From an uncultured Bacteroidota bacterium (lineage in GTDB: Bacteria; Bacteroidota; Bacteroidia; B-17B0; Aurantibacillaceae), in contig CALMVZ010000011.1 of assembly GCA_937873155.1 (NCBI GenBank), positions 62,001-126,000 of the forward strand: DNA of 64,000 nucleotides, given 5' to 3'. The translations under genes and the position numbers were made by a program. Positions 1 to 64,000 of the stretch are shown piece by piece; positions within the stretch are counted from its first letter, which is position 1, and each line of letters begins with the position of its first letter. The notes beneath the pieces are model-generated. The model ran no database searches and was not told the origin of the DNA. It saw only the letters and a list, made by a program, of their open reading frames with translations.

Positions 1-206
1 TTTTTACTTTAAAAGGTTTTCTGTTAATTGTAGTTGGCGGCTTTTTTGTAGGTTTTGGCACCCGTTACGCAGGAGGTTGTACCTCCGGTCACTCTATTAT
101 GGGCATGTCGAATTTGCAATGGCCCTCATTAGTGGCTACCTGTTGTTTTTTTGCCGGCGGATTACTAATGACGTGGGTTATTCTTCCTTTAATCATGAAC
201 CTGTAA
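1..206 (+). CDS. YeeE/YedE sulfur transporter half, 3' fragment
   Basis: These are the last 67 codons of a gene that begins left of the window; the frame runs from base 3 to a TAA at 204-206. The fragment is hydrophobic and carries [16 protein letters not shown], the hallmark of YeeE/YedE (TsuA-type) inner-membrane transporters, whose conserved cysteine takes part in uptake of thiosulfate or a related sulfur compound. The next gene, 10 bases downstream, holds the second conserved Cys motif, so the transporter is split into two polypeptides that presumably act together. The start codon and any upstream sulfur genes cannot be seen. Confidence 0.85.
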
Positions 207-216
207 TATTTATACT

Positions 217-627
217 ATGAAGAACTTAAAATTTTTATTACTCGGTACGGCCTTCGGATTTATTTTAATTAAAGCCGAAGTGGTCTCGTGGTTCCGGATC
301 CAGGAAATGTTCCGGTTTCAGTCATTTCACATGTACGGCGTTATTTGCTCGGCTATTGCTGTCGGTATGCTCTCTGTTTTTCTAATTAAAAAATTTAAAG
401 CAAAAACGTTTTCCAGTGAAGTGATCAGGATCGAAGACAAACAATTTACAAAAGGAAATATCATCGGCGGGTTAATGTTTGGATTAGGCTGGGCCATGAC
501 GGGAGCTTGCCCGGGGCCGTTATATGCTTTAATTGGAAGCGGCTTACCAATTGTGATAGTTGTTTTATTAAGCGCAGTTGTGGGGACTTACACATATGGT
601 GTTATAAAAGATAAATTACCGCACTAA
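217..627 (+). CDS. YeeE/YedE sulfur transporter, second half (DUF6691-like)
   Basis: A 136-residue membrane protein with about four hydrophobic segments. The motif GLGWAMTGACPGPLYALIGSG near residues 88-108 is the C-terminal signature of YeeE/YedE transporters, with the conserved Cys in GACPGP. It follows the first half-gene by 10 bases and precedes the SoxB-like gene by 4 bases, so the three are almost certainly co-transcribed. The likely role is bringing thiosulfate or a related sulfur species into the cytoplasm as one half of a split transporter. The family and split arrangement are clear; the exact substrate is inferred. Confidence 0.85.
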   Translation: MKNLKFLLLGTAFGFILIKAEVVSWFRIQEMFRFQSFHMYGVICSAIAVGMLSVFLIKKFKAKTFSSEVIRIEDKQFTKGNIIGGLMFGLGWAMTGACPGPLYALIGSGLPIVIVVLLSAVVGTYTYGVIKDKLPH

Positions 628-631
628 AATT

Positions 632-2413
632 ATGAGCGACAAAACCTGTCATAATCCAAATTGCAACTGTTCTTGTCATCATGAACCGTTAGAGAATGCG
701 AATGAAAAAAGATCATCGCATGATTCCGAACGACGTGATTTTTTAAAATACTTTGGTTTAGGAGCTGTTGGCTTGGGATTAGGCCCTGCCATTACTTATT
801 GGTTACGTGAAGAAGGAAAGATCGATGAGATCGTAAAAAATCCTGCTATCATAAAAGGAAAAGCGAATCGTTTCACCATTTTACATACTTCCGATATTCA
901 TGGACAATTAGATGTTCATGATGAATTCTTTTGGGAAAACGGAAAAGCCGTTTTCAAAAAACGTGGTGGTTTTGCGCACTTAAAAACAATGGTGGATGAA
1001 TTACGGAAAGAAAATCCTTTAAATACATTACTCGTTGATGGTGGTGATTGTTTCCAGGGAAGTGCAATTGCTTCTTTAACGATGGGAACAGGAATTGTTC
1101 CGTTAGCAAACAAATTGAATTACGATCTTGTCCTTCCAGGCAATTGGGAAGTGGCTTACGGGAAACAAATGATGATCCATGATATGAATTCATATTCCGC
1201 AGCAAAAGTTTGCGCGAACATGTTCCATAACGATGATCTGGATCATGATCTTTTATTTCCTCCTTACCAGGTTTTTAATATTGGCGGGACAAAAATTGGG
1301 TTCATCGGATATAATGATCCTCTCACTCCTATCCGTCAATCTCCGGCTTACTCGAAAGGAATAAAATTCACCAAACCGGAAAGAAATCTTGAAAAGTATG
1401 TGAAGATCCTTCGTGAAGAAAAGAAATGTGATATGGTGTTTGTACTATCTCACATGGGATTATCACAGCAAGTTCATTTAGGCAATCAAAAATGTTCAGA
1501 GGGAGTAGATTACATTTTAGGCGCTGATACTCATGAACGTGTTCGTGAGCCACTCCAGTCTAAATACAGTAAAGTAACTGAACCCGGCGCTTTCGGTTCT
1601 TTCATCGGGAAATTAGATATCGTTATTGAGAACGGAAAAATAAAAGACGAAGTTTATCAATTATTAGATGTGGATCCGGAAAAATATCCTGCTGACCGGG
1701 ATATGGAACGCGCTATTGAAAAAGTAAAACGTCCGTTTAAAAAAATATTAAAAGAGGTACTCGGACAAAGCACCACACCATTGATGCGTTATTATATCAT
1801 TGAAACGCCAATGGATAATTTAATTACGGATGCGGTAATGTGGAAATTCAAAACTGATATAGCTGTATCAAACGGTTTCCGTTTTTGTCCGCCATTGTTA
1901 CCTGATCCTAAAACAGGATTTGCTGATATCACAAGGGAATATTTGTGGAGTATGCTTCCCGTGGATTCAGAAGTGAAAGTTGCGGATGTGAAAGGAAAAC
2001 AAATTTTAAACTGGCTGGAGAAAGAATTAGAGAATGCATTCTCTAAAGAAGCGAATAAACGCTTTGGCGGATGGTTTGTCCGTTTCAATGGAATGAAAGT
2101 GACATTCACCATCGGGAATGAAAAAGGGAAACGTGTTCAGGAAGTTTGCATTAAAGACCAACCATTGGAATTGGATAAAACGTATACCATGGTGGCTTGT
2201 GAACGGGACGGGGATCCTGATAACCTGTTATGCAGAATGCCAAACGTTCATAATCCTGTTAAGCAGGGAATTTTCTTACACAGCGTGATAGAGGATTATT
2301 TAGCAGAATTTTCTCCTGTATCACCAAAACTGGAAGGACGTGCAGTTGCAACGGATGCGCCCGCCGATCTTTTAACACAAGCTTTAGCAGGAATAGATTA
2401 TCAATTCAGATAG
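632..2413 (+). CDS. soxB: SoxB-like thiosulfohydrolase (Tat-exported metallophosphatase fold)
   Basis: 593 residues of the 5'-nucleotidase/SoxB family. Metal-site motifs are visible: TSDIHG (D88, H90), DGGD (D136, D139), PGNWEV (N171), LSHMG and GADTHE. The GNWEV motif with Trp in place of the GNHE of nucleotidases favours SoxB, which releases sulfate from a sulfur-carrier protein during thiosulfate oxidation in the periplasm. A twin-arginine signal (ERRDFLK, residues 33-39) precedes a hydrophobic stretch. Unusually, residues 6-17 form a Cys/His cluster (C6, C11, C13, C15, H7, H16, H17) ahead of the Tat motif; no alternative in-frame start removes it. Its neighbours are a sulfur transporter upstream and glycan enzymes one base downstream. 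No soxXYZA is in view. A divergent 5'-nucleotidase remains possible. Confidence 0.8.
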   Translation: MSDKTCHNPNCNCSCHHEPLENANEKRSSHDSERRDFLKYFGLGAVGLGLGPAITYWLREEGKIDEIVKNPAIIKGKANRFTILHTSDIHGQLDVHDEFFWENGKAVFKKRGGFAHLKTMVDELRKENPLNTLLVDGGDCFQGSAIASLTMGTGIVPLANKLNYDLVLPGNWEVAYGKQMMIHDMNSYSAAKVCANMFHNDDLDHDLLFPPYQVFNIGGTKIGFIGYNDPLTPIRQSPAYSKGIKFTKPERNLEKYVKILREEKKCDMVFVLSHMGLSQQVHLGNQKCSEGVDYILGADTHERVREPLQSKYSKVTEPGAFGSFIGKLDIVIENGKIKDEVYQLLDVDPEKYPADRDMERAIEKVKRPFKKILKEVLGQSTTPLMRYYIIETPMDNLITDAVMWKFKTDIAVSNGFRFCPPLLPDPKTGFADITREYLWSMLPVDSEVKVADVKGKQILNWLEKELENAFSKEANKRFGGWFVRFNGMKVTFTIGNEKGKRVQEVCIKDQPLELDKTYTMVACERDGDPDNLLCRMPNVHNPVKQGIFLHSVIEDYLAEFSPVSPKLEGRAVATDAPADLLTQALAGIDYQFR

Positions 2414-2414
2414 G

Positions 2415-4043
2415 ATGAAGAATTTTTTATTGGCAATATTAGTATTGGCGTATTCCGTTTCGTTCGCTCAAAAAAGCACCTTGCCTATCATTCCTCAACC
2501 AAATGAAATAACTATAAAGGAAGGAAGTTTTACAATTTCCCCTACGACAAAAATTGTTTTAAGTCATTCAGATACTTTCAAAAAAGACATTGAATGGTTC
2601 AATGATTACCTTGAGAAAAATTACGGATTCCGCTTAGAATTCATTGAAAGTGAATCCAAGATCGGTAACTTCATTCAATTCGAGTATCCTGATTTCGAAG
2701 GAGGCTTCAAAGAGAATTACCATCTTGATATCAATAAAGCCAGAATTAAGATCATTGCCGAAGCAGATGGTGCAGGTGCTTTCTATGCTTTACAGACTTT
2801 AGTCCAGTTAATACCACCATTGGAAATCAGATCTCTAAAAGTTGCACCTCCTAAAAAATTCGAAGTGCAGTGTTGTTACATTCAGGACATGCCACGTTAT
2901 CAATGGCGTGGAATGCATTTGGATGTATGTCGTCATTTCTTTCCGGTTTCATTTGTAAAAAGATACATAGATCTGATAGCCGCTTACAAAATGAATGTTT
3001 TTCATTGGCATTTAACAGAAGACCAGGGTTGGCGGATCGAACTAAAAAAATATCCTAAACTAACTTCCGTTGGTGCATGGAGAAGCGGGACAATGGTTGG
3101 TTCTTATAAAGACAAAAAATACGATACCATCCGTTATGGCGGTTTTTACACCCAGGAAGAAATTAAAGATGTTGTAGCTTACGCAGCTGCCCGGCACATA
3201 ACCATCGTTCCCGAAATTGAAATGCCCGGGCATTCTCTGGCAGCCATCGCTGCTTATCCCTGGTTATCGTGTACAGGACAAAAACAGGAAGTCGCAAAAG
3301 GCTGGGGTGTATTTGATGATGTATATTGTTCTAAGGATTCTACGTTTCAATTTTTACAGGATGTATTAACTGAGATCATAGATCTTTTTCCCGGGAAATA
3401 TATTCATATTGGTGGTGATGAATGTCCGAAGACAAGATGGAAAGCTTGTCCGAATTGCCAGGCACTTATCAAAAAAGAAAAATTAAAAGATGAACATGAG
3501 TTACAAAGTTATTTCATTACGCGAATAGAAAAGTTTGTGAATAGCAAAGGAAAACAGATTATTGGCTGGGATGAAATTTTAGAAGGCGGCCTTGCTCCTA
3601 ATGCAGCCGTAATGAGTTGGCGGGGAACCGAAGGAGGAATTGCAGCTGCAAAACAAAAACATTTCGTAGTGATGAGTCCGGGCAAACCTTGTTATTTCGA
3701 TCATTATCAAAGCAAAAATAAATTAACTGAACCTTTAGCCATCGGAGGATTCAATCCTTTAGATTCAGTTTACAATTATAATCCTACTCCAAGAATTTTG
3801 AATGAACAAGAAGCACAATTTATAATGGGCGCTCAGGGAAATGTTTGGACAGAATATATTATAAACGAAAAACAAGTAGAATACATGGCAGTACCCAGGA
3901 TGATAGCTTTAGCGGAAGTTTTATGGACGGAACCCAAAAACAAGGATTTTCAGAATTTTGTTCTCCGTTTAAATAATAATAAATTCATATTAGATAATTG
4001 GCGAGTGAACTACGCCAAACATTACATAACAAAACTTAAATAA
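2415..4043 (+). CDS. Beta-N-acetylhexosaminidase, GH20
   Basis: 542 residues with an N-terminal signal peptide (MKNFLLAILVLAYSVSFAQ), so periplasmic or surface-located. Residues about 24-150 form the GH20b-type domain and about 160-500 the catalytic barrel. WRGMHLDVCRHFF and HIGGDE (D335 and E336, the catalytic pair of substrate-assisted hexosaminidases) are plain. It would remove terminal GlcNAc/GalNAc and split the chitobiose core left after mannose removal. The ATG lies one base after the soxB stop, and the next gene starts one base after this stop, so translation is tightly coupled. Together with the downstream glycosylasparaginase and mannosidases it points to N-glycan breakdown. Confidence 0.93.
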   Translation: MKNFLLAILVLAYSVSFAQKSTLPIIPQPNEITIKEGSFTISPTTKIVLSHSDTFKKDIEWFNDYLEKNYGFRLEFIESESKIGNFIQFEYPDFEGGFKENYHLDINKARIKIIAEADGAGAFYALQTLVQLIPPLEIRSLKVAPPKKFEVQCCYIQDMPRYQWRGMHLDVCRHFFPVSFVKRYIDLIAAYKMNVFHWHLTEDQGWRIELKKYPKLTSVGAWRSGTMVGSYKDKKYDTIRYGGFYTQEEIKDVVAYAAARHITIVPEIEMPGHSLAAIAAYPWLSCTGQKQEVAKGWGVFDDVYCSKDSTFQFLQDVLTEIIDLFPGKYIHIGGDECPKTRWKACPNCQALIKKEKLKDEHELQSYFITRIEKFVNSKGKQIIGWDEILEGGLAPNAAVMSWRGTEGGIAAAKQKHFVVMSPGKPCYFDHYQSKNKLTEPLAIGGFNPLDSVYNYNPTPRILNEQEAQFIMGAQGNVWTEYIINEKQVEYMAVPRMIALAEVLWTEPKNKDFQNFVLRLNNNKFILDNWRVNYAKHYITKLK

Positions 4044-4044
4044 T

Positions 4045-5040
4045 ATGGGATCAAGAAGAAAATTTTTAAAAACATCCGGGATCCTTTCCGCTTTAGCGTT
4101 AACCAGCTTGCCAAAATTCGGAAAAGCGATCGGGTTAGAAGAAAGACCGGCAACTGAAGGTGAAGTAAGAAAGCCTGTCGTGATCTCTACATGGAAACAC
4201 GGATTAGCTGCAAACGATGGCGCATGGAAAGTTCTTTCAGCGAATGGAACAGCATTAGACGCCGTAGAAAAAGGGGTAATGGTGACAGAAGATGATCTAA
4301 CAAATTTAAGTGTTGGCCTTGGTGGCCTGCCGGATCGTGAAGGACATGTTACTCTGGATGCAAGCATCATGGATGAAAAAGGAAGATGCGGTGCTGTTGC
4401 TTTCTTGCAACGCATCAAACATCCTGTTTCAGTGGCAAGAATGGTAATGGAAAAAACACCTCATGTATTAATGGTAGGAAATGGCGCACAAAAATTTGCA
4501 TTGGATAACGGATTTAAACTGGAACCTAAAAAATTAACTGATGCGGCAGAAAAAGCTTATAAAGAATGGTTGAAGACAAGTCAGTACAAACCTGTAGCAA
4601 ATATTGAAAATCACGATACAATTGGGATGGTGGCTATGGATGCAAATGGAAATTTATCAGGTTCTTGCACAACCAGTGGCCTGGCTTACAAAATGCACGG
4701 ACGTGTCGGAGATTCCCCGATCATTGGCGCAGGAATGTACGTAGATAATGAAGTTGGTGCGGCTTGTGCAACAGGAGTTGGTGAAACCGTTCTAAGAATT
4801 TGTGGTTCGTATTTGGTTGTTGAATTCATGCGGCAGGGATTTTCACCCAGTGAAGCCTGCAAAAAAACGATTGATCGTTTAGTTTCAAAAAATCCTAATT
4901 ATAAAGAAGTACAGGTTGGATTTCTCGCTATCAATAAAAAAGGAGAGCATGGAGCATTTGCCTTACAAAAAGGATTCAATTATGCGCTTGCTGATAATAC
5001 AGGAAATAAATTGTTTGATTCAGATTATCTTTTAAAATAA
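4045..5040 (+). CDS. Glycosylasparaginase (N4-(beta-N-acetylglucosaminyl)-L-asparaginase)
   Basis: 331 residues of the N-terminal nucleophile amidohydrolase family. It cleaves the GlcNAc-Asn bond, the last step in releasing an N-glycan from its peptide. A Tat-like signal (SRRKFLKTSG, residues 3-12) indicates export. The autoprocessing site is visible as HDTIGMVAMD, with T192 expected to become the new N-terminal nucleophile of the beta chain after self-cleavage. The GDSPIIGAGMYVDN region downstream is the usual substrate-binding loop. It is joined to the GH20 gene by one base and abuts the CutC gene with no spacer. The length matches bacterial family members. Confidence 0.92.
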   Translation: MGSRRKFLKTSGILSALALTSLPKFGKAIGLEERPATEGEVRKPVVISTWKHGLAANDGAWKVLSANGTALDAVEKGVMVTEDDLTNLSVGLGGLPDREGHVTLDASIMDEKGRCGAVAFLQRIKHPVSVARMVMEKTPHVLMVGNGAQKFALDNGFKLEPKKLTDAAEKAYKEWLKTSQYKPVANIENHDTIGMVAMDANGNLSGSCTTSGLAYKMHGRVGDSPIIGAGMYVDNEVGAACATGVGETVLRICGSYLVVEFMRQGFSPSEACKKTIDRLVSKNPNYKEVQVGFLAINKKGEHGAFALQKGFNYALADNTGNKLFDSDYLLK

Positions 5041-5703
5041 ATGTTTCTTGAAGTTGCCTGCTTTAATTTAGAATCGTGTCTTATTGCCCAAAAAGCAGGC
5101 GCTAAGCGTGTTGAACTTTGTCAAAACTATTCCGCAGGTGGTGTTACTCCGGATGAAACCACGATCATTGAAGCAAGACAACAGTTACGCATCGACCTTT
5201 TTGTAATGATCCGTCCGCGCGAAGGCAATTTTCTTTATTCCGAAATTGAATTTGAGGAAATGCGATCGCAGGTTGAGTTCTGCAAAGAATTAAAATGTAA
5301 CGGCGTTGTTTTTGGAATTGTGACAGAAGAATATCAGGTTGATGTTGCGCGTTGTAAAGAATTGGTAGAATTGGCAAAACCAATGGAATGCACCTTTCAC
5401 AGAGCTTTTGATGAAACCGAAAACATCACTTATGCCTTAGAAGATTGTATAACCGCCGGCTTTACAAGAGTTCTTACCTCCGGGAAAAAAAAGACAGCAA
5501 GAGAAGGAATTGAAAACCTCCAGAAACTTATAGAAAAAGCTAAGAACAGGATCAAAATAATGCCGGGCGGCGGAATACGATCTTCAAATATTTCTGAGTT
5601 ACTGAACAGAACTGTCGCCACCGAATTTCACACGGCTGCGATAACAGACAAAAGTGAGATCGCCAATGAAGCCGAAATAAGAAAAATAATCTCATCGTTT
5701 TGA
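5041..5703 (+). CDS. cutC: CutC family protein (PF03932-type TIM barrel)
   Basis: 220 residues without a signal peptide, so probably cytoplasmic. The start (MFLEVACFNLESCLIAQKAG), the middle (FVMIRPREGNF, TFHRAFDE) and the end (GGGIRSSNI) are typical of CutC. The family was named for copper homeostasis, but its biochemical activity is poorly settled. The ATG directly follows the glycosylasparaginase stop, and its own stop overlaps the TTG start of the beta-mannosidase by four bases, so it is embedded in the N-glycan set. The position suggests a role linked to sugar or amino-acid products of glycan breakdown; that is inference. The family assignment is strong, the role is not. Confidence 0.88.
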   Translation: MFLEVACFNLESCLIAQKAGAKRVELCQNYSAGGVTPDETTIIEARQQLRIDLFVMIRPREGNFLYSEIEFEEMRSQVEFCKELKCNGVVFGIVTEEYQVDVARCKELVELAKPMECTFHRAFDETENITYALEDCITAGFTRVLTSGKKKTAREGIENLQKLIEKAKNRIKIMPGGGIRSSNISELLNRTVATEFHTAAITDKSEIANEAEIRKIISSF

Positions 5704-8216
5704 AAAAATTCATCCTGTATATATTGTTTATTTCTTCCCCTGTATTTTCACAGAATTCCGAAATTATACTAAATACACCATGGGAATTCAAACAAAAAGG
5801 AACTGATAAATGGATGACCGCTGCTGTTCCCGGAAACGTACACACTGATCTCTTGGCGAATAAAAAAATACAAGACCCGTTCTTTGCCGATAATGAACAA
5901 AAAGTCCAATGGATCGAAAATGAAGACTGGGAATACAGAACTGAATTCACTTGCGATAAAAAAACACTCTCACAAAATAATATTGAATTAAAATTTGAAG
6001 GGCTTGATACTTATGCAAAAATTTATTTGAACAAAACCCTGATCCTTGAAGCAACCAATATGTTCCGTTCGTGGACTGTTAATGTAAAAAAACAATTGAA
6101 AGAAGGAAGTAATAGCTTATTTATTGTTTTCGAATCCGCCGTAAAAAAAGGAAAGGCAGAAGCGGCAAAATTGCCATACACTTTACCTGGTGATGAAAAA
6201 ATATTTACGCGTAAAGCGCAATATCAATATGGTTGGGATTGGGGACCGCGCTTTGTTACTTGTGGTATTTGGAAGCCGATCAAACTAATTACATGGAATA
6301 AATTAATAATTGAGTCGATATATGCTAATACAAAAGAGATCCGCGATTCTTCTGCAAAGGTAGATTTCATTTTCGAGATCAGAGCTGAAAGGGAAGATTA
6401 TTACAGGTTGCGATACAATGTGCATGGTGAAAAAAGTAAGAGCAGGCTATCGGGAGCTCAAAGTCAGCTTATCGCCATAAAACCCGGAATAAATACAGTT
6501 ACGGTGAATACAAACATGGCCTATCCGAGATTATGGTGGTGCAACGGTTTCGATAAAAGAAGACCTAACCTATACAAAGCGGGGTTCAAAATAACGAAAA
6601 ATGATAGTTTGATCGCACAAGAATCATTACAATTTGGCATCAGGACGCTTGAATTGATACAAGAAAAAGATTCTGCAGGCTCTTCCTTTTATTTTAAATT
6701 GAATGGCATTCCGGTATTTATGAAAGGGGCAAATTACATTCCGCATAATAGTTTTCTTCCGAACGCTGATAAAGATGCGATCAGAAAACTAGTGATGACA
6801 GCAAAAAACACTAACATGAATATGCTTCGTGTTTGGGGTGGTGGAGTTTATGCTGATGAAGAGTTTTACAGAGACTGTGATCGTGCAGGAATCTTAGTCT
6901 GGCAGGATTTTATGTTTGCCTGCGCCATGTATCCCGGCGATAAAGAATTCATTGAGAATGTAAAAGAGGAAGCAACAGAACAAGTGAAAAAATTACGCAA
7001 GTATGCTTGTCTCGCCTTGTGGTGCGGAAATAATGAAATTGACGAAGGCTGGCATAACTGGGGATGGCAAAAACAATACAAGTATTCGGGCGCAGATTCT
7101 GCTAAGATCTGGAATGATTACAAAAAATTATTTGAGGAACTGCTTCCGTCCATTGTAAAACAAAACGGTCTTCAAACTCCATACTGGCCTTCGTCCCCCT
7201 CCATTGGCTGGGGACATAAAAAAAGTTTATCAGAAGGAGATTCACATTATTGGGGTGTTTGGTGGGGGAACGAACCGTTTGAGAATTATGAAAAGAAAGT
7301 GGGCCGCTTCGCGAGTGAATACGGATTTCAAAGTTTGCCATCTTTAGAAACCTTCAAAACATTTTGTGGCCCGGCAGATCTGAATTTGAATTCCGCCGCG
7401 GTTAACAATCACCAGAAAAATTCAAAAGGATTTGAAACGATCAAAACATATATGGAGCGCGACTATGTGGTTCCAAAAGAATTTGACAAATTCATTTATG
7501 TTTCACAATTACTCCAGGCAAGAGGCATGAGGATTGCAATTGAAGCTCACCGGAGAGTCATGCCTTACTGTATGGGAACATTATTCTGGCAATTGAATGA
7601 CTGCTGGCCCGTAACTTCGTGGAGCGCGATCGATTTTTATAACAGGCCTAAAGCTTTTTTTTATTCCCTGGAAGAATTGTTTGATAATGTTCTGTTATCA
7701 GTTCAAAAAGAAAATGAAAACTACAAGATCTTTATAGTTAATGAAAAATCCTATTCTTTCGATGGAAAAATAAAAATATCCCTTAATGACTATACCGGTA
7801 AAGAGATATTTTCCAAGTCAGCTGAATCCAGGGTGATTTCAAATACCAGCAATTTTTACCTAACGTTTTCTGAAACAGAAATGAAAGGTTTGATAAAAGA
7901 TAAAATGTATCTGCGTTGCCAGTTCACCAGTACCGATGGAACAATAAGTAAAAAGGTTTTATACTATTTCGTTCCTCCGAAAAACCTGAAACTAGCTCCG
8001 GCCAAACCTGAAATGACATACTCTGCCACAGAAAACATTTTAAAAATTAAAAGTGATAATTTGATCAAAGACCTATTCTTATATAGTAGTGATAATATTT
8101 TCGATAAGAATTATTTCGATCTTGAACCTAATGAGGAGATACAAATTAAGTTAAAGTCTGCTATAAAGGATGTCTCTGAAATTAAGTTCATGTCATTCAA
8201 CGATATTAATCAGTAA
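5700..8216 (+). CDS. Beta-mannosidase, GH2
   Basis: 838 residues, starting with TTG that overlaps the cutC stop by four bases. An N-terminal signal peptide (MKKFILYILFISSPVFSQ) is followed by the GH2 jelly-roll domain, an immunoglobulin-like domain and the catalytic barrel. Both catalytic glutamates are visible: acid/base E446 in WCGNNEIDEGW and nucleophile E540 in ASEYGFQSLP. The sequence around MLRVWGGGVYADEEFY is typical of lysosomal-type beta-mannosidases. The enzyme would hydrolyse the Man-beta-1,4-GlcNAc linkage at the root of N-glycans, which fits the adjoining hexosaminidase and glycosylasparaginase. It is expected in the periplasm. Confidence 0.93.
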   Translation: MKKFILYILFISSPVFSQNSEIILNTPWEFKQKGTDKWMTAAVPGNVHTDLLANKKIQDPFFADNEQKVQWIENEDWEYRTEFTCDKKTLSQNNIELKFEGLDTYAKIYLNKTLILEATNMFRSWTVNVKKQLKEGSNSLFIVFESAVKKGKAEAAKLPYTLPGDEKIFTRKAQYQYGWDWGPRFVTCGIWKPIKLITWNKLIIESIYANTKEIRDSSAKVDFIFEIRAEREDYYRLRYNVHGEKSKSRLSGAQSQLIAIKPGINTVTVNTNMAYPRLWWCNGFDKRRPNLYKAGFKITKNDSLIAQESLQFGIRTLELIQEKDSAGSSFYFKLNGIPVFMKGANYIPHNSFLPNADKDAIRKLVMTAKNTNMNMLRVWGGGVYADEEFYRDCDRAGILVWQDFMFACAMYPGDKEFIENVKEEATEQVKKLRKYACLALWCGNNEIDEGWHNWGWQKQYKYSGADSAKIWNDYKKLFEELLPSIVKQNGLQTPYWPSSPSIGWGHKKSLSEGDSHYWGVWWGNEPFENYEKKVGRFASEYGFQSLPSLETFKTFCGPADLNLNSAAVNNHQKNSKGFETIKTYMERDYVVPKEFDKFIYVSQLLQARGMRIAIEAHRRVMPYCMGTLFWQLNDCWPVTSWSAIDFYNRPKAFFYSLEELFDNVLLSVQKENENYKIFIVNEKSYSFDGKIKISLNDYTGKEIFSKSAESRVISNTSNFYLTFSETEMKGLIKDKMYLRCQFTSTDGTISKKVLYYFVPPKNLKLAPAKPEMTYSATENILKIKSDNLIKDLFLYSSDNIFDKNYFDLEPNEEIQIKLKSAIKDVSEIKFMSFNDINQ

Positions 8217-8231
8217 ATTTATGGTCGCGCT

Positions 8232-11162
8232 ATGAAAAAGATCCTCATAATATTTTGTTTGATCATTTTATCCCTGCAATCGGTTGCACAAACAAATTAT
8301 GCCCAATATGTAAATCCATTTATCGGAACCGGTGGACATGGACATACTTTTCCGGGCGCAACACTTCCGTTTGGAATGGTTCAGTTAAGTCCTGATACAA
8401 GAATTGATGGCAGTTGGGATGGATGCGGCGGTTATCATTATAGCGATAGTATTATTTATGGTTTTTCTCATACACATTTGAGTGGAACGGGAGTGAGTGA
8501 TTATGGCGATGTTTTGATCATGCCCATGCTTGGTGAACCCAGTGTAGATAATAAGATCTATTCTTCACGATTCACGCATGCAAAAGAAAAGGCAAATGCC
8601 GGGTCTTACGAAGTTGTCCTGGAAGATGATAAAATAAGAACAGAATTGACCTCTACATTAAGAACAGGTATTCACAGGTATTCATTTCCAAAAGCGGAAA
8701 AAGCAAATATTATTTTAGATCTTTTACACCGTGATAAATTACTTTCAGGTGATGTTAAGATAATCGATAGTGTTACTGTTTCAGGAACACGCATCAGCGA
8801 AGCATGGGCACGGGAACAACATGTTTATTTTGTGATCAGATTTTCAAAACCTTTCAAAAAAACAAATTTCGCAACCAATAAAAAATTAAAGACGGTTTTA
8901 GAAGGACAGGAAAAAGCTGAAGGCGCAGCATTTGAATTTGATATAAGAGATGGAAAACCATTAATGGTAAAAGTTGGCATTTCAGGTGTTGATATTAATG
9001 GCGCCCTACTGAATCTTAATACAGAAGCGTCTCATTGGGACTTTGAAAAATACAAAACAGATGCTGAAAAGGCATGGAATAAAGAATTATCGAAAATCGA
9101 AGTTCAAAGCAACGATAAAAATAAATTGAGCATTTTCTATTCTGCATTCTATCATTGCATGATCCATCCAAGCACTAATATGGATGTTGACGGCAGGTAC
9201 CGTGGACGTGATAATAAAATCCACACCACAAAATATTTTACTTATTACACTGTTTTTTCTTTGTGGGATACATTCAGGGCATTGCATCCATTATTCACAA
9301 TTACAGATCAAAAAAGAACCTCTGATTTTGTCAATACTTTTTTGCTGCAATATAAAGAAGGAAAGCGCTTACCGGTTTGGGAATTATCTGGTAATGAAAC
9401 TGAATGTATGATCGGCTATCATTCCGTTTCAGTAATTGCAGACGCTATCACAAAAAACATTAAAGGGTTCGATAATTCTCTTGCTTACGAAGCAATGAAA
9501 GCCGCTGCAAATTATACCGGGTACGGCGCGCCTGTTTACGCAAAACAGGGTTATTTGCAAATTGATGATGAACATGAAAGTGTTTCAAAAACTTTAGAAT
9601 ACGCATATGATGATTGGTGCCTTGCGCAGGTTGCTGATCTTTTAGGAAATACTTCTGATGCGGTCTATTACCTAAAACGCTCTCAGTCGTACAAAAATCT
9701 ATTTGACTCCTCAACGGGTTTTATGCGTCCACGTAAGAACGGGAATTGGCTTACACCATTTGAAGCAAGTGAGGTAAATAATCATTTTACCGAAGCGAAT
9801 AGCTGGCAATATTCTTTTTTTGTTCCACACGATGTGTATGGATTATCGAAACTACACGGCGGGGATGCCGCATTAGAAAAAAAATTAGATGAGTTATTTA
9901 CAACAGATGGCAAAACAACCGGCCGCGATCAAGCTGACATTACAGGGTTGATCGGGCAATATGCGCATGGCAATGAACCTAGTCATCACATGGCTTATCT
10001 GTATAATTATATTGGTAAACCAAATAAAACAATAAAGAGAGTTCACCAGATCCTAAATGAATTTTATAAGAACACTCCTGATGGCTTGATCGGGAATGAA
10101 GATTGCGGGCAAATGAGTGCGTGGTACGTCCTAAGTTCTATTGGCATGTACCAGGTTTGTCCCGGAAAACCGGAATTCGCTTTAAGCGCACCGCTATTTG
10201 AAAAAGTAAAGATCAATTTAGAGAATGGTAAAACATTCGAGATAGAATCACCAAAAACAAGTTTAGGAACAGAAACATCAGAAGTTACAAGCACTGTTTT
10301 AAACGGAAAAAGCAACGTACGTTCATTCATAACTTATGATCAGATATTAAACGGTGGTAAATTAGTATTTAGTTTTATTCCGAAAAAAGGAGTGAATAAT
10401 TATGGTCAGCACAAAACCATGCGGCCTCAAACCGGAATTGCTGAATATTTAATTGTAACAGTACCTATTATTAAAAGCGTTTCGAAAACATTTAAAGAAA
10501 AACAATCTATAAGTTTAGAAGGCATAAAAAGCGGAACAATAATGTACACTGTTGATGGATCAGAGCCCACAAAAGGATCAAAGATCTATTCTGCGCCCTT
10601 TGAAATTAATTCGACTTGCGTTATAAAAGCCAAGACCTATTTAGATTCGACAGAAAGTGGAGTGACAACGGCTTATTTTTATAAAGCCCCGAACAATTAT
10701 AAAATAACTTTAAATTGTAAATACAACCGTCAGTATACCGCCGGTGGTGATGATGGGATTATTGACGGTGTTTACGGTACCACTAATTGGCGTAAAGGTG
10801 AATGGCAAGGTTATCAATCACAGGACTTCAATTGTGTGATCGATATGCATTCTTCTAAGACTATCAAAGAGGTCAACAGTAATTTTTTACAGGATTCAAG
10901 GTCGTGGATCTTATTTCCAACCGAAGTCGAATACCTGGTTTCTGAGGATGGCCAGAATTTTAAGTCTGTAAAAAAGATAGCCAACAAAGTAATAACTGAT
11001 GATTACGAAGTTTCTTTAAAAAAATTTAACAGTGACCTTAGTGCTCCCGTAAAAGGCCGGTATATTAAAGTAATAGCCAAAAATTACGGCCCGCTGCCTG
11101 AAGGCCACCAAGGTGTAGGAGGAGATGCCTTCATTTTTATTGACGAAATTGAGATAAAATAA
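8232..11162 (+). CDS. GH92 alpha-mannosidase with C-terminal accessory domains
   Basis: 976 residues with a signal peptide ending near AQT. The GH92 catalytic region (about residues 20-735) shows FIGTGGHGHTFPGA, PFGMVQLSPDT, GNEPSHHMAYLYNY and NEDCGQMSAWYVLSS, the usual calcium-dependent exo-alpha-mannosidase motifs. A chitobiase C-terminal-like domain (about 755-820, with TVDGSEP) follows. A discoidin/F5-8 type C-like module comes last (about 830-976), which probably binds glycan. The enzyme trims alpha-linked mannose from high-mannose N-glycans before the beta-mannosidase acts. It closes the run of genes after a 15-base gap that holds a TAAATTTA box (8214-8221), possibly an internal promoter. 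Confidence 0.93.
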   Translation: MKKILIIFCLIILSLQSVAQTNYAQYVNPFIGTGGHGHTFPGATLPFGMVQLSPDTRIDGSWDGCGGYHYSDSIIYGFSHTHLSGTGVSDYGDVLIMPMLGEPSVDNKIYSSRFTHAKEKANAGSYEVVLEDDKIRTELTSTLRTGIHRYSFPKAEKANIILDLLHRDKLLSGDVKIIDSVTVSGTRISEAWAREQHVYFVIRFSKPFKKTNFATNKKLKTVLEGQEKAEGAAFEFDIRDGKPLMVKVGISGVDINGALLNLNTEASHWDFEKYKTDAEKAWNKELSKIEVQSNDKNKLSIFYSAFYHCMIHPSTNMDVDGRYRGRDNKIHTTKYFTYYTVFSLWDTFRALHPLFTITDQKRTSDFVNTFLLQYKEGKRLPVWELSGNETECMIGYHSVSVIADAITKNIKGFDNSLAYEAMKAAANYTGYGAPVYAKQGYLQIDDEHESVSKTLEYAYDDWCLAQVADLLGNTSDAVYYLKRSQSYKNLFDSSTGFMRPRKNGNWLTPFEASEVNNHFTEANSWQYSFFVPHDVYGLSKLHGGDAALEKKLDELFTTDGKTTGRDQADITGLIGQYAHGNEPSHHMAYLYNYIGKPNKTIKRVHQILNEFYKNTPDGLIGNEDCGQMSAWYVLSSIGMYQVCPGKPEFALSAPLFEKVKINLENGKTFEIESPKTSLGTETSEVTSTVLNGKSNVRSFITYDQILNGGKLVFSFIPKKGVNNYGQHKTMRPQTGIAEYLIVTVPIIKSVSKTFKEKQSISLEGIKSGTIMYTVDGSEPTKGSKIYSAPFEINSTCVIKAKTYLDSTESGVTTAYFYKAPNNYKITLNCKYNRQYTAGGDDGIIDGVYGTTNWRKGEWQGYQSQDFNCVIDMHSSKTIKEVNSNFLQDSRSWILFPTEVEYLVSEDGQNFKSVKKIANKVITDDYEVSLKKFNSDLSAPVKGRYIKVIAKNYGPLPEGHQGVGGDAFIFIDEIEIK

Positions 11163-11177
11163 CGCCCTAATCTTCCG

Positions 11178-11185
11178 TATATTTG
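11178..11185 (+). promoter_or_regulatory. -7 promoter box TATATTTG for ispG
   Basis: A perfect TAnnTTTG match, the Bacteroidota housekeeping -7 element. The expected transcription start is only a few bases before the TTG at 11194, so the message would be nearly leaderless. I saw no convincing -33 TTG at the usual spacing. Confidence 0.55.
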
Positions 11186-11193
11186 TAGCCGAT

Positions 11194-13131
11194 TTGAATT
11201 CTCACAATAAATATTGTAATAGTCTGACAGAATACTCCCGTTTTTTGACCCGCGAGGTTAAGATAGGTGACCTGTTACTGGGCGCTCATCATCCTATTCG
11301 TATCCAAAGTATGACAACAACTGATACGATGGATACAAAAGCAACCGTTGAACAAAGTATAAGGATGATCGAAGCAGGTTGTGAAATTGTTCGCATCACC
11401 GCGCCCAGTTTAAATGAGGCGAAGAATTTAGAACAGATAAAAAAAGAATTAAAAGCAAGAGAATATAATACACCTATTTGCGCCGATATACATTTCACTC
11501 CCAATGCTGCCGAATGGGCCGCGAAAGTTGTAGAAAAAGTCCGCGTCAATCCCGGGAATTACGCAGACAAGAAAAAATTCGAAACGATCGATTATACAGA
11601 TGCCTCTTATGAGGCAGAATTAGAAAGGATCAGAACCCGTTTTACTCCTCTCGTAAAAATTTGTAAAGAATACGGAACTGCAATGCGTATAGGAACTAAT
11701 CATGGTTCGTTGAGCGACCGTATTTTAAGTCGTTATGGAGATACGCCTCTGGGAATGGTGGAAAGTGCTTTTGAATTTTTACGTATTTGTGAAGAGAATA
11801 ATTATCACAACATTGTGATCTCGATGAAGGCGAGCAATACGCAAGTGATGGTGCAGGCTTACCGTTTGTTGGTTGCCAAAATGATAGAGACGAATAGAAA
11901 CTACCCCTTGCATTTGGGCGTCACCGAAGCCGGAGATGGTGAAGACGGAAGAATTAAATCAGCGGTTGGCATCGGAACTTTGTTGGAAGACGGATTAGGT
12001 GATACGATCCGTGTTTCATTAACAGAAGAACCTGAATTTGAAATGCCGGTTGCAAAAATGCTGGCTGACAGATATACAAAGCGGAAAGGAACCGCAATTC
12101 CTGAAATAAAAAATTCGGAACTTCCCTACTCTCCTTTTGAATACGCAAGAAAAAAAACTTTTGAAGTAATAAATATCGGCAATCATAATGTTCCAAGGGT
12201 AATTGCTGATTACTCTATGAAAGATGGAATAACTGCAGCTTCTTTATTTGGTGTTGGTTATATGTATTCTGTTCCCACTGATAAATGGAATCTGACAGAT
12301 ATGGCAGTTGATTACATTTATTTAGGAGATAACATCATCGACTTTGAGATTCCGGGAACGCTTGGTTTGATCTATAATTCTGAGAATTGGAAACACCATA
12401 AGGATAAGGACAGGGTCTATCCTTTATTTTGCGCTGAAGAATATTTCAGAGCAGAAGAAAGATCAAACGACTTAAATTTTGTCGCGGTTGATATTGCTTC
12501 ATTGACCAGTGATTTTATTCAAAGAGTTAATAAAGAAAAAAATGTTGTTTTAATTTTAGATACGTTCAACGAACACGCTATGCCTGAGTTAAGGAGAATG
12601 GCAATTGAATTGGAGTTAAAAAAATGTTCAGTTCCTGTTATCTTAAAAAGAAATTACGCTAATCTCAACGAATCAGAGTTCCAATTATACTCAGCAACTG
12701 ACCTTGGCGGATTATTATTAGACGGTTTTGGTGATGGGATCTGGATCAAACAAAAAGAGTGTGTTTCTACTCAAATTTGTAATTCAACTGCCTTCGGAAT
12801 TTTACAGGCAACACGTACACGTATCAGTAAAACAGAATATATTTCTTGCCCAAGCTGTGGAAGAACCCTATTCGATCTCCAGGAAACCACTCAAAAGATC
12901 CGAGAGCGGACACATCACCTGAAAGGCGTAAAAATCGGGATCATGGGATGTATTGTGAACGGTCCCGGTGAAATGGCGGATGCAGATTATGGGTATGTGG
13001 GAACCGGTCCGGGTAAGATCTCCCTCTACAAAGGCAAAGAAGTGGTAAAGAAAAACGTAACCAGCGAAACTGCGGTTGACGAACTGATCGGTCTCATCAA
13101 AGAGAATGGCGATTGGGTCGAGAAACCCTGA
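11194..13131 (+). CDS. ispG: 4-hydroxy-3-methylbut-2-enyl diphosphate synthase, long form
   Basis: 645 residues. IspG (GcpE) catalyses the reductive ring opening of MEcPP to HMBPP in the MEP isoprenoid pathway. The N-terminal barrel has HPIRIQSM, ADIHFTPN, VRVNPGN and GTNHGSLS. The C-terminal iron-sulfur domain has SCPSCGRTLFDLQ and GCIVNGPGEMADADYG, with the three cluster cysteines. Between them (about 310-540) lies the extra domain that lengthens Bacteroidota, chlamydial and plant IspG compared with the roughly 370-residue form. The start is TTG; the residues after it align with the family N-terminus. It implies the MEP rather than mevalonate route and stands alone between two operons. Confidence 0.95.
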   Translation: MNSHNKYCNSLTEYSRFLTREVKIGDLLLGAHHPIRIQSMTTTDTMDTKATVEQSIRMIEAGCEIVRITAPSLNEAKNLEQIKKELKAREYNTPICADIHFTPNAAEWAAKVVEKVRVNPGNYADKKKFETIDYTDASYEAELERIRTRFTPLVKICKEYGTAMRIGTNHGSLSDRILSRYGDTPLGMVESAFEFLRICEENNYHNIVISMKASNTQVMVQAYRLLVAKMIETNRNYPLHLGVTEAGDGEDGRIKSAVGIGTLLEDGLGDTIRVSLTEEPEFEMPVAKMLADRYTKRKGTAIPEIKNSELPYSPFEYARKKTFEVINIGNHNVPRVIADYSMKDGITAASLFGVGYMYSVPTDKWNLTDMAVDYIYLGDNIIDFEIPGTLGLIYNSENWKHHKDKDRVYPLFCAEEYFRAEERSNDLNFVAVDIASLTSDFIQRVNKEKNVVLILDTFNEHAMPELRRMAIELELKKCSVPVILKRNYANLNESEFQLYSATDLGGLLLDGFGDGIWIKQKECVSTQICNSTAFGILQATRTRISKTEYISCPSCGRTLFDLQETTQKIRERTHHLKGVKIGIMGCIVNGPGEMADADYGYVGTGPGKISLYKGKEVVKKNVTSETAVDELIGLIKENGDWVEKP

Positions 13132-13171
13132 TTTTTATCAATTTTTATCCTATTTCCCTCCTAAAACACCC

Positions 13172-13202
13172 TTGTTTTAACCTCCTTTTTACCGTAAATT
13201 TG
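13172..13202 (+). promoter_or_regulatory. Promoter of the paa operon (TTG-N20-TAAATTTG)
   Basis: A -33 TTG at 13172-13174 and a perfect -7 box TAAATTTG at 13195-13202, 20 bases apart, match the Bacteroidota sigma factor consensus. Transcription would begin near 13209, which rules out the in-frame start at 13207 and supports the ATG at 13231 for paaA. Confidence 0.65.
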
Positions 13203-13230
13203 TATATTGTACACGAGTTTTTTACAAAAC

Positions 13231-14172
13231 ATGGAAAACAAGAATTTTGAAGATGTTTTTGAAGCCAAATTGGCCAAGAACGAAATGGTGGAACCAAAAG
13301 ACTGGATGCCGGAAAATTACCGCAAACATCTGATCCGCCAGATATCTCAGCATGCCCATTCAGAAATTGTAGGGATGTTGCCTGAAGGCAATTGGATCAC
13401 CCGCGCCCCAAGCTTACGTGCTAAAAAAGTTCTTTTAGCAAAAGTACAGGACGAAGGCGGGCATGGATTATATTTATATACTGCTGCAGAAACATTAGGC
13501 ACAAGCCGCGATGAATTGTTAGACGCACTTCATACCGGCAAAGCAAAATATTCTTCTATTTTTAATTACCCTACTTTAACGTGGGCAGATATTGGAGCGA
13601 TCGGTTGGTTAGTGGATGGAGCTGCTATTATGAATCAGGTAATGTTGCAGAGAACATCTTACGGTCCGTATGCAAGGGCAATGGTGCGTATTTGCAAAGA
13701 AGAAAGTTTTCATCAACGCCAGGGTTACGAGATCATGACACATTTGTCGTTCGGAACTAAGGAACAAAAAGAAATGGCGCAGGATGCGTTGAACCGTTGG
13801 TGGTTCCCTACTTTAATGATGTTCGGTCCTCCGGATGCAGAATCTCCGAACAGTGAGAACGCGATCAAGTGGAGGATTAAACGCGAAACAAATGATCAAT
13901 TACGTCAGCGTTTCGTGAATCAAACTGTAGCACAAATTGAGTATTTAGGATTGAATTTGCCTGATGCAGGTTTACAATGGAACGAAGCCAAACAAGGTTA
14001 CGATTACAGCGAACCGAATTGGGTAGAGTTCAAAAATGTGATCAGCGGAAACGGTCCTTGCAACAAGGAACGTTTAGCAGCAAGAAATGCATCGCACAAA
14101 AACGGCGAATGGGTTCGCGCAGCAGCTGCAGCTTACGCAAAAAAACATGCTGAACCTTTTATGGCAGCTTAA
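13231..14172 (+). CDS. paaA: 1,2-phenylacetyl-CoA epoxidase, catalytic subunit A
   Basis: 313 residues from the ATG at 13231; an in-frame TTG at 13207 overlaps the predicted transcription start and is rejected. PaaA is the di-iron oxygenase subunit that epoxidises the ring of phenylacetyl-CoA. Both ExxH iron motifs are visible ([10 protein letters not shown] and [10 protein letters not shown]), along with [20 protein letters not shown] at the N-terminus. It is the first gene of paaABC-smORF-paaD. The reductase subunit PaaE, which supplies electrons, is not in this cluster. The length and motifs are typical. Confidence 0.95.
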
Positions 14173-14205
14173 TTAAAATTTAAAAGAACTAAAGAATAAG
14201 AAATA

Positions 14206-14493
14206 ATGAGCGACTCACAAGGACCAATTTGGGAAGTGTTTGTACAGAAAAAAGCGGGACAACCATTTGTACATTGCGGAAGCTTACATGCTTTTGATAA
14301 AGAAATGGCGTTACAGAACGCGCGCGATCTGTATACACGCCGTAATGAAGGCATGTCGCTTTGGGTAGTTCCATCGGCAGCAATTACCGCAAGCAGTCCT
14401 GAAGATATTGGTTCATTCTTCGAACCTGCTAACGACAAAGTTTACCGTCACCCTACATTTTATCAAATTCCAGATGCTATCGGCCACATGTAA
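14206..14493 (+). CDS. paaB: 1,2-phenylacetyl-CoA epoxidase subunit B
   Basis: 95 residues, the usual PaaB size. Typical sequence is WEVFVQKKAGQPFVHCGSLH near the N-terminus and ARDLYTRRNEG in the middle. PaaB bridges the PaaA-PaaC heterodimers in the epoxidase complex and has no catalytic residues of its own. It lies 33 bases after paaA and 3 bases before paaC in the same operon. Confidence 0.93.
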   Translation: MSDSQGPIWEVFVQKKAGQPFVHCGSLHAFDKEMALQNARDLYTRRNEGMSLWVVPSAAITASSPEDIGSFFEPANDKVYRHPTFYQIPDAIGHM

Positions 14494-14496
14494 TTT

Positions 14497-15246
14497 ATGA
14501 ATCATCTTTTTACATATACTTTACGTTTAGCGGATAACGCTTTAGTACTCGGTCAACGTCTAAGTGAATGGACCGGTCATGGCCCTTTTTTAGAAGAAGA
14601 TCTTGCCTTAACTAATATTGCGCTCGATACATTCGGCACCGCAACTTCATTGATGGAATACGCAGCGAAAGTGGAAGACAAAGGAAGAGATGCTGATGCC
14701 CTTGCTTACAGAAGGAATGAAAGAGAATTCACCAATATACTTTTAGTTGAACAGGCTAATGGTGATTATGCAAAAACAATTTTAAGACAGGTTTTAGTTG
14801 ATGCTTATAACGTTCTGTTCTATACTGAACTTGCAAAAAGTAAAGATGAAACCATAGCAGGCATCGCGCAAAAAGCAATTAAAGAAGTTTCTTATCATTA
14901 CCGTCATAGTTCATCATGGGTGATCCGTTTTGGGGATGGCACTGAAGAGAGTCATAATAAAATTCAGGATGCCTTAAATGAATTGTGGCGTTTTACAGGA
15001 GAGCTGTTCGAGCAGGATGAAACTGAATTAACCTTGATCAAACAAGGTATTGCGGTTGATTCAAAAGCTTTTCAATCTAAGTGGGAAAAACAGCTGGATG
15101 AATTATTCGCAAAAGCCACTATCAAAAAACCGGAGACTGTTTTCATGCAAACAGGCGGAAGAAAAGGAATTCACACCGAACATTTAGGCTATATGCTCTC
15201 TGAAATGCAAGTTCTTCCAAGGATGCTGCCTGATGCAAAGTGGTAA
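14497..15246 (+). CDS. paaC: 1,2-phenylacetyl-CoA epoxidase structural subunit C
   Basis: 249 residues of the ferritin-like PaaC family. RLADNALVLGQRLSEWTGHGP opens the protein, and EDLALTNIALDTFG, YHYRHSSSWVIRFGDGTEES and LGYMLSEMQVLPRMLP are family signatures. PaaC pairs with PaaA in the epoxidase core but lacks a working di-iron site in known members. The start lies 3 bases after the paaB stop. The next ORF is a tiny predicted membrane peptide rather than paaD directly. Confidence 0.94.
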   Translation: MNHLFTYTLRLADNALVLGQRLSEWTGHGPFLEEDLALTNIALDTFGTATSLMEYAAKVEDKGRDADALAYRRNEREFTNILLVEQANGDYAKTILRQVLVDAYNVLFYTELAKSKDETIAGIAQKAIKEVSYHYRHSSSWVIRFGDGTEESHNKIQDALNELWRFTGELFEQDETELTLIKQGIAVDSKAFQSKWEKQLDELFAKATIKKPETVFMQTGGRKGIHTEHLGYMLSEMQVLPRMLPDAKW

Positions 15247-15285
15247 TTTGACAATTGCTTTTCATTAAACATCCAATTTAAGAGA

Positions 15286-15393
15286 ATGAGCCTAAAAGAA
15301 AATTGGAAAAAATACTCTCCCTATTTCGTCGACATCTGGCAGTATCTTGTAATTATTGTGATCATGATCATTGCCGCTATTTTTATTTTATAA
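15286..15393 (+). CDS. Small single-span membrane protein inside the paa operon (35 aa)
   Basis: A 35-codon ORF with an ATG at 15286 and a TAA at 15391-15393. The first half is polar and aromatic (MSLKENWKKYSPYFVDIWQY) and residues 21-35 are almost entirely Ile/Val/Leu/Ala/Phe, one membrane span ending at the C-terminus. It fills the gap between paaC and paaD and ends one base before the TTG chosen for paaD, a spacing typical of translationally coupled genes. I do not recognise the family. It could anchor or regulate the epoxidase at the membrane, but that is inference; chance coding is possible given the short length. Confidence 0.6.
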   Translation: MSLKENWKKYSPYFVDIWQYLVIIVIMIIAAIFIL

Positions 15394-15394
15394 T

Positions 15395-15880
15395 TTGTTA
15401 AGTAAAGAGAAAATATTCGATCTTATTAAGGAAATTCCAGATCCTGAAATCCCGGTCATTACCATTTCTGAATTAGGAGTTATCCGTGATGTTATTGTGA
15501 ATGGTGAAAATGTTGAAATAAAAATTACACCAACTTATAGTGGTTGTCCGGCCATGCAACAGATGGAGAACGACATTAAAGCTGTTTTAAAACAAAACGG
15601 GATTTCCGATCTAAAGATCACAACCGTTTATTCTCCGGCGTGGACGACAGACTGGATCCCGGAAGAAGCAAAAGAAAAACTAAGAAAATACGGTATCGCC
15701 CCGCCCGAAAAAACTACTGAAGATAAAAGCTGGCTGACCGGAAAAAGTAAAATTATTTTATGTCCTAGATGCAAGTCGAAGAATACAAAATTAATTTCCC
15801 AATTCGGAAGCACAGCTTGTAAAGCTCTTTACCAGTGTCAGGATTGTTTGGAGCCTTTTGATTATTTTAAGTGTATTTAA
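15395..15880 (+). CDS. paaD: Phenylacetyl-CoA epoxidase subunit D (MIP18/DUF59 family)
   Basis: 161 residues from the TTG at 15395; this start gives MLSKEKIFDLIKEIPDPEIP, matching the family N-terminus, whereas an upstream start at 15371 would overlap the small membrane ORF. The DUF59 domain (residues about 1-95, PTYSGCPAMQQME) is followed by a C-terminal zinc-ribbon-like region with CPRCKSKNT and CQDC. PaaD is thought to act in iron-sulfur or di-iron maturation of the epoxidase. Its stop overlaps the convergent ruvC stop by four bases, with no terminator between them. Confidence 0.92.
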   Translation: MLSKEKIFDLIKEIPDPEIPVITISELGVIRDVIVNGENVEIKITPTYSGCPAMQQMENDIKAVLKQNGISDLKITTVYSPAWTTDWIPEEAKEKLRKYGIAPPEKTTEDKSWLTGKSKIILCPRCKSKNTKLISQFGSTACKALYQCQDCLEPFDYFKCI

Positions 15881-16431
15881 ACTTTCCGCTTCGGATTCTC
15901 AGTTAAAAAAGCCTTCCATCCCGTGTAAGACTTCCCACCGGTACCCAAATTTTTCTTTTGAAAAAAATGACACATTGCCGCGCCCAATGCATCAGTTGCA
16001 TCTAAATATTGCGGCGCGTTCTTGAATTTTAAGAATTGCTGAAGCATAGCCGACACTTGTTCTTTACTGGCATTTCCGTTTCCGGTTATGCTCATTTTTA
16101 TTTTTTTCGGAGAGTATTCTGTGATCGGAATGTTTTTACTTAATGCAGCAGCAATAGCAACGCCTTGCGCCCTTCCTAACTTCAACATACTTTGCACGTT
16201 CTTCCCGAAAAAAGGTGCTTCAATGGCTAATTCATCCGGTTTATACTCTTCAATGATAGCGGTTGTTCTTTCAAATATTTTTTTCAGGCGGTCAGGATGT
16301 TCTTCCAGTTTATCCAGTTTGATTATCCCGGCGGCGATCAATTCCGGATTTGGTCCTTTAACGTGAATAAGCCCATACCCCATTATCACAGTTCCGGGGT
16401 CAATTCCTAATATGATCCTATCAGTGGCCAT
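15877..16431 (-). CDS. ruvC: Crossover junction endodeoxyribonuclease RuvC
   Basis: 184 residues. RuvC resolves Holliday junctions with RuvAB. The RNase H-like fold and acidic catalytic residues are visible: D11 in GIDPGTVIMGYG, E71 in AIEAPFFGKN, and D144 and D147 in DATDALGAAMCHF. The ATG is at 16431. It is transcribed divergently from the membrane protein gene at 16473, with a palindromic TAAATTTA box between the two starts. The 3' end overlaps paaD by four bases. The length is normal for the family. Confidence 0.95.
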   Translation of the reverse strand: MATDRIILGIDPGTVIMGYGLIHVKGPNPELIAAGIIKLDKLEEHPDRLKKIFERTTAIIEEYKPDELAIEAPFFGKNVQSMLKLGRAQGVAIAAALSKNIPITEYSPKKIKMSITGNGNASKEQVSAMLQQFLKFKNAPQYLDATDALGAAMCHFFQKKNLGTGGKSYTGWKAFLTENPKRKV

Positions 16432-16446
16432 TTGCTAATTATAACG

Positions 16447-16454
16447 TAAATTTA
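16447..16454. promoter_or_regulatory. Self-complementary -7-like box TAAATTTA between divergent genes
   Basis: TAAATTTA reads the same on both strands and matches TAnnTTTG at seven of eight positions either way. It sits 15 bases from the ruvC ATG and 18 bases from the TTG of the gene at 16473, so it may serve both. This is a weak, position-based call. Confidence 0.35.
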
Positions 16455-16472
16455 GGCGAATAAATTACTCCT

Positions 16473-17459
16473 TTGCTGAGCAGCTATAAAAACATAATAA
16501 CATGGTTGGTTAAGATCCTGATCGGTTTAGCGAGCTTTGCTATTATTTACTGGCGCTTAAAGGATGATCTCACCCCCGAAAATCTAACAGCTCTCAAAAT
16601 TTCGTTTACTTTATCCGGTTCTTACCATTTACTTTCCATTTGTCTGGTACTAGTTCCGCTGAATTGGGGAATTGAAAGTTATAAATGGAAACTAATTACT
16701 TTCCCGATAGAAGATGTCACTTTTTCAGCGGCTTCAAAATCCGTCTATTCAGGTTTATGTGTTGGTAATTTAGCGCCTGGACGAGCAACCGAATTTTTAG
16801 CTAAAGTTCTATTTTTTAAACCTGTTAACCGTCCAACGATCACACTGCTTCATTTTGTAAACGGGATGTTTCAGCTATCGATCACAATTGTAGTCGGCCT
16901 GATCGCTCTTCTCTTTAAATTCGATACAGGCAATGGTTTAAGTTCAGCTCAATTTTTACTGATCGGGATCTTCTGTATTTTATTACTGGCTTTTTTTATG
17001 CTGTTTGTTTTCAAATTCAATGCGCTTCAGAAATGGATCTTTGGTTTATTTAAAAATACTCTGGCTTCTAAAAGTCTGCCTTATTCATTTACTAAAAACT
17101 CCGTATCAACATTGTTTTTACTTTCTGCTATAAGGTATGTTGTTTTCACTACGCAATTTGTTCTGATCTTGAAATTATTTTATTCGGGGCCATTAACTTC
17201 TTCCATTCTGGCTTCTGTTTGCATTTACTTTTTACTTACCACTATTTTACCAATGATCAGTTTTATTGAACCTGCTATACGCGCAGCGATCGCAGTTCTG
17301 GTATTTGGCGGGACAGACATAAATGAAATATCTTTGGTAACAACTGCTGTCTTGGTCTGGTTAATTAATATTGTTCTGCCGAGTGTGATTGGTTATATAA
17401 TTATCTTGAAAGAAAAATTTGATCCCGATAGTTATCGGCATGGTTTGTTTAAAAAATAA
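16473..17459 (+). CDS. Integral membrane protein, LPG synthase transmembrane-domain type
   Basis: 328 residues with about eight hydrophobic segments. The opening (LVKILIGLASFAIIYWRLKDD), the segment NWGIESYKWKLI and the GLCVGNLAPGRATEFLAK motif resemble the lysylphosphatidylglycerol synthase TM region / UPF0104 family. Such proteins flip or modify lipids, or lie beside glycosyltransferases. The TTG start follows the divergent ruvC promoter region. The stop overlaps the ATG of a GT2 gene by one base (TAATG), so the pair is probably translated together in envelope glycolipid synthesis. The family is reasonably clear; the substrate is unknown. Confidence 0.75.
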   Translation: MLSSYKNIITWLVKILIGLASFAIIYWRLKDDLTPENLTALKISFTLSGSYHLLSICLVLVPLNWGIESYKWKLITFPIEDVTFSAASKSVYSGLCVGNLAPGRATEFLAKVLFFKPVNRPTITLLHFVNGMFQLSITIVVGLIALLFKFDTGNGLSSAQFLLIGIFCILLLAFFMLFVFKFNALQKWIFGLFKNTLASKSLPYSFTKNSVSTLFLLSAIRYVVFTTQFVLILKLFYSGPLTSSILASVCIYFLLTTILPMISFIEPAIRAAIAVLVFGGTDINEISLVTTAVLVWLINIVLPSVIGYIIILKEKFDPDSYRHGLFKK

Positions 17460-18574
17460 TGCTCATTCTTAAAATAATCTCAATTCTTAGTATCATCATT
17501 TACCTCGTGTACCTGATCAGGGGGGCCATTGGTTTTTCGAAAACAAACTATTTTGAACCTGACAGATCATTAACAAATAAAACTACGACCTGTATTATCA
17601 TTTGTGCTCACGATGAAGAAAGGACTATAGAGTGTTGCTTAAAAGGAATCCTTGAACAGGATTTTGACAAACAACTTCTGGAAATTATTTTAGTGAACGA
17701 TGGTTCCACTGATAATACAAAAGTTATTGCCGAAAAAATTCTTTCGGGATATAATGGCAAATTCCAAATTATAAATAATATCGAAAACATTGGCAAGAAA
17801 AAAAGTATCACTTCAGCAATTGAAGTTTGCGATAGCGAATTAATTATTTGCCGAGATGCTGATACATATACAGAAAGCGATCTGTGGTTGAAAACAATAG
17901 TTTCCTTTTATGAAAAAACCGGGAAACAATTTATTATAGCCCCACTCGAAATAGAAAACAAAAATGGTTTATTAAATCAATTGCAGTTTTACGAAAACTC
18001 AGCGCTTGCCATCATCACGGGCGGTTTTGCATTTTATAAAAAAGCCTTTCTCTGTAATGGTGCGAATCTTGCATTCACGCAAAAGATCTTTGAAAAAACA
18101 GGCGGTTATAAAAATCATATCGGTGTAAATTCAGGCGATGATGTTCTGTTTTTGGAGGATGTAAAAAAGATCGCGCCAGAAACTATTGCTTATTTAAAAA
18201 ATAAGAACACTTCAGCTGTCACTTATCCCTTAAATTCCTTCAAAAAATTGTTCAGACAAAAGGTCAGATGGGCCTCAAAATTTGATAAAAACCCCAATCA
18301 AACCAATACTTTTTTAGGGATAATCGTGTTTTTAGTACACCTATTTACCCTCGTTTATCTTATAAAACCAATATTTGCGCATCATATCCCCATATTTGGT
18401 ATAATTTTCATTTTTTTGAGGGTTTTTATTGACTTTTTGTTATTATTTTTAGCCTCACGTTATTTTAACAAACCTGTAAAATGGACCTGGTTTTTGCCTT
18501 TGTCGGTTTTTTATAGTTTTTACGTTATCATAACTGCCATTTTAAGTTTAGTCGTTAAACCAAACAGAAAATAA
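17459..18574 (+). CDS. Membrane-bound family 2 glycosyltransferase
   Basis: 371 residues. An N-terminal membrane segment is followed by a GT-A fold of the GT2 family: CAHDEERTIECCLKGILEQ, ILVNDGSTDNT, a DxD-like RDADTY and the QKVRWASKF (QxxRW-type) motif of processive or polyprenyl-linked enzymes. Two or three membrane helices close the protein (about residues 280-365). It would add a sugar to a lipid or growing polysaccharide at the inner membrane. It overlaps the upstream membrane protein by one base. The acceptor and sugar cannot be read from the sequence. Confidence 0.88.
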   Translation: MLILKIISILSIIIYLVYLIRGAIGFSKTNYFEPDRSLTNKTTTCIIICAHDEERTIECCLKGILEQDFDKQLLEIILVNDGSTDNTKVIAEKILSGYNGKFQIINNIENIGKKKSITSAIEVCDSELIICRDADTYTESDLWLKTIVSFYEKTGKQFIIAPLEIENKNGLLNQLQFYENSALAIITGGFAFYKKAFLCNGANLAFTQKIFEKTGGYKNHIGVNSGDDVLFLEDVKKIAPETIAYLKNKNTSAVTYPLNSFKKLFRQKVRWASKFDKNPNQTNTFLGIIVFLVHLFTLVYLIKPIFAHHIPIFGIIFIFLRVFIDFLLLFLASRYFNKPVKWTWFLPLSVFYSFYVIITAILSLVVKPNRK

Positions 18575-18576
18575 AC

Positions 18577-19836
18577 GTGTTTAAAAAGAGAAGCTTGTCC
18601 GAATTTGAATCTGAATCGTTGTCCAGGCAAACATGGAGACGGTTTAAAAAAGACAAGTTGGCTTTGACCGGTTTGATCATCATCGCTATTGCAACGATCA
18701 TTTCTGTTTTAGGCTACACCATCACTCCCGATTCAACGCCATACGCAAACGATCAGAAACCTGAGCTTCATATAAAAGAACCGGGATTCAGCATTGAGCT
18801 GTTACAGATGCGTAAAAACGAAATGCCTCCATCGGAAAATATTTTCACGAAGATGTTCTTTGGTTCCAATGGAAAATTTACCACGGTTCCTGTTTACGAA
18901 TATAAATTTGACGGGCCGAATATTATTGTTGAAGAATTCACAGGAAATACGCCTAACAACGGAACAAAAACTCCCTACAATATCGCTGATGTGGTTTATG
19001 ATGTAAATCCGAATACGAATGTAAAATACGACGAAGCTTCAAGAACATTAGAGTTCTATGTGATCAGCAGTGGCGAGAAAATGAAAATGTCGGTTGAAGA
19101 ATTACAAAAAACAATTAAGGACGATCATATAAGGAAAAAAACTTTCTTATTAGGAACTGATCTTGCAGGCCGCGATCTCTTAAGCCGTTTGATGATCGGA
19201 ACCCGTATCTCCTTAACTGTTGGATTTATTTCTGTATTGATCTCCATTTTCCTTGGCATTTTGTTGGGCGCAACAGCAGGTTATTACAGAGGAAAAATTG
19301 ACGATGTGATCATGTGGATCATCAATGTGGTTTGGTCGATCCCGACTTTATTATTGGTAATTGCCATCACTTTAGTTTTAGGAAAAGGAATCTTCCAGGT
19401 GTTCATCGCTGTTGGTTTAACCATGTGGGTGGATATCGCACGTATTGTTCGCGGACAGATCTTAAGTATCCGTGAAAAAGAATTTGTGGAGGCCGGGCGA
19501 GCTTTAGGTTATAAAAATTTCAGGATTATCTTCCGTCATATTCTACCTAACGTAATGGGGCCTGTAATTGTAATTGCAGCTTCTAACTTTGCAAGTGCTA
19601 TATTAACTGAAGCTGGTTTAAGCTTTTTAGGAATTGGCGCACAGCCTCCTACTCCATCGTGGGGAGAAATGATAAATGCACATCGCGGTTATGTTTTGGT
19701 TGATAAAGCTTATTTAGCATTTATTCCAGGCGTCGCTATTATGTTCTTAGTATTAGCCTTTATGTTGGTTGGTAACGGCCTCCGTGATTCTTTAGATTCA
19801 CGTTCGCTGGATTCTAAGCCAATAATGGGGAGTTAA
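18577..19836 (+). CDS. ABC transporter permease, OppC/DppC type
   Basis: 419 residues from a GTG. The N-terminus (WRRFKKDKLALTGLIII) is the usual OppC start. A long soluble stretch (about residues 50-195) sits between the first and second membrane segments. The core permease follows, with GTDLAGRDLLSRLMIGTRISL and the EAA loop EAGRALGYKNFRIIFRHILPN. It would form half of a peptide or nickel-type import channel, but no OppB partner, ATPase or binding protein is adjacent. The insert makes it longer than the usual roughly 300 residues. The stop is two bases from the convergent GNAT gene. Confidence 0.9.
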   Translation: MFKKRSLSEFESESLSRQTWRRFKKDKLALTGLIIIAIATIISVLGYTITPDSTPYANDQKPELHIKEPGFSIELLQMRKNEMPPSENIFTKMFFGSNGKFTTVPVYEYKFDGPNIIVEEFTGNTPNNGTKTPYNIADVVYDVNPNTNVKYDEASRTLEFYVISSGEKMKMSVEELQKTIKDDHIRKKTFLLGTDLAGRDLLSRLMIGTRISLTVGFISVLISIFLGILLGATAGYYRGKIDDVIMWIINVVWSIPTLLLVIAITLVLGKGIFQVFIAVGLTMWVDIARIVRGQILSIREKEFVEAGRALGYKNFRIIFRHILPNVMGPVIVIAASNFASAILTEAGLSFLGIGAQPPTPSWGEMINAHRGYVLVDKAYLAFIPGVAIMFLVLAFMLVGNGLRDSLDSRSLDSKPIMGS

Positions 19837-19838
19837 TT

Positions 19839-20372
19839 CTAGTCAAACAACGAAAGCGCTTTCCCAGTAGTCGGTCCCTGAATATTTTTTCCGAGAATAA
19901 TAAGATCGCGTTTGATACCATCCATGTCGGCCACTTTTGGTAAATGTCCCCATTTCTCGAAACCGTAATCGTAAAATAATTTTAAGCTGGGTTCGTTGTG
20001 GCCGAAAATAAATCCTAAAAGATTTTCGATACGTAATGCCGGAGCAACTTCAATTGCTTTTTTCAGAGAAGCTTTTCCGATTCCCAATCCGCGATATTTT
20101 TTATCAATGTAAATACTGACCTCAACTGTTCCATCGTAAGCAGGCCGTCCGTAAAAAGAATTAAAACTCATCCAACCGGCATATTCTCCTTTATAAGAAA
20201 CTAACCACAACGGGCGTTTTGAATTGCTGTGCGCATTGAACCATTGTAATTTGCTTAATGCGGTAACAGGTTCCAGATCGGCGGTGACTAATCTGGAAGG
20301 AATGGTTGAATTATACGTCTCCACAATTTTAGGAAGATCCTGAAGTGTAGCGTATGTGAATTCAATTTCCAT
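19839..20372 (-). CDS. GNAT N-acetyltransferase, phosphinothricin acetyltransferase-like
   Basis: 177 residues from the ATG at 20372 (MEIEFTYATLQDLP). A longer reading from a TTG at 20393 would start inside a palindromic repeat and add seven unrelated residues, so it is rejected. The acetyl-CoA-binding motif is KKYRGLGIGKASLKKAIE, with TVEVSIYID ahead of it and NEPSLKLFYDYGFEKWG after it, the pattern of the PAT/YncA-like GNAT subgroup. It would acetylate a small amine. It converges on the OppC gene with only two bases between the stop codons. The palindromic element upstream lies where its promoter should be. Confidence 0.87.
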   Translation of the reverse strand: MEIEFTYATLQDLPKIVETYNSTIPSRLVTADLEPVTALSKLQWFNAHSNSKRPLWLVSYKGEYAGWMSFNSFYGRPAYDGTVEVSIYIDKKYRGLGIGKASLKKAIEVAPALRIENLLGFIFGHNEPSLKLFYDYGFEKWGHLPKVADMDGIKRDLIILGKNIQGPTTGKALSLFD

Positions 20373-20379
20373 TTCCGTT

Positions 20380-20466
20380 TTGGCTAAAGCCAATTTTTTA
20401 CTTTTTTAATTGCCACGACCTTAAGGTCGTGGCAATTATTTATTAAACCGAAACGGGCTTTAGCCC
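20380..20466. repeat. REP-like cluster of three palindromes
   Basis: Three hairpin-forming palindromes in 87 bases: TTGGCTAAAGCCAA (20380-20393), a perfect 30-base palindrome at 20408-20437 centred on CCTTAAGG with 13-base arms, and GGGCTTTAGCCC (20455-20466). The first and third each lie next to a CCG plus four-base spacer. The layout resembles REP/BIME-type dispersed elements. The cluster separates GNAT and hflX, both on the minus strand, and may also terminate hflX transcription. No transposase is present. Confidence 0.7.
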
Positions 20467-20476
20467 AAGAAGCCGA

Positions 20477-21676
20477 TTAGTACAACAGATTATTATAAGG
20501 ATACCTCTTCACATGCATCTCCTTCACCATATCATACACTTTTTGTTTCAGTTCATCAATGTTCTCTTTATTCTGCGCACTAATAAATATACAATTCTTA
20601 TTTAAGTTTTTCATCCAGGTTTTTTTCAGATCTTCCAACGACAGATTGTGGCGGGTTTCGGGTGTCAGGTCATCTTCCTCCTTTTGAATATAGCTAAAAG
20701 CATCTATCTTATTAAAGATTAAAATAGTAGGTTTATCAGCCGCCCCAATTTCCTTTAAAGTTTGGTTAACGACATTGATATGATCCTCAAAATTAAAATG
20801 TGAGATATCTACAACATGCAACAAAATATCAGCCTCTCGCACCTCGTCTAAAGTAGATTTAAAACTTTCAACCAATTGAGTCGGTAGTTTACGGATGAAC
20901 CCTACCGTATCACTCAACAAAAAATACAGATTGTCGATCGTTACTTTTCTTACCGTAGTGTCAAGTGTTGCGAATAATTTATTTTCAGCAAACACTTCAC
21001 TCTTACTCAACAAATTCATGATCGTCGATTTTCCGACATTCGTATAACCAACCAATGCAACACGGATCATTTCACCACGACTTTTTCTTTGCGTTGCCAT
21101 TTGTTTATCGATCACCTTTAACTGATCTTTCAATAAAGAAATTTTATCGCGGATATTACGACGATCTGTTTCAATTTCTTTCTCCCCCGCTCCGCCACGC
21201 GTACCGGTACCGCCTCGCTGACGTTCTAAGTGAGTCCACATACCTGTTAAACGCGGCAATAAATATTGTAAACGCGCTAATTGCACTTGTGTTTTTGCGT
21301 GGGCAGTTTGTGCCCGCTGTGAAAATATTTCTAAAATTAAATTGGTGCGGTCAAGGATCTTTTTACCGATAGCTTTTTCAAGATTTCGCTGTTGCGCAGG
21401 AGAAAGTTCGTCATCAAAAATAACAACATCAATTTCATTCTCTTTCGTGAAATTTTTGATCTCCTCTACTTTTCCTTTTCCGATACAAGTGGATTTATCC
21501 GGCTTATCCAACTTTTGCGTGAACCATTTTTTTGTTTCCACACCATAGGTCTCAGCTAAAAAAGCGAGTTCCTCTAAAAATTCAAGGGTACGCGCATCTT
21601 CCTGCGTTTTAGGTGCAACGCCGACAAGTATCGCTGATAAAGTTTTTTTTGCGGTAAGATGAGTATCCGGTTTCAA
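20477..21676 (-). CDS. hflX: GTPase HflX
   Basis: 399 residues. HflX is a ribosome-associated GTPase that splits stalled or stress-damaged ribosomes. The N-terminal HflX domain (GKGKVEEIKNF, FDDELSPAQQRNLEK, DRTNLILEIFSQRAQTAHAK) and the glycine-rich linker GGTGTRGGAGEKEIE are present. The G domain has GYTNVGKST (about residue 209), DTVGFIRKLPTQLVESFKST and FNKID. The start is TTG at 21676, and the residues after it (KPDTHLTAKKTLSAILVGV) fit the family. It is preceded by an AT-rich TACGAAT repeat region and followed by the REP-like palindromes. Confidence 0.94.
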   Translation of the reverse strand: MKPDTHLTAKKTLSAILVGVAPKTQEDARTLEFLEELAFLAETYGVETKKWFTQKLDKPDKSTCIGKGKVEEIKNFTKENEIDVVIFDDELSPAQQRNLEKAIGKKILDRTNLILEIFSQRAQTAHAKTQVQLARLQYLLPRLTGMWTHLERQRGGTGTRGGAGEKEIETDRRNIRDKISLLKDQLKVIDKQMATQRKSRGEMIRVALVGYTNVGKSTIMNLLSKSEVFAENKLFATLDTTVRKVTIDNLYFLLSDTVGFIRKLPTQLVESFKSTLDEVREADILLHVVDISHFNFEDHINVVNQTLKEIGAADKPTILIFNKIDAFSYIQKEEDDLTPETRHNLSLEDLKKTWMKNLNKNCIFISAQNKENIDELKQKVYDMVKEMHVKRYPYNNLLY

Positions 21677-21683
21677 GTTGAAT

Positions 21684-21734
21684 TACGAATTTATACGAAT
21701 ATACGAATTACAATAATTATAAATTTGTACGAAT
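21684..21734. repeat. Short TACGAAT direct repeats upstream of hflX
   Basis: Four copies of TACGAAT start at 21684, 21694, 21702 and 21728 in a very AT-rich stretch. The region also holds a 7-of-8 minus-strand -7 box (TAAATTCG, 21686-21693) near the hflX TTG. It could be an operator with repeated binding sites or only low-complexity promoter DNA. Confidence 0.4.
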
Positions 21735-21807
21735 ATGCATATAGAAACAGGCCTCAATTCTGAACCTGAAACCAAAAGATCAGTATTTTCGTGTTGATTC
21801 ATAATCA

Positions 21808-22416
21808 TCACTTCCCCTTGAGCTCGCTTTCCACGTAAGCTGTTACAGCTGCTGCCTGTTCTTCAGTAAGATCAACAGGGACCATTGTGTTTCTTCCCTT
21901 CAAAATTACTTGTTTAATGGAATCTGTACTTATACTTGTTTTAGAAAGATCAGCAGCATTAGAGAAACCTAATTTTCCATCTGAACCATGACAATTCGCG
22001 CATTTGGTAGTATAAAGTTCCTGTCCGTTCACATTACTCTCAGCAACCACATTCCCTTTTTCGCGTTTCTTTTTCTGAACCTCTGCTAATCCATAGGAAG
22101 CAGTGATCAATAATAATGAGAATGCCGCTAAGATCTTATTCGATTTTTTGAAACCAACAATTGCGATCGGAATTGACGATAAGACTAAGACGATCTTTAC
22201 CCACAACATGGTACTGATATGAGGTAACTGCATCATTAACCAAACACCGGTTATAAGGAATAAAGCGCTTACGATCATCTCGATGACCTTTGTGCTTTTC
22301 GTGAATTTTTGGAGAAGGTCCGCCCTGTTACTTAACAGGAGAACCGTTTTTATAACATAGATAAGAAAGAACAAGGTAACCGCTATTCTGTGGGTAATTG
22401 ATAATGCTTCGTTCAT
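21808..22416 (-). CDS. Membrane protein fused to a cytochrome c domain
   Basis: 202 residues. Residues about 5-110 form four hydrophobic segments resembling SirB2-like small membrane proteins. Residues about 130-202 form a monohaem cytochrome c domain with CANCH (C139, C142, H143) and a plausible distal ligand M178 in RNTMVP. The haem domain should lie on the periplasmic side and shuttle electrons, or serve as a sensor attached to the membrane. The perfect minus-strand -7 box at 22433-22440 fits the ATG at 22416. No oxidase or reductase gene is next to it. The redox partner is unknown. Confidence 0.82.
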   Translation of the reverse strand: MNEALSITHRIAVTLFFLIYVIKTVLLLSNRADLLQKFTKSTKVIEMIVSALFLITGVWLMMQLPHISTMLWVKIVLVLSSIPIAIVGFKKSNKILAAFSLLLITASYGLAEVQKKKREKGNVVAESNVNGQELYTTKCANCHGSDGKLGFSNAADLSKTSISTDSIKQVILKGRNTMVPVDLTEEQAAAVTAYVESELKGK

Positions 22417-22432
22417 ACTATTATATTTTACT

Positions 22433-22440
22433 CAAAATTA
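22433..22440 (-). promoter_or_regulatory. -7 promoter box TAATTTTG (minus strand) for the cytochrome fusion
   Basis: On the minus strand this reads TAATTTTG, a perfect TAnnTTTG match, with its downstream edge 16 bases before the ATG at 22416. It is divergent from the plus-strand box at 22452-22459. Confidence 0.5.
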
Positions 22441-22451
22441 ACAATTAATAT

Positions 22452-22459
22452 TATATTTG
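22452..22459 (+). promoter_or_regulatory. -7 promoter box TATATTTG for the amidohydrolase operon
   Basis: A perfect TAnnTTTG match 15 bases before the ATG at 22475. It overlaps an alternative TTG start at 22457 and so rules that start out. Confidence 0.55.
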
Positions 22460-22474
22460 AGTACAATTTACACT

Positions 22475-25400
22475 ATGGTTTTCAGACTAAAATTCCTCTT
22501 CGTTTTGGGTATTATTGCTGCTAATTCGCTGGCACAAACCACGTTTCCCACTAATGGGGCACCCAACCCGGTTCATACCATTTATGCTTTTACCAATGCG
22601 GTAATTCACATTGACCATGAAACTACTATCACTAATGGAACATTGGTTTTCCAGGACGGGAAAATTCTTGCTGCTGCGGAGAAAGCAGTTGTTCCCACAG
22701 GCGCAATGGTTTACGATCTGAAAGGCAAACACATTTATCCTTCTTTCATTGATATTTACAGTAATTACGGTTTACCCGAAGTTTCAAAAGACGCAAAAAC
22801 TCCACCTGCTCCCTCTCAGAATAAAGGGGCTTACGGTTGGAATCCTTCCATAAAAGCTGATGTTGAAGCTTACAAAACATTTACACATAACAAAGAAAAA
22901 GCTGATGAATTGCGTAAGTGCGGTATTGGGGTTGTGTTAACATCTAATAAAGACGGGATCGTAAGAGGAAGCGGTTCTTTGGTACATGTTAGCAATCAGA
23001 AAGAGAACGAGAGTTTTATTAAAGACAAAGCTGCAGGATTTTATTCCTTTACTAAAGGAACTTCACCTGAACCTTATCCGGGTTCTTTAACGGGAGCGAT
23101 CGCTTTGTTACGTCAAACTTATTACGATGCAAAATGGTATAAAGAAAACAGTTCGAAAACAGAATACAATATTTCCCTCGAAGCATTCAATCAATTACAG
23201 GCATTGCCTGCAATATTTGAAGCGAATGATAAATACAACGTCTCGCGCGCAGCAAAGATCGGAAGTGAGTTCGGGATTAAATATATTATCAAAGGTGGTG
23301 GTAACGAATACCAACGTATCAGTGATATCCAGGAGTTATATTCCAAATTCATTATTCCGGTCAATTATCCTGAAGCATTAGATGTGGAAGATCCTTTTGA
23401 TGCGGAGCAAGCTTCACTGGCGGAATTAAAACACTGGGAAATGGCTCCCGGCAACGCGGCTGCAATGGAAAAGAACTTTGTGCAATTTTGTTTTACTTCT
23501 GCTGATCTGAAAGAAAGGAGTCAATTCTTACCTAATATCCGCAAAGCAATTAAATATGGCTTGAGTGAAAAAACAGCTTTGAAAGCTCTCACGAATAATC
23601 CTGCAACGTTTATCAATGCGCAATCGTTGGTTGGTGCTTTAAGAACAGGCATGTATGCTGATTTCTTTATCAGTAACAAAAATATCTTTGAGGAGGATGC
23701 TGTGATCTATCAGCATTGGGTGAACGGACAGGGAAATATTTATGATGATATAAATGCTCCGGATATCCGTGGTAATTACCAAATGGATATTGCCAATAAG
23801 AATTACAAAGTAACTATCAATGGCGAACAAAATAAACCTGGTGGCACTGTAAAAGTGGATACCACAAAATATAAACTGAATATTAATTTTAAGAATAATC
23901 TTGCCACTTTCAGTTTTGATTATGATAGCACAAAGACCGCACGTTTAAGCGGAAATTATGATCAGAACAAAAAAACAATTGAAGGTAAAGGTCAATGGGC
24001 TGATGGCAATTGGTTCGAATTTAAAATGAGTTTTGTTTCTGCTGATACTTCTAAAACCAAAGCGGCAGATAAAAAAGAAAAGATCAATATTGGCAAAGTA
24101 TATTATCCATTCTCAGCTTACGGTGAACCTTTACCTGATGATGGCGTGTTTAAAACTGCGATGCAAAAATTCAAAAACCGCTATGATGCGATATTAATTA
24201 AGAATGCGACAGTATGGACCAACGAAGGTGATTCTGTTCTGAAAGACCATGATGTTTATATCACTGAAGGAAAAATTGTACGCATAGCTCCTAACATTGA
24301 TGCACCAAAATTAGCTTTTGCCAAAACAATTGATGCGGAAGGAAAACACTTAACTGCAGGAATTATTGATGAACACTCTCACATCGGCTTAAGCGGAGGT
24401 GTTAACGAATGGGCACAAGCCAGCAGCGCTGAAGTAAGAATGGGTGATGTTGTCAATCCTGAGGATATCAATATTTACCGTCAGCTTGCGGGTGGCGTAA
24501 CAACAGCTCAGTTATTACATGGTTCTGCAAATCCTGTAGGAGGACAAAGCCAGATCATAAAGTTACGCTGGGGATTGAATGCCGAAGAAATGAAATACCA
24601 GAATGCTCCCGGCTTCATCAAATTTGCTTTAGGTGAAAATGTGAAACAAGGTAACAGCCCTCCCGGCAACCGTTTCCCGCAAACACGAATGGGCGTTGAG
24701 CAGGTTTACATTGATATTTTTACACGTGCGAAAAATTATAAAAAGACACTTGATGATTTTTCGAAAATTCCGCCAAAGCAAAAAGGAACAGTTATTGCGC
24801 CAAGAAAAGATCTTGAGTTGGATGCTATCGCTGAGATATTAGATGGTAAACGGAATATTACCTGTCATAGTTATGTTCAAAGCGAGATCAACATGTTGAT
24901 GCATGTTGCCGACAGTATGAAATTTAAAGTGAATACATTCACCCATATTTTGGAAGGTTATAAAGTTGCCGACAAAATGAAAGCACATGGTGTGAGCGCT
25001 TCTACTTTTGCTGACTGGTGGGCTTACAAATTAGAAGTGATGGAAGCAATTCCTTACAACTCTGCCATCTTAACCAAAATGGGCGTCAATACCTGTATCA
25101 ACAGTGATGATGCTGAAATGGGAAGAAGATTGAACCAGGAAGCTGCAAAAGGAATTAAATACGGCGGACTAACTGAAACAGAAGCATTGAAATTAGCGAC
25201 TTTGAATCCTGCGAAAGCATTACACATTGATGATAAAGTCGGAAGCATTAAGGTTGGGAAAATCGCTGACCTTGTTCTGTGGACCGATAACCCGCTGAGC
25301 ATTTATGCCAAAGCAGATAAAACTATTATAGACGGGCAAATTTATTTTGACAGGGAAGAAGATGCGAAGTTACGTGAGGAAATTAAAAAAGAACGCGCCC

Positions 25401-25510
25401 GCATTATCAATAAACTGATCGCCGAAAAAAATAAAGGCGGAAAAGTTGTGAAGCCATCAGGCAGAAGAAGAGGATTAGATCATTGTGACACCATAGAAGG
25501 AGAAGAGTAA
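22475..25510 (+). CDS. Exported tandem amidohydrolase, one intact active site
   Basis: 1011 residues from the ATG at 22475, with a signal peptide ending near NSLAQT. It holds two amidohydrolase-superfamily domains separated by a beta-rich stretch (about residues 435-545). The second domain (about 575-985) has intact metal-site motifs: DEHSH (H634, H636), TCHSY, FTHILEGY and NSDDAEMG. The first domain has DIYSN at residues 93-97 where DxHxH is expected, so it has probably lost its metals. The protein would be a periplasmic imidazolonepropionase- or dipeptidase-like hydrolase of unknown substrate. The related 434-residue gene follows one base later. Confidence 0.85.
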   Translation: MVFRLKFLFVLGIIAANSLAQTTFPTNGAPNPVHTIYAFTNAVIHIDHETTITNGTLVFQDGKILAAAEKAVVPTGAMVYDLKGKHIYPSFIDIYSNYGLPEVSKDAKTPPAPSQNKGAYGWNPSIKADVEAYKTFTHNKEKADELRKCGIGVVLTSNKDGIVRGSGSLVHVSNQKENESFIKDKAAGFYSFTKGTSPEPYPGSLTGAIALLRQTYYDAKWYKENSSKTEYNISLEAFNQLQALPAIFEANDKYNVSRAAKIGSEFGIKYIIKGGGNEYQRISDIQELYSKFIIPVNYPEALDVEDPFDAEQASLAELKHWEMAPGNAAAMEKNFVQFCFTSADLKERSQFLPNIRKAIKYGLSEKTALKALTNNPATFINAQSLVGALRTGMYADFFISNKNIFEEDAVIYQHWVNGQGNIYDDINAPDIRGNYQMDIANKNYKVTINGEQNKPGGTVKVDTTKYKLNINFKNNLATFSFDYDSTKTARLSGNYDQNKKTIEGKGQWADGNWFEFKMSFVSADTSKTKAADKKEKINIGKVYYPFSAYGEPLPDDGVFKTAMQKFKNRYDAILIKNATVWTNEGDSVLKDHDVYITEGKIVRIAPNIDAPKLAFAKTIDAEGKHLTAGIIDEHSHIGLSGGVNEWAQASSAEVRMGDVVNPEDINIYRQLAGGVTTAQLLHGSANPVGGQSQIIKLRWGLNAEEMKYQNAPGFIKFALGENVKQGNSPPGNRFPQTRMGVEQVYIDIFTRAKNYKKTLDDFSKIPPKQKGTVIAPRKDLELDAIAEILDGKRNITCHSYVQSEINMLMHVADSMKFKVNTFTHILEGYKVADKMKAHGVSASTFADWWAYKLEVMEAIPYNSAILTKMGVNTCINSDDAEMGRRLNQEAAKGIKYGGLTETEALKLATLNPAKALHIDDKVGSIKVGKIADLVLWTDNPLSIYAKADKTIIDGQIYFDREEDAKLREEIKKERARIINKLIAEKNKGGKVVKPSGRRRGLDHCDTIEGEE

Positions 25511-25511
25511 T

Positions 25512-26816
25512 ATGAGAAAAAACATTTTTATACTTTTTGTTTTCGTAAGCATAATTGCTTTTTCGCAAAACAACACTGCAACCAAAGCAGGAAAACGTGT
25601 TCTTTTAATGAACGGTGTTGCGCACATTGGGAACGGACAAGTGATTGAGAATAGCTATATCGTTTTCTATAATGGAAAAATAGAAATGGTAGCTGATGCA
25701 AAAGGCATCAAATTGGATCTGAAATCTTACGATACAATACTGGAGATCGAAGGAAAGCATGTGTATCCTGCAATTATTTCCCCGAATACAATTTTGGGCT
25801 TGCAAGAAGCAGAAGCTGTGCGTCCGAGTAGTGATTTCAGTGAAGTCGGAGGCATCAATCCAAACGTTAGAAGTCTGATCGCTTATAATACCGACAGTAA
25901 AATATTACCAACTGTAAAAACAAATGGCGTGTTATATACCCAATGTACACCACGTAATGGTTTGATCTGCGGTTCTTCTTCGATCTTAGCAACAGAAGGC
26001 TGGAATTGGGAAGATGCGGTTTTGAGAGCGGATGATGGTATCCATGTTAATTTTCCGAGATCTATTCAAAAGAACGGCTGGTGGGCAGAACCGGAACCAA
26101 GCGGAAAGAACACAAAATTTGATGAAGAGCTGATCGCGTTAAATTCTTTCTTTGAGGAGGCTTCTTCGTATTGTAAAAGTCCTGCAGGTGCATTTGAGAA
26201 TAACGTCCGCTTTGAAGCGATGCGTGGGGTTTTTAATGGCAATCAGAATTTATATTTACACGCGAACACCGCAAAAGATATTGTGTTAGCTGTGAATTTT
26301 TCGAAGAAACATAATATTAAAAAGCCTGTGGTGGTTGGCGGAAAAGATGCATGGAAAATAACTTCTTTCCTCCGTGAAAATAAAATTCCCATTATGTTGA
26401 ACAGGATCCATGATCTTCCTGAGCTATCAGATGACGATGTAGACATAACGTTCCGTACCCCTGCCCTTTTAGCTAAAGATAGTGTTTTATATTGTTTACA
26501 AATGGAAGGAGATATGGAAGCTATGCAAAGCCGTAACCTTCCTTTCTTAGCCGGAACTTCAGTTGCTTATGGTGTATCAAAAGAACAGGCTTTACAGAGT
26601 ATTACTCTTAATGCCGCTAAAATATTGGGGATCGATGATAAGGTAGGCTCTCTCGAAATGAATAAGATCGCTTCTATAGTAGTATCCGAGGGGGATCTCC
26701 TTGATATAAGAACTAATAAAGTAATTGCGGCTTTTATCAATGGCAAGCCTGTTGATCTTGTGAATGACCAGCAAAGGCTTTACGAGAAATACAAAACCAA
26801 GTATGGTCTAAAATAA
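25512..26816 (+). CDS. Amidohydrolase-like protein lacking the metal-binding HxH
   Basis: 434 residues with a signal peptide (MRKNIFILFVFVSIIAFSQ). It shows the amidohydrolase frame: an N-terminal composite beta domain (ENSYIVFYNGKIEMVADA), a barrel, and the closing LNAAKILGIDDKVGSLEMNKIASIVV. At the site where PGxIDxHxH is expected it has YPAIISPNTILGL, with Ser, Asn and Ile in place of the Asp and both His. It resembles the inactive first half of the upstream protein and starts one base after it, so the two probably form a complex or paired system in the periplasm. It is likely a non-catalytic partner. Confidence 0.82.
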   Translation: MRKNIFILFVFVSIIAFSQNNTATKAGKRVLLMNGVAHIGNGQVIENSYIVFYNGKIEMVADAKGIKLDLKSYDTILEIEGKHVYPAIISPNTILGLQEAEAVRPSSDFSEVGGINPNVRSLIAYNTDSKILPTVKTNGVLYTQCTPRNGLICGSSSILATEGWNWEDAVLRADDGIHVNFPRSIQKNGWWAEPEPSGKNTKFDEELIALNSFFEEASSYCKSPAGAFENNVRFEAMRGVFNGNQNLYLHANTAKDIVLAVNFSKKHNIKKPVVVGGKDAWKITSFLRENKIPIMLNRIHDLPELSDDDVDITFRTPALLAKDSVLYCLQMEGDMEAMQSRNLPFLAGTSVAYGVSKEQALQSITLNAAKILGIDDKVGSLEMNKIASIVVSEGDLLDIRTNKVIAAFINGKPVDLVNDQQRLYEKYKTKYGLK

Positions 26817-26892
26817 CCGTTAATACAATTTAACAGTTTTCACTCGCTTAATTGGTGTATCTTTACAATACCCCCGCATATTAATTTATTAT

Positions 26893-27279
26893 ATGCAAAC
26901 TTCTCATTTTAAAACGCGTACAGCCGAGATCGGACTGACACCGGAAGGCTATATCAAAATAAAAATGCTTCCTGATGTTATTGTGGATGCTGAAGACGCG
27001 TTGGATAATCTTTTAGTCATAAAAAACCTTTCTGCAGGAAATAAAATGCTTAAGCTTGTTGATGCGAGAGGCAACTGGAGCATGACATCCGAAGCGCGTG
27101 AAGTTTCCAAAAAAAATTTCTCCCCTAAAACCACTTTAGCAAGAGCTTATGTTGTGGATTCATTCTTAACTAAAGTGATGTTTAATTTTTTACGCTCGTT
27201 TGCCGAGAAGAAAGTACCTGAAGAATTTTTCAATCACGAAGAAGAAGCAATTGAATGGCTCTTAACCCATAAGAAATAA
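26893..27279 (+). CDS. Small STAS/SpoIIAA-like domain protein
   Basis: 128 residues without a signal peptide or membrane segment. The pattern of a beta-rich start (GYIKIKMLPDVIVDAEDALDNLL), a helix and NKMLKLVDARGNWSMTSEAREVSKKNF, ending in a helix with EEEAIEWLLTHKK, resembles STAS/SEC14-like small proteins common in Bacteroidota. The role is unknown; such domains often act in signalling. A TATCTTTA box (7 of 8) lies about 30 bases upstream, and a bidirectional terminator follows directly after the stop. Confidence 0.65.
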   Translation: MQTSHFKTRTAEIGLTPEGYIKIKMLPDVIVDAEDALDNLLVIKNLSAGNKMLKLVDARGNWSMTSEAREVSKKNFSPKTTLARAYVVDSFLTKVMFNFLRSFAEKKVPEEFFNHEEEAIEWLLTHKK

Positions 27280-27335
27280 AAAAGCCCTGCCCTTCGACAT
27301 CCCGACAGCTATCAGGATCAGGGACCAGGGCTTTT
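27280..27335. terminator. Bidirectional terminator hairpin
   Basis: AAAAGCCCTG (27280-27289) pairs perfectly with CAGGGCTTTT (27326-27335). It sits between the convergent genes ending at 27279 and 27353, and runs of T or A follow on both strands. The loop contains an imperfect copy of the TCCCGATAGCTATCGGGA palindrome, as if a repeat had been inserted into the hairpin. Confidence 0.75.
27300..27317. repeat. Imperfect copy of an 18-base palindrome
   Basis: Matches TCCCGATAGCTATCGGGA at 16 of 18 positions. A perfect copy lies at 60215-60232. Both are in intergenic DNA directly after gene ends, as expected for a dispersed palindromic repeat. Confidence 0.6.
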
Positions 27336-27352
27336 AAAACCTATTTAAATTA

Positions 27353-28753
27353 TTATTCGATAATGATCTTCTCTGTTGAGATCTGGTTACCGCTAACAAT
27401 ATTAATGTTGTAGATGCCTTTTCCTAAATGGCTAAGGTCATAAGATAATGTTTCGAAACCTGGAGTTTTTCCGCTGTGGCTGTAAACTTTTTTACCTAAA
27501 ACATCAAATACAGTTATTTCATAACCTTGCTTTGCAGGAGGCATTTTAATTGTGAAAACACCGTTGCTTGGGTTTGGATATAAGTTAACTGCTAACGGAC
27601 GCATATCGCTATTCTTAACGCCTAAAGGTATTCCACTGTATTTGTAAAGACCTTCAGTCCCGATAACGACCTGGCTGGAGAAAGTGCCTGCCCAACCTGT
27701 GTTGTTATTAACGAAATCCATAGTTAAGTAGCCAATGTTCTGGCTTCCCCAATCAGTCCATGTAACACCATTATCCATTGAGTAAGAAAGAAATTGTACA
27801 GCAGCAGTCGCACCATTACTTACAGAACCGTACCATCCCGGTGACCCCGGAATTCCGCACATGTCATTATATCCGAATTGGGGAGAGATAGTCGGGATCT
27901 GGGTCCAGTTTGCCCCACCATTAGTTGTATTCCATAAAGTGATAGTAGCGGATGAGCTTGGGCCAAAATAAGCTGTCATTATCCCGTTATTTGCATCGCT
28001 GAATGCAATATCCGCGATACCTGCTGCTGCTCCAATGGTTGATGTAAGAGCTGCTGAAACTGTCCAGTTCAAACCACCATCAACCGAATGATAAAGACGG
28101 TTAAAATTGGTACCGAACCAAATATCATTAGCTCCGTATTTTTCGTACACGTTAACTGTGCCGTATTCAGATGTAGAAATAGGATTAGGAATATTAGCAC
28201 CCGGAACCTTCGTAAATGAAGCGCCGCCATTTGTAGTTCTCCAGATCTCGAATTCACCTCCAACAGGATCACCCATTATAATACCAACAGAAGGCGTAAC
28301 GAAAGCAACCACGTTAACAAAGGAGGCTGCATTTGTAAAACCACCAACCGGGGTCATGTTTGTCCATGTTGCACCTGTGTTTGTAGTTTGATGAACTGCT
28401 CCCATGTTCTGACTTCCTTTCATGTAAGCAGATACCCATGCAGTAGTTCCGTCAATACCATCAAGGTTTGCCATCTTGTATGTATTGGTGTCAGGGTAAC
28501 AATTACCTGTAGTAAATGTACTTCCCCCATTGTTAGAAACAGCGAACCAGTCGTAATTTCTGTTGAAAGCAAAACCATCGTAGCCGATGATCCAGATGTC
28601 GTTAGCACTAACAGCATCTAAAAAACGCGTACCTGCAGCAGAAACAGTAAAGCTTGTGTTTTGCAAGGTAGCCCAATCCGGACCCGGCATTGGTTGTGCA
28701 AAAGCGCTAAGCGATAACGCAGCTGATAAAATTGTAAGTAAAGATTTTTTCAT
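27353..28753 (-). CDS. T9SS-secreted beta-propeller protein A
   Basis: 466 residues from the ATG at 28753 (MKKSLLTILSAAL, a signal peptide ending near SAFAQ); ten extra upstream codons are rejected. The body repeats Asp-box/YCF48-like blades (NTGATWTNM, DGGLNWTVS, NGGANWTQI, DNGVTWTDW), suggesting a seven-bladed propeller as in sialidase-like proteins. The C-terminal about 75 residues are a type A sorting domain with LYPNPSNGVFTI and KGIYNINI, so the protein is exported by the type IX system and attached to the surface. It is a clear paralogue of the gene at 28915-30264. The ligand is unknown. Confidence 0.9.
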   Translation of the reverse strand: MKKSLLTILSAALSLSAFAQPMPGPDWATLQNTSFTVSAAGTRFLDAVSANDIWIIGYDGFAFNRNYDWFAVSNNGGSTFTTGNCYPDTNTYKMANLDGIDGTTAWVSAYMKGSQNMGAVHQTTNTGATWTNMTPVGGFTNAASFVNVVAFVTPSVGIIMGDPVGGEFEIWRTTNGGASFTKVPGANIPNPISTSEYGTVNVYEKYGANDIWFGTNFNRLYHSVDGGLNWTVSAALTSTIGAAAGIADIAFSDANNGIMTAYFGPSSSATITLWNTTNGGANWTQIPTISPQFGYNDMCGIPGSPGWYGSVSNGATAAVQFLSYSMDNGVTWTDWGSQNIGYLTMDFVNNNTGWAGTFSSQVVIGTEGLYKYSGIPLGVKNSDMRPLAVNLYPNPSNGVFTIKMPPAKQGYEITVFDVLGKKVYSHSGKTPGFETLSYDLSHLGKGIYNINIVSGNQISTEKIIIE

Positions 28754-28861
28754 GTTATATTTTTTGGTTACGCTAAAATACAACTTTTTTGGTCTTGGGC
28801 AAGACGCAGTTTCGTTAAATACTTCAGCATCCAGGTAGCTACTGAGGTCACCACAAATAAG

Positions 28862-28889
28862 AAGCCCCGAAGCAAGAACTTCGGGGCTT
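28862..28889. terminator. Terminator hairpin after propeller protein B
   Basis: Perfect 11-base arms AAGCCCCGAAG (28862-28872) and CTTCGGGGCTT (28879-28889) with a six-base loop. It lies 26 bases beyond the stop of the minus-strand gene at 28915 and upstream of the next minus-strand gene. Confidence 0.75.
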
Positions 28890-28914
28890 TTAAAGATCAG
28901 TTTTTATCAGAAAA

Positions 28915-30264
28915 TTATTCGATAACTATTTTCTGGTGGAATTTTTCTGTAGCAGTTGTTACATCAACAAAATAAATTCCTTTTGCTAAATGCTGTAAGT
29001 TTAAAGTTCTGTCTTCAACAGTTGTAGTTACTGCTCTTTCAGAATAAACTACTTTTCCTAATGCATCTTTAATAGAAACTTCTAAACCTTTTTTAGCAGA
29101 TGGTAATTGAATGTGCACAATACCATTGCTTGGGTTCGGGAACATATTGATCGCTTTTGGAGCACCTGAAGCCTGCTGGATACCTAAAGGAATACCATTG
29201 TATTTGTAAACGCCACCGAAGCCTGCAGCGATATTATCAGAAAAAGTTCCGGCCCAACCAACATTGTTATTAGCAAAACCGATCTGAAGGTAGCCGATGT
29301 TCATACTATTCCAATTGATCCAAGTTGAACCATTATCCATTGAATAAGCCATTGTTAAAGAAGGATTTGATACAGAAGCGAACCAATTTGTTCCGGTGAT
29401 CGGAGCAATATCATTAAAACCAACGTTAGTAGGTTGTCCTAAATTAGTCCAGGTAGCACCGCCATCTGTTGTACGCCATAGGTTAGAAGCTGATCCACTG
29501 GTACCGGAACATAAACCATTGTTAGCATCAACGAAGGCAAGACGGGAAACTTCAGTAACGCCGGCCATTGTAGTACTAACTGACCATGTAGAACCAGCAT
29601 CAGTAGATCTGAAAACTCGTCCCATGTTCGTACCGAACCAAATTGTATTCCCTAAAGAAAAATAAGAATCAGTTAAACCATATTCACCACCCAGCGGATT
29701 TGGAATACTTGTTCCTGCGATCTTCGACCATGATGTTCCGGAATTAGTTGTTTTCCAGATCTCAAATTCCCCGCCAACAGGATCTCCCTGAACAATTCCA
29801 ACGGTAGGATCAGTAAAACAAACAAAGTTTGCAAATGAAGCGTTATTTGTAAAAGAACCTGCAGGCGTTACATTGCTCCACAGTGCGCCGCCGTTTGTTG
29901 TTTGGTAAACCACACCTTTGTTCCCTGTTGCTTTAGTCCATGCTGACATCCAGCAAATGTTAGCATCAATACCTTCAATGTTACTGATCTGATAAACGTT
30001 TGTATCAGGTAAGATTGAGTCACAGATCCATGTAGTTCCGCCGTTCATTGTCATAGTGAACAAATTCGATTGTCTTCCGTTAGAACCATAATTTCCTAAA
30101 CCCCAAACAGTGTTCGCATCCACTACATCCATCAGGATCAATCCTGCAGACGTATGAGGAAAACTTGTGCTTTGAAGGGTAGCCCAATCAGGACTAGGTA
30201 AAGGTTGCGAAAAAGCAACCGCCGATAATCCGGCTGCTAAAAAAGTAAGTAAAGATTTTTTCAT
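28915..30264 (-). CDS. T9SS-secreted beta-propeller protein B
   Basis: 449 residues with signal peptide MKKSLLTFLAAGLSAVAFSQ. Asp-box blades recur (NGGTTWICD, NGGALWSNV, NSGTSWSKI, DAGSTWSVS, DGGATWTNL), and the C-terminus is a T9SS type A domain (MFPNPSNGIVHIQLP, KGIYFVDV). It aligns along its whole length with protein A, including GDPVGGEFEIW and IPLG before the sorting domain, so the two arose by tandem duplication. The upstream DNA of both genes shares a nearly identical stretch of about 27 bases containing TATTTTAG on the coding strand, which is probably the duplicated promoter. Confidence 0.9.
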   Translation of the reverse strand: MKKSLLTFLAAGLSAVAFSQPLPSPDWATLQSTSFPHTSAGLILMDVVDANTVWGLGNYGSNGRQSNLFTMTMNGGTTWICDSILPDTNVYQISNIEGIDANICWMSAWTKATGNKGVVYQTTNGGALWSNVTPAGSFTNNASFANFVCFTDPTVGIVQGDPVGGEFEIWKTTNSGTSWSKIAGTSIPNPLGGEYGLTDSYFSLGNTIWFGTNMGRVFRSTDAGSTWSVSTTMAGVTEVSRLAFVDANNGLCSGTSGSASNLWRTTDGGATWTNLGQPTNVGFNDIAPITGTNWFASVSNPSLTMAYSMDNGSTWINWNSMNIGYLQIGFANNNVGWAGTFSDNIAAGFGGVYKYNGIPLGIQQASGAPKAINMFPNPSNGIVHIQLPSAKKGLEVSIKDALGKVVYSERAVTTTVEDRTLNLQHLAKGIYFVDVTTATEKFHQKIVIE

Positions 30265-30365
30265 GTTTTATATTTTTTGGTTACGCTAAAATACGATTTT
30301 TTAGCTTATTCTGAAGAATAAACCTGTGTACAAATCCTTCATTTTATTACTAATCAATAATTAAT

Positions 30366-30373
30366 TAACTTTG
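30366..30373 (+). promoter_or_regulatory. -7 promoter box TAACTTTG
   Basis: A perfect TAnnTTTG match ending 19 bases before the ATG at 30393. No clear -33 element was seen. Confidence 0.5.
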
Positions 30374-30392
30374 CGCAGAATTTTACGACTAA

Positions 30393-31403
30393 ATGGTTTC
30401 AACAGACATAGCAATTATAGGCGCCGGCCCGGTAGGTTTATTTGCCATTTTTGAGTGCGGTTTGTTAAAAATGCGTTGCCATTTAATTGATTATTTACCA
30501 AAGCCGGGAGGGCAACTTTCTGAGATCTATCCTAAGAAACCCATTTACGATATTCCGGGATACCCTACTATTTTAGCCCAGGAATTAGTGGATAACCTTA
30601 TGAAACAGGCTGAGCCCTTTCATCCGACATTTACGTTAGGTGAACGGATAGAAAAACTCGAAAAGCGTGAAGAACGCCACTTTATCCTGGAAACCAACAT
30701 GGGAACCATTGTAAAAGCTAAGGCTATTGTTATAGCAGGGGGTTTAGGTTGTTTTGAGCCCAGGAAGCCTGAAGTTGCTGGTATACAGGAATATGAAAAT
30801 GGAAAAGGGGTGAATTATATGATCCTGGACCCCGAACATTATCGTGGGAAACGCATGATAATTGCAGGCGGAGGTGATAGTGCTTTAGATTGGGCCATAT
30901 TTTTAGCGGATGTTGCTAAAGAAGTAACCCTAGTGCACAGAAGCGAGTCTTTCAGAGGAGCGCCGGATAGTGTAAATAAAGTAATGAATCTGTCTAAAGA
31001 AGGGAAGATCAATTTACTCCTTAATTCTAATTTATCGTCTTTAAGTGGGAATGGTCACTTGGAAAGCGTTTCAATTCTCAATACCAAAACAAACCAAGTC
31101 ACCAATGTAGAAACTGATTATTTGATCCCTTTATTCGGCTTGTCTCCTAAGTTAGGGCCAATGGAGAATTGGGGATTGAATATTGATAAAAATGCTATTG
31201 AAGTGAATACGGATGATTATTCAACCAATGTTGAAGGTGTATGGGCCATTGGTGATATCAATACCTACAAGAACAAACTCAAATTGATCTTGTGTGGTTT
31301 TCATGAAGCTTCTTTAATGAGTCACAGCGCTTATAAATACATCAACCCGGGTGTAAAATACACCATGAAATACACGACAGTTAACGGGGTTAATTCGTTT
31401 TAA
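30393..31403 (+). CDS. Ferredoxin-NADP(+) reductase, thioredoxin reductase-like
   Basis: 336 residues with two Rossmann domains: FAD-binding IIGAGPVGLFA at residue about 8 and NADP-binding IIAGGGDSALDWA in the middle, closing with VWAIGDIN. The redox-active CxxC of thioredoxin reductase is absent, which marks the YumC-type ferredoxin-NADP reductase family. It would pass electrons between NADPH and ferredoxin in the cytoplasm. It is monocistronic behind its own promoter box. It might serve reactions such as IspG or other ferredoxin-dependent steps; that link is inference. Confidence 0.9.
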   Translation: MVSTDIAIIGAGPVGLFAIFECGLLKMRCHLIDYLPKPGGQLSEIYPKKPIYDIPGYPTILAQELVDNLMKQAEPFHPTFTLGERIEKLEKREERHFILETNMGTIVKAKAIVIAGGLGCFEPRKPEVAGIQEYENGKGVNYMILDPEHYRGKRMIIAGGGDSALDWAIFLADVAKEVTLVHRSESFRGAPDSVNKVMNLSKEGKINLLLNSNLSSLSGNGHLESVSILNTKTNQVTNVETDYLIPLFGLSPKLGPMENWGLNIDKNAIEVNTDDYSTNVEGVWAIGDINTYKNKLKLILCGFHEASLMSHSAYKYINPGVKYTMKYTTVNGVNSF

Positions 31404-31455
31404 GATTCTTTTAGTTTTCATTCTGTATTCTGTTTCCGACTTTCCGTTATTTTAG

Positions 31456-31463
31456 TACTTTTG
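31456..31463 (+). promoter_or_regulatory. -7 promoter box TACTTTTG for PBP1A
   Basis: A perfect TAnnTTTG match ending 10 bases before the GTG start at 31474. Transcription would start within about four bases of the start codon, giving an almost leaderless mRNA. Confidence 0.5.
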
Positions 31464-31473
31464 ATGCAATTCT

Positions 31474-33726
31474 GTGGCCAAAAACAATAAAAAATATATT
31501 GCCTTTACCTGGCTTCTGATCTGGCTTCCTTTTCTTACCATTTTTTTATTGCTTGCTTTAGTTGCTAACGAAGTACTGGGCGATCTGCCAAGCGTTGAAG
31601 AATTACAGAACCCAAAGAGTAACCTCGCGACCGTTATATACAGTTCGGATGCGAAAGTTCTTGGAAAATATTATAACGAGAACCGTGTTAATGTAACATT
31701 TAAAGATCTTGATAAAGATCTGGCAAATGCATTGATCGCGACTGAAGATGCCCGCTTTTATGAGCACAGTGGTGTAGATATAAAAGCTTTAGCGCGCGCT
31801 GTTTCGGGTGTTGTAACAGGAGGTTCAAAAGGCGGAGGAAGTACTATCACGCAACAGTTAGCAAAGATGATGTTCCCGAGAGAAAAACTTACCAAACTTC
31901 AATTAGCAACACGCAAAATGAAAGAATGGGTGATTGCAACTCGCCTTGAAAAAAATTATACCAAAGAAGAGATCATGGCCATGTACCTCAACAAATTCGA
32001 TTTTTTGAATTTAGCTGTGGGAATAAAATCTGCTTCAAAGATCTACTTTAATGTTGGTCCGGATAGTTTACGTATTGAACAAGCTGCTATGTTAGTGGGC
32101 ATGGCGCAAAATCCATCCCTTTATAATCCCATTCGTTTTCCTGAAAAAACAAAACACCGCCGTAATGTTGTTTTAAGCCAGATGCTGAAATACGGATACA
32201 TTAATCAAACGCAATTCGACACTTTAAAAGTGAAACCGCTTGGATTAAGTTTTCATCCGGAAGATCATAACGATGGTTTAGCGCCTTATTTCAGGGAGTA
32301 TTTACGTGAGAATTTCTTGAAAACATGGTGTGAGAACCACATCAATCCTGAAACAAAAAAACCGTACAACATTTACAAAGATGGTTTAAGAATTTATACA
32401 AGTATCGATTCGCGTATGCAACAATACGCTGAAGAGGCTGTGAATGAACACATGCTTGAATTACAAAAAGCATTCAATAAGGATTGTAAACAAAAACGCA
32501 ATGCGCCATTCGCCTGGAATGTTTCTCAGAAGGAAATTGAGAATATAATGAACTCTGCTATGAAACGCAGCGACCGTTACCGCGAATTAAAACAACAGGG
32601 ATTATCGCAGGACCAGATCACAAAAATTTTTAAAACACCAACTGAAATGCGTGTTTATAGTTTACGGGGAGAAATTGATACAACAATGTCACCTTGGGAT
32701 AGCATCCGTTATTACAAAAGTTATTTGCAAACAGGTTTCATTGCTATAGAACCACAAAGCGGTTATGTAAAAGCATGGGTTGGCGGTATCAATCACAAAC
32801 ATTTTAAATATGATCACGTAAAAGTCGGGCGCCGGCAAGTCGGATCAACATTCAAACCATTTGTTTATGCAATGGCAGTACAGGAAGGGTATTCTCCGTG
32901 CTACCAAATGCCGTGTGTAAGAACTTGTGTTACTACTGAAGATGGAAAAGAATGGTGCCCGGATAATTCATTTAATTCGCGGCAAAAAGCTAAGTGGGAA
33001 AACAGATTACTCACATTAAAACAAGCGCTGGCACTCTCTGTAAATTACATTAGTGCTGCTCTCATGAAAAAATTCGGGCCATACGCTGTCGTGAACCTTG
33101 CGAGACGAATGGGCATAACTGCTCCTATGGAACCTGTGCCGTCTTTATGTCTGGGAACTGCAGATATTTCAGTATTCGAAATGGTCGGTGCTATCTCCAC
33201 TTTTGCGAATCAGGGAACTTATGTTCAGCCAACTTTTATCACTCGCATCGAAGATAAAAATGGTAAAGTGCTCGAAGAGTTCATTCCGCAGACCGATGAG
33301 GTTTTCAGTCCGGAAAAAGCTTATGTGATGTGTCAATTGATGAAGGGTGTTGTTCAGCACGGTACCGGTATGAGTCTTGGTAAATACAAATTAGGAGCAC
33401 AAATAGCAGGTAAAACAGGAACAACACAGAATAACTCCGATGGTTGGTTCATTGGACTTACGCCGGATCTTGCAGCCGGTTGCTGGGTTGGCGGCGAAGA
33501 CCGAAGTGTGCATTTTAACAGTACGGAGGTTGGTCAGGGAGCTACTATGGCCCTTCCTATTTGGGGTAGATTCTACCAAAAAGTTTATAACGACAAAACC
33601 CTGAAAGTAACGAAAGGTGATTTTGAAAAACCTGCTAATCTGGGGGATATCGAGTTAGATTGTTCTAAATACGAGAAAGAAACCGCTGCTGACGAGGACG
33701 TTTTTGAGGGTGACGGCGGCTTTTAA
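31474..33726 (+). CDS. Penicillin-binding protein 1A (bifunctional)
   Basis: 750 residues from a GTG. One N-terminal membrane anchor is followed by a GT51 glycosyltransferase domain (ATEDARFYEHSGVD, GGGSTITQQLAKMM) and a transpeptidase domain with all three motifs: STFK (S458, K461), SVN (S522-N524) and KTGTT (K647-G649). It polymerises and cross-links peptidoglycan on the periplasmic face. The C-terminal tail is acidic. The acyltransferase gene at 33744 follows after 17 bases. The length and domain order are standard. Confidence 0.95.
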   Translation: MAKNNKKYIAFTWLLIWLPFLTIFLLLALVANEVLGDLPSVEELQNPKSNLATVIYSSDAKVLGKYYNENRVNVTFKDLDKDLANALIATEDARFYEHSGVDIKALARAVSGVVTGGSKGGGSTITQQLAKMMFPREKLTKLQLATRKMKEWVIATRLEKNYTKEEIMAMYLNKFDFLNLAVGIKSASKIYFNVGPDSLRIEQAAMLVGMAQNPSLYNPIRFPEKTKHRRNVVLSQMLKYGYINQTQFDTLKVKPLGLSFHPEDHNDGLAPYFREYLRENFLKTWCENHINPETKKPYNIYKDGLRIYTSIDSRMQQYAEEAVNEHMLELQKAFNKDCKQKRNAPFAWNVSQKEIENIMNSAMKRSDRYRELKQQGLSQDQITKIFKTPTEMRVYSLRGEIDTTMSPWDSIRYYKSYLQTGFIAIEPQSGYVKAWVGGINHKHFKYDHVKVGRRQVGSTFKPFVYAMAVQEGYSPCYQMPCVRTCVTTEDGKEWCPDNSFNSRQKAKWENRLLTLKQALALSVNYISAALMKKFGPYAVVNLARRMGITAPMEPVPSLCLGTADISVFEMVGAISTFANQGTYVQPTFITRIEDKNGKVLEEFIPQTDEVFSPEKAYVMCQLMKGVVQHGTGMSLGKYKLGAQIAGKTGTTQNNSDGWFIGLTPDLAAGCWVGGEDRSVHFNSTEVGQGATMALPIWGRFYQKVYNDKTLKVTKGDFEKPANLGDIELDCSKYEKETAADEDVFEGDGGF

Positions 33727-33743
33727 TTCTTTATTTTTAAATA

Positions 33744-34880
33744 GTGAATACTTCAAGCAAAATCCATTTTAAAAATCTTGATGCATTACGTGCACTCGCT
33801 GCGTTTTTGGTAGTGACAGTTCATCTTTATGAGGCGTGGTTAAATTACGCGGGTTATCCGACTTTTTTTACGTTCGATCAAAATCATAAACCAAAAGGAG
33901 CTTCTTTGTTTTTTGATATGATCATGAAAAACGGAACAATTGGTGTAGATCTTTTTTTTATGATCAGCGGATTTTTAATTTGTTATTTACTACTTAGTGA
34001 AAAGGAAAAATTCGGGACCATTGACCTGAAAAAATTCTTTTTAAGAAGGGGCCTCCGGATCTGGCCGCTTTACTTTCTTGTCATTGCGATAGCGCCATTT
34101 GTTGTGAGTTGGTTAGGAAAACCTTCACCTAACTATTTACCGAATCTGCTTTTTCTGAATAATTTTTATACCATTTACACTCACGAATGGACTTTCCCTT
34201 TCGGGCATTTATGGTCAATTTGCGTTGAAGAACATTTTTATCTTGTTTGCCCGTTTATTGTTTTATTCGTACCCAGAAAACATCTTATAACGGCTTTTAT
34301 GCTTATGCTTTCTATTTCTGTGTTTTACAGGGCTTATCTTTTCTTTGGAACAAACGACTGGTATTTAAGAATGTATATGCATTCCGTTGCGAGAATGGAC
34401 GAAATTGTAACAGGGTGCCTGGCAGCAGTCATACATTTCAATAAACCATTTGAATTTAAAACAAGCAAAACGATCCGAATAATTTTGCTGCTTATATTTT
34501 TGCTTTTGTTCTCTGTAGATTATCATTATTACTGGGAAAATGGCTTCTTAAGCATCTTTAAAAAATATTTTTACTTGCTATTGGCAGGGTTTTTAATGCT
34601 GAATTTTGTGTTCCATGAAAAACCACTTTTTTCTTCACCAAAATGGATCAATTACCTTGGAAAAATATCTTTCGGCATTTATATGTACAGTAACATTATC
34701 GTTACGCTAGTAGCCGAAAACACCATGGAAAAGATCGGAGGCTGGCGTTTTTCTTCTTTGATCTTTTCTGTTACAGTTATTGGATTGACCATTTTGATCT
34801 CAATTATAAGTTATGAGTTATTTGAAAAGCCTTTCCTGAAATTAAAATCACGGTTTGAACTTATAAATACTAAAAGTTGA
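33744..34880 (+). CDS. Acyltransferase 3 family membrane protein (OafA-like) 1
   Basis: 378 residues from a GTG with about ten membrane segments. The N-terminal catalytic motif is LDALRALAAFLVVTVHLYEAW, with the usual Arg and His. FMISGFLICYLLL and RRGLRIWPLYFLV follow, and the middle has HLWSICVEEHFYLVCPF. These enzymes move acetyl or other acyl groups across the inner membrane onto surface sugars. It closely resembles the minus-strand gene at 48922-50103, so they are probably diverged paralogues. It opens the surface-glycan region. Confidence 0.92.
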   Translation: MNTSSKIHFKNLDALRALAAFLVVTVHLYEAWLNYAGYPTFFTFDQNHKPKGASLFFDMIMKNGTIGVDLFFMISGFLICYLLLSEKEKFGTIDLKKFFLRRGLRIWPLYFLVIAIAPFVVSWLGKPSPNYLPNLLFLNNFYTIYTHEWTFPFGHLWSICVEEHFYLVCPFIVLFVPRKHLITAFMLMLSISVFYRAYLFFGTNDWYLRMYMHSVARMDEIVTGCLAAVIHFNKPFEFKTSKTIRIILLLIFLLLFSVDYHYYWENGFLSIFKKYFYLLLAGFLMLNFVFHEKPLFSSPKWINYLGKISFGIYMYSNIIVTLVAENTMEKIGGWRFSSLIFSVTVIGLTILISIISYELFEKPFLKLKSRFELINTKS

Positions 34881-34959
34881 GAGCCATAATACCATCTTCT
34901 CATTTTTTGACGTATTATAGTGATTATCTTATCTTTAGATAAACAAAACTCCTTGTGTT

Positions 34960-34993
34960 TTTGCTCGGAATCCCGAAAAAAACCATATTTTTG
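34960..34993 (+). promoter_or_regulatory. Promoter of the sco operon (TTTG-N22-TATTTTTG)
   Basis: TTTG at 34960-34963 and a perfect -7 box TATTTTTG at 34986-34993. The spacing is slightly long. The ATG of scoA is at 35011, 17 bases after the box. Confidence 0.55.
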
Positions 34994-35010
34994 TACCCCT
35001 ATAAATTACT

Positions 35011-35721
35011 ATGATAAACAAGGTGGTAAAAAATGCAGATGAGGCCCTGAAGGACGTTAAGGACAATATGACCTTAATGTTGGGTGGATTCGGATTATGC
35101 GGTATTCCTGAGAATTGTATTGCGGCTTTAGTTAAAAAGGGCGTAAAAGGTTTAACCTGCATCAGCAATAACGCCGGGGTTGATGATTTCGGATTAGGCT
35201 TATTACTTCAGACCAAACAGATCAAAAAAATGATATCGAGTTATGTTGGCGAGAATGCTGAGTTTGAGAGACAGATGCTGAGTGGAGAATTAGAAGTTGA
35301 TCTTATTCCACAGGGCACTTTAGCTACACGTTGCATGGCCGCCGGATATGGCATGCCGGTTATATTTACTCCTGCAGGAGTTGGGACTGAGATCGCGCAG
35401 GGAAAAGAAGTGCGCAAATTCAAATTCAACGGTGTAGAAAAAGATTATTTGATGGAACATGCTTTTGATTCTGATTTTGCGATCGTAAAAGCATGGAAAG
35501 GCGATACTGTCGGAAATTTAGTTTACCGTTCAACTGCAAGAAATTTTAATCCCATGATGGCAATGGCAGGCAAGATAACAGTTGCAGAAGTTGAACATTT
35601 AGTTCCTGCAGGTGAATTGGATCCTGATCATATTCACACACCGGGAATTTATGTACACCGCATTTTTCAGGGGGAGAAATACGAAAAGCGGATTGAACAA
35701 AGAACTGTAAGAAAAAGATAA
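35011..35721 (+). CDS. scoA: 3-oxoacid CoA-transferase subunit A
   Basis: 236 residues of the class I CoA-transferase alpha family: [19 protein letters not shown] at the start, [28 protein letters not shown] and [19 protein letters not shown]. With ScoB it transfers CoA from succinyl-CoA to acetoacetate, linking ketone-body or amino-acid breakdown to the TCA cycle. It has its own promoter box. The partner gene is not adjacent: a lipoprotein gene of 180 codons lies between them. Confidence 0.93.
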
Positions 35722-35755
35722 TAAAACCAGAAACAAAACGTTAAACAAATAGTTT

Positions 35756-36298
35756 ATGAAAATTCAAAAAACAATTTCCGTTACACTTTCATTTCTTTTA
35801 TCGGGTGTATTTTTCTTTAGCTGCTCTGATGATTTTGAAGAGCCGGTTAAAAATTCTGTAAACATTGACCTTTCAGGAGAATTAACAATGGGAGGGCCTA
35901 ATAGTTTAATTACTGATGAGAACGATCCATCTAATAAGTACTCAAGGGTTGACAGTATTGCACAATATGGTTATGGAGCCGGTTATACAATTCCTGATTC
36001 CTTAAAAGATTGCGACCTGAAACTTGTGATAAGTGGAAAAATGCGGGAAACAGAAAATATTACTGGGTATATAGCTATCGCTTTACATGGAAAAGACTCA
36101 ATATATTTTTGGGGGAATGTATTCGGATATGTTCATGTTAAACAGCTTAATACATGGACTAATTTTATAGACAGCCTGATTATCCCCAAATCTTCTAATA
36201 AACCTTCTTCTCAAAACATAAAAATCTTCCCTTTCAAACAAACTGGGAAAGGTTATTATGACGTTGATAATTTATTAGTGAAAATTACAAGGCAATAA
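35756..36298 (+). CDS. Putative lipoprotein of unknown function inserted between scoA and scoB
   Basis: 180 residues with a lipoprotein signal: basic start (MKIQK), hydrophobic core and the lipobox-like FFFSC with Cys near residue 23, followed by an acidic stretch (SDDFEEP) as in Bacteroidota surface lipoproteins. The rest is beta-rich with no motif I recognise. It lies 34 bases after scoA and 4 bases before scoB on the same strand, so it should be on the same transcript although an exported protein has no obvious role in CoA transfer. The function is unknown. Confidence 0.7.
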   Translation: MKIQKTISVTLSFLLSGVFFFSCSDDFEEPVKNSVNIDLSGELTMGGPNSLITDENDPSNKYSRVDSIAQYGYGAGYTIPDSLKDCDLKLVISGKMRETENITGYIAIALHGKDSIYFWGNVFGYVHVKQLNTWTNFIDSLIIPKSSNKPSSQNIKIFPFKQTGKGYYDVDNLLVKITRQ

Positions 36299-36302
36299 AA
36301 AT

Positions 36303-36959
36303 ATGCTCGATAAAAACGGAATAGCAAAACGGATCGCACGTGAAGTAAAAGACGGCATGTACGTGAATTTAGGAATTGGTATTCCTACTTTGGTTGCTAA
36401 TTATATCCCTGAAGGGATCAATGTTGAGTTACAATCTGAAAATGGCATTTTAGGAATGGGTCCTTTTCCTTTTGAAGGAGAGGAAGACGCAGATCTTATA
36501 AACGCAGGGAAGCAGACCGTTACTTTATTAAATGGTTCATCGATATTTGACTCTGCAACCAGTTTTGGAATGATCCGTGCTCAAAAAGTTGACTTAACGA
36601 TTTTAGGTGCTATGGAAGTAAGCGAGAACGGAGATATTGCCAATTGGAAAATTCCTGGAAAAATGGTGAAAGGAATGGGTGGCGCTATGGATCTTGTTGC
36701 TTCAGCAAAAAACATTATCGTTGCTATGCAACAGGTGAATAAAGCAGGCGAATCAAAATTATTACCAAAATGCTCATTACCACTTACAGGTGTTCATTGT
36801 ATTAAAAAAGTAGTTACTGAATTAGGAGTGTATGATATTCTTCCTGAAGGCGGATTTAAATTACTTGAACGCGCGCCTGGCATTTCAATCGAACAAATAA
36901 AGAAGGCAACAGCGGGAAAGCTGATCATTGAAGGTGATATTCCTGAAATGTCTTTGTAA
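36303..36959 (+). CDS. scoB: 3-oxoacid CoA-transferase subunit B
   Basis: 218 residues of the class I CoA-transferase beta family. VNLGIGIPTLVANYIPEG and the active-site motif SENG (E46, the residue that forms the glutamyl-CoA intermediate) are present, as are GAMEVSENGDIANWKIPGKM and the MGGAMDLV region. It forms the catalytic heteromer with ScoA. It starts four bases after the lipoprotein gene, and a GT39-type gene follows after 27 bases. The length is normal. Confidence 0.93.
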   Translation: MLDKNGIAKRIAREVKDGMYVNLGIGIPTLVANYIPEGINVELQSENGILGMGPFPFEGEEDADLINAGKQTVTLLNGSSIFDSATSFGMIRAQKVDLTILGAMEVSENGDIANWKIPGKMVKGMGGAMDLVASAKNIIVAMQQVNKAGESKLLPKCSLPLTGVHCIKKVVTELGVYDILPEGGFKLLERAPGISIEQIKKATAGKLIIEGDIPEMSL

Positions 36960-36986
36960 CTTTTCTAACCTTTTAAATAAGCTGCA

Positions 36987-38498
36987 TTGAAAGAATTTAT
37001 TTTCAAATACAAATACTTAATCTTTGCAGCCATTGTAATAATTCACTTTGCATTTAAATTTTATAAATGCGGTGAGGCCGGGTTATGGTTTGATGAATGC
37101 TTTAGTGTTCAGCTTGCCCAAAAACCGGTAAGTGAGATCATCCGTATTTCAATGCAGGATGATCCCAATCCGCCTTTATATGGTGTGTTGGCGCATTATT
37201 GGATGAAGGCGTTTGGTGATTCTGAAGCAGGGTTACGATCACTTTCTGTTCTTGCAAGTGCATTAGCCGCAGGTATTTTATTTTTACTCTGTCTTAATTT
37301 TTTCAATTGGCAGACTTCGATCTTCGCTTCTTTAATGTATTTTACTTCTAATGAATTGTATTATTACGGATTGGAGGGACGAACATATGCTTTAATAATC
37401 CTGTTTGTTATTTCTTCTTACTATTTATTTTTATCCATAATAAAACGGCCAACATTTTTAAAAGCCATTTTATTTGCCATTGCAAATGCCTGTATTTTTT
37501 ACTCACACTTCCTGGCCTGTTTTGTAATTATAGGCGAAGTTGTATTGTTTCCTTTTCTTGCTTTTCAAGGGGGCAGTATCTCCCTGGTCAACGAAAATAT
37601 TTCTTTTAATATCAAAGCCAGGGCGAAAACATTGGTCTACATTATGCTCTCCACTTTGGTGTTCACGGTTTTTGTCTGGCCATGGAAAGACCGCACCATT
37701 TTTTTATTGCTGGAAGGCGGAAAAGCCATGTGGTTAGCAAAACCTACTTATGCAGAATTCAAACAATGTACTTACGAATTTTTTAATAGCAAGGAATTAT
37801 ACCAGGTTCATATTTTTTCAGCCATTTTATTTGTAGTACTGCTTTGTGTTAAACGGTTCCGTGAAGAAGAATTCAGCTGGCGGATGTTTTTGTTCGCCGT
37901 TGTTGTTGGCCCGGGATTAATGTATTTTAATTATTTCGCCGCAAGCTTCACTCCTATTTTTCTGAAACGTTATATTTTATATTCCTTTCTTGGTTTTATA
38001 TTTATCTACAGTTATTTATTTTCAATGCTTAAATTCCCTTTTTGGATAAAGTTGGTTTTATTCGCTGTCCTTTCCGGTTTTTCATTTTCTAAATTAGTTT
38101 ATCCGCGGGAAGCATATTATGAATACCATAAGGCAGTGCCGTTTTTAAAAGCGACTCAAAAAAACGGAGGAACTTTAATTATTAATGATATGCAGGATGT
38201 GTTTTCATATTATTATGACAAAGAAATTTTCAGGATACCTATGTACCATTTAAAACATGCCGAATTACGTAAACACGATGTTTATACGCCATTTAATCAA
38301 ACCTGGCCGCAGGAAGAAGATTTTTCGATGTACCACGATATTTATTATACACGTACGTTTTGGGGATATTACGATCCTGCAGAAAATATTCCGAAACAAT
38401 TGGCTCAGAAATACACCTGGGTTGGTGATGGCCCTGATTTTAAAGGGATAAAAATTTCACATTATACAAACCCGAATTACAAAGCAAAGGAGAAATAA
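36987..38498 (+). CDS. GT-C glycosyltransferase, GT39/PMT type 1
   Basis: 503 residues from a TTG with about ten to twelve membrane segments. The first extracytoplasmic loop has the GT-C catalytic signature LWFDECFSV (Asp-Glu). The next loop has DDPNPPLYGVLAHYWMKAFG and LEGRTYALI, typical of PMT_2/ArnT-like enzymes, which use polyprenyl-phosphate sugars as donors on the periplasmic face. It heads a same-strand series of glycan genes up to 44275. The donor and acceptor are unknown. Confidence 0.85.
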   Translation: MKEFIFKYKYLIFAAIVIIHFAFKFYKCGEAGLWFDECFSVQLAQKPVSEIIRISMQDDPNPPLYGVLAHYWMKAFGDSEAGLRSLSVLASALAAGILFLLCLNFFNWQTSIFASLMYFTSNELYYYGLEGRTYALIILFVISSYYLFLSIIKRPTFLKAILFAIANACIFYSHFLACFVIIGEVVLFPFLAFQGGSISLVNENISFNIKARAKTLVYIMLSTLVFTVFVWPWKDRTIFLLLEGGKAMWLAKPTYAEFKQCTYEFFNSKELYQVHIFSAILFVVLLCVKRFREEEFSWRMFLFAVVVGPGLMYFNYFAASFTPIFLKRYILYSFLGFIFIYSYLFSMLKFPFWIKLVLFAVLSGFSFSKLVYPREAYYEYHKAVPFLKATQKNGGTLIINDMQDVFSYYYDKEIFRIPMYHLKHAELRKHDVYTPFNQTWPQEEDFSMYHDIYYTRTFWGYYDPAENIPKQLAQKYTWVGDGPDFKGIKISHYTNPNYKAKEK

Positions 38499-38504
38499 CA
38501 GGCA

Positions 38505-39989
38505 ATGCCCATTATTTTAAAATATTTTACAAGAAGCAATTTTATAATCTTATTTCTCCTAATTGCGTCGTGCTTTGCCATATTTTTAAACCTGGATGCC
38601 AACTATATTTTTTTATGGGATGAAGGCACATATGCAGTGAATGCCATTGAAATGCACAAAAGCGGAGATTACTTAGTTAAAACATACGGTGGCGGCCCTG
38701 ATATGTGGGCTACAAACCCTCCGCTTGTTTGTTATTTTCAAACACTTTGTATGAAAATTTTCGGGCCCGGAGAATTGGCTGTAAGAATGCCTTCTGCGCT
38801 TGCGGCACTTGGAGTAGTGTTATTGATAATCAGGTTTTCGATCAAAGAAAATTTAGGGCTTACGTTTGCCGTTTTTGCTGTTTTAACTCTTATAACCTCG
38901 AAGGGATACATTACATATCATGTTACGCGGACCGGAGATCTTGACTCTGTACTCATTTTCTTTATTACAGGATCAATAATGTATTACTATAAATTCATTG
39001 AATATGAAGACAAGAAAATAAAATACCTGTTCATTTTCGGCGTTTTTATTTTACTAGGGTATTTTGCAAAAGGCATTGCTTGTTTTATGATCTTACCAGC
39101 CTTCTTTATTTATACGTTAGTAAAAAATAAGACCCTGTATGTTTTAAAAACAAAGCAATTGCATTTTTTAATTATTGCGATCTTAGGTTTGATCTTTTTA
39201 TATTATTATCTGCGTGAACTGCGATCTCCCGGATACATTGCCTTTGCATGGAAAAGCGAAGTGGGCAGATGGTACACGAAAGTGAATCCGAATCATTTTA
39301 AACCTTTTTTCTATTTTGTCCTCCGGATGTATGAAAAAGATTTTGTTTATTTCTTTTTCTTTATTCCGGCATTTATTATTTACTTCATTTTTCTTCCGAA
39401 AGGAAATGTCAACAAGAACAAAAGTGCCATTTGGATCTTGTCCTTATTTACATTCTTATATATTATTTCAAAATCCTCCACTAAACTTGAGTGGTATGCG
39501 GCTCCTGTTTATCCAATGTTAGCTATAATAATGGGCCTTGGGATCAAATCTGCTTTTACTATTAATAACTATTCCACTGTGTCATCTTATGTACTCAAAA
39601 GTGTAACCGTCCTGGCTTTTTTCACCGGTCCTTATATTTCAATTATCAAGGATGACCTTGCTAAAGATCCGGGGTGGCATGATGTTAAATTTGGCGAGGC
39701 GCTTAAACGTTATAACAGAATTCCTTCTGCGCCAAAAAAAATAGAAATGCTCATAACAGGATATAATGGACATGCTCAATTCTACGCTAATTTATACAAT
39801 GATAAATTTGGATACGAAATTTCGATACGTGATGTTGCAGGGAATATAACGATGAGTCCCGGAGGAATATATTTATTTACACATCCCGCCATTTCAGATC
39901 ATTTAAAACATGGTTTTGAGTACGATGTGATAATGGAAAATGATGGGATGATGGCAGTAAAAATCATTAAATTAAAGGTTACTCCTTAA
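38505..39989 (+). CDS. GT-C glycosyltransferase, GT39/PMT type 2
   Basis: 494 residues, about eleven membrane segments. The first loop carries LWDEGTYAVNA (Asp-Glu pair), followed by WATNPPLVCYFQTLCMKIFG and ELAVRMPSALAALG, the standard PMT_2 arrangement. It lies six bases after the previous GT-C gene but is not a close copy of it. The two could add different sugars to the same lipid-linked glycan from polyprenyl-phosphate donors. Substrate specificity cannot be read here. Confidence 0.86.
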   Translation: MPIILKYFTRSNFIILFLLIASCFAIFLNLDANYIFLWDEGTYAVNAIEMHKSGDYLVKTYGGGPDMWATNPPLVCYFQTLCMKIFGPGELAVRMPSALAALGVVLLIIRFSIKENLGLTFAVFAVLTLITSKGYITYHVTRTGDLDSVLIFFITGSIMYYYKFIEYEDKKIKYLFIFGVFILLGYFAKGIACFMILPAFFIYTLVKNKTLYVLKTKQLHFLIIAILGLIFLYYYLRELRSPGYIAFAWKSEVGRWYTKVNPNHFKPFFYFVLRMYEKDFVYFFFFIPAFIIYFIFLPKGNVNKNKSAIWILSLFTFLYIISKSSTKLEWYAAPVYPMLAIIMGLGIKSAFTINNYSTVSSYVLKSVTVLAFFTGPYISIIKDDLAKDPGWHDVKFGEALKRYNRIPSAPKKIEMLITGYNGHAQFYANLYNDKFGYEISIRDVAGNITMSPGGIYLFTHPAISDHLKHGFEYDVIMENDGMMAVKIIKLKVTP

Positions 39990-40043
39990 TTGGTAAAGAA
40001 TGATGCAAGGACATTTTATATACTTAATACCCTATTTAACAAA

Positions 40044-41459
40044 ATGAAAGTAGCTGTCATTGGAGCTGGTCCCGCCGGTATGACCGCCGGTTACGAGTTA
40101 TCCAAACATATAAAAGATGTTGATCTGTATGAGGCGGGGCCGAGCGTAGGAGGTATGTCAAAGACCATTGAACTCTGGAATCAAAAAGTGGATATTGGCC
40201 CGCATCGTTTTTTTAGCAACGATACAAGGGTAAACGAACTATGGCTGGAGGTTGTTGGTAATGATTATGAAATGGTAAACCGGTTAACACGCATTTACTA
40301 CAATAAAAAATTCTTTCACTACCCTATCAAAGCTTTTAATGCCTTAATGAACATAGGGATCTTTAAAGCAACTTCGTGTATGTTCTATTATGGACTTGAA
40401 AAAATTTCACCTACTAAAGACATCAGTACATTTGAAGGATGGGTCACTAACCGCTTCGGAAAAAAACTATACCAGATCTTTTTTAAAACCTATACTGAAA
40501 AATTATGGGGGATCCCTTGCAATGTATTAGATGCAGATTTTGCAGCGCAGCGTATTAAAAAGTTCAGCCTGGGAGAAGCGATCAAAACAGCTTTATTCGG
40601 CAACAGCGGCAAACACAAAACATTGGTTGACCAGTTCGCATATCCTTATGGTGGCACAGGCATGGTATACGAACGCATGGCTTCATTTATTAAAAGTAAA
40701 GGCGGAAATATAAATTTAAGATCTCCTGTAAAAAAAGTAATTACTAAAGATGGCGTGGCTTGTGCATTGGAATTAGAAGATGGTACGATAAAAGAATACG
40801 ACCACATTATTTCTTCAATGCCATTGTCGTTGATGGTTTCCCGATTACCGGAAGTTCCTGAGAAAATCAAAATGGCTGCTAATAGTTTAAAATTCAGGAA
40901 CACGATCATAGTTTATTTAAATGTGCAGGCTAAAGACCTGTTCCCTGATAACTGGTTGTACGTTCACAGTAATGACCTTGAGATGGGGCGTCTAACTAAC
41001 TTCAGAAATTGGGTGCCTGAACTTTATGGCAAAGAAGAAAGTACGATCTGCGCCCTTGAATATTGGTGTTACGATGAAGATGAGATCTGGACACGTGATG
41101 AGAGCAAATTGATAGAATTAGGTAAAGAAGAATTAAGAAAAACAGGTTTGATCGGTAATGCAGAAATCACAGGCGGACACGTTTATAAAATTCCAAAATG
41201 TTATCCCGTTTATGGTACAGGGTATAAACAAACTTTGAAGCCTGTGGAAGAATATTTAGACACCATTAAGAATTTACACGTTATTGGCCGTTATGGCGCT
41301 TTTAAATACAATAACCAGGATCATAGTATCTTAATGGGGAAATTAGCTGCTGAGAATATTCTTAAGAATACGAAACACAATCTTTGGGAGATCAATACCG
41401 ATTACGAAGATTACCAGGAGGCAAGTGTCATTACAAAAACAGGACTTAAGAAAAAATAA
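40044..41459 (+). CDS. FAD-dependent oxidoreductase, UDP-galactopyranose mutase/amine-oxidase-like
   Basis: 471 residues from the ATG at 40044 (MKVAVIGAGPAGMTAGYEL); an earlier in-frame TTG at 39990 adds 18 residues before the dinucleotide motif and is rejected. The FAD-binding GxGxxG, DLYEAGPSVGGMSKT and VDIGPHRFF are like those of UDP-galactopyranose mutases and related flavoproteins. It is longer than classical UGM (about 380 residues), and the C-terminus has IGRYGAFKYNNQDHSI. Set between GT-C genes, it may supply a furanose sugar or oxidise a lipid-linked sugar; that role is inference. Confidence 0.8.
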   Translation: MKVAVIGAGPAGMTAGYELSKHIKDVDLYEAGPSVGGMSKTIELWNQKVDIGPHRFFSNDTRVNELWLEVVGNDYEMVNRLTRIYYNKKFFHYPIKAFNALMNIGIFKATSCMFYYGLEKISPTKDISTFEGWVTNRFGKKLYQIFFKTYTEKLWGIPCNVLDADFAAQRIKKFSLGEAIKTALFGNSGKHKTLVDQFAYPYGGTGMVYERMASFIKSKGGNINLRSPVKKVITKDGVACALELEDGTIKEYDHIISSMPLSLMVSRLPEVPEKIKMAANSLKFRNTIIVYLNVQAKDLFPDNWLYVHSNDLEMGRLTNFRNWVPELYGKEESTICALEYWCYDEDEIWTRDESKLIELGKEELRKTGLIGNAEITGGHVYKIPKCYPVYGTGYKQTLKPVEEYLDTIKNLHVIGRYGAFKYNNQDHSILMGKLAAENILKNTKHNLWEINTDYEDYQEASVITKTGLKKK

Positions 41460-41461
41460 AA

Positions 41462-43222
41462 TTGTCTGCTTTTTTTGATAAGTGTAGAACAAATAAAGAA
41501 ATTATCTTTAAATTGATAGTTCTTGTCTTTATTTCTTTCATATGTATAAACAGAATAAATCATTTACCTTCCTATCCTACTGGTGATGGAGCCGAATACG
41601 TTTTAGTTACAGAAGCATTCTACAAACATAAATCTCCTGATATTCGTCCAAAAGATTCTTGGTCATTCAAAAAATCATTTACTAAAGTTCTGGCTTGGGA
41701 TAGTGTTTATAAGCCGCATGTTTTTGATGCATTCGAAGGTTTTATTACAAAGCCAAACAAAAAATTTAATGAACCCGGCGATTCTTATGGAGGGCTATAC
41801 GTGGCGAAAAACGGGAAGATCTACGGATATCATTTCTTTACCTACTCTCTTTTAAATGTACCTGCGCGATATTTTGTTGGCCTGCTTCATAAAAATCCAT
41901 TATCAGCTTTTAAAATCACTAATTCGATATTTGTTCTTATTACTTGTCTTATACTTCTTTTTTATACTCCATTCAATTTATTTATAAGCAGTCTCATTGC
42001 AATTTCCTTTTATTATTCATCCGTATATTGGTACATCGAATGGACACACCCTGAAGTTTTTACCGCTTGTTTTGTGACAGCTAGTTTATGGCTGTTTTTT
42101 CAGGATAAATATTATATCTCACTTTTATTAATGGCCATTGCTACAACACAAAACCAGCCGTTAATTTTAATGTTATTTTTCATGGGTATAATAACATTGT
42201 TTCATAAAGGATTAAATTACAAAACAATTATTAAAACCGGGATGTGTTGTATTTTAAGCATATTACCTCCTCTATTTTATTTTTATCACTTTGAAACCTT
42301 TAGTATAATTAAAAAAGCCGGGTTTCTAGATTCTCAATATCAAACTCCAACAAGAATATTTGGCTTTTATTTTGATGTCAATCAGGGAATGATCTTAGCA
42401 ATTCCTGTTGTTCTTATTTGTTATATCGCTTTTTGGATCAAAAACATCTATATAACAGTAAGACAAAAACAAACTGTTACGTTTCATGTATTCCTTCCCC
42501 TTGTTTTGATCGCTATTACCTTCACAGTTTCAGCGATGGGAAACTGGAATCATGGACAGGCAGTTATAAATCGATATGCCACATGGGTAAGCTCAATTAT
42601 TCTCGTACATTTCTTTTTCCTTCTCAATACAACAAAACCAATAACGAAAACCATACTCATATCATTGATCGCTATAAGCCAAATATTTACTGCTGAATAC
42701 CACAGTAAGATCAATAACACTGATCTTAGTTGGTATCAACATAAGCCGTTTGCTAAATGGGTTTTAAGTAATTATCCGGCCTTGTATAATCCTGATCCTA
42801 CTATTTTTGGCACAAGAACTTCACCCAATTTTAATATTTTACCCAATATTTCGCCTGTTATTTTCTTTGATGAAAAAAAAGAGGCTTGTAAAATAATGTG
42901 TCATATTACTAAGGTGGAAGAATTATCCATTTTTGGTATTTCCCAAAAAACCATCGAATATTTTAAAAAAGAAAAAAAAGTAATTAATGGCTGGATATAT
43001 GTTAATAAAGGAGATTATACCTCCGGTTATCCGACCGAAAAAATTCATTATCTTGCTTCTTATCTTAAAGCAAAAAGAATAATAATTCCAAAAATAAAGG
43101 AAGACGCGTCTTGGTATAAACACGTTAAAGACAATGCAAAGGTATTGAACATTAGTGAAGATTCGTCTTTAATGATCGACGCTCTTTATGTCCTTAATCT
43201 TGAAGATAGAGACAATAATTAA
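41462..43222 (+). CDS. Large GT-C-like membrane protein 1
   Basis: 586 residues from a TTG two bases after the previous stop. About ten membrane segments are followed by a soluble C-terminal domain (about residues 430-586). Near the N-terminus is PTGDGAEYVLVTEAF, an Asp-containing first-loop motif like that of GT-C enzymes. Shared signatures with the minus-strand gene at 46373-48109 include GDGxEYV, GFYxDxxQGMIL, MGNWNHG and LYNPDPxIF, so the two are paralogues with matching layout. Probably a polyprenyl-phosphate-dependent glycosyltransferase, but the family is one I do not recognise by name. Confidence 0.72.
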   Translation: MSAFFDKCRTNKEIIFKLIVLVFISFICINRINHLPSYPTGDGAEYVLVTEAFYKHKSPDIRPKDSWSFKKSFTKVLAWDSVYKPHVFDAFEGFITKPNKKFNEPGDSYGGLYVAKNGKIYGYHFFTYSLLNVPARYFVGLLHKNPLSAFKITNSIFVLITCLILLFYTPFNLFISSLIAISFYYSSVYWYIEWTHPEVFTACFVTASLWLFFQDKYYISLLLMAIATTQNQPLILMLFFMGIITLFHKGLNYKTIIKTGMCCILSILPPLFYFYHFETFSIIKKAGFLDSQYQTPTRIFGFYFDVNQGMILAIPVVLICYIAFWIKNIYITVRQKQTVTFHVFLPLVLIAITFTVSAMGNWNHGQAVINRYATWVSSIILVHFFFLLNTTKPITKTILISLIAISQIFTAEYHSKINNTDLSWYQHKPFAKWVLSNYPALYNPDPTIFGTRTSPNFNILPNISPVIFFDEKKEACKIMCHITKVEELSIFGISQKTIEYFKKEKKVINGWIYVNKGDYTSGYPTEKIHYLASYLKAKRIIIPKIKEDASWYKHVKDNAKVLNISEDSSLMIDALYVLNLEDRDNN

Positions 43223-43234
43223 TATATTTAATAC

Positions 43235-44275
43235 ATGGGAACTTTAAGATTCCTTCTGGCACTTTCAGTTATTGCATCCCATGCTGCAGGGCTTGGAATA
43301 CCTATGCCTAAAGGCCATGCCTTTCCTTTGTGGGGAATGTATTTGATCGATGGCCGGCAGGCAGTTGCTTTGTTTTTTATCATTTCAGGATTTTACATGG
43401 CGCTTGTGGTAAACACTAAATACAAAAATGAAACGCTGAAATTCTACCTGAACAGGTTCCTCAGACTTTGGCCGGCGTATATAGTTGTTTTCATACTCGC
43501 CTTTATTTTTACACCCACGGGCACCAATATCATTAACGCGCTTAAAGATTGCGGCTTTGCTACTAAAGCCTATGTTTGGCTCTGCAATGTGTTTATTTTA
43601 GGTACGGACTCCTTTTGGCTTTTAAGCCTTGACAACTGTCATCTTATTTATCATCCCTGGTTTATTAACCCGGATTCCAACGGCGCATCTTTACTTATGA
43701 ACCAGCCCGCCTTTAGCATAAGTATGGAAATGATATTTTATTTAATGGCGCCATTTATTTTAAGATCTGTTAAAAGGACATGGATCTATTTTTTTCTTGG
43801 AGTAATTTATTTTTTTATAATAGAGTTAACTAATAATGTCAACATGATCTATCAATATCATTTGCTTCCTGCAAGTTTTATCTATTTTGCACTTGGTGCT
43901 TTGGCATGGCATTACTCCCAAATAAAAACCTTTGAATTAACAAATAAAAAACTAATCCTGATCTTTGCCGGCTGCTTCAGTTTAATGTTTGTATATACCT
44001 TGTTTTCCATGATCATTATTTTAGGCTTTACCATTTTGATCCCAAGATTATTTGAACTGACCAAAAACAACAAAGCAGACCGGTTCATTGGCGAATTATC
44101 GTACCCGCTTTACCTGGTTCATTTTCCCGTACTAATTTTCTTGTGGGGCCATGGAGTTGCAGCTAATAAGATCGGGATCGTTTGTTTCGGTATCACTTTA
44201 GTGATATCTGTACTGATCCACTTAGCGATTGAAAGGCCAATAGACAAATGGCGGCAAAAAATGCTTCTACACTAA
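43235..44275 (+). CDS. Acyltransferase 3 family membrane protein 2
   Basis: 346 residues with about ten membrane segments. The start has GTLRFLLALSVIASHAAGLG (Arg and His of the catalytic motif), followed by ALFFIISGFYMAL and LNRFLRLWPAYIVV. It is more distant from the other two acyltransferases in the region. It closes the plus-strand glycan series 12 bases after the GT-C-like gene and probably acylates the glycan made by it. The 3' end overlaps the convergent HAD gene by nine bases. Confidence 0.88.
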   Translation: MGTLRFLLALSVIASHAAGLGIPMPKGHAFPLWGMYLIDGRQAVALFFIISGFYMALVVNTKYKNETLKFYLNRFLRLWPAYIVVFILAFIFTPTGTNIINALKDCGFATKAYVWLCNVFILGTDSFWLLSLDNCHLIYHPWFINPDSNGASLLMNQPAFSISMEMIFYLMAPFILRSVKRTWIYFFLGVIYFFIIELTNNVNMIYQYHLLPASFIYFALGALAWHYSQIKTFELTNKKLILIFAGCFSLMFVYTLFSMIIILGFTILIPRLFELTKNNKADRFIGELSYPLYLVHFPVLIFLWGHGVAANKIGIVCFGITLVISVLIHLAIERPIDKWRQKMLLH

Positions 44276-44854
44276 AAAAGTTTCAGAGGCCAATTCAAAC
44301 ATTTCTTTATCTCCGTTACCATTTCCGTAAGCAATGATTTTTGAATACGACTGCAAGTTATAGTTTCCTTTTATCCTGACAGCCTTTTCTGCATTATTAC
44401 AATTTAAACCCTTAAACTCCCCCGTACAAACATCATTTCTGAAATCAAGCCCGGTACACAAATATTCAATATTAAATTTTTTACAAAAAGGCTCTATCCA
44501 AATATCAAGTGAAGCGGACACAACACAGACAACAGCGTTTTTTTCCTTATAACCTCTTAATTGCTCTAAAATGTCATTCCTGAATCCGTTTTCTTCTGTT
44601 AGTTTTCCGATGAATTTATTTCCCTTATCCTTTAATTCCTTTTCACTTTTTCCTTTAAAATAAAAAGAAACAAGCTTTTGTTTAAGTTTGGTGCCATCTA
44701 CTATTTTTAAGAAGTACAAAATAATAAAAGGAGAAAAAAAGACAGATCCCGCTATACCTTTTAAATATCCTTCTGAAAACAGTATGAACTGAATGAAGGT
44801 ATCACGTTTTGTGATAGTGCCGTCAAAATCAAATAATACAAGAGTTTTATTCAT
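44267..44854 (-). CDS. HAD-IB family phosphatase
   Basis: 195 residues of the haloacid dehalogenase superfamily, phosphoserine-phosphatase-like: DFDGTIT (nucleophile D9, acid D11), a helical cap, SASLDIW (motif II Ser) and GNGNGDKEMFELA (motif IV). The context argues against serine synthesis: it is the last gene of a four-gene minus-strand operon with the DPPR-synthase-like UbiA enzyme. It would then remove the phosphate from polyprenyl-phospho-phosphoribose. Its start overlaps the methyltransferase stop by one base. The fold is certain, the substrate inferred. Confidence 0.85.
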   Translation of the reverse strand: MNKTLVLFDFDGTITKRDTFIQFILFSEGYLKGIAGSVFFSPFIILYFLKIVDGTKLKQKLVSFYFKGKSEKELKDKGNKFIGKLTEENGFRNDILEQLRGYKEKNAVVCVVSASLDIWIEPFCKKFNIEYLCTGLDFRNDVCTGEFKGLNCNNAEKAVRIKGNYNLQSYSKIIAYGNGNGDKEMFELASETFLV

Positions 44855-45498
44855 TACTGCTTTTCACAAACAACAAAATAGTGAGCATACACAAAAACGG
44901 TTTTCTTAAAATCACTAATGATCTTAAATCCGGCGCCGCTTAGCATTTCTTTCGCTTTTTTGAAAGAGATCTCTTTTCCAATTTCTCCTGCAAATACCAT
45001 ATCATGCATTTTATTAAAAACAACTAAAGGAGAACCGCCATCGATATCTTTAAATACCAGAACTGCTCCCGGCTTCATCTTTTGCTGCAACTGCTGCATG
45101 AAAGCGATCTGTTGTGCCGGAGGAATATGATGAAATACATCTATCATATAAACCAGGTCATACTCTTTGATCTCCTCAGGGATAACTTTCCCGTCAAATA
45201 CTTCAAATTTTATATTCTTGTTAATTCTGAATTCTTCATTTACCTCGTTAGCATTTTTAACAAGGCGTTCATTGATCTCAATGCCCATTATCTTCTCAGC
45301 GCTCGTATACTTTGCGATCAGCGCACAAAACTGGCCTGAACCACAACCGATATCAAATACAGACCTTTTGTCTTTTGCAAGATCGATGAGATCCGTAAAC
45401 GGACAAATGATAGGCCTGTACTTTATTTTCAACCTGTCTACAAAACCTGCATTTGTAGTTTTGGAAGTCAGGAATTTAATGATCTCCGAATTCGTCAT
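44854..45498 (-). CDS. Class I SAM-dependent methyltransferase
   Basis: 214 residues. The SAM-binding motif I is VFDIGCGSGQFCALI (about residues 48-62), followed by MGIEINE, YDLVYMIDVFHHIPP and GAVLVFKDIDGG. It is a small soluble methyltransferase of the Methyltransf_11/25 type. It sits between the UbiA-like gene (5-base gap) and the HAD gene (1-base overlap), so it is part of the same pathway, perhaps methylating the glycan or lipid intermediate. The substrate cannot be deduced. Confidence 0.85.
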   Translation of the reverse strand: MTNSEIIKFLTSKTTNAGFVDRLKIKYRPIICPFTDLIDLAKDKRSVFDIGCGSGQFCALIAKYTSAEKIMGIEINERLVKNANEVNEEFRINKNIKFEVFDGKVIPEEIKEYDLVYMIDVFHHIPPAQQIAFMQQLQQKMKPGAVLVFKDIDGGSPLVVFNKMHDMVFAGEIGKEISFKKAKEMLSGAGFKIISDFKKTVFVYAHYFVVCEKQ

Positions 45499-45503
45499 CC
45501 TGA

Positions 45504-46373
45504 TTATTTAATGTAAATTATTACTGCGAAGAAAAGCATCCACAAAATAACAGTCGTTTGCAGAAAAAGATCGCCGATCAGGACTTTGGTTGGTGAACCG
45601 CTTTTGCCTTCAACCAGTGTGATCTGTAAATAACGCAAAATACCCATGATCACAAATACAGTTGAAATATAGGCATGTTTATTCTGGAAACGGGAAATTA
45701 TCTCGGGAGAAGTAATGTACAATAAATAGGATACTACAAGGATACCACATAAAATACTGATAGCAGAAGAAATGAACTCAAGATTATACCCGGAAATGGA
45801 TTTACGCATTTGCTCACCGGTTTCTTTTTCCAGTAACACATCGTCACGCCGTTTCGCAAATGCAATGAACAATGCGATCAGGAATGTCATAATATAAAGC
45901 CAATAGGATATTTCAATTTCCCCCACCACCCCACCTGCAGTTACACGCAAAACAAATCCTATTGAAATAATAAAAATATCGATCAGCGAAATTTTCTTTA
46001 AGCCAAACGAATAGAATAAATTCATTAGAAAATAAATTCCAAGCACAATTGTTAGATTTTTATTTATAAAATAAGACAGGACAAATGAAGTAATAGCTAA
46101 AAAACAGAACAAAGACATAGCTGTTACTTTTGTAACGGTTCCTGCAGCAAGCGGCCTCTTGCTTTTGGCAGGATGCAAGCGGTCTTTTTCAATATCCATG
46201 TAATCATTAATGATATAAAGACTGCTGGCATTCAGGCTAAAAATTAAAAAAGCAAAAGTACAGGATATGAACTTATCAACATCGAACAGACTTCCGGAAA
46301 AGAATAAGGGCGCGAAAACAAAAAAATTCTTCAGCCATTGATGCACGCGTATTAAATGAATGTATTTAAGCAT
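45504..46373 (-). CDS. UbiA-family prenyltransferase, polyprenyl-phosphate phosphoribosyltransferase-like
   Basis: 289 residues with about eight membrane segments. The motif NDYMDIEKDRLHPAKSKRP (residues 56-74; N56, D57, D60, D64, R65, H67, P68, R73, P74) matches the NDxxDxxxDRxHPxKxxRP signature of decaprenyl-phosphate phosphoribosyltransferases (Rv3806c type) better than quinone-synthesis UbiA. The second Asp-rich site is AKRRDDVLLEKE. Such enzymes make polyprenyl-phospho-5-phosphoribose, precursor of lipid-linked ribose/arabinose. It is co-operonic with a HAD phosphatase, a methyltransferase and a GT-C-like protein. No DprE1/DprE2 epimerase is in view. Confidence 0.85.
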   Translation of the reverse strand: MLKYIHLIRVHQWLKNFFVFAPLFFSGSLFDVDKFISCTFAFLIFSLNASSLYIINDYMDIEKDRLHPAKSKRPLAAGTVTKVTAMSLFCFLAITSFVLSYFINKNLTIVLGIYFLMNLFYSFGLKKISLIDIFIISIGFVLRVTAGGVVGEIEISYWLYIMTFLIALFIAFAKRRDDVLLEKETGEQMRKSISGYNLEFISSAISILCGILVVSYLLYITSPEIISRFQNKHAYISTVFVIMGILRYLQITLVEGKSGSPTKVLIGDLFLQTTVILWMLFFAVIIYIK

Positions 46374-48109
46374 TAGTCTTGTGCTTCATTTTTCTCTTCC
46401 AATGATACAATATATTCGGCATCCATCCAACAGGCCTCATCCAGTGTTTTATTCCATTCTACGGCTTTTTTCTTAAGACCTTCCATCCAGGATTCTGTAT
46501 TAAGTATCTTTTCATATACTTTCTTTACTTTTTTCTTGCGTACGATCTGGTATACATAACCTGCTTCGGTACCCGAATTAAAGAGATCCATGTTCAAATA
46601 ACCCCATCCGTAATTGAATCGGATATCCTTCTTCAGCTTTGCAATTATCTGTGGCGTCAGTCCGAATTCGGAAAGAGCATTCATCTTATTATTGTGGACA
46701 AGGATCTTTTTCGGGATCTTTTTACTAAAATAGATCACCGGGGAATTTTCCGGCTCAAGGTCAACAGCCGGACTTGTCCTTCCGGCAAATATCTTTGGAT
46801 CGGGATTATATAATTCAGGATGATTATTTAATACCCATTTAGCTAATGGCGTAAAGTTTCCGCTGCTCCAATCATTAATATTGAATTGCTGATGGTAATA
46901 GGTTGTGAAAATTTGTGTCAGGCTAAAACTAATAAAGAAAATTACTTTGCCTTTAACCTGGTGCGATAAATAAAACACATGCATCATGATAATGATACTT
47001 GCCCAACTGGCATACCGGTTAATTATGGCCATCCCATGATTCCAGTTACCCATTGTAGAAACAGTGATGCTTATACCGATAACCGCAACAGGAATAAAAA
47101 TGGTAAGATCGAACGGTATCTGTTTTTTAAACATCTTCCGTATCTCAACTGCTAATAAAGGAATATAGATCAATAAGATCAAGGGTATTGTTAAGATCAT
47201 CCCCTGGCTTAGATCAGTATAAAATCCTGTAATGCGGTTTGCAGTGATGTATTTCGTATCTAAAAAGCCAACCTCCTTTATCATGTTGGTCACACCAAAA
47301 TTTATATAATAATAGACCGGCGGGATAAACGCTATAGCTGCCAGCAATCCTGTTTTTACAATGTTTTTTAAATTGAATCCAAGTTCTTTTATGGCAATTA
47401 AACAGAACAAGCCCAATAAAATTATTAAAGGCTGATTTTGCAGACAGGCCAATGCTAAAATTATAACTGCTAAATGATATTTTTTATTGAACAGCGCTAC
47501 AAATGCGATGGCAATTAAACTGCAGGTGTACACTTCCGCATGCTGCCAGCCTAAATACCAATAACAGGCGCTGAAACAAAAACAAATTGCAGAAAGGACC
47601 TGATTAAGAACAGAAAAAGGCGCGAAGAACAAGATCACAAAACAGGCCAGTATCATAAAAAATGCATTGGTGAAATAGAATGACCTTATAGGTCCGTACT
47701 CCTTTGTTAGTGTATAAGAAGGTAAATTCACTAACGAATAAAAAAAGAAGTGGCCGCAATGCCATTTTTTGTTTTTGTTACAATAAAAACCCATTGTGCC
47801 TTCTTTAAAAAGCTGTTCCGAGGCAGTTAAATACGCCATCTCAATATCAACAACCTTTGGCGCAAGGGGACTGTTCCAGCCGTGAACTTTACTATACCGC
47901 TCTCTGAATAGTGCAAGGTCTGCTAGTCTCATGTCAGGCGTAAAATGATTTTGGAGTGCTTCCGTCATTATAACATATTCGATACCATCTCCCTTAATGA
48001 ATGGTTCCTTAAAATCATTAGCACTCCGTTCCAGGTACAAAACAGAGATCCCGATCAGAACAAAGGTCTTTAAAACATTGTATTTGTATTTCAGGAGTTT
48101 CTCCGTCAC
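46373..48109 (-). CDS. Large GT-C-like membrane protein 2
   Basis: 578 residues from a GTG. It has the same layout as the protein at 41462-43222: first-loop KGDGIEYVIMTEAL, about ten membrane segments, ITGFYTDLSQGMILTIP, STMGNWNHGMAIINRYASW, WVLNNHPELYNPDPKIF, and a soluble C-terminal domain. It overlaps the UbiA-like gene by one base and is the first gene of that operon, so it is the likely user of the polyprenyl-phospho-pentose. The paralogue in the opposite-strand series may use the same donor. The family is unnamed to me. Confidence 0.72.
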   Translation of the reverse strand: MTEKLLKYKYNVLKTFVLIGISVLYLERSANDFKEPFIKGDGIEYVIMTEALQNHFTPDMRLADLALFRERYSKVHGWNSPLAPKVVDIEMAYLTASEQLFKEGTMGFYCNKNKKWHCGHFFFYSLVNLPSYTLTKEYGPIRSFYFTNAFFMILACFVILFFAPFSVLNQVLSAICFCFSACYWYLGWQHAEVYTCSLIAIAFVALFNKKYHLAVIILALACLQNQPLIILLGLFCLIAIKELGFNLKNIVKTGLLAAIAFIPPVYYYINFGVTNMIKEVGFLDTKYITANRITGFYTDLSQGMILTIPLILLIYIPLLAVEIRKMFKKQIPFDLTIFIPVAVIGISITVSTMGNWNHGMAIINRYASWASIIIMMHVFYLSHQVKGKVIFFISFSLTQIFTTYYHQQFNINDWSSGNFTPLAKWVLNNHPELYNPDPKIFAGRTSPAVDLEPENSPVIYFSKKIPKKILVHNNKMNALSEFGLTPQIIAKLKKDIRFNYGWGYLNMDLFNSGTEAGYVYQIVRKKKVKKVYEKILNTESWMEGLKKKAVEWNKTLDEACWMDAEYIVSLEEKNEAQD

Positions 48110-48217
48110 TTTCCTTCCGGGATTAAGGCTTAAAAATACGCAAAATACTTGTTTTATGCTGAAAGAAATTACCTGTTTTCCTTATCAAAAACCCTAACTT
48201 AGCACCACTTATAACTG

Positions 48218-48916
48218 TTGGAGAAAACCACCAAAATACTCATCATTTTACCTTGTTTTAACGAGGAGCAGAGCATCGGAAATATTCTTGGTCAATTAAA
48301 GACAATTAACGTTAAAGACTGTGAACTTATTGCCCTTCCGGTGAATGATGCTTCTACAGATAACACACTTGCAGAAATAAAAAAACAAAGTACAACTTAT
48401 CTTGACCTTCCGAAAAACCTTGGCATTGGTGGTGCAGTGCAAAGCGGATTAAAATACGCGCAAGAAAATAATTTTGATATTGCTGTTCAAATGGATGGCG
48501 ATGGCCAGCATCCGCCCCTGGAGTTGGTAAAAATAATTACCCCCATTTTAAATAATGAGACGGATGTTTGTATAGGCTCACGTTTTATTGATAAAGAAGG
48601 ATTTCAATCCAGCTTTTTGAGAAGAGTTGGCATTACTTTTTTGAGCGGTTTAATAAAATTACGCTGCGGACAAACAGTTCTCGATTGCACATCGGGATAT
48701 CGCGCTTTCAATAAAAAAGCCATCGAAGCATGTGTAAAGTATTACCCGAAAAAATATCCGGAGCCGGAATCTGCTTTGTACCTGATCAAAAAAGGGATCC
48801 GTGTAAAAGAAATTCCTGTGATCATGGATGCGCGTGACGGAGGTACTTCTTCGATAAGTGGTTTCAGAAGCATATACTATATGCTTAAAGTTTCGCTGGC
48901 AATACTCAGAACCTAA
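48218..48916 (+). CDS. Family 2 glycosyltransferase, DPM1/polyprenyl-phosphate type
   Basis: 232 residues from a TTG. ILIILPCFNEEQSIGNIL, LPVNDASTDNT and QMDGDGQHPP (DxD) are clear, followed by GSRFIDKEGF and DCTSGYRAFN. The short length and lack of a membrane domain fit dolichol-phosphate mannose synthase-like enzymes, which load a sugar onto polyprenyl phosphate for the GT-C enzymes. It stands alone on the plus strand between two minus-strand genes, and its stop is five bases from the convergent acyltransferase stop. Confidence 0.88.
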   Translation: MEKTTKILIILPCFNEEQSIGNILGQLKTINVKDCELIALPVNDASTDNTLAEIKKQSTTYLDLPKNLGIGGAVQSGLKYAQENNFDIAVQMDGDGQHPPLELVKIITPILNNETDVCIGSRFIDKEGFQSSFLRRVGITFLSGLIKLRCGQTVLDCTSGYRAFNKKAIEACVKYYPKKYPEPESALYLIKKGIRVKEIPVIMDARDGGTSSISGFRSIYYMLKVSLAILRT

Positions 48917-48921
48917 AAAGT

Positions 48922-50103
48922 CTACCCTTCTTTATTTATCCTTATTACCTCAAACCGTTTCTTTAATTTAAGAAATTGCTTTTCGAACAGTTCGAAACTC
49001 AAAATAGAGACCAGGATGGTGCCGCCTATGGCAAAGAACCAATATAAGTAGAGATTGTTGATCTGGTTGGGCTCCATTATCTTTTTTACGCAAACCTCTA
49101 ACACGATCAATCCGTAAACGTATAATCCGAAAGAGATCTTTCCGAAATACCTGAACACTTTATTATTCATGAATCCGAACATCGGTTTTTCATTGAATAA
49201 AAAATTAAGCATAGCGAATAAAACTATAGCCATATAAAAATATTTTTTGAAGCAGGCTGTGAAAAAACTGTCCCATACAATTAGATCATCAAAACAAAAC
49301 GCAATTATAAAAGTCAAATAAACAAAAGATCGTGTTGTTCGGGATACAGAAAGTTTAAATGGTTTTATGAAATGCAGGTACGCTGTTGCTGCGCCAATAA
49401 CAAGAGCGTCAAAACGGCTGAATGTACTTAAAAACAAAGGATACCATGGTTCCGTCACATTATAAAACAAATATGCCCTGTAAATAACACTTACCAGTAC
49501 AAGGCCGGCAAAAACGCGCAGCAAATATTTATTTGGCACAAAAGCAATAATAAACGGCCATACAATATAAAAATGTTCTTCAATGCAAAGCGACCAGAAA
49601 TGAGCGAGAGGAAAAACCCAATAATGGTTTTTCATAGTATCGAAATTATTATAGAAAAATATATTCGCTGTATAATTCGGCCCGTATGGCTGGTGAATAA
49701 ATTCAATGATAAATGGGGCCAGGATAATAATAAGATAGTACAGGGGCCAGATCCTTAAGGTTCTGCGCGCATAGAATTTGAAAAAATTGATCTTTCCGTC
49801 ATTCGATGCTTTTTCTTTAAGCAAAAGATAAGTAATAAGAAACCCGCTGATGATAAAAAAAATTTCTACTCCATAGCCGCCATTCATTAACGCGGTATGC
49901 ACCCATTTGCCTATTGTGTTGAGATTTTGTTGATCTCCATTCACGGTCATTATCTTTAAATAATGCCATTTTGTGACCCAGCCCTGATAAGCATGGTAAA
50001 TTACAACCATCATAGCAGCTACAAACCTGATAACATCTATCTTTTCAAAATAAGATACTTCAGGCTTATTATCGTTTAAAGGCGAAAGGATGATTTCGGT
50101 CAT
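48922..50103 (-). CDS. Acyltransferase 3 family membrane protein (OafA-like) 3
   Basis: 393 residues with about ten membrane segments. IDVIRFVAAMMVVIYHAYQGW carries the catalytic Arg/His, followed by EIFFIISGFLITYLLL, RRTLRIWPLYYLI and HFWSLCIEEHFYIVWPF. It is similar along its length to the protein at 33744-34880, including the closing LFEKQFLKLKKRFE, so the two bracket the glycan region as paralogues. A minus-strand TATCTTTA box (7 of 8, 50134-50141) lies 30 bases upstream. Confidence 0.92.
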   Translation of the reverse strand: MTEIILSPLNDNKPEVSYFEKIDVIRFVAAMMVVIYHAYQGWVTKWHYLKIMTVNGDQQNLNTIGKWVHTALMNGGYGVEIFFIISGFLITYLLLKEKASNDGKINFFKFYARRTLRIWPLYYLIIILAPFIIEFIHQPYGPNYTANIFFYNNFDTMKNHYWVFPLAHFWSLCIEEHFYIVWPFIIAFVPNKYLLRVFAGLVLVSVIYRAYLFYNVTEPWYPLFLSTFSRFDALVIGAATAYLHFIKPFKLSVSRTTRSFVYLTFIIAFCFDDLIVWDSFFTACFKKYFYMAIVLFAMLNFLFNEKPMFGFMNNKVFRYFGKISFGLYVYGLIVLEVCVKKIMEPNQINNLYLYWFFAIGGTILVSILSFELFEKQFLKLKKRFEVIRINKEG

Positions 50104-50271
50104 TAATTGCTGACTGGCCAGCTGTTTCAGCTATAAAGATACTAAATCCTATCCGGAAATTATATCTGCGCAAATCACAAGAAAGCATAGAAATATCCGG
50201 TTGCTTCAAGTCCTTAGGATCAAAATTTATCTGATTTTACTACCTTTATGTCTGTCTTATAGATCATAGAT

Positions 50272-51384
50272 ATGAAAAAATATACTGCCTATAGTTTTCT
50301 TTTTATTGTTCTGGGTATTTGTTTTTCCCGGGCACAGATCTCATTTATCGGTTTCGATCAGCCGTTTTGCGGACAACCACTCAGTAATGTTTATACGTAT
50401 ACCAATTACTCATATGGTTCAGGCTCCGGCTATACAGCAGGTTTTTACTTATATAAAAACTCTGCCCAGATCTATACCGAAGGCGGACAGCCGGCTTTTG
50501 GAGGCGGACAGATCTGTAAGGATATTTATTTTATTAATGATACTATTGGCTTTTGTACCATTAAAAATCTCAGTCCGGGCGGACATGTTGTCAAAAAAAC
50601 CTATGATGGCGGTTATAATTGGACCACTATCGGAAGCGGGGGGCCAAATTATTTAGGAACATATGTTATTAATAAGAATTTCGTTTACCTGGTAACAGAA
50701 TATTTTTTTGTCGCAATATCAAGGTGTTCAGATCTGATCGCGCCCACTGGGAATTTTATTTTTGACGGCAGTGTTAACCAGGATATTTTTAAAAAGGACA
50801 GCACAATTTTTTCATCGCTCTGCAATATTGATTCTCTAAGGATCTCTGTTAAGAATGGGAATGACACCGTCGTTTACCATATTAATTTTCCGTGTACTAA
50901 TTTATCTCCGCTTGTTCTTAGCGCTTCTTCAACTACATTCTGTACAGGACAAACCGCTACATTAAGCGCTAGCGGAGCGAACACTTATAGCTGGAGTACC
51001 GGCAGCACAAGCTCAACTATTGTCGTTACCCCTACCGTAAATACAACTTATACCTTAAGCGGATTTTATCCGAACGGCTGTAAAAATGTTGCTTTGCTTA
51101 CGCAGAGTATGTCCTGCGTTGGCATCAGTGAACTTAATATGGGCCAACCTTCGCTTGTGATCCATCCGAATCCCTGTCATTCCAATTTGAATATTCAGAT
51201 CGATAACACTGCAAAACAAAATAGTATTGTACTGACAGATGCTATTGGTAAAATTGTACTGGAAAAACGGATAAAGAACGGAGATAATACAATGGATGTG
51301 TCAGGAATTGCTAAAGGTTTATACTATTGTATTCTTTATACGGAAAATAAGATCAGTGGGGTTTCTAAATTAATGATAGAATAA
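50272..51384 (+). CDS. T9SS-secreted protein with Ig-like domain
   Basis: 370 residues with a signal peptide (MKKYTAYSFLFIVLGICFSRAQ). The middle has few recognisable motifs apart from a propeller-like DGGYNWTTIGSG. Residues about 220-285 look like a PKD/Ig-like repeat (CTGQTATLSASGANTYSWST) common in Bacteroidota surface proteins. The C-terminus is a type A sorting domain with IHPNPCHSNLNIQI and KGLYYCILY. A TACCTTTA box (7 of 8) lies 23 bases upstream of the ATG. The role is unknown. Confidence 0.82.
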   Translation: MKKYTAYSFLFIVLGICFSRAQISFIGFDQPFCGQPLSNVYTYTNYSYGSGSGYTAGFYLYKNSAQIYTEGGQPAFGGGQICKDIYFINDTIGFCTIKNLSPGGHVVKKTYDGGYNWTTIGSGGPNYLGTYVINKNFVYLVTEYFFVAISRCSDLIAPTGNFIFDGSVNQDIFKKDSTIFSSLCNIDSLRISVKNGNDTVVYHINFPCTNLSPLVLSASSTTFCTGQTATLSASGANTYSWSTGSTSSTIVVTPTVNTTYTLSGFYPNGCKNVALLTQSMSCVGISELNMGQPSLVIHPNPCHSNLNIQIDNTAKQNSIVLTDAIGKIVLEKRIKNGDNTMDVSGIAKGLYYCILYTENKISGVSKLMIE

Positions 51385-51409
51385 AGCTTCTGAAAAATTA
51401 GCAGGTATT

Positions 51410-52108
51410 CTATTTAGCTATAACCAACCGCCTCACAAAACTTCGCTCGTGATCCTCTATTTTTACAATATAAACACCGGCAGCCAGGCCATCGGTGTTT
51501 ATAATTGAAGATGCATCTATTGAACTTATCTCAAACTCCATTACAGTTTTTCCATTGATATCACAAATAATCCCACGCCTGTTCTTTGGCAAATACCCGT
51601 TCTCAAAAACCAAACTAACTTTACCGACTGAAGGATTCGGAAAAACATCAAACATTATTTGTTCTTCGGTGTAGTTTTTTATACCAACCCAACCTGTAAC
51701 CGGTGACCAGTATTTTCGACCGTAAAACCAGAAAAACCTATCCCAGAAAGTAGGTATCCAAAAAAATTTCAATCTTAAACTATCATTAAAGCCAAAATAT
51801 TTTCCATTGAAACACTGACAGGAAGCCGGCGTTCTAATAAAACTTGTATCGACAAAGTATTTAACAAAACCTGTAGCATATGATCCCTTACATTTATCAG
51901 TAGACGTTAAATAATTACCTGAAGGAAAAGTTCCTTCATCTATAGTCATTGTATCATTGTAACAAACTGTATATATAGTAGAGTCTGCAAGATCATGTTC
52001 ATATATAACTCCATAATATTTTCCTATAATAACAGAGTCAAAATAATACGATTGGGAAAAGCTGTTTAGGCTAAACAGGAATGAAACTATGTACAAATAC
52101 TTTTTCAG
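51410..52108 (-). CDS. T9SS-secreted small protein, duplicate 1 (start codon CTG or TTG)
   Basis: About 228-232 residues. By alignment with the neighbour the natural start is MKKYLYIVSF, but the first codon here (52106-52108) is CTG rather than ATG; a TTG at 52094-52096 is the alternative. The signal peptide (LFSLNSFSQ) and the sorting domain (VFPNPSVGKVSLVFENG, AAGVYIVKIEDHERSFVRR) are nearly identical to those of the gene at 52151, whereas the middle is much more diverged. The middle keeps CQCFNGKYFGFNDSLRLK and FYGRKYWSP, so the two share ancestry. The function is unknown; the start change could lower expression. Confidence 0.72.
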   Translation of the reverse strand: MKKYLYIVSFLFSLNSFSQSYYFDSVIIGKYYGVIYEHDLADSTIYTVCYNDTMTIDEGTFPSGNYLTSTDKCKGSYATGFVKYFVDTSFIRTPASCQCFNGKYFGFNDSLRLKFFWIPTFWDRFFWFYGRKYWSPVTGWVGIKNYTEEQIMFDVFPNPSVGKVSLVFENGYLPKNRRGIICDINGKTVMEFEISSIDASSIINTDGLAAGVYIVKIEDHERSFVRRLVIAK

Positions 52109-52150
52109 TCTGCTAAAGATAGGGAAAAATTGCTTGATTTTTTATCCTGA

Positions 52151-52849
52151 CTATTTAGCTATAACGAACCGCCTCACAAAACTTCGCTCGTGATCCTCTA
52201 TTTTTACAATATAAACACCGGCAGCCATGCCATTGGTGTTTATAATTGAAGATGCATCTATTGAACTTATCTCAAACTCCATTACAGTTTTTCCATTGAT
52301 ATCGCAAATAATTCCTCGTCTGTTCTTTGGTAAATACCCATTTTCAAAAACCAAACTCACTTTGCCTGCTGAAGGATTTGGAAAAACATCAAAAACAATT
52401 TGTTCTTTGATGTTTTCTTTTATTCCGATCGAACCGGTTATTGGTGACCAATACTTCCGGCCATAAAACCAATAAAAATATTGCCAGTCGGGCGGACTAT
52501 AATACTTTAATCGCAAACTGTCATTAAAACCAAAGTATTTGCCATTAAAGCATTGGCATGCCGCCGGTAATCTTATAAAACTGGTATCCTGAAAGTGTTT
52601 TACACCACCACCACCTTTATAAATTGCCCAGCATTTTTCTTCACAATTCAAATAATTGTTTGCAGGATAAATACTCTCATCAATTGTCATCGTATCGTTG
52701 CTACAAATTGAAATTATTGTCGTGTCAACTGTAGAATGCCTTACAGTTTTTCCGTAATACTTCCCAATAATTAAAGTATCAAAATAATACGATTGGGAAA
52801 AGCTGTTTAGGCTAAACAGGAATGAAACTATGTACAAATACTTTTTCAT
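52151..52849 (-). CDS. T9SS-secreted small protein, duplicate 2
   Basis: 232 residues with signal peptide MKKYLYIVSFLFSLNSFSQ. A core of about 130 residues with three or four Cys and the motif CQCFNGKYFGFNDSLRLK is followed by a type A sorting domain (VFPNPSAGKVSLVFENG). The last 80 residues match the neighbouring duplicate at all but about four positions. The ATG overlaps the stop of the upstream GH16 gene by four bases (52846-52849), so they are co-transcribed. I recognise no domain in the core. Confidence 0.8.
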   Translation of the reverse strand: MKKYLYIVSFLFSLNSFSQSYYFDTLIIGKYYGKTVRHSTVDTTIISICSNDTMTIDESIYPANNYLNCEEKCWAIYKGGGGVKHFQDTSFIRLPAACQCFNGKYFGFNDSLRLKYYSPPDWQYFYWFYGRKYWSPITGSIGIKENIKEQIVFDVFPNPSAGKVSLVFENGYLPKNRRGIICDINGKTVMEFEISSIDASSIINTNGMAAGVYIVKIEDHERSFVRRFVIAK

Positions 52850-54063
52850 TGATTATTAAAATGGTCGTTTAAAATATTGGGAGGCATTGGCATAAAACTA
52901 TTTCCGACAAATGGAAATTGATTGTGGATATAGCTATTATAACACTCCCTTACATTCATATAGATATCGGCATTATTCCCGATTTCAAATCCTTCCTGCA
53001 GAAGAACAAAATTCTCACCGAATATTCCAGTGTTGCCATTGTTAAGTTGTATGGAACATCCGCCGCCTCCATCGGTTATTTGCTGGTAAACTTTTGGGGG
53101 AGGATGCGTTGCCAAAGTTGCGTTACATACTGTTTTGGAAGTATCGCAGGCTGCACGTAACTGGTAAACCCTTACATAATCAATATTCGTTTCATAAGGG
53201 TATTGTGTATTCACCGAATCAATAGGCACACAAAAATTCGAGGCCGGTGAGTCCGTATCTATAATTAAATATTGAGGGTTTAAGATTGCCGCATCATTAT
53301 TAACCCACGACCCCCTTAAAACATCATCTATATAAATATCAATTCCCTTTGGATGCCAGTGCCCGGCTGCCGTGTGCCATTGCCCCCCGCTAACATAGGT
53401 ATCGTTATCTATAAATCTCGTGCTAATCACGCTTTCATTCTTTTTTCTTCTGTGGATAGTTGAAGTATACTTGTTTTGTGTTGCATTAATTTCAAAAATA
53501 TCAATCTCTGAATATTGCATTAGCTGGCTTGTATCCTGAACATAACCCAATAACCAAAAGGTTGGGGTATATGCATTAGCTCCATTAAAAATAGTTCTAT
53601 AAGCATACTTAAATTTGATCTCAAAATATCCGTATTTAAATATATAACGGGAATTGAGCATTCCCCTCATGTATTTATAAGGCAAGCTGTCTACTGTCCA
53701 CGGTTTAAGATGTCCATATGCATTTTTCTTAATTATTTTCATATTGCAAGTGCCGCCGGATTGCTTTAACAGTGATGTATCCCTGTTAAACCGTACACCT
53801 GAAACTTTATGGTTTGGCGGAGCTAAAGCAGCACAACCGTCTCCGCTGGACAACCAGGTTGGATAAATATTTGAATCAAAAAAATGTCCCCAGGGATAAT
53901 GTGTCATCCATTTGTTCCTGTCTAAAGTATCCAGGTTAAACTCATCTGAAAAAACAAGTTCATAAGCAGGGTCATCTTTAGGTAATATGGTTTGCGCGTG
54001 CATGTTGTTGCATAGTATAAAAACCAAAACAATTATTATACTATATGATCTGAAATGTTTCAT
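52846..54063 (-). CDS. GH16 family glycoside hydrolase, secreted
   Basis: 405 residues with a signal peptide ending near MHAQ. The GH16 active-site signature EIDIFE is intact (E186 nucleophile, D188, E191 acid/base), preceded by LVFSDEFN and FWLLGY, so it is probably an endo-beta-glucanase or galactanase of the laminarinase/agarase type. After about residue 300 comes a Cys-containing region with a GFEIGNNADIYMN-type motif resembling the coathanger-like domain of T9SS cargo. The usual C-terminal sorting domain is not present. It lies between the S74 protein and the duplicate pair in the same minus-strand group. Confidence 0.85.
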   Translation of the reverse strand: MKHFRSYSIIIVLVFILCNNMHAQTILPKDDPAYELVFSDEFNLDTLDRNKWMTHYPWGHFFDSNIYPTWLSSGDGCAALAPPNHKVSGVRFNRDTSLLKQSGGTCNMKIIKKNAYGHLKPWTVDSLPYKYMRGMLNSRYIFKYGYFEIKFKYAYRTIFNGANAYTPTFWLLGYVQDTSQLMQYSEIDIFEINATQNKYTSTIHRRKKNESVISTRFIDNDTYVSGGQWHTAAGHWHPKGIDIYIDDVLRGSWVNNDAAILNPQYLIIDTDSPASNFCVPIDSVNTQYPYETNIDYVRVYQLRAACDTSKTVCNATLATHPPPKVYQQITDGGGGCSIQLNNGNTGIFGENFVLLQEGFEIGNNADIYMNVRECYNSYIHNQFPFVGNSFMPMPPNILNDHFNNQ

Positions 54064-54079
54064 ATGAATTTAATAATAA

Positions 54080-55297
54080 TTATTCGGTTAATATCATCTT
54101 CTTAGTTCCCACTTCTTTGGCGTTAACTATCAAACTATAGTAATACATGCCGGGAGAAAATTCATTTCCGCTGACTGTAATATTTCCTTTTCCGCTTCCG
54201 TTTAATTTGTATGTTTTTAAAAGCTTGCCATTCATATCAAAAACAAGAATAGAAGAGTCCGCATTTTTTTCTGTGATAAAATATTCAATACTGGTTTCCT
54301 TACTGAAAGGGTTTGGCGCGTTTTGCCTGATATAAGAATTACCGATGTACAGCTCTGTTGATGTTTCATCTGTTGTATTGATTAAACGGTTTTGTTGTGC
54401 ATCTCCTTTTTTTGTACAGCAATTATTTACTTCACTTTGCAGCTGCGTTACTTTTGAATTTTGTTCTTTCAAGGCTTCGATCAGCAAACCGATAAGCATG
54501 TCATAATTAACAGCTTTAGAACCGTCGAGTACAACCTTCACAGCCTGCGGCGCTACTTTCTCAACATCCTGGGCAACTACGCCCATGTATTCCTGCGCAA
54601 CAGGATAGAGGTTGGGATTTTGCTTTTCTCTTTTCAGCTTATATGTTACCCCGTTTAATTGAAGAACTTTAGCCAAAGCACTATCAATGTTTTTAATATC
54701 ATCCTTAATATTTTTATCAGAGCCGTTGTAAATTCCTCCGGCATTATAGATCCAGCCTCCTCCGGTAACATAAAAAGTAGCGCCTGTTCCGGGCAATACT
54801 CCCCTATAGGTAACCGAATTAACTCTATCTGTTTCCGAATCAATAACCGGAGGCCCCCAATCGCCGGCATAAGTTGCCTTAGAATAAATACCGCCGTAAT
54901 TATAAGTGACAGTATTAATCCGGGCATTTTCTAAACTGGTAGTTCCCATTAATAAATTGCCATAAGTTGTTATTCTTGCTCTTTCCGTTCCGCCGGTTGT
55001 AAATCCGATAACATTTGAGGCGGGATGAAAAAAACCGGTCTGATCGTTTCCATACCATGTATAATCAGGCGTGGTCGCACTGGAAAGGACATTATTTCCC
55101 CTTAATCTTAAAGCAGAAGAAGGAGTTGATGTAGTAGAAGTGACCACCAGGTCACCTGTAAATTTGTGTTTCTCTCCGCCGCTTGGCGCAGTGGTTGATC
55201 CATAAGAAACAGATCCTCCCGGAAAAATTTTTATTTGTGAATTGGAACTTAAGGCCATGACAAGGGCAGCAAAACTTAAAATGAATTTTGTTTTCAT
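54080..55297 (-). CDS. T9SS protein with internal Peptidase_S74 (tail-fibre chaperone) domain
   Basis: 405 residues with a signal peptide ending near SNSQ. The N-terminal half is a repetitive beta-rich region (about 22-190) like phage tail-fibre shafts. Residues about 192-290 are a Peptidase_S74 intramolecular chaperone: GSDKNIKDDI has the Ser (S193) and Lys five residues on (K198) of the autocleavage site, followed by VAQDVEKVAPQAV and a coiled-coil IEALKEQNSKVTQLQSEVNN. A type A sorting domain closes the protein (NAPNPFSKETSIEY). If S74 cleaves, the shaft would be separated from the sorting signal. Confidence 0.85.
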   Translation of the reverse strand: MKTKFILSFAALVMALSSNSQIKIFPGGSVSYGSTTAPSGGEKHKFTGDLVVTSTTSTPSSALRLRGNNVLSSATTPDYTWYGNDQTGFFHPASNVIGFTTGGTERARITTYGNLLMGTTSLENARINTVTYNYGGIYSKATYAGDWGPPVIDSETDRVNSVTYRGVLPGTGATFYVTGGGWIYNAGGIYNGSDKNIKDDIKNIDSALAKVLQLNGVTYKLKREKQNPNLYPVAQEYMGVVAQDVEKVAPQAVKVVLDGSKAVNYDMLIGLLIEALKEQNSKVTQLQSEVNNCCTKKGDAQQNRLINTTDETSTELYIGNSYIRQNAPNPFSKETSIEYFITEKNADSSILVFDMNGKLLKTYKLNGSGKGNITVSGNEFSPGMYYYSLIVNAKEVGTKKMILTE

Positions 55298-55617
55298 AAA
55301 TTGAATAATAAATGTTAGTAAATGAGTACCGTTTAAAATTCAAAAGCAGGCCTGCCTTTTGTTATATCTGAATTACCTGTTACCTGCCGCCGGCAGATAG
55401 TTCAGGAGAGTATGATCAGTATTTCTGTGCTTTTACATACGGTTTAAATGAATACTCAGAGGCATTATTCAGTAACAGTAAAAACATCACTTAAAGATAC
55501 AAAATAATCATTAAATGACAATATTTGTCAAATATAGATATTTTTATCTATTCCCAACTTTTAAATAGGAATTTTTATTGAGTAATAAAAAAGTAGGATT
55601 ATGCAGTTATTTGCCCC
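55298..55617. other. 320-base AT-rich intergenic region with two short palindromes
   Basis: It lies between divergent genes. There is a near-perfect hairpin at 55341-55361 (CAAAAGCAGG/CCTGCCTTTTG) and a second palindrome CTGCCGCCGGCAG at 55384-55396; the rest is very AT-rich. The hairpins could be remnants of dispersed repeats. I see no ORF, RNA gene or perfect promoter box. Confidence 0.5.
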
Positions 55618-55857
55618 GTGCTAAGCGAAGAAGAAAAAAGGCTCTATATCTTTATTGGTAAGCGCATTACGCAGTTGCGTAAACAGGCAGGCTATACCAG
55701 CCAGGAGACTTTTGCTTACGATGCCGATATCCCAAGGGCGCTTTACGGCCGGTATGAAAAAGGGGCTAATCTCACCGTTTTTAGCCTTTACCGCATTTTA
55801 AAACATCATAAAATGACGTATAAAGAATTTTTTGAAGAAGGCTTTGAAGAACTCTGA
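55618..55857 (+). CDS. Small helix-turn-helix (Xre-type) regulator
   Basis: 79 residues from a GTG. KRITQLRKQAGYTSQETFAYDADIPRALYGRYEKG is an HTH_3-like fold with the usual GxxLTVFSLYRIL third-helix region, though the recognition helix differs from classical phage repressors. An ATG at 55601 opens a different frame that stops after seven codons, so the GTG is the start. It stands alone between the T9SS group and a 161-base inverted-repeat element. The target is unknown; it could control neighbouring genes. Confidence 0.78.
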   Translation: MLSEEEKRLYIFIGKRITQLRKQAGYTSQETFAYDADIPRALYGRYEKGANLTVFSLYRILKHHKMTYKEFFEEGFEEL

Positions 55858-55858
55858 A

Positions 55859-56019
55859 AGAGGCAAGTAAGCAGGGAAAAGCAGGCAGTAGCAGGAGACA
55901 GTAAAAGGTTGAGAATTATGATCCGATAAAACAATCTGCCTAATGCCTGCTACTATTTACTCCGATTGCTTATTAACATACTACTGCTTACTGCCACTGC
56001 CTACTGTTAACTTGCCTCT
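55859..56019. repeat. 161-base imperfect inverted-repeat element filling the gap before rpoN
   Basis: The outer ends are AGAGGCAAGT (55859-55868) and ACTTGCCTCT (56010-56019), perfect inverted repeats. Inner pairs include GTAAGCAG (55867-55874) with CTGCTTAC (55984-55991), and AGTAGCAGG (55887-55895) with CCTGCTACT (55946-55954). It occupies exactly the space between two convergent stop codons. It could be a MITE-like element or a large bidirectional terminator. Confidence 0.55.
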
Positions 56020-57507
56020 CTATAACTCCTTCCTCAATCTTGCTACAGGAATATCCAATTGCTCCCTGTATTTAGCAACAGTTCTTCTCGCAATATTATA
56101 TCCTTTTTCTTTTAAGATGTCGCAGAGAGCGTCATCGGTGAGAGGTTTCTTTTTGTCTTCGTTATCAACACAATCTTTTAAGATTCGTTTTACTTCGCGG
56201 GAACTGACTTCTTCGCCGCTTTCCATACTCATGGATTCAGAGAAGAATGTTTTTAATAAAAATGTTCCGTAAGGCGTTTGCACGTATTTACTATTCGCAA
56301 CGCGGGAGATAGTTGAAATATCCATGCCGATCTTCTCCGCAATATCTTTCAGGATCATCGGCTTTAATTTCGATTCATCACCGGTCACAAAATACTCTTC
56401 CTGGTATTCCATTATCGAATGCATAGCGACCATCATAGTTTGATGACGCTGCTGTAAAGCATCAATGAACCACTGTGCATTCTCAATTTTTGATTTTATG
56501 AATGTACTCGCTTCTTTGCTACTCTTGTCTTTTTGGCGGGAATATTCTTTCAGCATCTCAATATAATCTTTACTGATCTTCAGATCAGGAAGATTTCTTG
56601 AGTTGATACTTAATTCCGGCTTTCCGTCAACAACTGCAATCGTAAAATCAGGAACAACTTCAGAGGCCGTCATCGCGTTTCCTGAACTGCCCGGGCGGGG
56701 ATTCAAATGCGTGATCTCATTGATCACATCTTTCAGATCTTCATCATCAATATTTAAACGGCGCGTGATCTTTTCGTAATGCTTCCTCGAAAAATCCTCC
56801 ATCATGTCACGCACAACATCAATGGCCAGTAAAACTTCCTTGGTCTTATCTTTTTTCCTGTTGAGCTGTATCAATAAACATTCCTGCAAATTTCTTGCCC
56901 CAACACCTGCGGGATCTAATTCCTGGATCTGTTTTAAAACTTTTTCTATTGTAGCAATATCAGTTGAGATATTATAACTGAAAGCGAGATCATCTACGAT
57001 CAATTCTAATTCCCGGCGGATATAACCATCTTCATCAATACAACCGATCAGATATACACCGATGGTATATTCCGTTTCATTCAGATCACGTAACCCTAAT
57101 TGCTGCTCAAGCAAACTGTGAAAATCCGGGCCTTCAACAACAACAAATTCTTTGCTGTCATCATCCGCCCCTTTGTTACTCACTTCGTATTTGTAAGAAT
57201 CGATCTCTTCATCACCCATATAATCTTCCATCTCCACTTTATCATCGATCTTCTCCACTTCCTTTTCCTGGAAATCTTCTACCTCAACTTCTGCATCTTC
57301 TCCTGTGTCGTCTGTTTCGTTGCTGAACAATTCTTCTTCATCGGTATTGGAATTGTCTTCTTCTTCAAGGGCGGGATTTAACTCCAATTCTTCCTTGATC
57401 TTCTCTTCGAGGGCAAGCGTTGGCAGCTGCAGCAATTTCATTAACTGAATTTGCTGTGGTGACAGTTTTTGTAATAGCTTTAAACTCTGTGATTGCCTTA
57501 GTGCCAT
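56020..57507 (-). CDS. rpoN: RNA polymerase sigma-54 factor
   Basis: 495 residues. Region I (MALRQSQSLKLLQKLSPQQIQLMKLLQLP) is followed by a long acidic region II (about 50-120, many Glu/Asp), the core-binding region, a HTH region (DISTISRVANSKYVQTPYGTF) and the RpoN box ARRTVAKYRE near the C-terminus. It directs polymerase to -24/-12 promoters that need an AAA+ activator. It is adjacent to tyrS with nine bases between, probably one transcript. No activator gene is in the window. Confidence 0.96.
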   Translation of the reverse strand: MALRQSQSLKLLQKLSPQQIQLMKLLQLPTLALEEKIKEELELNPALEEEDNSNTDEEELFSNETDDTGEDAEVEVEDFQEKEVEKIDDKVEMEDYMGDEEIDSYKYEVSNKGADDDSKEFVVVEGPDFHSLLEQQLGLRDLNETEYTIGVYLIGCIDEDGYIRRELELIVDDLAFSYNISTDIATIEKVLKQIQELDPAGVGARNLQECLLIQLNRKKDKTKEVLLAIDVVRDMMEDFSRKHYEKITRRLNIDDEDLKDVINEITHLNPRPGSSGNAMTASEVVPDFTIAVVDGKPELSINSRNLPDLKISKDYIEMLKEYSRQKDKSSKEASTFIKSKIENAQWFIDALQQRHQTMMVAMHSIMEYQEEYFVTGDESKLKPMILKDIAEKIGMDISTISRVANSKYVQTPYGTFLLKTFFSESMSMESGEEVSSREVKRILKDCVDNEDKKKPLTDDALCDILKEKGYNIARRTVAKYREQLDIPVARLRKEL

Positions 57508-57516
57508 ATCATCCCG

Positions 57517-58797
57517 CTAATTAACCTTGCACAAAAAATAATTCTTTTTGCCCTTTTGAACTAAAATATACTTGTTGTTTAACGTATTCCCCATGGTAAG
57601 GTTCGATTTCTCGTCTTCCCACTTTTGTTTGTTCACGCTCACTCCACCTGCCTGTACCATTTTACGGGCTTCTCCTTTACTCGGAAAAATTTTTGTCTTC
57701 TCCGCTAAAAAATCCAGCACCCCAATACCTGCATTCAATTCTGCTTTTGAAACGTCGAACATTGGCACGCCATCGAACACATCCAGGAAAGTTGCTTCAT
57801 CGAGCTTCGCCAGGTCTTCAACGCTTCCTTTAAATAAAATTTCCGTTGCTTTTACCGCATCATTGTAATCGGCTTCGCTGTGTACACGGATCGTTACATC
57901 TTTCGCCAATGCTTTTTGCAAATGTCTTTCGTGAGGAGCTGCCTTATGTTTTGCTTCTAAAGCTTCTACCTCATCTTTATTTAACAATGTAAAATATTTT
58001 ATATAAGTCGCCGCATCCGCATCACTTGCATTCAGCCAGAACTGGTAAAATTTATATGGAGAAGTTTTTTCTTTATCTAACCAGATATTTCCGCTTTCAC
58101 TTTTTCCGAATTTAGAACCATCTGCTTTTTTTATTAACTGCGTTGTTAAAGCAAATGCTTCTCCTCCACTCTTCCTTCTGATCAATTCAGTTCCCGATGT
58201 TATATTTCCCCACTGATCACTGCCTCCCATTTGCAATTTGCAATTCTTGTTCTTATACAGGTAATGAAAATCATAAGCCTGTAACAACTGGTAACTGAAT
58301 TCCGTAAAACTCATTCCTGTTTCCAAACGGTTCTTCACCGAATCTTTTGCCATCATGTAATTTACGGTGATGAATTTTCCAACTTCACGGATGAATGTCA
58401 AAAAAGAAAACTCTTTCATCCAATCATAATTGTTCACTAACTCCGCGCCATTCACCCCCGCATTAAAATCCAAAAATTTCTCTAATTGTTTTTTTATGCC
58501 GGCCACATTTTTATTCAGTGCTTCTTCATCCAGCAAATTCCGCTCGTCAGATTTTCCACTCGGATCACCAACCATTCCGGTAGCGCCGCCAATTAAAGCA
58601 ATAGGTTTATGTCCTGCTTTCTGAAAACGTAAAAGCGTCATGATCTGCGCAAGACTCCCGACGTGTAATGAATCGGCAGTCGGATCAAATCCAATATACG
58701 CAGTTACCGTTTCTTTTTTCAACAGGTCTTCGGTACCGGGCATGATGTCGTGGAGAATGCCTCTCCACTTTAATTCTTCAACAAAATTCATAGTCAA
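57517..58797 (-). CDS. tyrS: Tyrosyl-tRNA synthetase
   Basis: 426 residues. The class I motifs are [11 protein letters not shown] (HIGH equivalent) and [10 protein letters not shown] (KMSKS equivalent). [18 protein letters not shown] is the tyrosine-pocket region and the C-terminal S4 domain ([13 protein letters not shown]) binds tRNA. It charges tRNA-Tyr. It lies upstream of rpoN on the same strand, and a toxin-antitoxin pair is transcribed divergently from the region upstream. The length is standard. Confidence 0.96.
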
Positions 58798-58838
58798 TTC
58801 TTCCCGCTAAAATTACGAAAATTGTAACAAAAACAGCT

Positions 58839-58869
58839 TTTGTTTTAGATGTTGTTTTTTGTATCTTTG
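58839..58869 (+). promoter_or_regulatory. Promoter of the toxin-antitoxin pair (TTTG-N19-TATCTTTG)
   Basis: A -33 TTTG at 58839-58842 and a perfect -7 TATCTTTG at 58862-58869 with 19 bases between is the best match to the Bacteroidota consensus in this window. The ATG follows at 58881. Confidence 0.7.
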
Positions 58870-58880
58870 ATTAAGAAATC

Positions 58881-59114
58881 ATGAATATTGCTATAACAAA
58901 ATTAGAACTGGCTAAAAAGCTTTTAGAGACGAATGATAAAGACATTATCAATCACATTAAAGCTGTTTTTTCTACCCGCACTGAAAGCTGGTGGGAGGAA
59001 TTACCTGATGAAATTAAGCTATCAATTGAAAAAGGGTTAGAGCAATCTGATTCCGGGCAAACCATACCTCACAAGGAGGTAATGAAGCGCTACGGAAAAT
59101 GGCTAAAGAAATAA
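58881..59114 (+). CDS. Antitoxin of a RelE/ParE type II system
   Basis: 77 residues, cytoplasmic, mainly helical. The N-terminal part (ITKLELAKKLLETNDKDIINHIKAVF) probably dimerises and binds DNA; the C-terminal part ending HKEVMKRYGKWLKK wraps the toxin in related pairs. The toxin ORF starts inside its last codons (16-base overlap), the common layout. It has its own strong promoter, which such antitoxins typically repress. Confidence 0.85.
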   Translation: MNIAITKLELAKKLLETNDKDIINHIKAVFSTRTESWWEELPDEIKLSIEKGLEQSDSGQTIPHKEVMKRYGKWLKK

Positions 59115-59395
59115 GGTGGAGTCAGGAATCGGTCGACACTTTTAATAAGATCATTGAGTATTTAGAAAAAAATTGGTCTCAAAGGGGGATTGAAAATTTC
59201 ATTAATGCTACAGAGATAACATTGCGATTTATAACCGAAAGTCCTAAAATGTTCCGAAAAACAAGTAAGAAGAATGTTCACGAAGCATTAATTACCCCAC
59301 ACAATTTAATGATCTATAAAATTATAGGTGAAAGAATTGATATCATCACGTTTTGGGATACGAGAAAAAATCCCGGAAAGAAAAAACATAAGTAA
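59099..59395 (+). CDS. RelE/ParE family toxin
   Basis: 98 residues with the ParE/RelE fold: IRWSQESVDTFNKIIEYLEKNW (two helices), an internal strand region ITESPKMFRKTS, and the closing LMIYKIIGERIDIITFWDTRKNP. Whether it acts on ribosome-bound mRNA or on gyrase cannot be judged from sequence. Its start overlaps the antitoxin by 16 bases, and its stop is one base from the convergent hydrolase gene. Confidence 0.87.
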   Translation: MAKEIRWSQESVDTFNKIIEYLEKNWSQRGIENFINATEITLRFITESPKMFRKTSKKNVHEALITPHNLMIYKIIGERIDIITFWDTRKNPGKKKHK

Positions 59396-59396
59396 T

Positions 59397-60197
59397 TTAT
59401 TTCTCGATAAAAGCCTTAATTTCTTTGCTCATTTGCGGGATAGCCTCTAAATTTAGCGTATGGCCTGCGCCAGGGATTATTTTGAATTCAGAGCCGGGAA
59501 TATTCTTTGCGACTTCAGAAGCCATGTGTACAGGCAACAGAAGGTCTTTTTCTCCTTGTATAACAATGGTAGGCGTACTTATTTTTTTCAGGTCATTACG
59601 GTAGTCAGGCCTGTCCTTTGTGGCTTGCATTAATTTGAACATAGCTTCTTTTTCCCCATTCACTTCCTGGCGTGCCTGTTTCATTAGCTCAATAGGAATG
59701 AGCGGATTTTTGAAATACTCCTCGCTTAGAACAGAGGGTAGCATAATGTCCAGCATCAAAGGATAACCCCCTAATTCAAGTGCGCGCCACCAGGCTAATT
59801 CAATAGCATCGTAATAAGGTGTTTTATGTGCAAATGTTGAGATCAGAACTAATTTTTCTAATCGCTGCGGATAAAGAACTGCGAAATGCTGCGCAACTAA
59901 ACTCCCATAAGATAATCCCGCAAGAATGACCTTCTCAGCCTTGATCTCATCTAAAAGCCGTGTTACATCTTTCGCATGTTGGTTAAAACTCCTGCTTTCT
60001 CCGGTCTTATCGCTTTGTCCCTGGAAAATAAAATCCATCAGCACGATCCTGTAATTATCTTTAAAGTGAGGGGTCGTTAGTATCCAGGCTATCGTACTTT
60101 GCGATAAGCCATTGAGAAACACAATAGTTCTTTGTGCAGAAGTATTCCCCTGCACTTCATAGTATAAATTTAAACTGTCGTGGGTTTTACAGAACAT
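59397..60197 (-). CDS. Alpha/beta hydrolase
   Basis: 266 residues with the full alpha/beta hydrolase triad: nucleophile S96 in GLSYGS, acid D218 in GEKDLLLP and H246 in GAGHTLN. The lid region (about 125-185) is helical. There is no signal peptide. The substrate is unknown; the fold resembles esterases and lipid or haloperoxidase-like hydrolases. It ends one base from the toxin gene, and a perfect 18-base palindrome lies between it and the LD-carboxypeptidase gene upstream. Confidence 0.86.
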   Translation of the reverse strand: MFCKTHDSLNLYYEVQGNTSAQRTIVFLNGLSQSTIAWILTTPHFKDNYRIVLMDFIFQGQSDKTGESRSFNQHAKDVTRLLDEIKAEKVILAGLSYGSLVAQHFAVLYPQRLEKLVLISTFAHKTPYYDAIELAWWRALELGGYPLMLDIMLPSVLSEEYFKNPLIPIELMKQARQEVNGEKEAMFKLMQATKDRPDYRNDLKKISTPTIVIQGEKDLLLPVHMASEVAKNIPGSEFKIIPGAGHTLNLEAIPQMSKEIKAFIEK

Positions 60198-60214
60198 AGC
60201 CGCTTATTTTACAG

Positions 60215-60232
60215 TCCCGATAGCTATCGGGA
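60215..60232. repeat. Perfect 18-base palindrome TCCCGATAGCTATCGGGA
   Basis: It is fully self-complementary and abuts the stop of the LD-carboxypeptidase gene at 60233. A 16-of-18 copy is at 27300-27317. It may serve as a hairpin after the gene end or be a dispersed repeat. Confidence 0.65.
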
Positions 60233-61126
60233 TCACAGATAAATTAATGTAGTTCCTTTTTTTGTCACTTTTAAATTTGCTCTTTTACCAATGTAAAATG
60301 CTAAATTTCGATTAATATGCCCGGCTGGAAAATCAAAACAGACCGGATATTTATATTCTCGTACTGCATCCCAAATAATTTCTTCGGCCGTTTTTCCGAA
60401 AGGAACAGTATTATCTTTCATATCACTCATGCCGCCAACTATTAATCCTTTCAGGTTCTTTAATTTTCCTGAACGTTTTAATTGCAGCATCATTCTATCT
60501 ACGTGATATAAATATTCATCCAGGTCTTCTATAAATAAAATTTTTCCTTTGGTATCAATATCCGACTGAGATCCGCTTAAAGCATACAAGAGCGATAAAT
60601 TCCCTCCGACAATTTCTGCTTTGGCTTCACCGATCCTGTTCAATTTATTTGCCGGAGCTTCGTACTCTTGCTTTTCTCCGAACAGCACTTTACGTAAACT
60701 TTCGGTAGCTTCTTCGTGTTTTGTAAATTGAAAAGCCATTGTGCCATGAATAGAAGCAATGCCTAAATTCAACAAATGACTTTGAATAATAGTTGTATCG
60801 CTATAGCCAACTACCCATTTAGGGCCTTTAATGAATTTTTTAAAATTAACGGCGTCTATCACCCGCATAGTTCCATAACCGCCGCAGGCCAGGATCACCG
60901 CTTTTACTTCCTTATTATCCAAAGCCCATTGAAAACCCGCAGCGCGTTCTTTATCCGAACCGGCAAATTGATTTTCTTCCTTAAATAAATTAGGGGCAAA
61001 AACAACTTTCAACCCCCAGTTCTTTAAAATGTCGACTGAGAGTTCAATTATCTCTTTACTTGTTTTACGGGCAGTGGCAGCAATCGCTACCGTGTCTCCC
61101 TTTTTTAAAGCGGGAGGTATCTTCAC
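60233..61126 (-). CDS. LD-carboxypeptidase (peptidase S66)
   Basis: 297 residues. The S66 catalytic triad is visible: S109 in GYSDTT, E200 in LFIEDLDEY and H270 in PAGHINRN. This serine peptidase removes the terminal D-Ala from murein tetrapeptides during peptidoglycan recycling in the cytoplasm; no signal peptide is present. The HNH gene lies three bases upstream on the same strand, so both probably share a transcript. Confidence 0.93.
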   Translation of the reverse strand: MKIPPALKKGDTVAIAATARKTSKEIIELSVDILKNWGLKVVFAPNLFKEENQFAGSDKERAAGFQWALDNKEVKAVILACGGYGTMRVIDAVNFKKFIKGPKWVVGYSDTTIIQSHLLNLGIASIHGTMAFQFTKHEEATESLRKVLFGEKQEYEAPANKLNRIGEAKAEIVGGNLSLLYALSGSQSDIDTKGKILFIEDLDEYLYHVDRMMLQLKRSGKLKNLKGLIVGGMSDMKDNTVPFGKTAEEIIWDAVREYKYPVCFDFPAGHINRNLAFYIGKRANLKVTKKGTTLIYL

Positions 61127-61129
61127 AGC

Positions 61130-61759
61130 TTATCTATTTTTCTTTGCGTTTTTTAAAGCCTTTAAATACGCGTTGTATTTTTTGTTCTCCGGCTCATGCT
61201 TCACTCTCACTTTATACCAGAATTCACCGCTTTTTATACGGTATACATTCATTTCCGAAACGCCGTATGCATTCGCGATCTGTTTCAAGGTGCGTTTGCG
61301 TTTAGGGTCGAAAATTTCCGTTTTCATTTTTCTTACTTTTCCTTCAGTAAGCACTTTCGAGTAATCGCCATCCTGTAAAACCCTTTCTTTTATAGCTCTC
61401 TTTACAGCCGGACTCGATTTACGGTGTTCCACTTGTTGTTCAAGTGTTGTCCACTTTAAATTTGAGGCGTGGTTATTGCTTTTATTATGATCTAAATGAA
61501 TAACGAATTTATGCTTTGGCGTTGGCTGTTTTAAAAAAGCATCCGCCACTAAACGGTGTACAAATAACGACTTTTTTACACCATGCATTCTTATACTTAT
61601 GCAATGATAATCCTCTATACGTTTTGCTTTAAGTTTTTGCGCATTTTTCGGTGAATCGGCATAACTGGCCAATTTACCTGTGTTAGATACAAGGTATTTT
61701 TTTTGAAGTTTCACACTTTTCGGGAAGTCAATTGCTTTCCATTTTTCTGAATTTGCCAT
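61130..61759 (-). CDS. NUMOD4/HNH endonuclease-like protein
   Basis: 209 residues. The N-terminal YLVSNTGKLASYAD is a NUMOD4-like motif. An HNH motif follows around residues 86-105 (VIHLDHNKSNNHASNLKW). The C-terminal part has a helix-turn-helix-like TLKQIANAYGVSEMNVYRIKSG and a very basic tail. Such proteins resemble homing or phage-type nucleases, yet this one sits beside a peptidoglycan enzyme with no intron, phage or transposon nearby. It could be a domesticated nuclease. Function inferred from motifs only. Confidence 0.8.
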   Translation of the reverse strand: MANSEKWKAIDFPKSVKLQKKYLVSNTGKLASYADSPKNAQKLKAKRIEDYHCISIRMHGVKKSLFVHRLVADAFLKQPTPKHKFVIHLDHNKSNNHASNLKWTTLEQQVEHRKSSPAVKRAIKERVLQDGDYSKVLTEGKVRKMKTEIFDPKRKRTLKQIANAYGVSEMNVYRIKSGEFWYKVRVKHEPENKKYNAYLKALKNAKKNR

Positions 61760-61804
61760 ACTAATTAATTTGTTGGTTATTAATAGAACTTAAAGGGCAA
61801 TGTG

Positions 61805-61812
61805 TATCTTTG
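61805..61812 (+). promoter_or_regulatory. -7 promoter box TATCTTTG for metG
   Basis: A perfect TAnnTTTG match. It overlaps the first codon of a longer reading from 61810, which supports the ATG at 61852 as the true metG start with a leader of about 33 bases. Confidence 0.6.
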
Positions 61813-61851
61813 TACGAATATTATAAAAATTTTTTAATATTAAAAGCTTTT

Positions 61852-63900
61852 ATGCCGAAACTCTTTAAACGCACCCTTGTAACCGCAGCATTACCTTATG
61901 CTAACGGGCCTGTGCATATCGGACACCTGGCAGGATGTTACTTGCCGTCTGATATTTACGTGCGTTATTTGAGGAGCAAGGGGGAGGACGTTAAGTTTAT
62001 TTGCGGAAGCGACGAACACGGGGTTCCTATTACCATAAAAGCAAAAAAGGAAGGTATCACACCCCAGCAGGTGGTAGATAAATACCATAAAATAATGGGA
62101 GATGCCTTTAAAGAATTCGGGATCTCTTTCGATATTTATTCCCGTACTTCAAGTAAAGTTCATCACCAAACCGCTTCCGACTTTTTTAAGACACTTTACA
62201 ATAAAGGTTCGTTTACTGAACAAGTGACCGAACAATATTATGATGAGGAAGCGAAACAATTCTTAGCCGACCGTTATATCACAGGTGAATGTCCTAAGTG
62301 CGGAAATCCTTCTGCATACGGCGATCAGTGTGAAAAATGCGGATCGAGTTTGAGTCCGACTGATCTTAAAAATCCAAAATCTGCTTTATCAGGAAATGTG
62401 CCTGTATTGAAACAAACTAAGAACTGGTTCTTACCATTAGATAAATTACAACCGAAAATTGCGGAATACCTTGCGAAACATACAGATTGGAAAACGAATG
62501 TCTACGGCCAGTGTAAAAGTTGGTTAGATAGCGGCGATGGATTACAGCCGCGCGCAATGACACGTGACCTGGATTGGGGGGTGCCTGTCCCGGTTGAAGG
62601 TGCAGATGGAAAGGTATTGTACGTTTGGTTCGATGCGCCCATCGGTTATATCTCTGCGACAAAAGAATTATTGCCAAATGACTGGGAAAAATACTGGAAA
62701 GATAAAGAAACGCGTTTGATCCATTTTATCGGAAAGGATAACATTGTTTTCCATTGCATCATTTTCCCGGCGATGTTAATGGAGCAAGGTGAATTCATTG
62801 TGGCGGATAATGTTCCTGCGAATGAATTTTTGAATTTAGAAGGTGATAAAATTTCCACTTCACGTAATTGGGCAGTGTGGTTACATGAATATTTGATTGA
62901 CTTTAAAGACAAGCAGGATATTTTACGCTATACACTTTGCGCAAATGCGCCTGAAACAAAAGACAACGATTTTACCTGGAAAGATTTCCAAACTAAAAAT
63001 AATAGTGAACTCGCTGATATCTTAGGGAATTTTATTAACCGTGTTATCGTTCTTACCAATAAGAATCATAACGGCCAGGTGCCTGAGGCGAGTGAATACA
63101 CGAAAGCCGATCTTCTGGTTCTGGAGGAAGTTGCTAAAGCGCCGGATAAAATTGCAGAAGCATTAGATAAATTCAAATTCCGCGAAGCTTTAGCAGAAAT
63201 GATGAATTTAGCCCGTATAGGCAACAAATATTTAGCGGAACAAGAGCCGTGGAAATTAATAAAGAGCGATGAGAAACGTGTCCGCACGATCATGAATATC
63301 TCATTGCAGATCTCAGCGAACCTTGCCATCGTTTGCGAGCCATTCATTCCGTTCACCAGCAAAAAATTGTTCAGTTTATTGAATTTAAGTCAGCTGAAAT
63401 GGAATTCTGCCCGTAATACCAATAACATTGCAGCCGGACATAAGATCAGTTCTGATTCAGGCATTCTCTTCACAAAAGTAGAAGATACAGATATTCAAAC
63501 ACAATTGGATAAATTGGAAAATGCTAAAAAACAGAACGCAAGTGAGAACGTAAGCCTGACTCCCGCTAAAGCCGAAACATCGTTTGATGATTTCAGTAAG
63601 ATGGATATCCGTACCGGAACCATTTTAGAAGCAGAACGCGTTCCGAAAACTGATAAATTATTAAAATTGAAAATTGATACCGGTATCGATAAACGTACAG
63701 TTGTGAGTGGTATTGCCGAATGGTATAAACCGGAAGATATCATCGGACAACAAGTTAGTATTTTGGTCAACCTTGCTCCCCGCAAGATCAAAGGAATCGA
63801 AAGCCAGGGCATGATCCTGATGGCTGAAAATTCACAAGGTGAACTGAGTTTTGTTTTACCAAGTAAACCAAATATGAATAATGGCTCTATCATTAAATAG
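61852..63900 (+). CDS. metG: Methionyl-tRNA synthetase
   Basis: 682 residues from the ATG at 61852 ([20 protein letters not shown]). The HIGH motif ([14 protein letters not shown]), zinc knuckle cysteines ([18 protein letters not shown]) and the KMSKS equivalent KISTSRNW are present. The C-terminal about 110 residues form an EMAP/tRNA-binding domain ([28 protein letters not shown]) that supports dimerisation and tRNA binding. It charges initiator and elongator tRNA-Met. Its stop overlaps the following gene by 20 bases. Confidence 0.96.
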
Positions 63901-64000
63901 ATCTTTTTTACTTTTCTTTGTTTTTATTTCAGTTTGTGCGGTGTCACAGACCGGAAATAATGCGGATCATGTTTTTCGTCCGCAGGAATATAAAGACCAG
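63881..64000 (+). CDS. Secreted protein, 5' fragment
   Basis: The first 40 codons of a gene running off the right edge. A signal peptide is visible ([20 protein letters not shown], cleavage probably near VSQ), followed by a polar start. The ATG lies inside the last codons of metG (20-base overlap), so it is co-transcribed. The family cannot be told from 40 residues. Confidence 0.6.

Follow-up and report, generated by a model that had tools for sequence, protein, structure and literature searches.

A putative lipid-linked pentofuranose cassette with a methyltransferase gene in a variable surface-glycan locus of an uncultured Bacteroidota bacterium

The closest described system is the three-component pentofuranose system of Citrobacter youngae O1/O2, which consists of the PPPRS ORF15, the flippase ORF14, and the GT136 enzyme ORF12 (Kelly et al. 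2024; PMC11127046). The xylofuranose of Citrobacter O2 involves a GalE-type epimerase, and the C-terminal beta-rich CBM of ORF12 is dispensable (PMC11127046). The masses published for the farnesyl products of that system are m/z 513 (farnesyl-P-ribose-5-P) and 435 (farnesyl-P-ribose). Three other systems are comparable: the mycobacterial decaprenyl-phosphate-arabinose pathway (Rv3806c, Rv3807c, DprE1, and DprE2), the UbiA-DprE1-DprE2-HAD loci of Chitinophaga (L008 and L009), and the UbiA-HAD-GtrA genes on the Lactococcus plasmid pLLF27D.

The window analysed here is a 64,000-nucleotide stretch of a contig from an uncultured bacterium of the Aurantibacillaceae (Bacteroidota). The ORF map and domain search revealed an operon of four genes on its minus strand at 44267-48109, encoding a GT-C membrane protein (GTC2), a UbiA-superfamily protein, a methyltransferase (MT), and a HAD phosphatase (Table 1). 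The GT-C/UbiA and MT/HAD junctions are both TAATG, with one base in common, and UbiA and MT are separated by a 5-base gap. The set of four ORFs, with overlapping or nearly touching junctions, is thus as the first-pass annotation had described it.

Table 1. Features of the cassette and its flanks, with positions in the window
Feature	Position	Strand	Basis
FAD-dependent oxidoreductase, PRK07208 type	39990..41459	+	NF005548 551.7 bits, cut-off 389
GTC1, second GT-C protein, 586 aa, 38% identity to GTC2	41462..43222	+	alignment, same residue set
Acyltransferase-3 family membrane protein, recurrent module neighbour	43235..44275	+	PF01757
HAD-IB phosphatase, 195 aa, proposed 5'-phosphatase of polyprenyl-P-ribose-5-P	44267..44854	-	PF12710, TIGR01488
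MT, class I SAM-dependent methyltransferase, 214 aa, proposed pentose tailoring enzyme	44854..45498	-	Methyltransf_23, fold, linkage
UbiA-superfamily polyprenyl-phosphate phosphoribosyltransferase (predicted), 289 aa	45504..46373	-	NF008978, 8J8J, PRPP-site residues
GTC2, GT-C membrane glycosyltransferase, 578 aa, GTG start, proposed ribofuranosyltransferase	46373..48109	-	fold, GT136-type residues
GT2 polyprenyl-P-sugar synthase-like protein	48218..48916	+	PF00535 2.7e-20

The operon shares with the Citrobacter system a UbiA-type PPPRS, a HAD-type 5'-phosphatase, a GT-C protein with the same eight residues, and the lack of DprE1/2. It differs in that HAD is a separate gene here and fused there, and in that it contains MT and no flippase gene. 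With the mycobacterial pathway it shares the first step and its active site; unlike that pathway, it has a HAD protein instead of the Rv3807c type, MT is present, and the genome is without DprE1. The Chitinophaga loci come from the same phylum, their UbiA falls in the same clade of the UbiA tree, and HAD is likewise last, but two epimerase genes occupy the slot of the single MT. GTC2 and the GT-C protein of L009 are not significantly similar by BLAST. In pLLF27D, as here, UbiA and HAD are separate adjoining genes in a polysaccharide locus; that plasmid has GtrA, unlike the operon, and no methyltransferase among its listed genes.

The four genes quite probably form a cassette for lipid-linked pentofuranose within a variable surface-glycan locus, a judgement covering jointly the first, second, and fifth steps below and ribose rather than arabinose as the sugar. 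In the first step, UbiA would act as a polyprenyl-phosphate phosphoribosyltransferase that transfers ribose-5-phosphate from PRPP to polyprenyl phosphate. The HAD phosphatase would then strip the 5'-phosphate, leaving polyprenyl-P-ribofuranose. In the third step, the soluble MT would add an O-methyl group to the lipid-linked ribose before it leaves the cytoplasmic side. In the fourth, which the scheme requires, a flippase would carry the donor outward. Finally, GTC2, and perhaps also its paralogue GTC1, would pass the pentose to a surface glycan.

That UbiA is a polyprenyl-phosphate phosphoribosyltransferase is close to certain, judged by its family score, closest solved sequence, and active-site residues. 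It contains the UbiA domain (PF01040, 4.1e-23) and passes the cut-off of NF008978 (221.2 bits, cut-off 207), falling short of those of the sister models NF008977 (226 of 234) and NF008976 (182.7 of 474). The nearest solved sequence is Rv3806c (8J8J, E 2.6e-41). The motif NDxxDxxxDRxHPxKxxRP, from which the first-pass annotation had proposed a DPPR synthase-type enzyme, is present from residue 56 (NDYMDIEKDRLHPAKSKRP), and the proposal agrees with all these results. In the alignment, 10 of the 12 residues at the PRPP/ribose/Mg site of Rv3806c, whose roles are given in PMC10994848, are identical in UbiA: R9, K15, Y53, N56, D60, K70, R73, Y121, K126, and K191 correspond to R22, K28, Y70, N73, D77, K87, R90, Y138, K143, and K208 of Rv3806c. 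At the remaining two positions, Q135 and Y157 of Rv3806c are replaced by N118 and F140.

Since PF01040 is common to both kinds of enzyme, UbiA could be imagined as an ordinary quinone, haem, or lipid prenyltransferase with an unrelated operon around it, but this is scarcely credible. UbiA is far under the cut-offs of the quinone models TIGR01474 (32.8 of 275.45) and TIGR01475 (31.2 of 180.8). Elsewhere in the genome, a different protein does pass TIGR01475, and a heme o synthase likewise exceeds the cut-off of its model. The full PRPP residue set of the cassette UbiA is missing from the quinone/heme-type paralogues in this genome; all five UbiA paralogues lack the equivalents of K28 and K87 and keep 3-6 of the 12 site residues. 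The Ubi-297 paper might appear to be a counter-example, but its authors reported no DPPRS-group enzyme in the genomes that they studied (PMC9235831). The partial sequence from L056 was excluded from the UbiA tree, and the placement of Rv3806c and the five paralogues in it was not used because of their long branches.

The second step, 5'-dephosphorylation by HAD, is likely from the sequence. The protein matches PF12710 (2.4e-24) and TIGR01488 (74.9 bits, cut-off 45), and it scores 77.6 bits against TIGR01490, below the cut-off of 98.3. Its DFDGT motif is unchanged in all 14 aligned rows. Against this step stands motif IV, where Asn takes the place of the first acidic residue in this protein and in 2 of the 13 other rows.

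In the homologue search of 87 related genomes, 8 were real carriers of UbiA; G009, with 18.9 bits, was left out of this count. In two of the searches, scoring took in a subset of the first-look candidates of each genome (no more than 7 and 3, respectively, in the listed rows), and therefore weak relatives may be missed. MT, HAD, and GT-C accompany UbiA in all 8 carriers, so the gene cluster is no chance arrangement, and the coupling of the three with UbiA noted earlier holds throughout. The GT-C family is found in 1 of the 79 non-carriers (G057); there, the contig is 4688 bases long and the second GT-C match runs out ~100 bases short of its end, so any UbiA following it would not be visible. 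The presence or absence of the cassette at one locus within the genus fits surface-antigen variation. Four of 53 phylum neighbourhoods (L059, L071, L090, and L101) have no UbiA ORF at the threshold and were excluded from neighbourhood, residue, and tree counts. No relatives were found among viral contigs, and the phage search gave a single match, an unannotated 6.6-kb record. On plasmids, UbiA matched 100 records, with >80% of its length covered in 21, and GTC2 matched none.

The first-pass annotation left the sugar as ribose or arabinose and likened the set to mycobacterial arabinose synthesis. In the search with NF053785 in 14 genomes, none of the 8 carriers has DprE1. The best match is 48.5 bits in the window genome and 29.5-34.1 bits in the other 7 carriers, against 396.5-439 bits in the positives (G378, G185, G351, and G135). 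The ALO domain, a proxy for DprE1, has no match in the window genome, and no oxidase/SDR epimerase pair is encoded in the operon. DprE1 is encoded beside UbiA in related Bacteroidota loci, and its lack in the carriers therefore favours ribose over arabinose. Those UbiA-DprE1-DprE2-HAD loci are what would speak for a mycobacterial-type pathway with lipid-linked ribose epimerised to arabinose; given the DprE1 scores and the lack of an ALO domain and an epimerase pair, such a pathway is very unlikely here. The mycobacterial likeness thus holds for the first step, and the closer published model is the ribofuranose/xylofuranose system of Citrobacter (PMC11127046), not arabinan synthesis. The neighbourhood of L108 has HAD only locally, with DprE1 ~13 kb away in the same genome. 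The FAD-dependent oxidoreductase in Table 1 was considered as a dedicated epimerase and rejected: it occurs in 10 of 87 genomes, of which just 3 are among the 8 that carry UbiA (Fisher 0.046). It is a part of the variable locus in the neighbouring operon, belongs to a family other than DprE1, and is unlinked to UbiA.

Profile searches assigned GTC2 to no Pfam or NCBIfam family, and comparison with solved proteins gave no credible sequence match. Its predicted structure (mean pLDDT 76.2) has a GT-C fold, in line with the earlier description of a large GT-C-like protein. VIA-align 2 gave Z scores of 19.6 with ALG12, 17.8 with ArnT, and 15.4 with AftA. Going by their titles, the matches in rows 1-47 comprise GT-C glycosyltransferases, oligosaccharyltransferases/translocons containing one, and GPI transamidase chain U, which we take to be GT-C-like; at row 48, Z falls to 5.0. 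The GT136-type residues of GTC2 are D41, E44, Y45, H120, H190, E192, R365, and Y366, and their equivalents in GTC1 are D42, E45, Y46, H124, H196, E198, R371, and Y372. The residues of ORF12 probed by mutation are D31, E34, Y35, H106, H174, E176, R349, and Y350, of which H174 and E176 are dispensable in vivo (PMC11127046). All eight are matched in GTC2 at offsets of 10-16 with near-matching spacing, as compared by residue list. All 9 aligned sequences keep this constellation unchanged, and it arose in 0 of 20000 shuffles; among real ORFs it was found in 11 of 458, all from the GTC family. GTC2 is likened to ORF12 by these residues. In contrast to the beta-rich CBM of ORF12, the C-terminal part of the GTC2 model, barely covered by the fold comparison, is mostly helical with few strands. 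Within these searches, the GTC sequence family is confined to one bacterial family. Proteins of group G1, encoded upstream of other UbiA genes, were considered as GTC2 counterparts and rejected, as they do not look like glycosyltransferases. GTC2 is likely to be a ribofuranosyltransferase with a GT136-type active site.

GTC2 might instead use the product of the neighbouring GT2, with UbiA and HAD making polyprenyl-P-ribose for another enzyme. The GT2 gene starts 108 bases from GTC2 in divergent orientation, and the locus also holds two PMT-type proteins and GTC1. Against this, GT2 is present in members of the genus without UbiA and GTC2 (G052, G053, and G055), and it is UbiA that the GTC family, with its GT136 constellation, follows. 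This arrangement is unlikely. The best named matches of GT2, AglJ and PpgS, are under their cut-offs; it probably supplies the locus with another lipid-linked sugar. A homologue of the acyltransferase-3 protein adjoins UbiA in L053, L055, and L021, and lies past an MBOAT pair in L057; the one in L051 is more distant (44% identity). As for flippase candidates, the search for GtrA and SMR proteins turned up nothing conserved, which counts against the scheme: the window genome has no GtrA, and its one SMR protein is unlinked to the operon and missing from the other 7 carriers. A DUF2304 protein is encoded next to a GT2 gene in a sister genome (L151, Pfam), and small DUF2304-like ORFs were seen by eye in L053, L055, L152, and L156, with none in the window.

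MT matches Methyltransf_23 (1.5e-19), and its predicted structure has a class I methyltransferase fold (pLDDT 86.1). Outside the carriers it is found in 1 of 79 genomes (Fisher 1.5e-10, with kinship among genomes ignored). Glycan methylation is plausible. If MT acts on ribose, it would have to do so before export, given that SAM is a cytoplasmic cofactor and that GT-C works on the outside. It may O-methylate the ribose while lipid-linked in the cytoplasm, although this is somewhat doubtful. A plain-ribose pentose, with the donor pathway unchanged and MT acting in the cytoplasm on the acceptor glycan or a lipid-linked precursor, has close to an even chance. It would suit the MT homologues of G083 and G456 (47-49% identity): G083 has no UbiA match, and in G456, MT is on a contig other than that of UbiA, near a GT2-like gene and, by eye, polysaccharide-like genes. 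An MBOAT pair splits the operon in G016 and G034, and there MT remains with HAD, not with UbiA, which would suit this reading too. On the other side, the order UbiA-MT-HAD is kept in 6 of 8 carriers, MT adjoins HAD in all 8, and 9 of the 10 MT-bearing genomes found have UbiA. MT is also the most conserved operon protein against the nearest carrier, G054 (88% identity, compared with 78% for UbiA, 59% for HAD, and 59/50% for GT-C). A literature search on methyl-ribose and flavobacterial glycans found nothing relevant. Only tentatively can MT be proposed to replace the epimerases in tailoring lipid-linked ribofuranose, with a polyprenyl-phosphate O-methyl-ribofuranose donor exported to serve a new GT-C sequence family whose active site is of the GT136 type.

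A pathway of this kind is already published (Kelly et al. 2024). The present operon differs in its conserved MT, which sits in the slot of DprE1/DprE2 of relatives, in having HAD as a gene by itself, and in a GT-C sequence family of its own. The 2024 pentofuranose pathway would be extended to a lineage of Bacteroidota, and the function of a GT-C sequence family with no Pfam or NCBIfam entry would be predictable from its GT136 residues. The locus raises the question of whether methylation, instead of epimerisation, is a tailoring of lipid-linked ribose. If MT acts on ribose, the product would be a lipid-linked O-methyl-ribose donor.

The cassette genes lie on the same strand, with a one-base overlap (TAATG) at two junctions and a 5-base gap at the third. 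Because of this spacing, they very probably form one operon, as the first-pass annotation had claimed. The 3' end of the HAD phosphatase gene lies 9 bases within the end of a convergent acyltransferase gene.

Genes of the cassette and of the neighboring row
Feature	Position	Strand	Arrangement
GT-C-like membrane protein (GTC2)	46373-48109	-	head to tail with the next three
UbiA	45504-46373	-	head to tail with the GTC2 and methyltransferase genes
Methyltransferase	44854-45498	-	between the UbiA and HAD genes
HAD phosphatase	44267-44854	-	last of the four head-to-tail genes
Second gene row: two PMT-type proteins, FAD oxidoreductase, GTC1 (GTC2 paralogue), acyltransferase	36987-44275	+	

In three genomes of the window's genus (G052, G053, and G055), the corresponding interval is bounded by homologues of the window's genes which we take to be PBP1/CoA-transferase and rpoN/tyrS. 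Besides the FAD oxidoreductase and a GT2, it encodes other membrane proteins; none of UbiA, the methyltransferase, HAD, or GTC has a match within it. Thus, the locus is variable and the cassette is one of its accessory parts; the locus is taken to be a glycan locus because of its glycosyltransferases. The FAD oxidoreductase (39990-41459) is of the PRK07208 type (NF005548, 551.7 bits), and homologues in the nine other genomes that have it are 82-89% identical, except for one at 68%. A GT2 resembling that at 48218-48916 is present in the stretch read at seven of the eight other loci, the exception being L051. Two adjacent small secreted-looking proteins (51410-52849) have C-terminal ends that are near-identical by eye, apparently a recent duplication. 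At 35011-36959, a small gene (35756-36298) splits what are presumably two CoA-transferase subunits; the number and place of its homologues differ among related genomes.

The UbiA family has eight real carriers among 87 genomes of the order: seven exceed the cut-off, G034 is split across two contigs, and G009 (18.9 bits) was left out. The methyltransferase (E 1e-15) was found in all eight carriers and G083, and the GT-C protein (E 1e-20) in all eight and G057, whose second GT-C match stops ~100 bases from the end of a 4688-base contig. The methyltransferase adjoins HAD, and a GT-C gene adjoins the module, in every carrier. UbiA, methyltransferase, and HAD are uninterrupted in six; in the other two (G016 and G034), UbiA and the methyltransferase are separated by an MBOAT pair. 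A GT-C gene is directly upstream of UbiA in four (the window, L051, L052, and L057) and beside HAD in the other four. Of the relatives with a name, a Bacteroidia MAG is closest, its UbiA being 78% identical. When the four proteins are compared with those of G054, the nearest carrier, the methyltransferase has the highest identity (88%; UbiA 78%, HAD 59%, GT-C 59/50%). Co-occurrence of the methyltransferase and UbiA gives a Fisher value of 1.5e-10, with relatedness among genomes ignored. A dedicated role of the methyltransferase in the cassette is opposed by homologues (47-49% identical) in two genomes: G083 has no UbiA, and in G456 the homologue is on a different contig from UbiA.

In G054, G016, and G034, the cassette contains or adjoins a DltB-like MBOAT gene with a partner (L007 10116-12824, L053 6342-8902, and L056 2220-4777); the L007 MBOAT scores 154 of 375 bits with TIGR04091. 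This pair suggests that the same glycan is O-acylated.

UbiA exceeds the cut-off of NF008978, a curated decaprenyl-phosphate phosphoribosyltransferase model (221.2 vs 207), and falls below those of two sister models (226 vs 234; 182.7 vs 474). Among solved sequences, the top match is the mycobacterial phosphoribosyltransferase Rv3806c (8J8J, E 2.6e-41), followed by DGGGP synthase (2.3e-4). UbiA is identical at 10 of the 12 PRPP- and Mg-binding residues named in the available text of the Rv3806c structure paper (PMC10994848); the remaining two are Q to N and Y to F. The window's genome encodes five further UbiA proteins; none keeps K28 or K87, and each keeps 3-6 of the 12. One of them exceeds the cut-off of TIGR01475 (a UbiA-like subfamily) and one, a heme o synthase, its own; two have sub-cut-off matches only and one has no match. 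These scores and residues indicate that other UbiA proteins of this genome are candidates for quinone and haem roles, and that the cassette UbiA has a predicted phosphoribosyl-transfer site.

At eleven Bacteroidota loci (L069, L070, L077, L091, L094, L097, L098, L103, L104, L106, and L110), UbiA lies directly downstream of one type of gene, presumably methylmalonyl-CoA mutase-like. The PRPP residues are nearly the same as the cassette's, varying in the last column only; this is a different setting for the same UbiA family. A 6.6-kb unannotated phage record from human faeces (MT837543.1) contains a UbiA (4874-5734) 47% identical to the window's.

In a phylum sample of 392 genomes, 51 exceeded the UbiA cut-off, and the methyltransferase was found only in the window's own genome and G456. 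With the window left out, the 53 top-scoring places gave 49 readable neighborhoods and four with no UbiA ORF. Homologues of DprE1 and DprE2, the ribose-to-arabinose epimerase pair, are near UbiA in 12 of the 49, and a thirteenth has DprE2 alone. HAD directly adjoins UbiA with no DprE genes in view in five, and the methyltransferase is in none, within the genes listed around UbiA. In L008 (Chitinophaga), the first protein of the pair has DprE1 as its best NCBIfam match, below the cut-off (418.6 of 500); the second exceeds an unnamed SDR model, PRK07102 (344.5 of 267), with DprE2 second best (216.3 of 250). L088 has UbiA-DprE2-HAD with no DprE1 homologue in view, and its adjoining GT-C resembles that of Chitinophaga L009. 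DprE1 is clear in G378, G185, G351, and G135 (396.5-439 bits, all under the curated 500). A DprE1-like gene, which the first-pass annotation proposed to look for, is absent from all eight carriers (best 48.5 bits), and also from G423 and G474. In the UbiA tree, the seven methyltransferase-type rows form one side of a branch (support 94/94), nested in a clade (98/93) with 14 DprE-type rows, six HAD-only rows, and one other. Taken together, the DprE1 absence, the neighborhoods, and the tree indicate that the methyltransferase occupies the slot that epimerases fill in related loci. The sugar is likely plain or methylated ribose; of the ribose or arabinose supply proposed earlier, the arabinose part is not supported.

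GTC2 matches no Pfam or NCBIfam family and has no credible match among solved sequences; the single one (E 0.32), a T-cell receptor chain, was taken as chance. Its predicted structure, built from nine sequences, has a mean pLDDT of 76.2 and a pTM of 0.76. Foldseek gave ALG6 (E 9.4e-3) and nothing below 0.001, and VIA-align gave ALG12 (Z 19.6), ArnT with undecaprenyl phosphate (17.8), and AftA (15.4). By title, VIA-align rows 1-47 are GT-C enzymes, oligosaccharyltransferases, translocons with one, and GPI transamidase chain U, which we take to be GT-C-like; row 48 falls to Z 5.0. In ORF12, the founder of GT136, Kelly et al. (PMC11127046) mutated eight residues: in vivo, D31A, E34A, H106A, and R349A were inactive, Y35A was strongly lowered, a trace remained with Y350A, and H174A and E176A resembled the wild type. 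The equivalents in GTC2 are D41, E44, Y45, H120, H190, E192, R365, and Y366 (offsets 10, 10, 10, 14, 16, 16, 16, and 16), each invariant in all nine aligned sequences. With a slack of 10 residues between blocks, this pattern occurs in 0 of 20000 shuffles and in 11 of 458 distinct ORFs (at least 350 aa, from the window and fetched loci). All 11 belong to this GT-C family; one of them seems to duplicate part of another. From the match, invariance, and rarity of the pattern, we think that GTC2 and GTC1 work like GT136.

In HAD, the DFDGT motif and the Asp of the last motif are invariant in 14 of 14 sequences. At the first acidic position of what we take to be motif IV, the proteins of the window, L052, and L057 have Asn. 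HAD is likely a phosphatase, with this Asn as a caveat. Looking for GtrA and SMR proteins led to no flippase assignment: GtrA is absent from the window's genome and found in one of the eight carriers; among these, SMR is found in the window's own genome only. A Lactococcus plasmid, pLLF27D (L134), has UbiA-HAD-GtrA within a polysaccharide locus. Because this plasmid is typed mobilizable, such cassettes can move.

This kind of pathway was already described for Citrobacter (PMC11127046). The main text of that paper, as available, mentions a methyltransferase only as related to the chain terminator ORF5, and contains no word beginning with Bacteroid. For a methyltransferase in such a cassette, no paper stood out among the open-licence papers listed. 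The cassette's protein belongs to the class I SAM enzymes, and its model (pLDDT 86.1) has MitM, Rv2258c, NovO, AtmM, and RebM as best folds; this predicted fold does not fix its substrate. Since SAM is cytoplasmic and GT-C enzymes act outside, any ribose methylation must precede export. On this topological argument from general knowledge, the methyltransferase would act on ribose while it is still lipid-linked.
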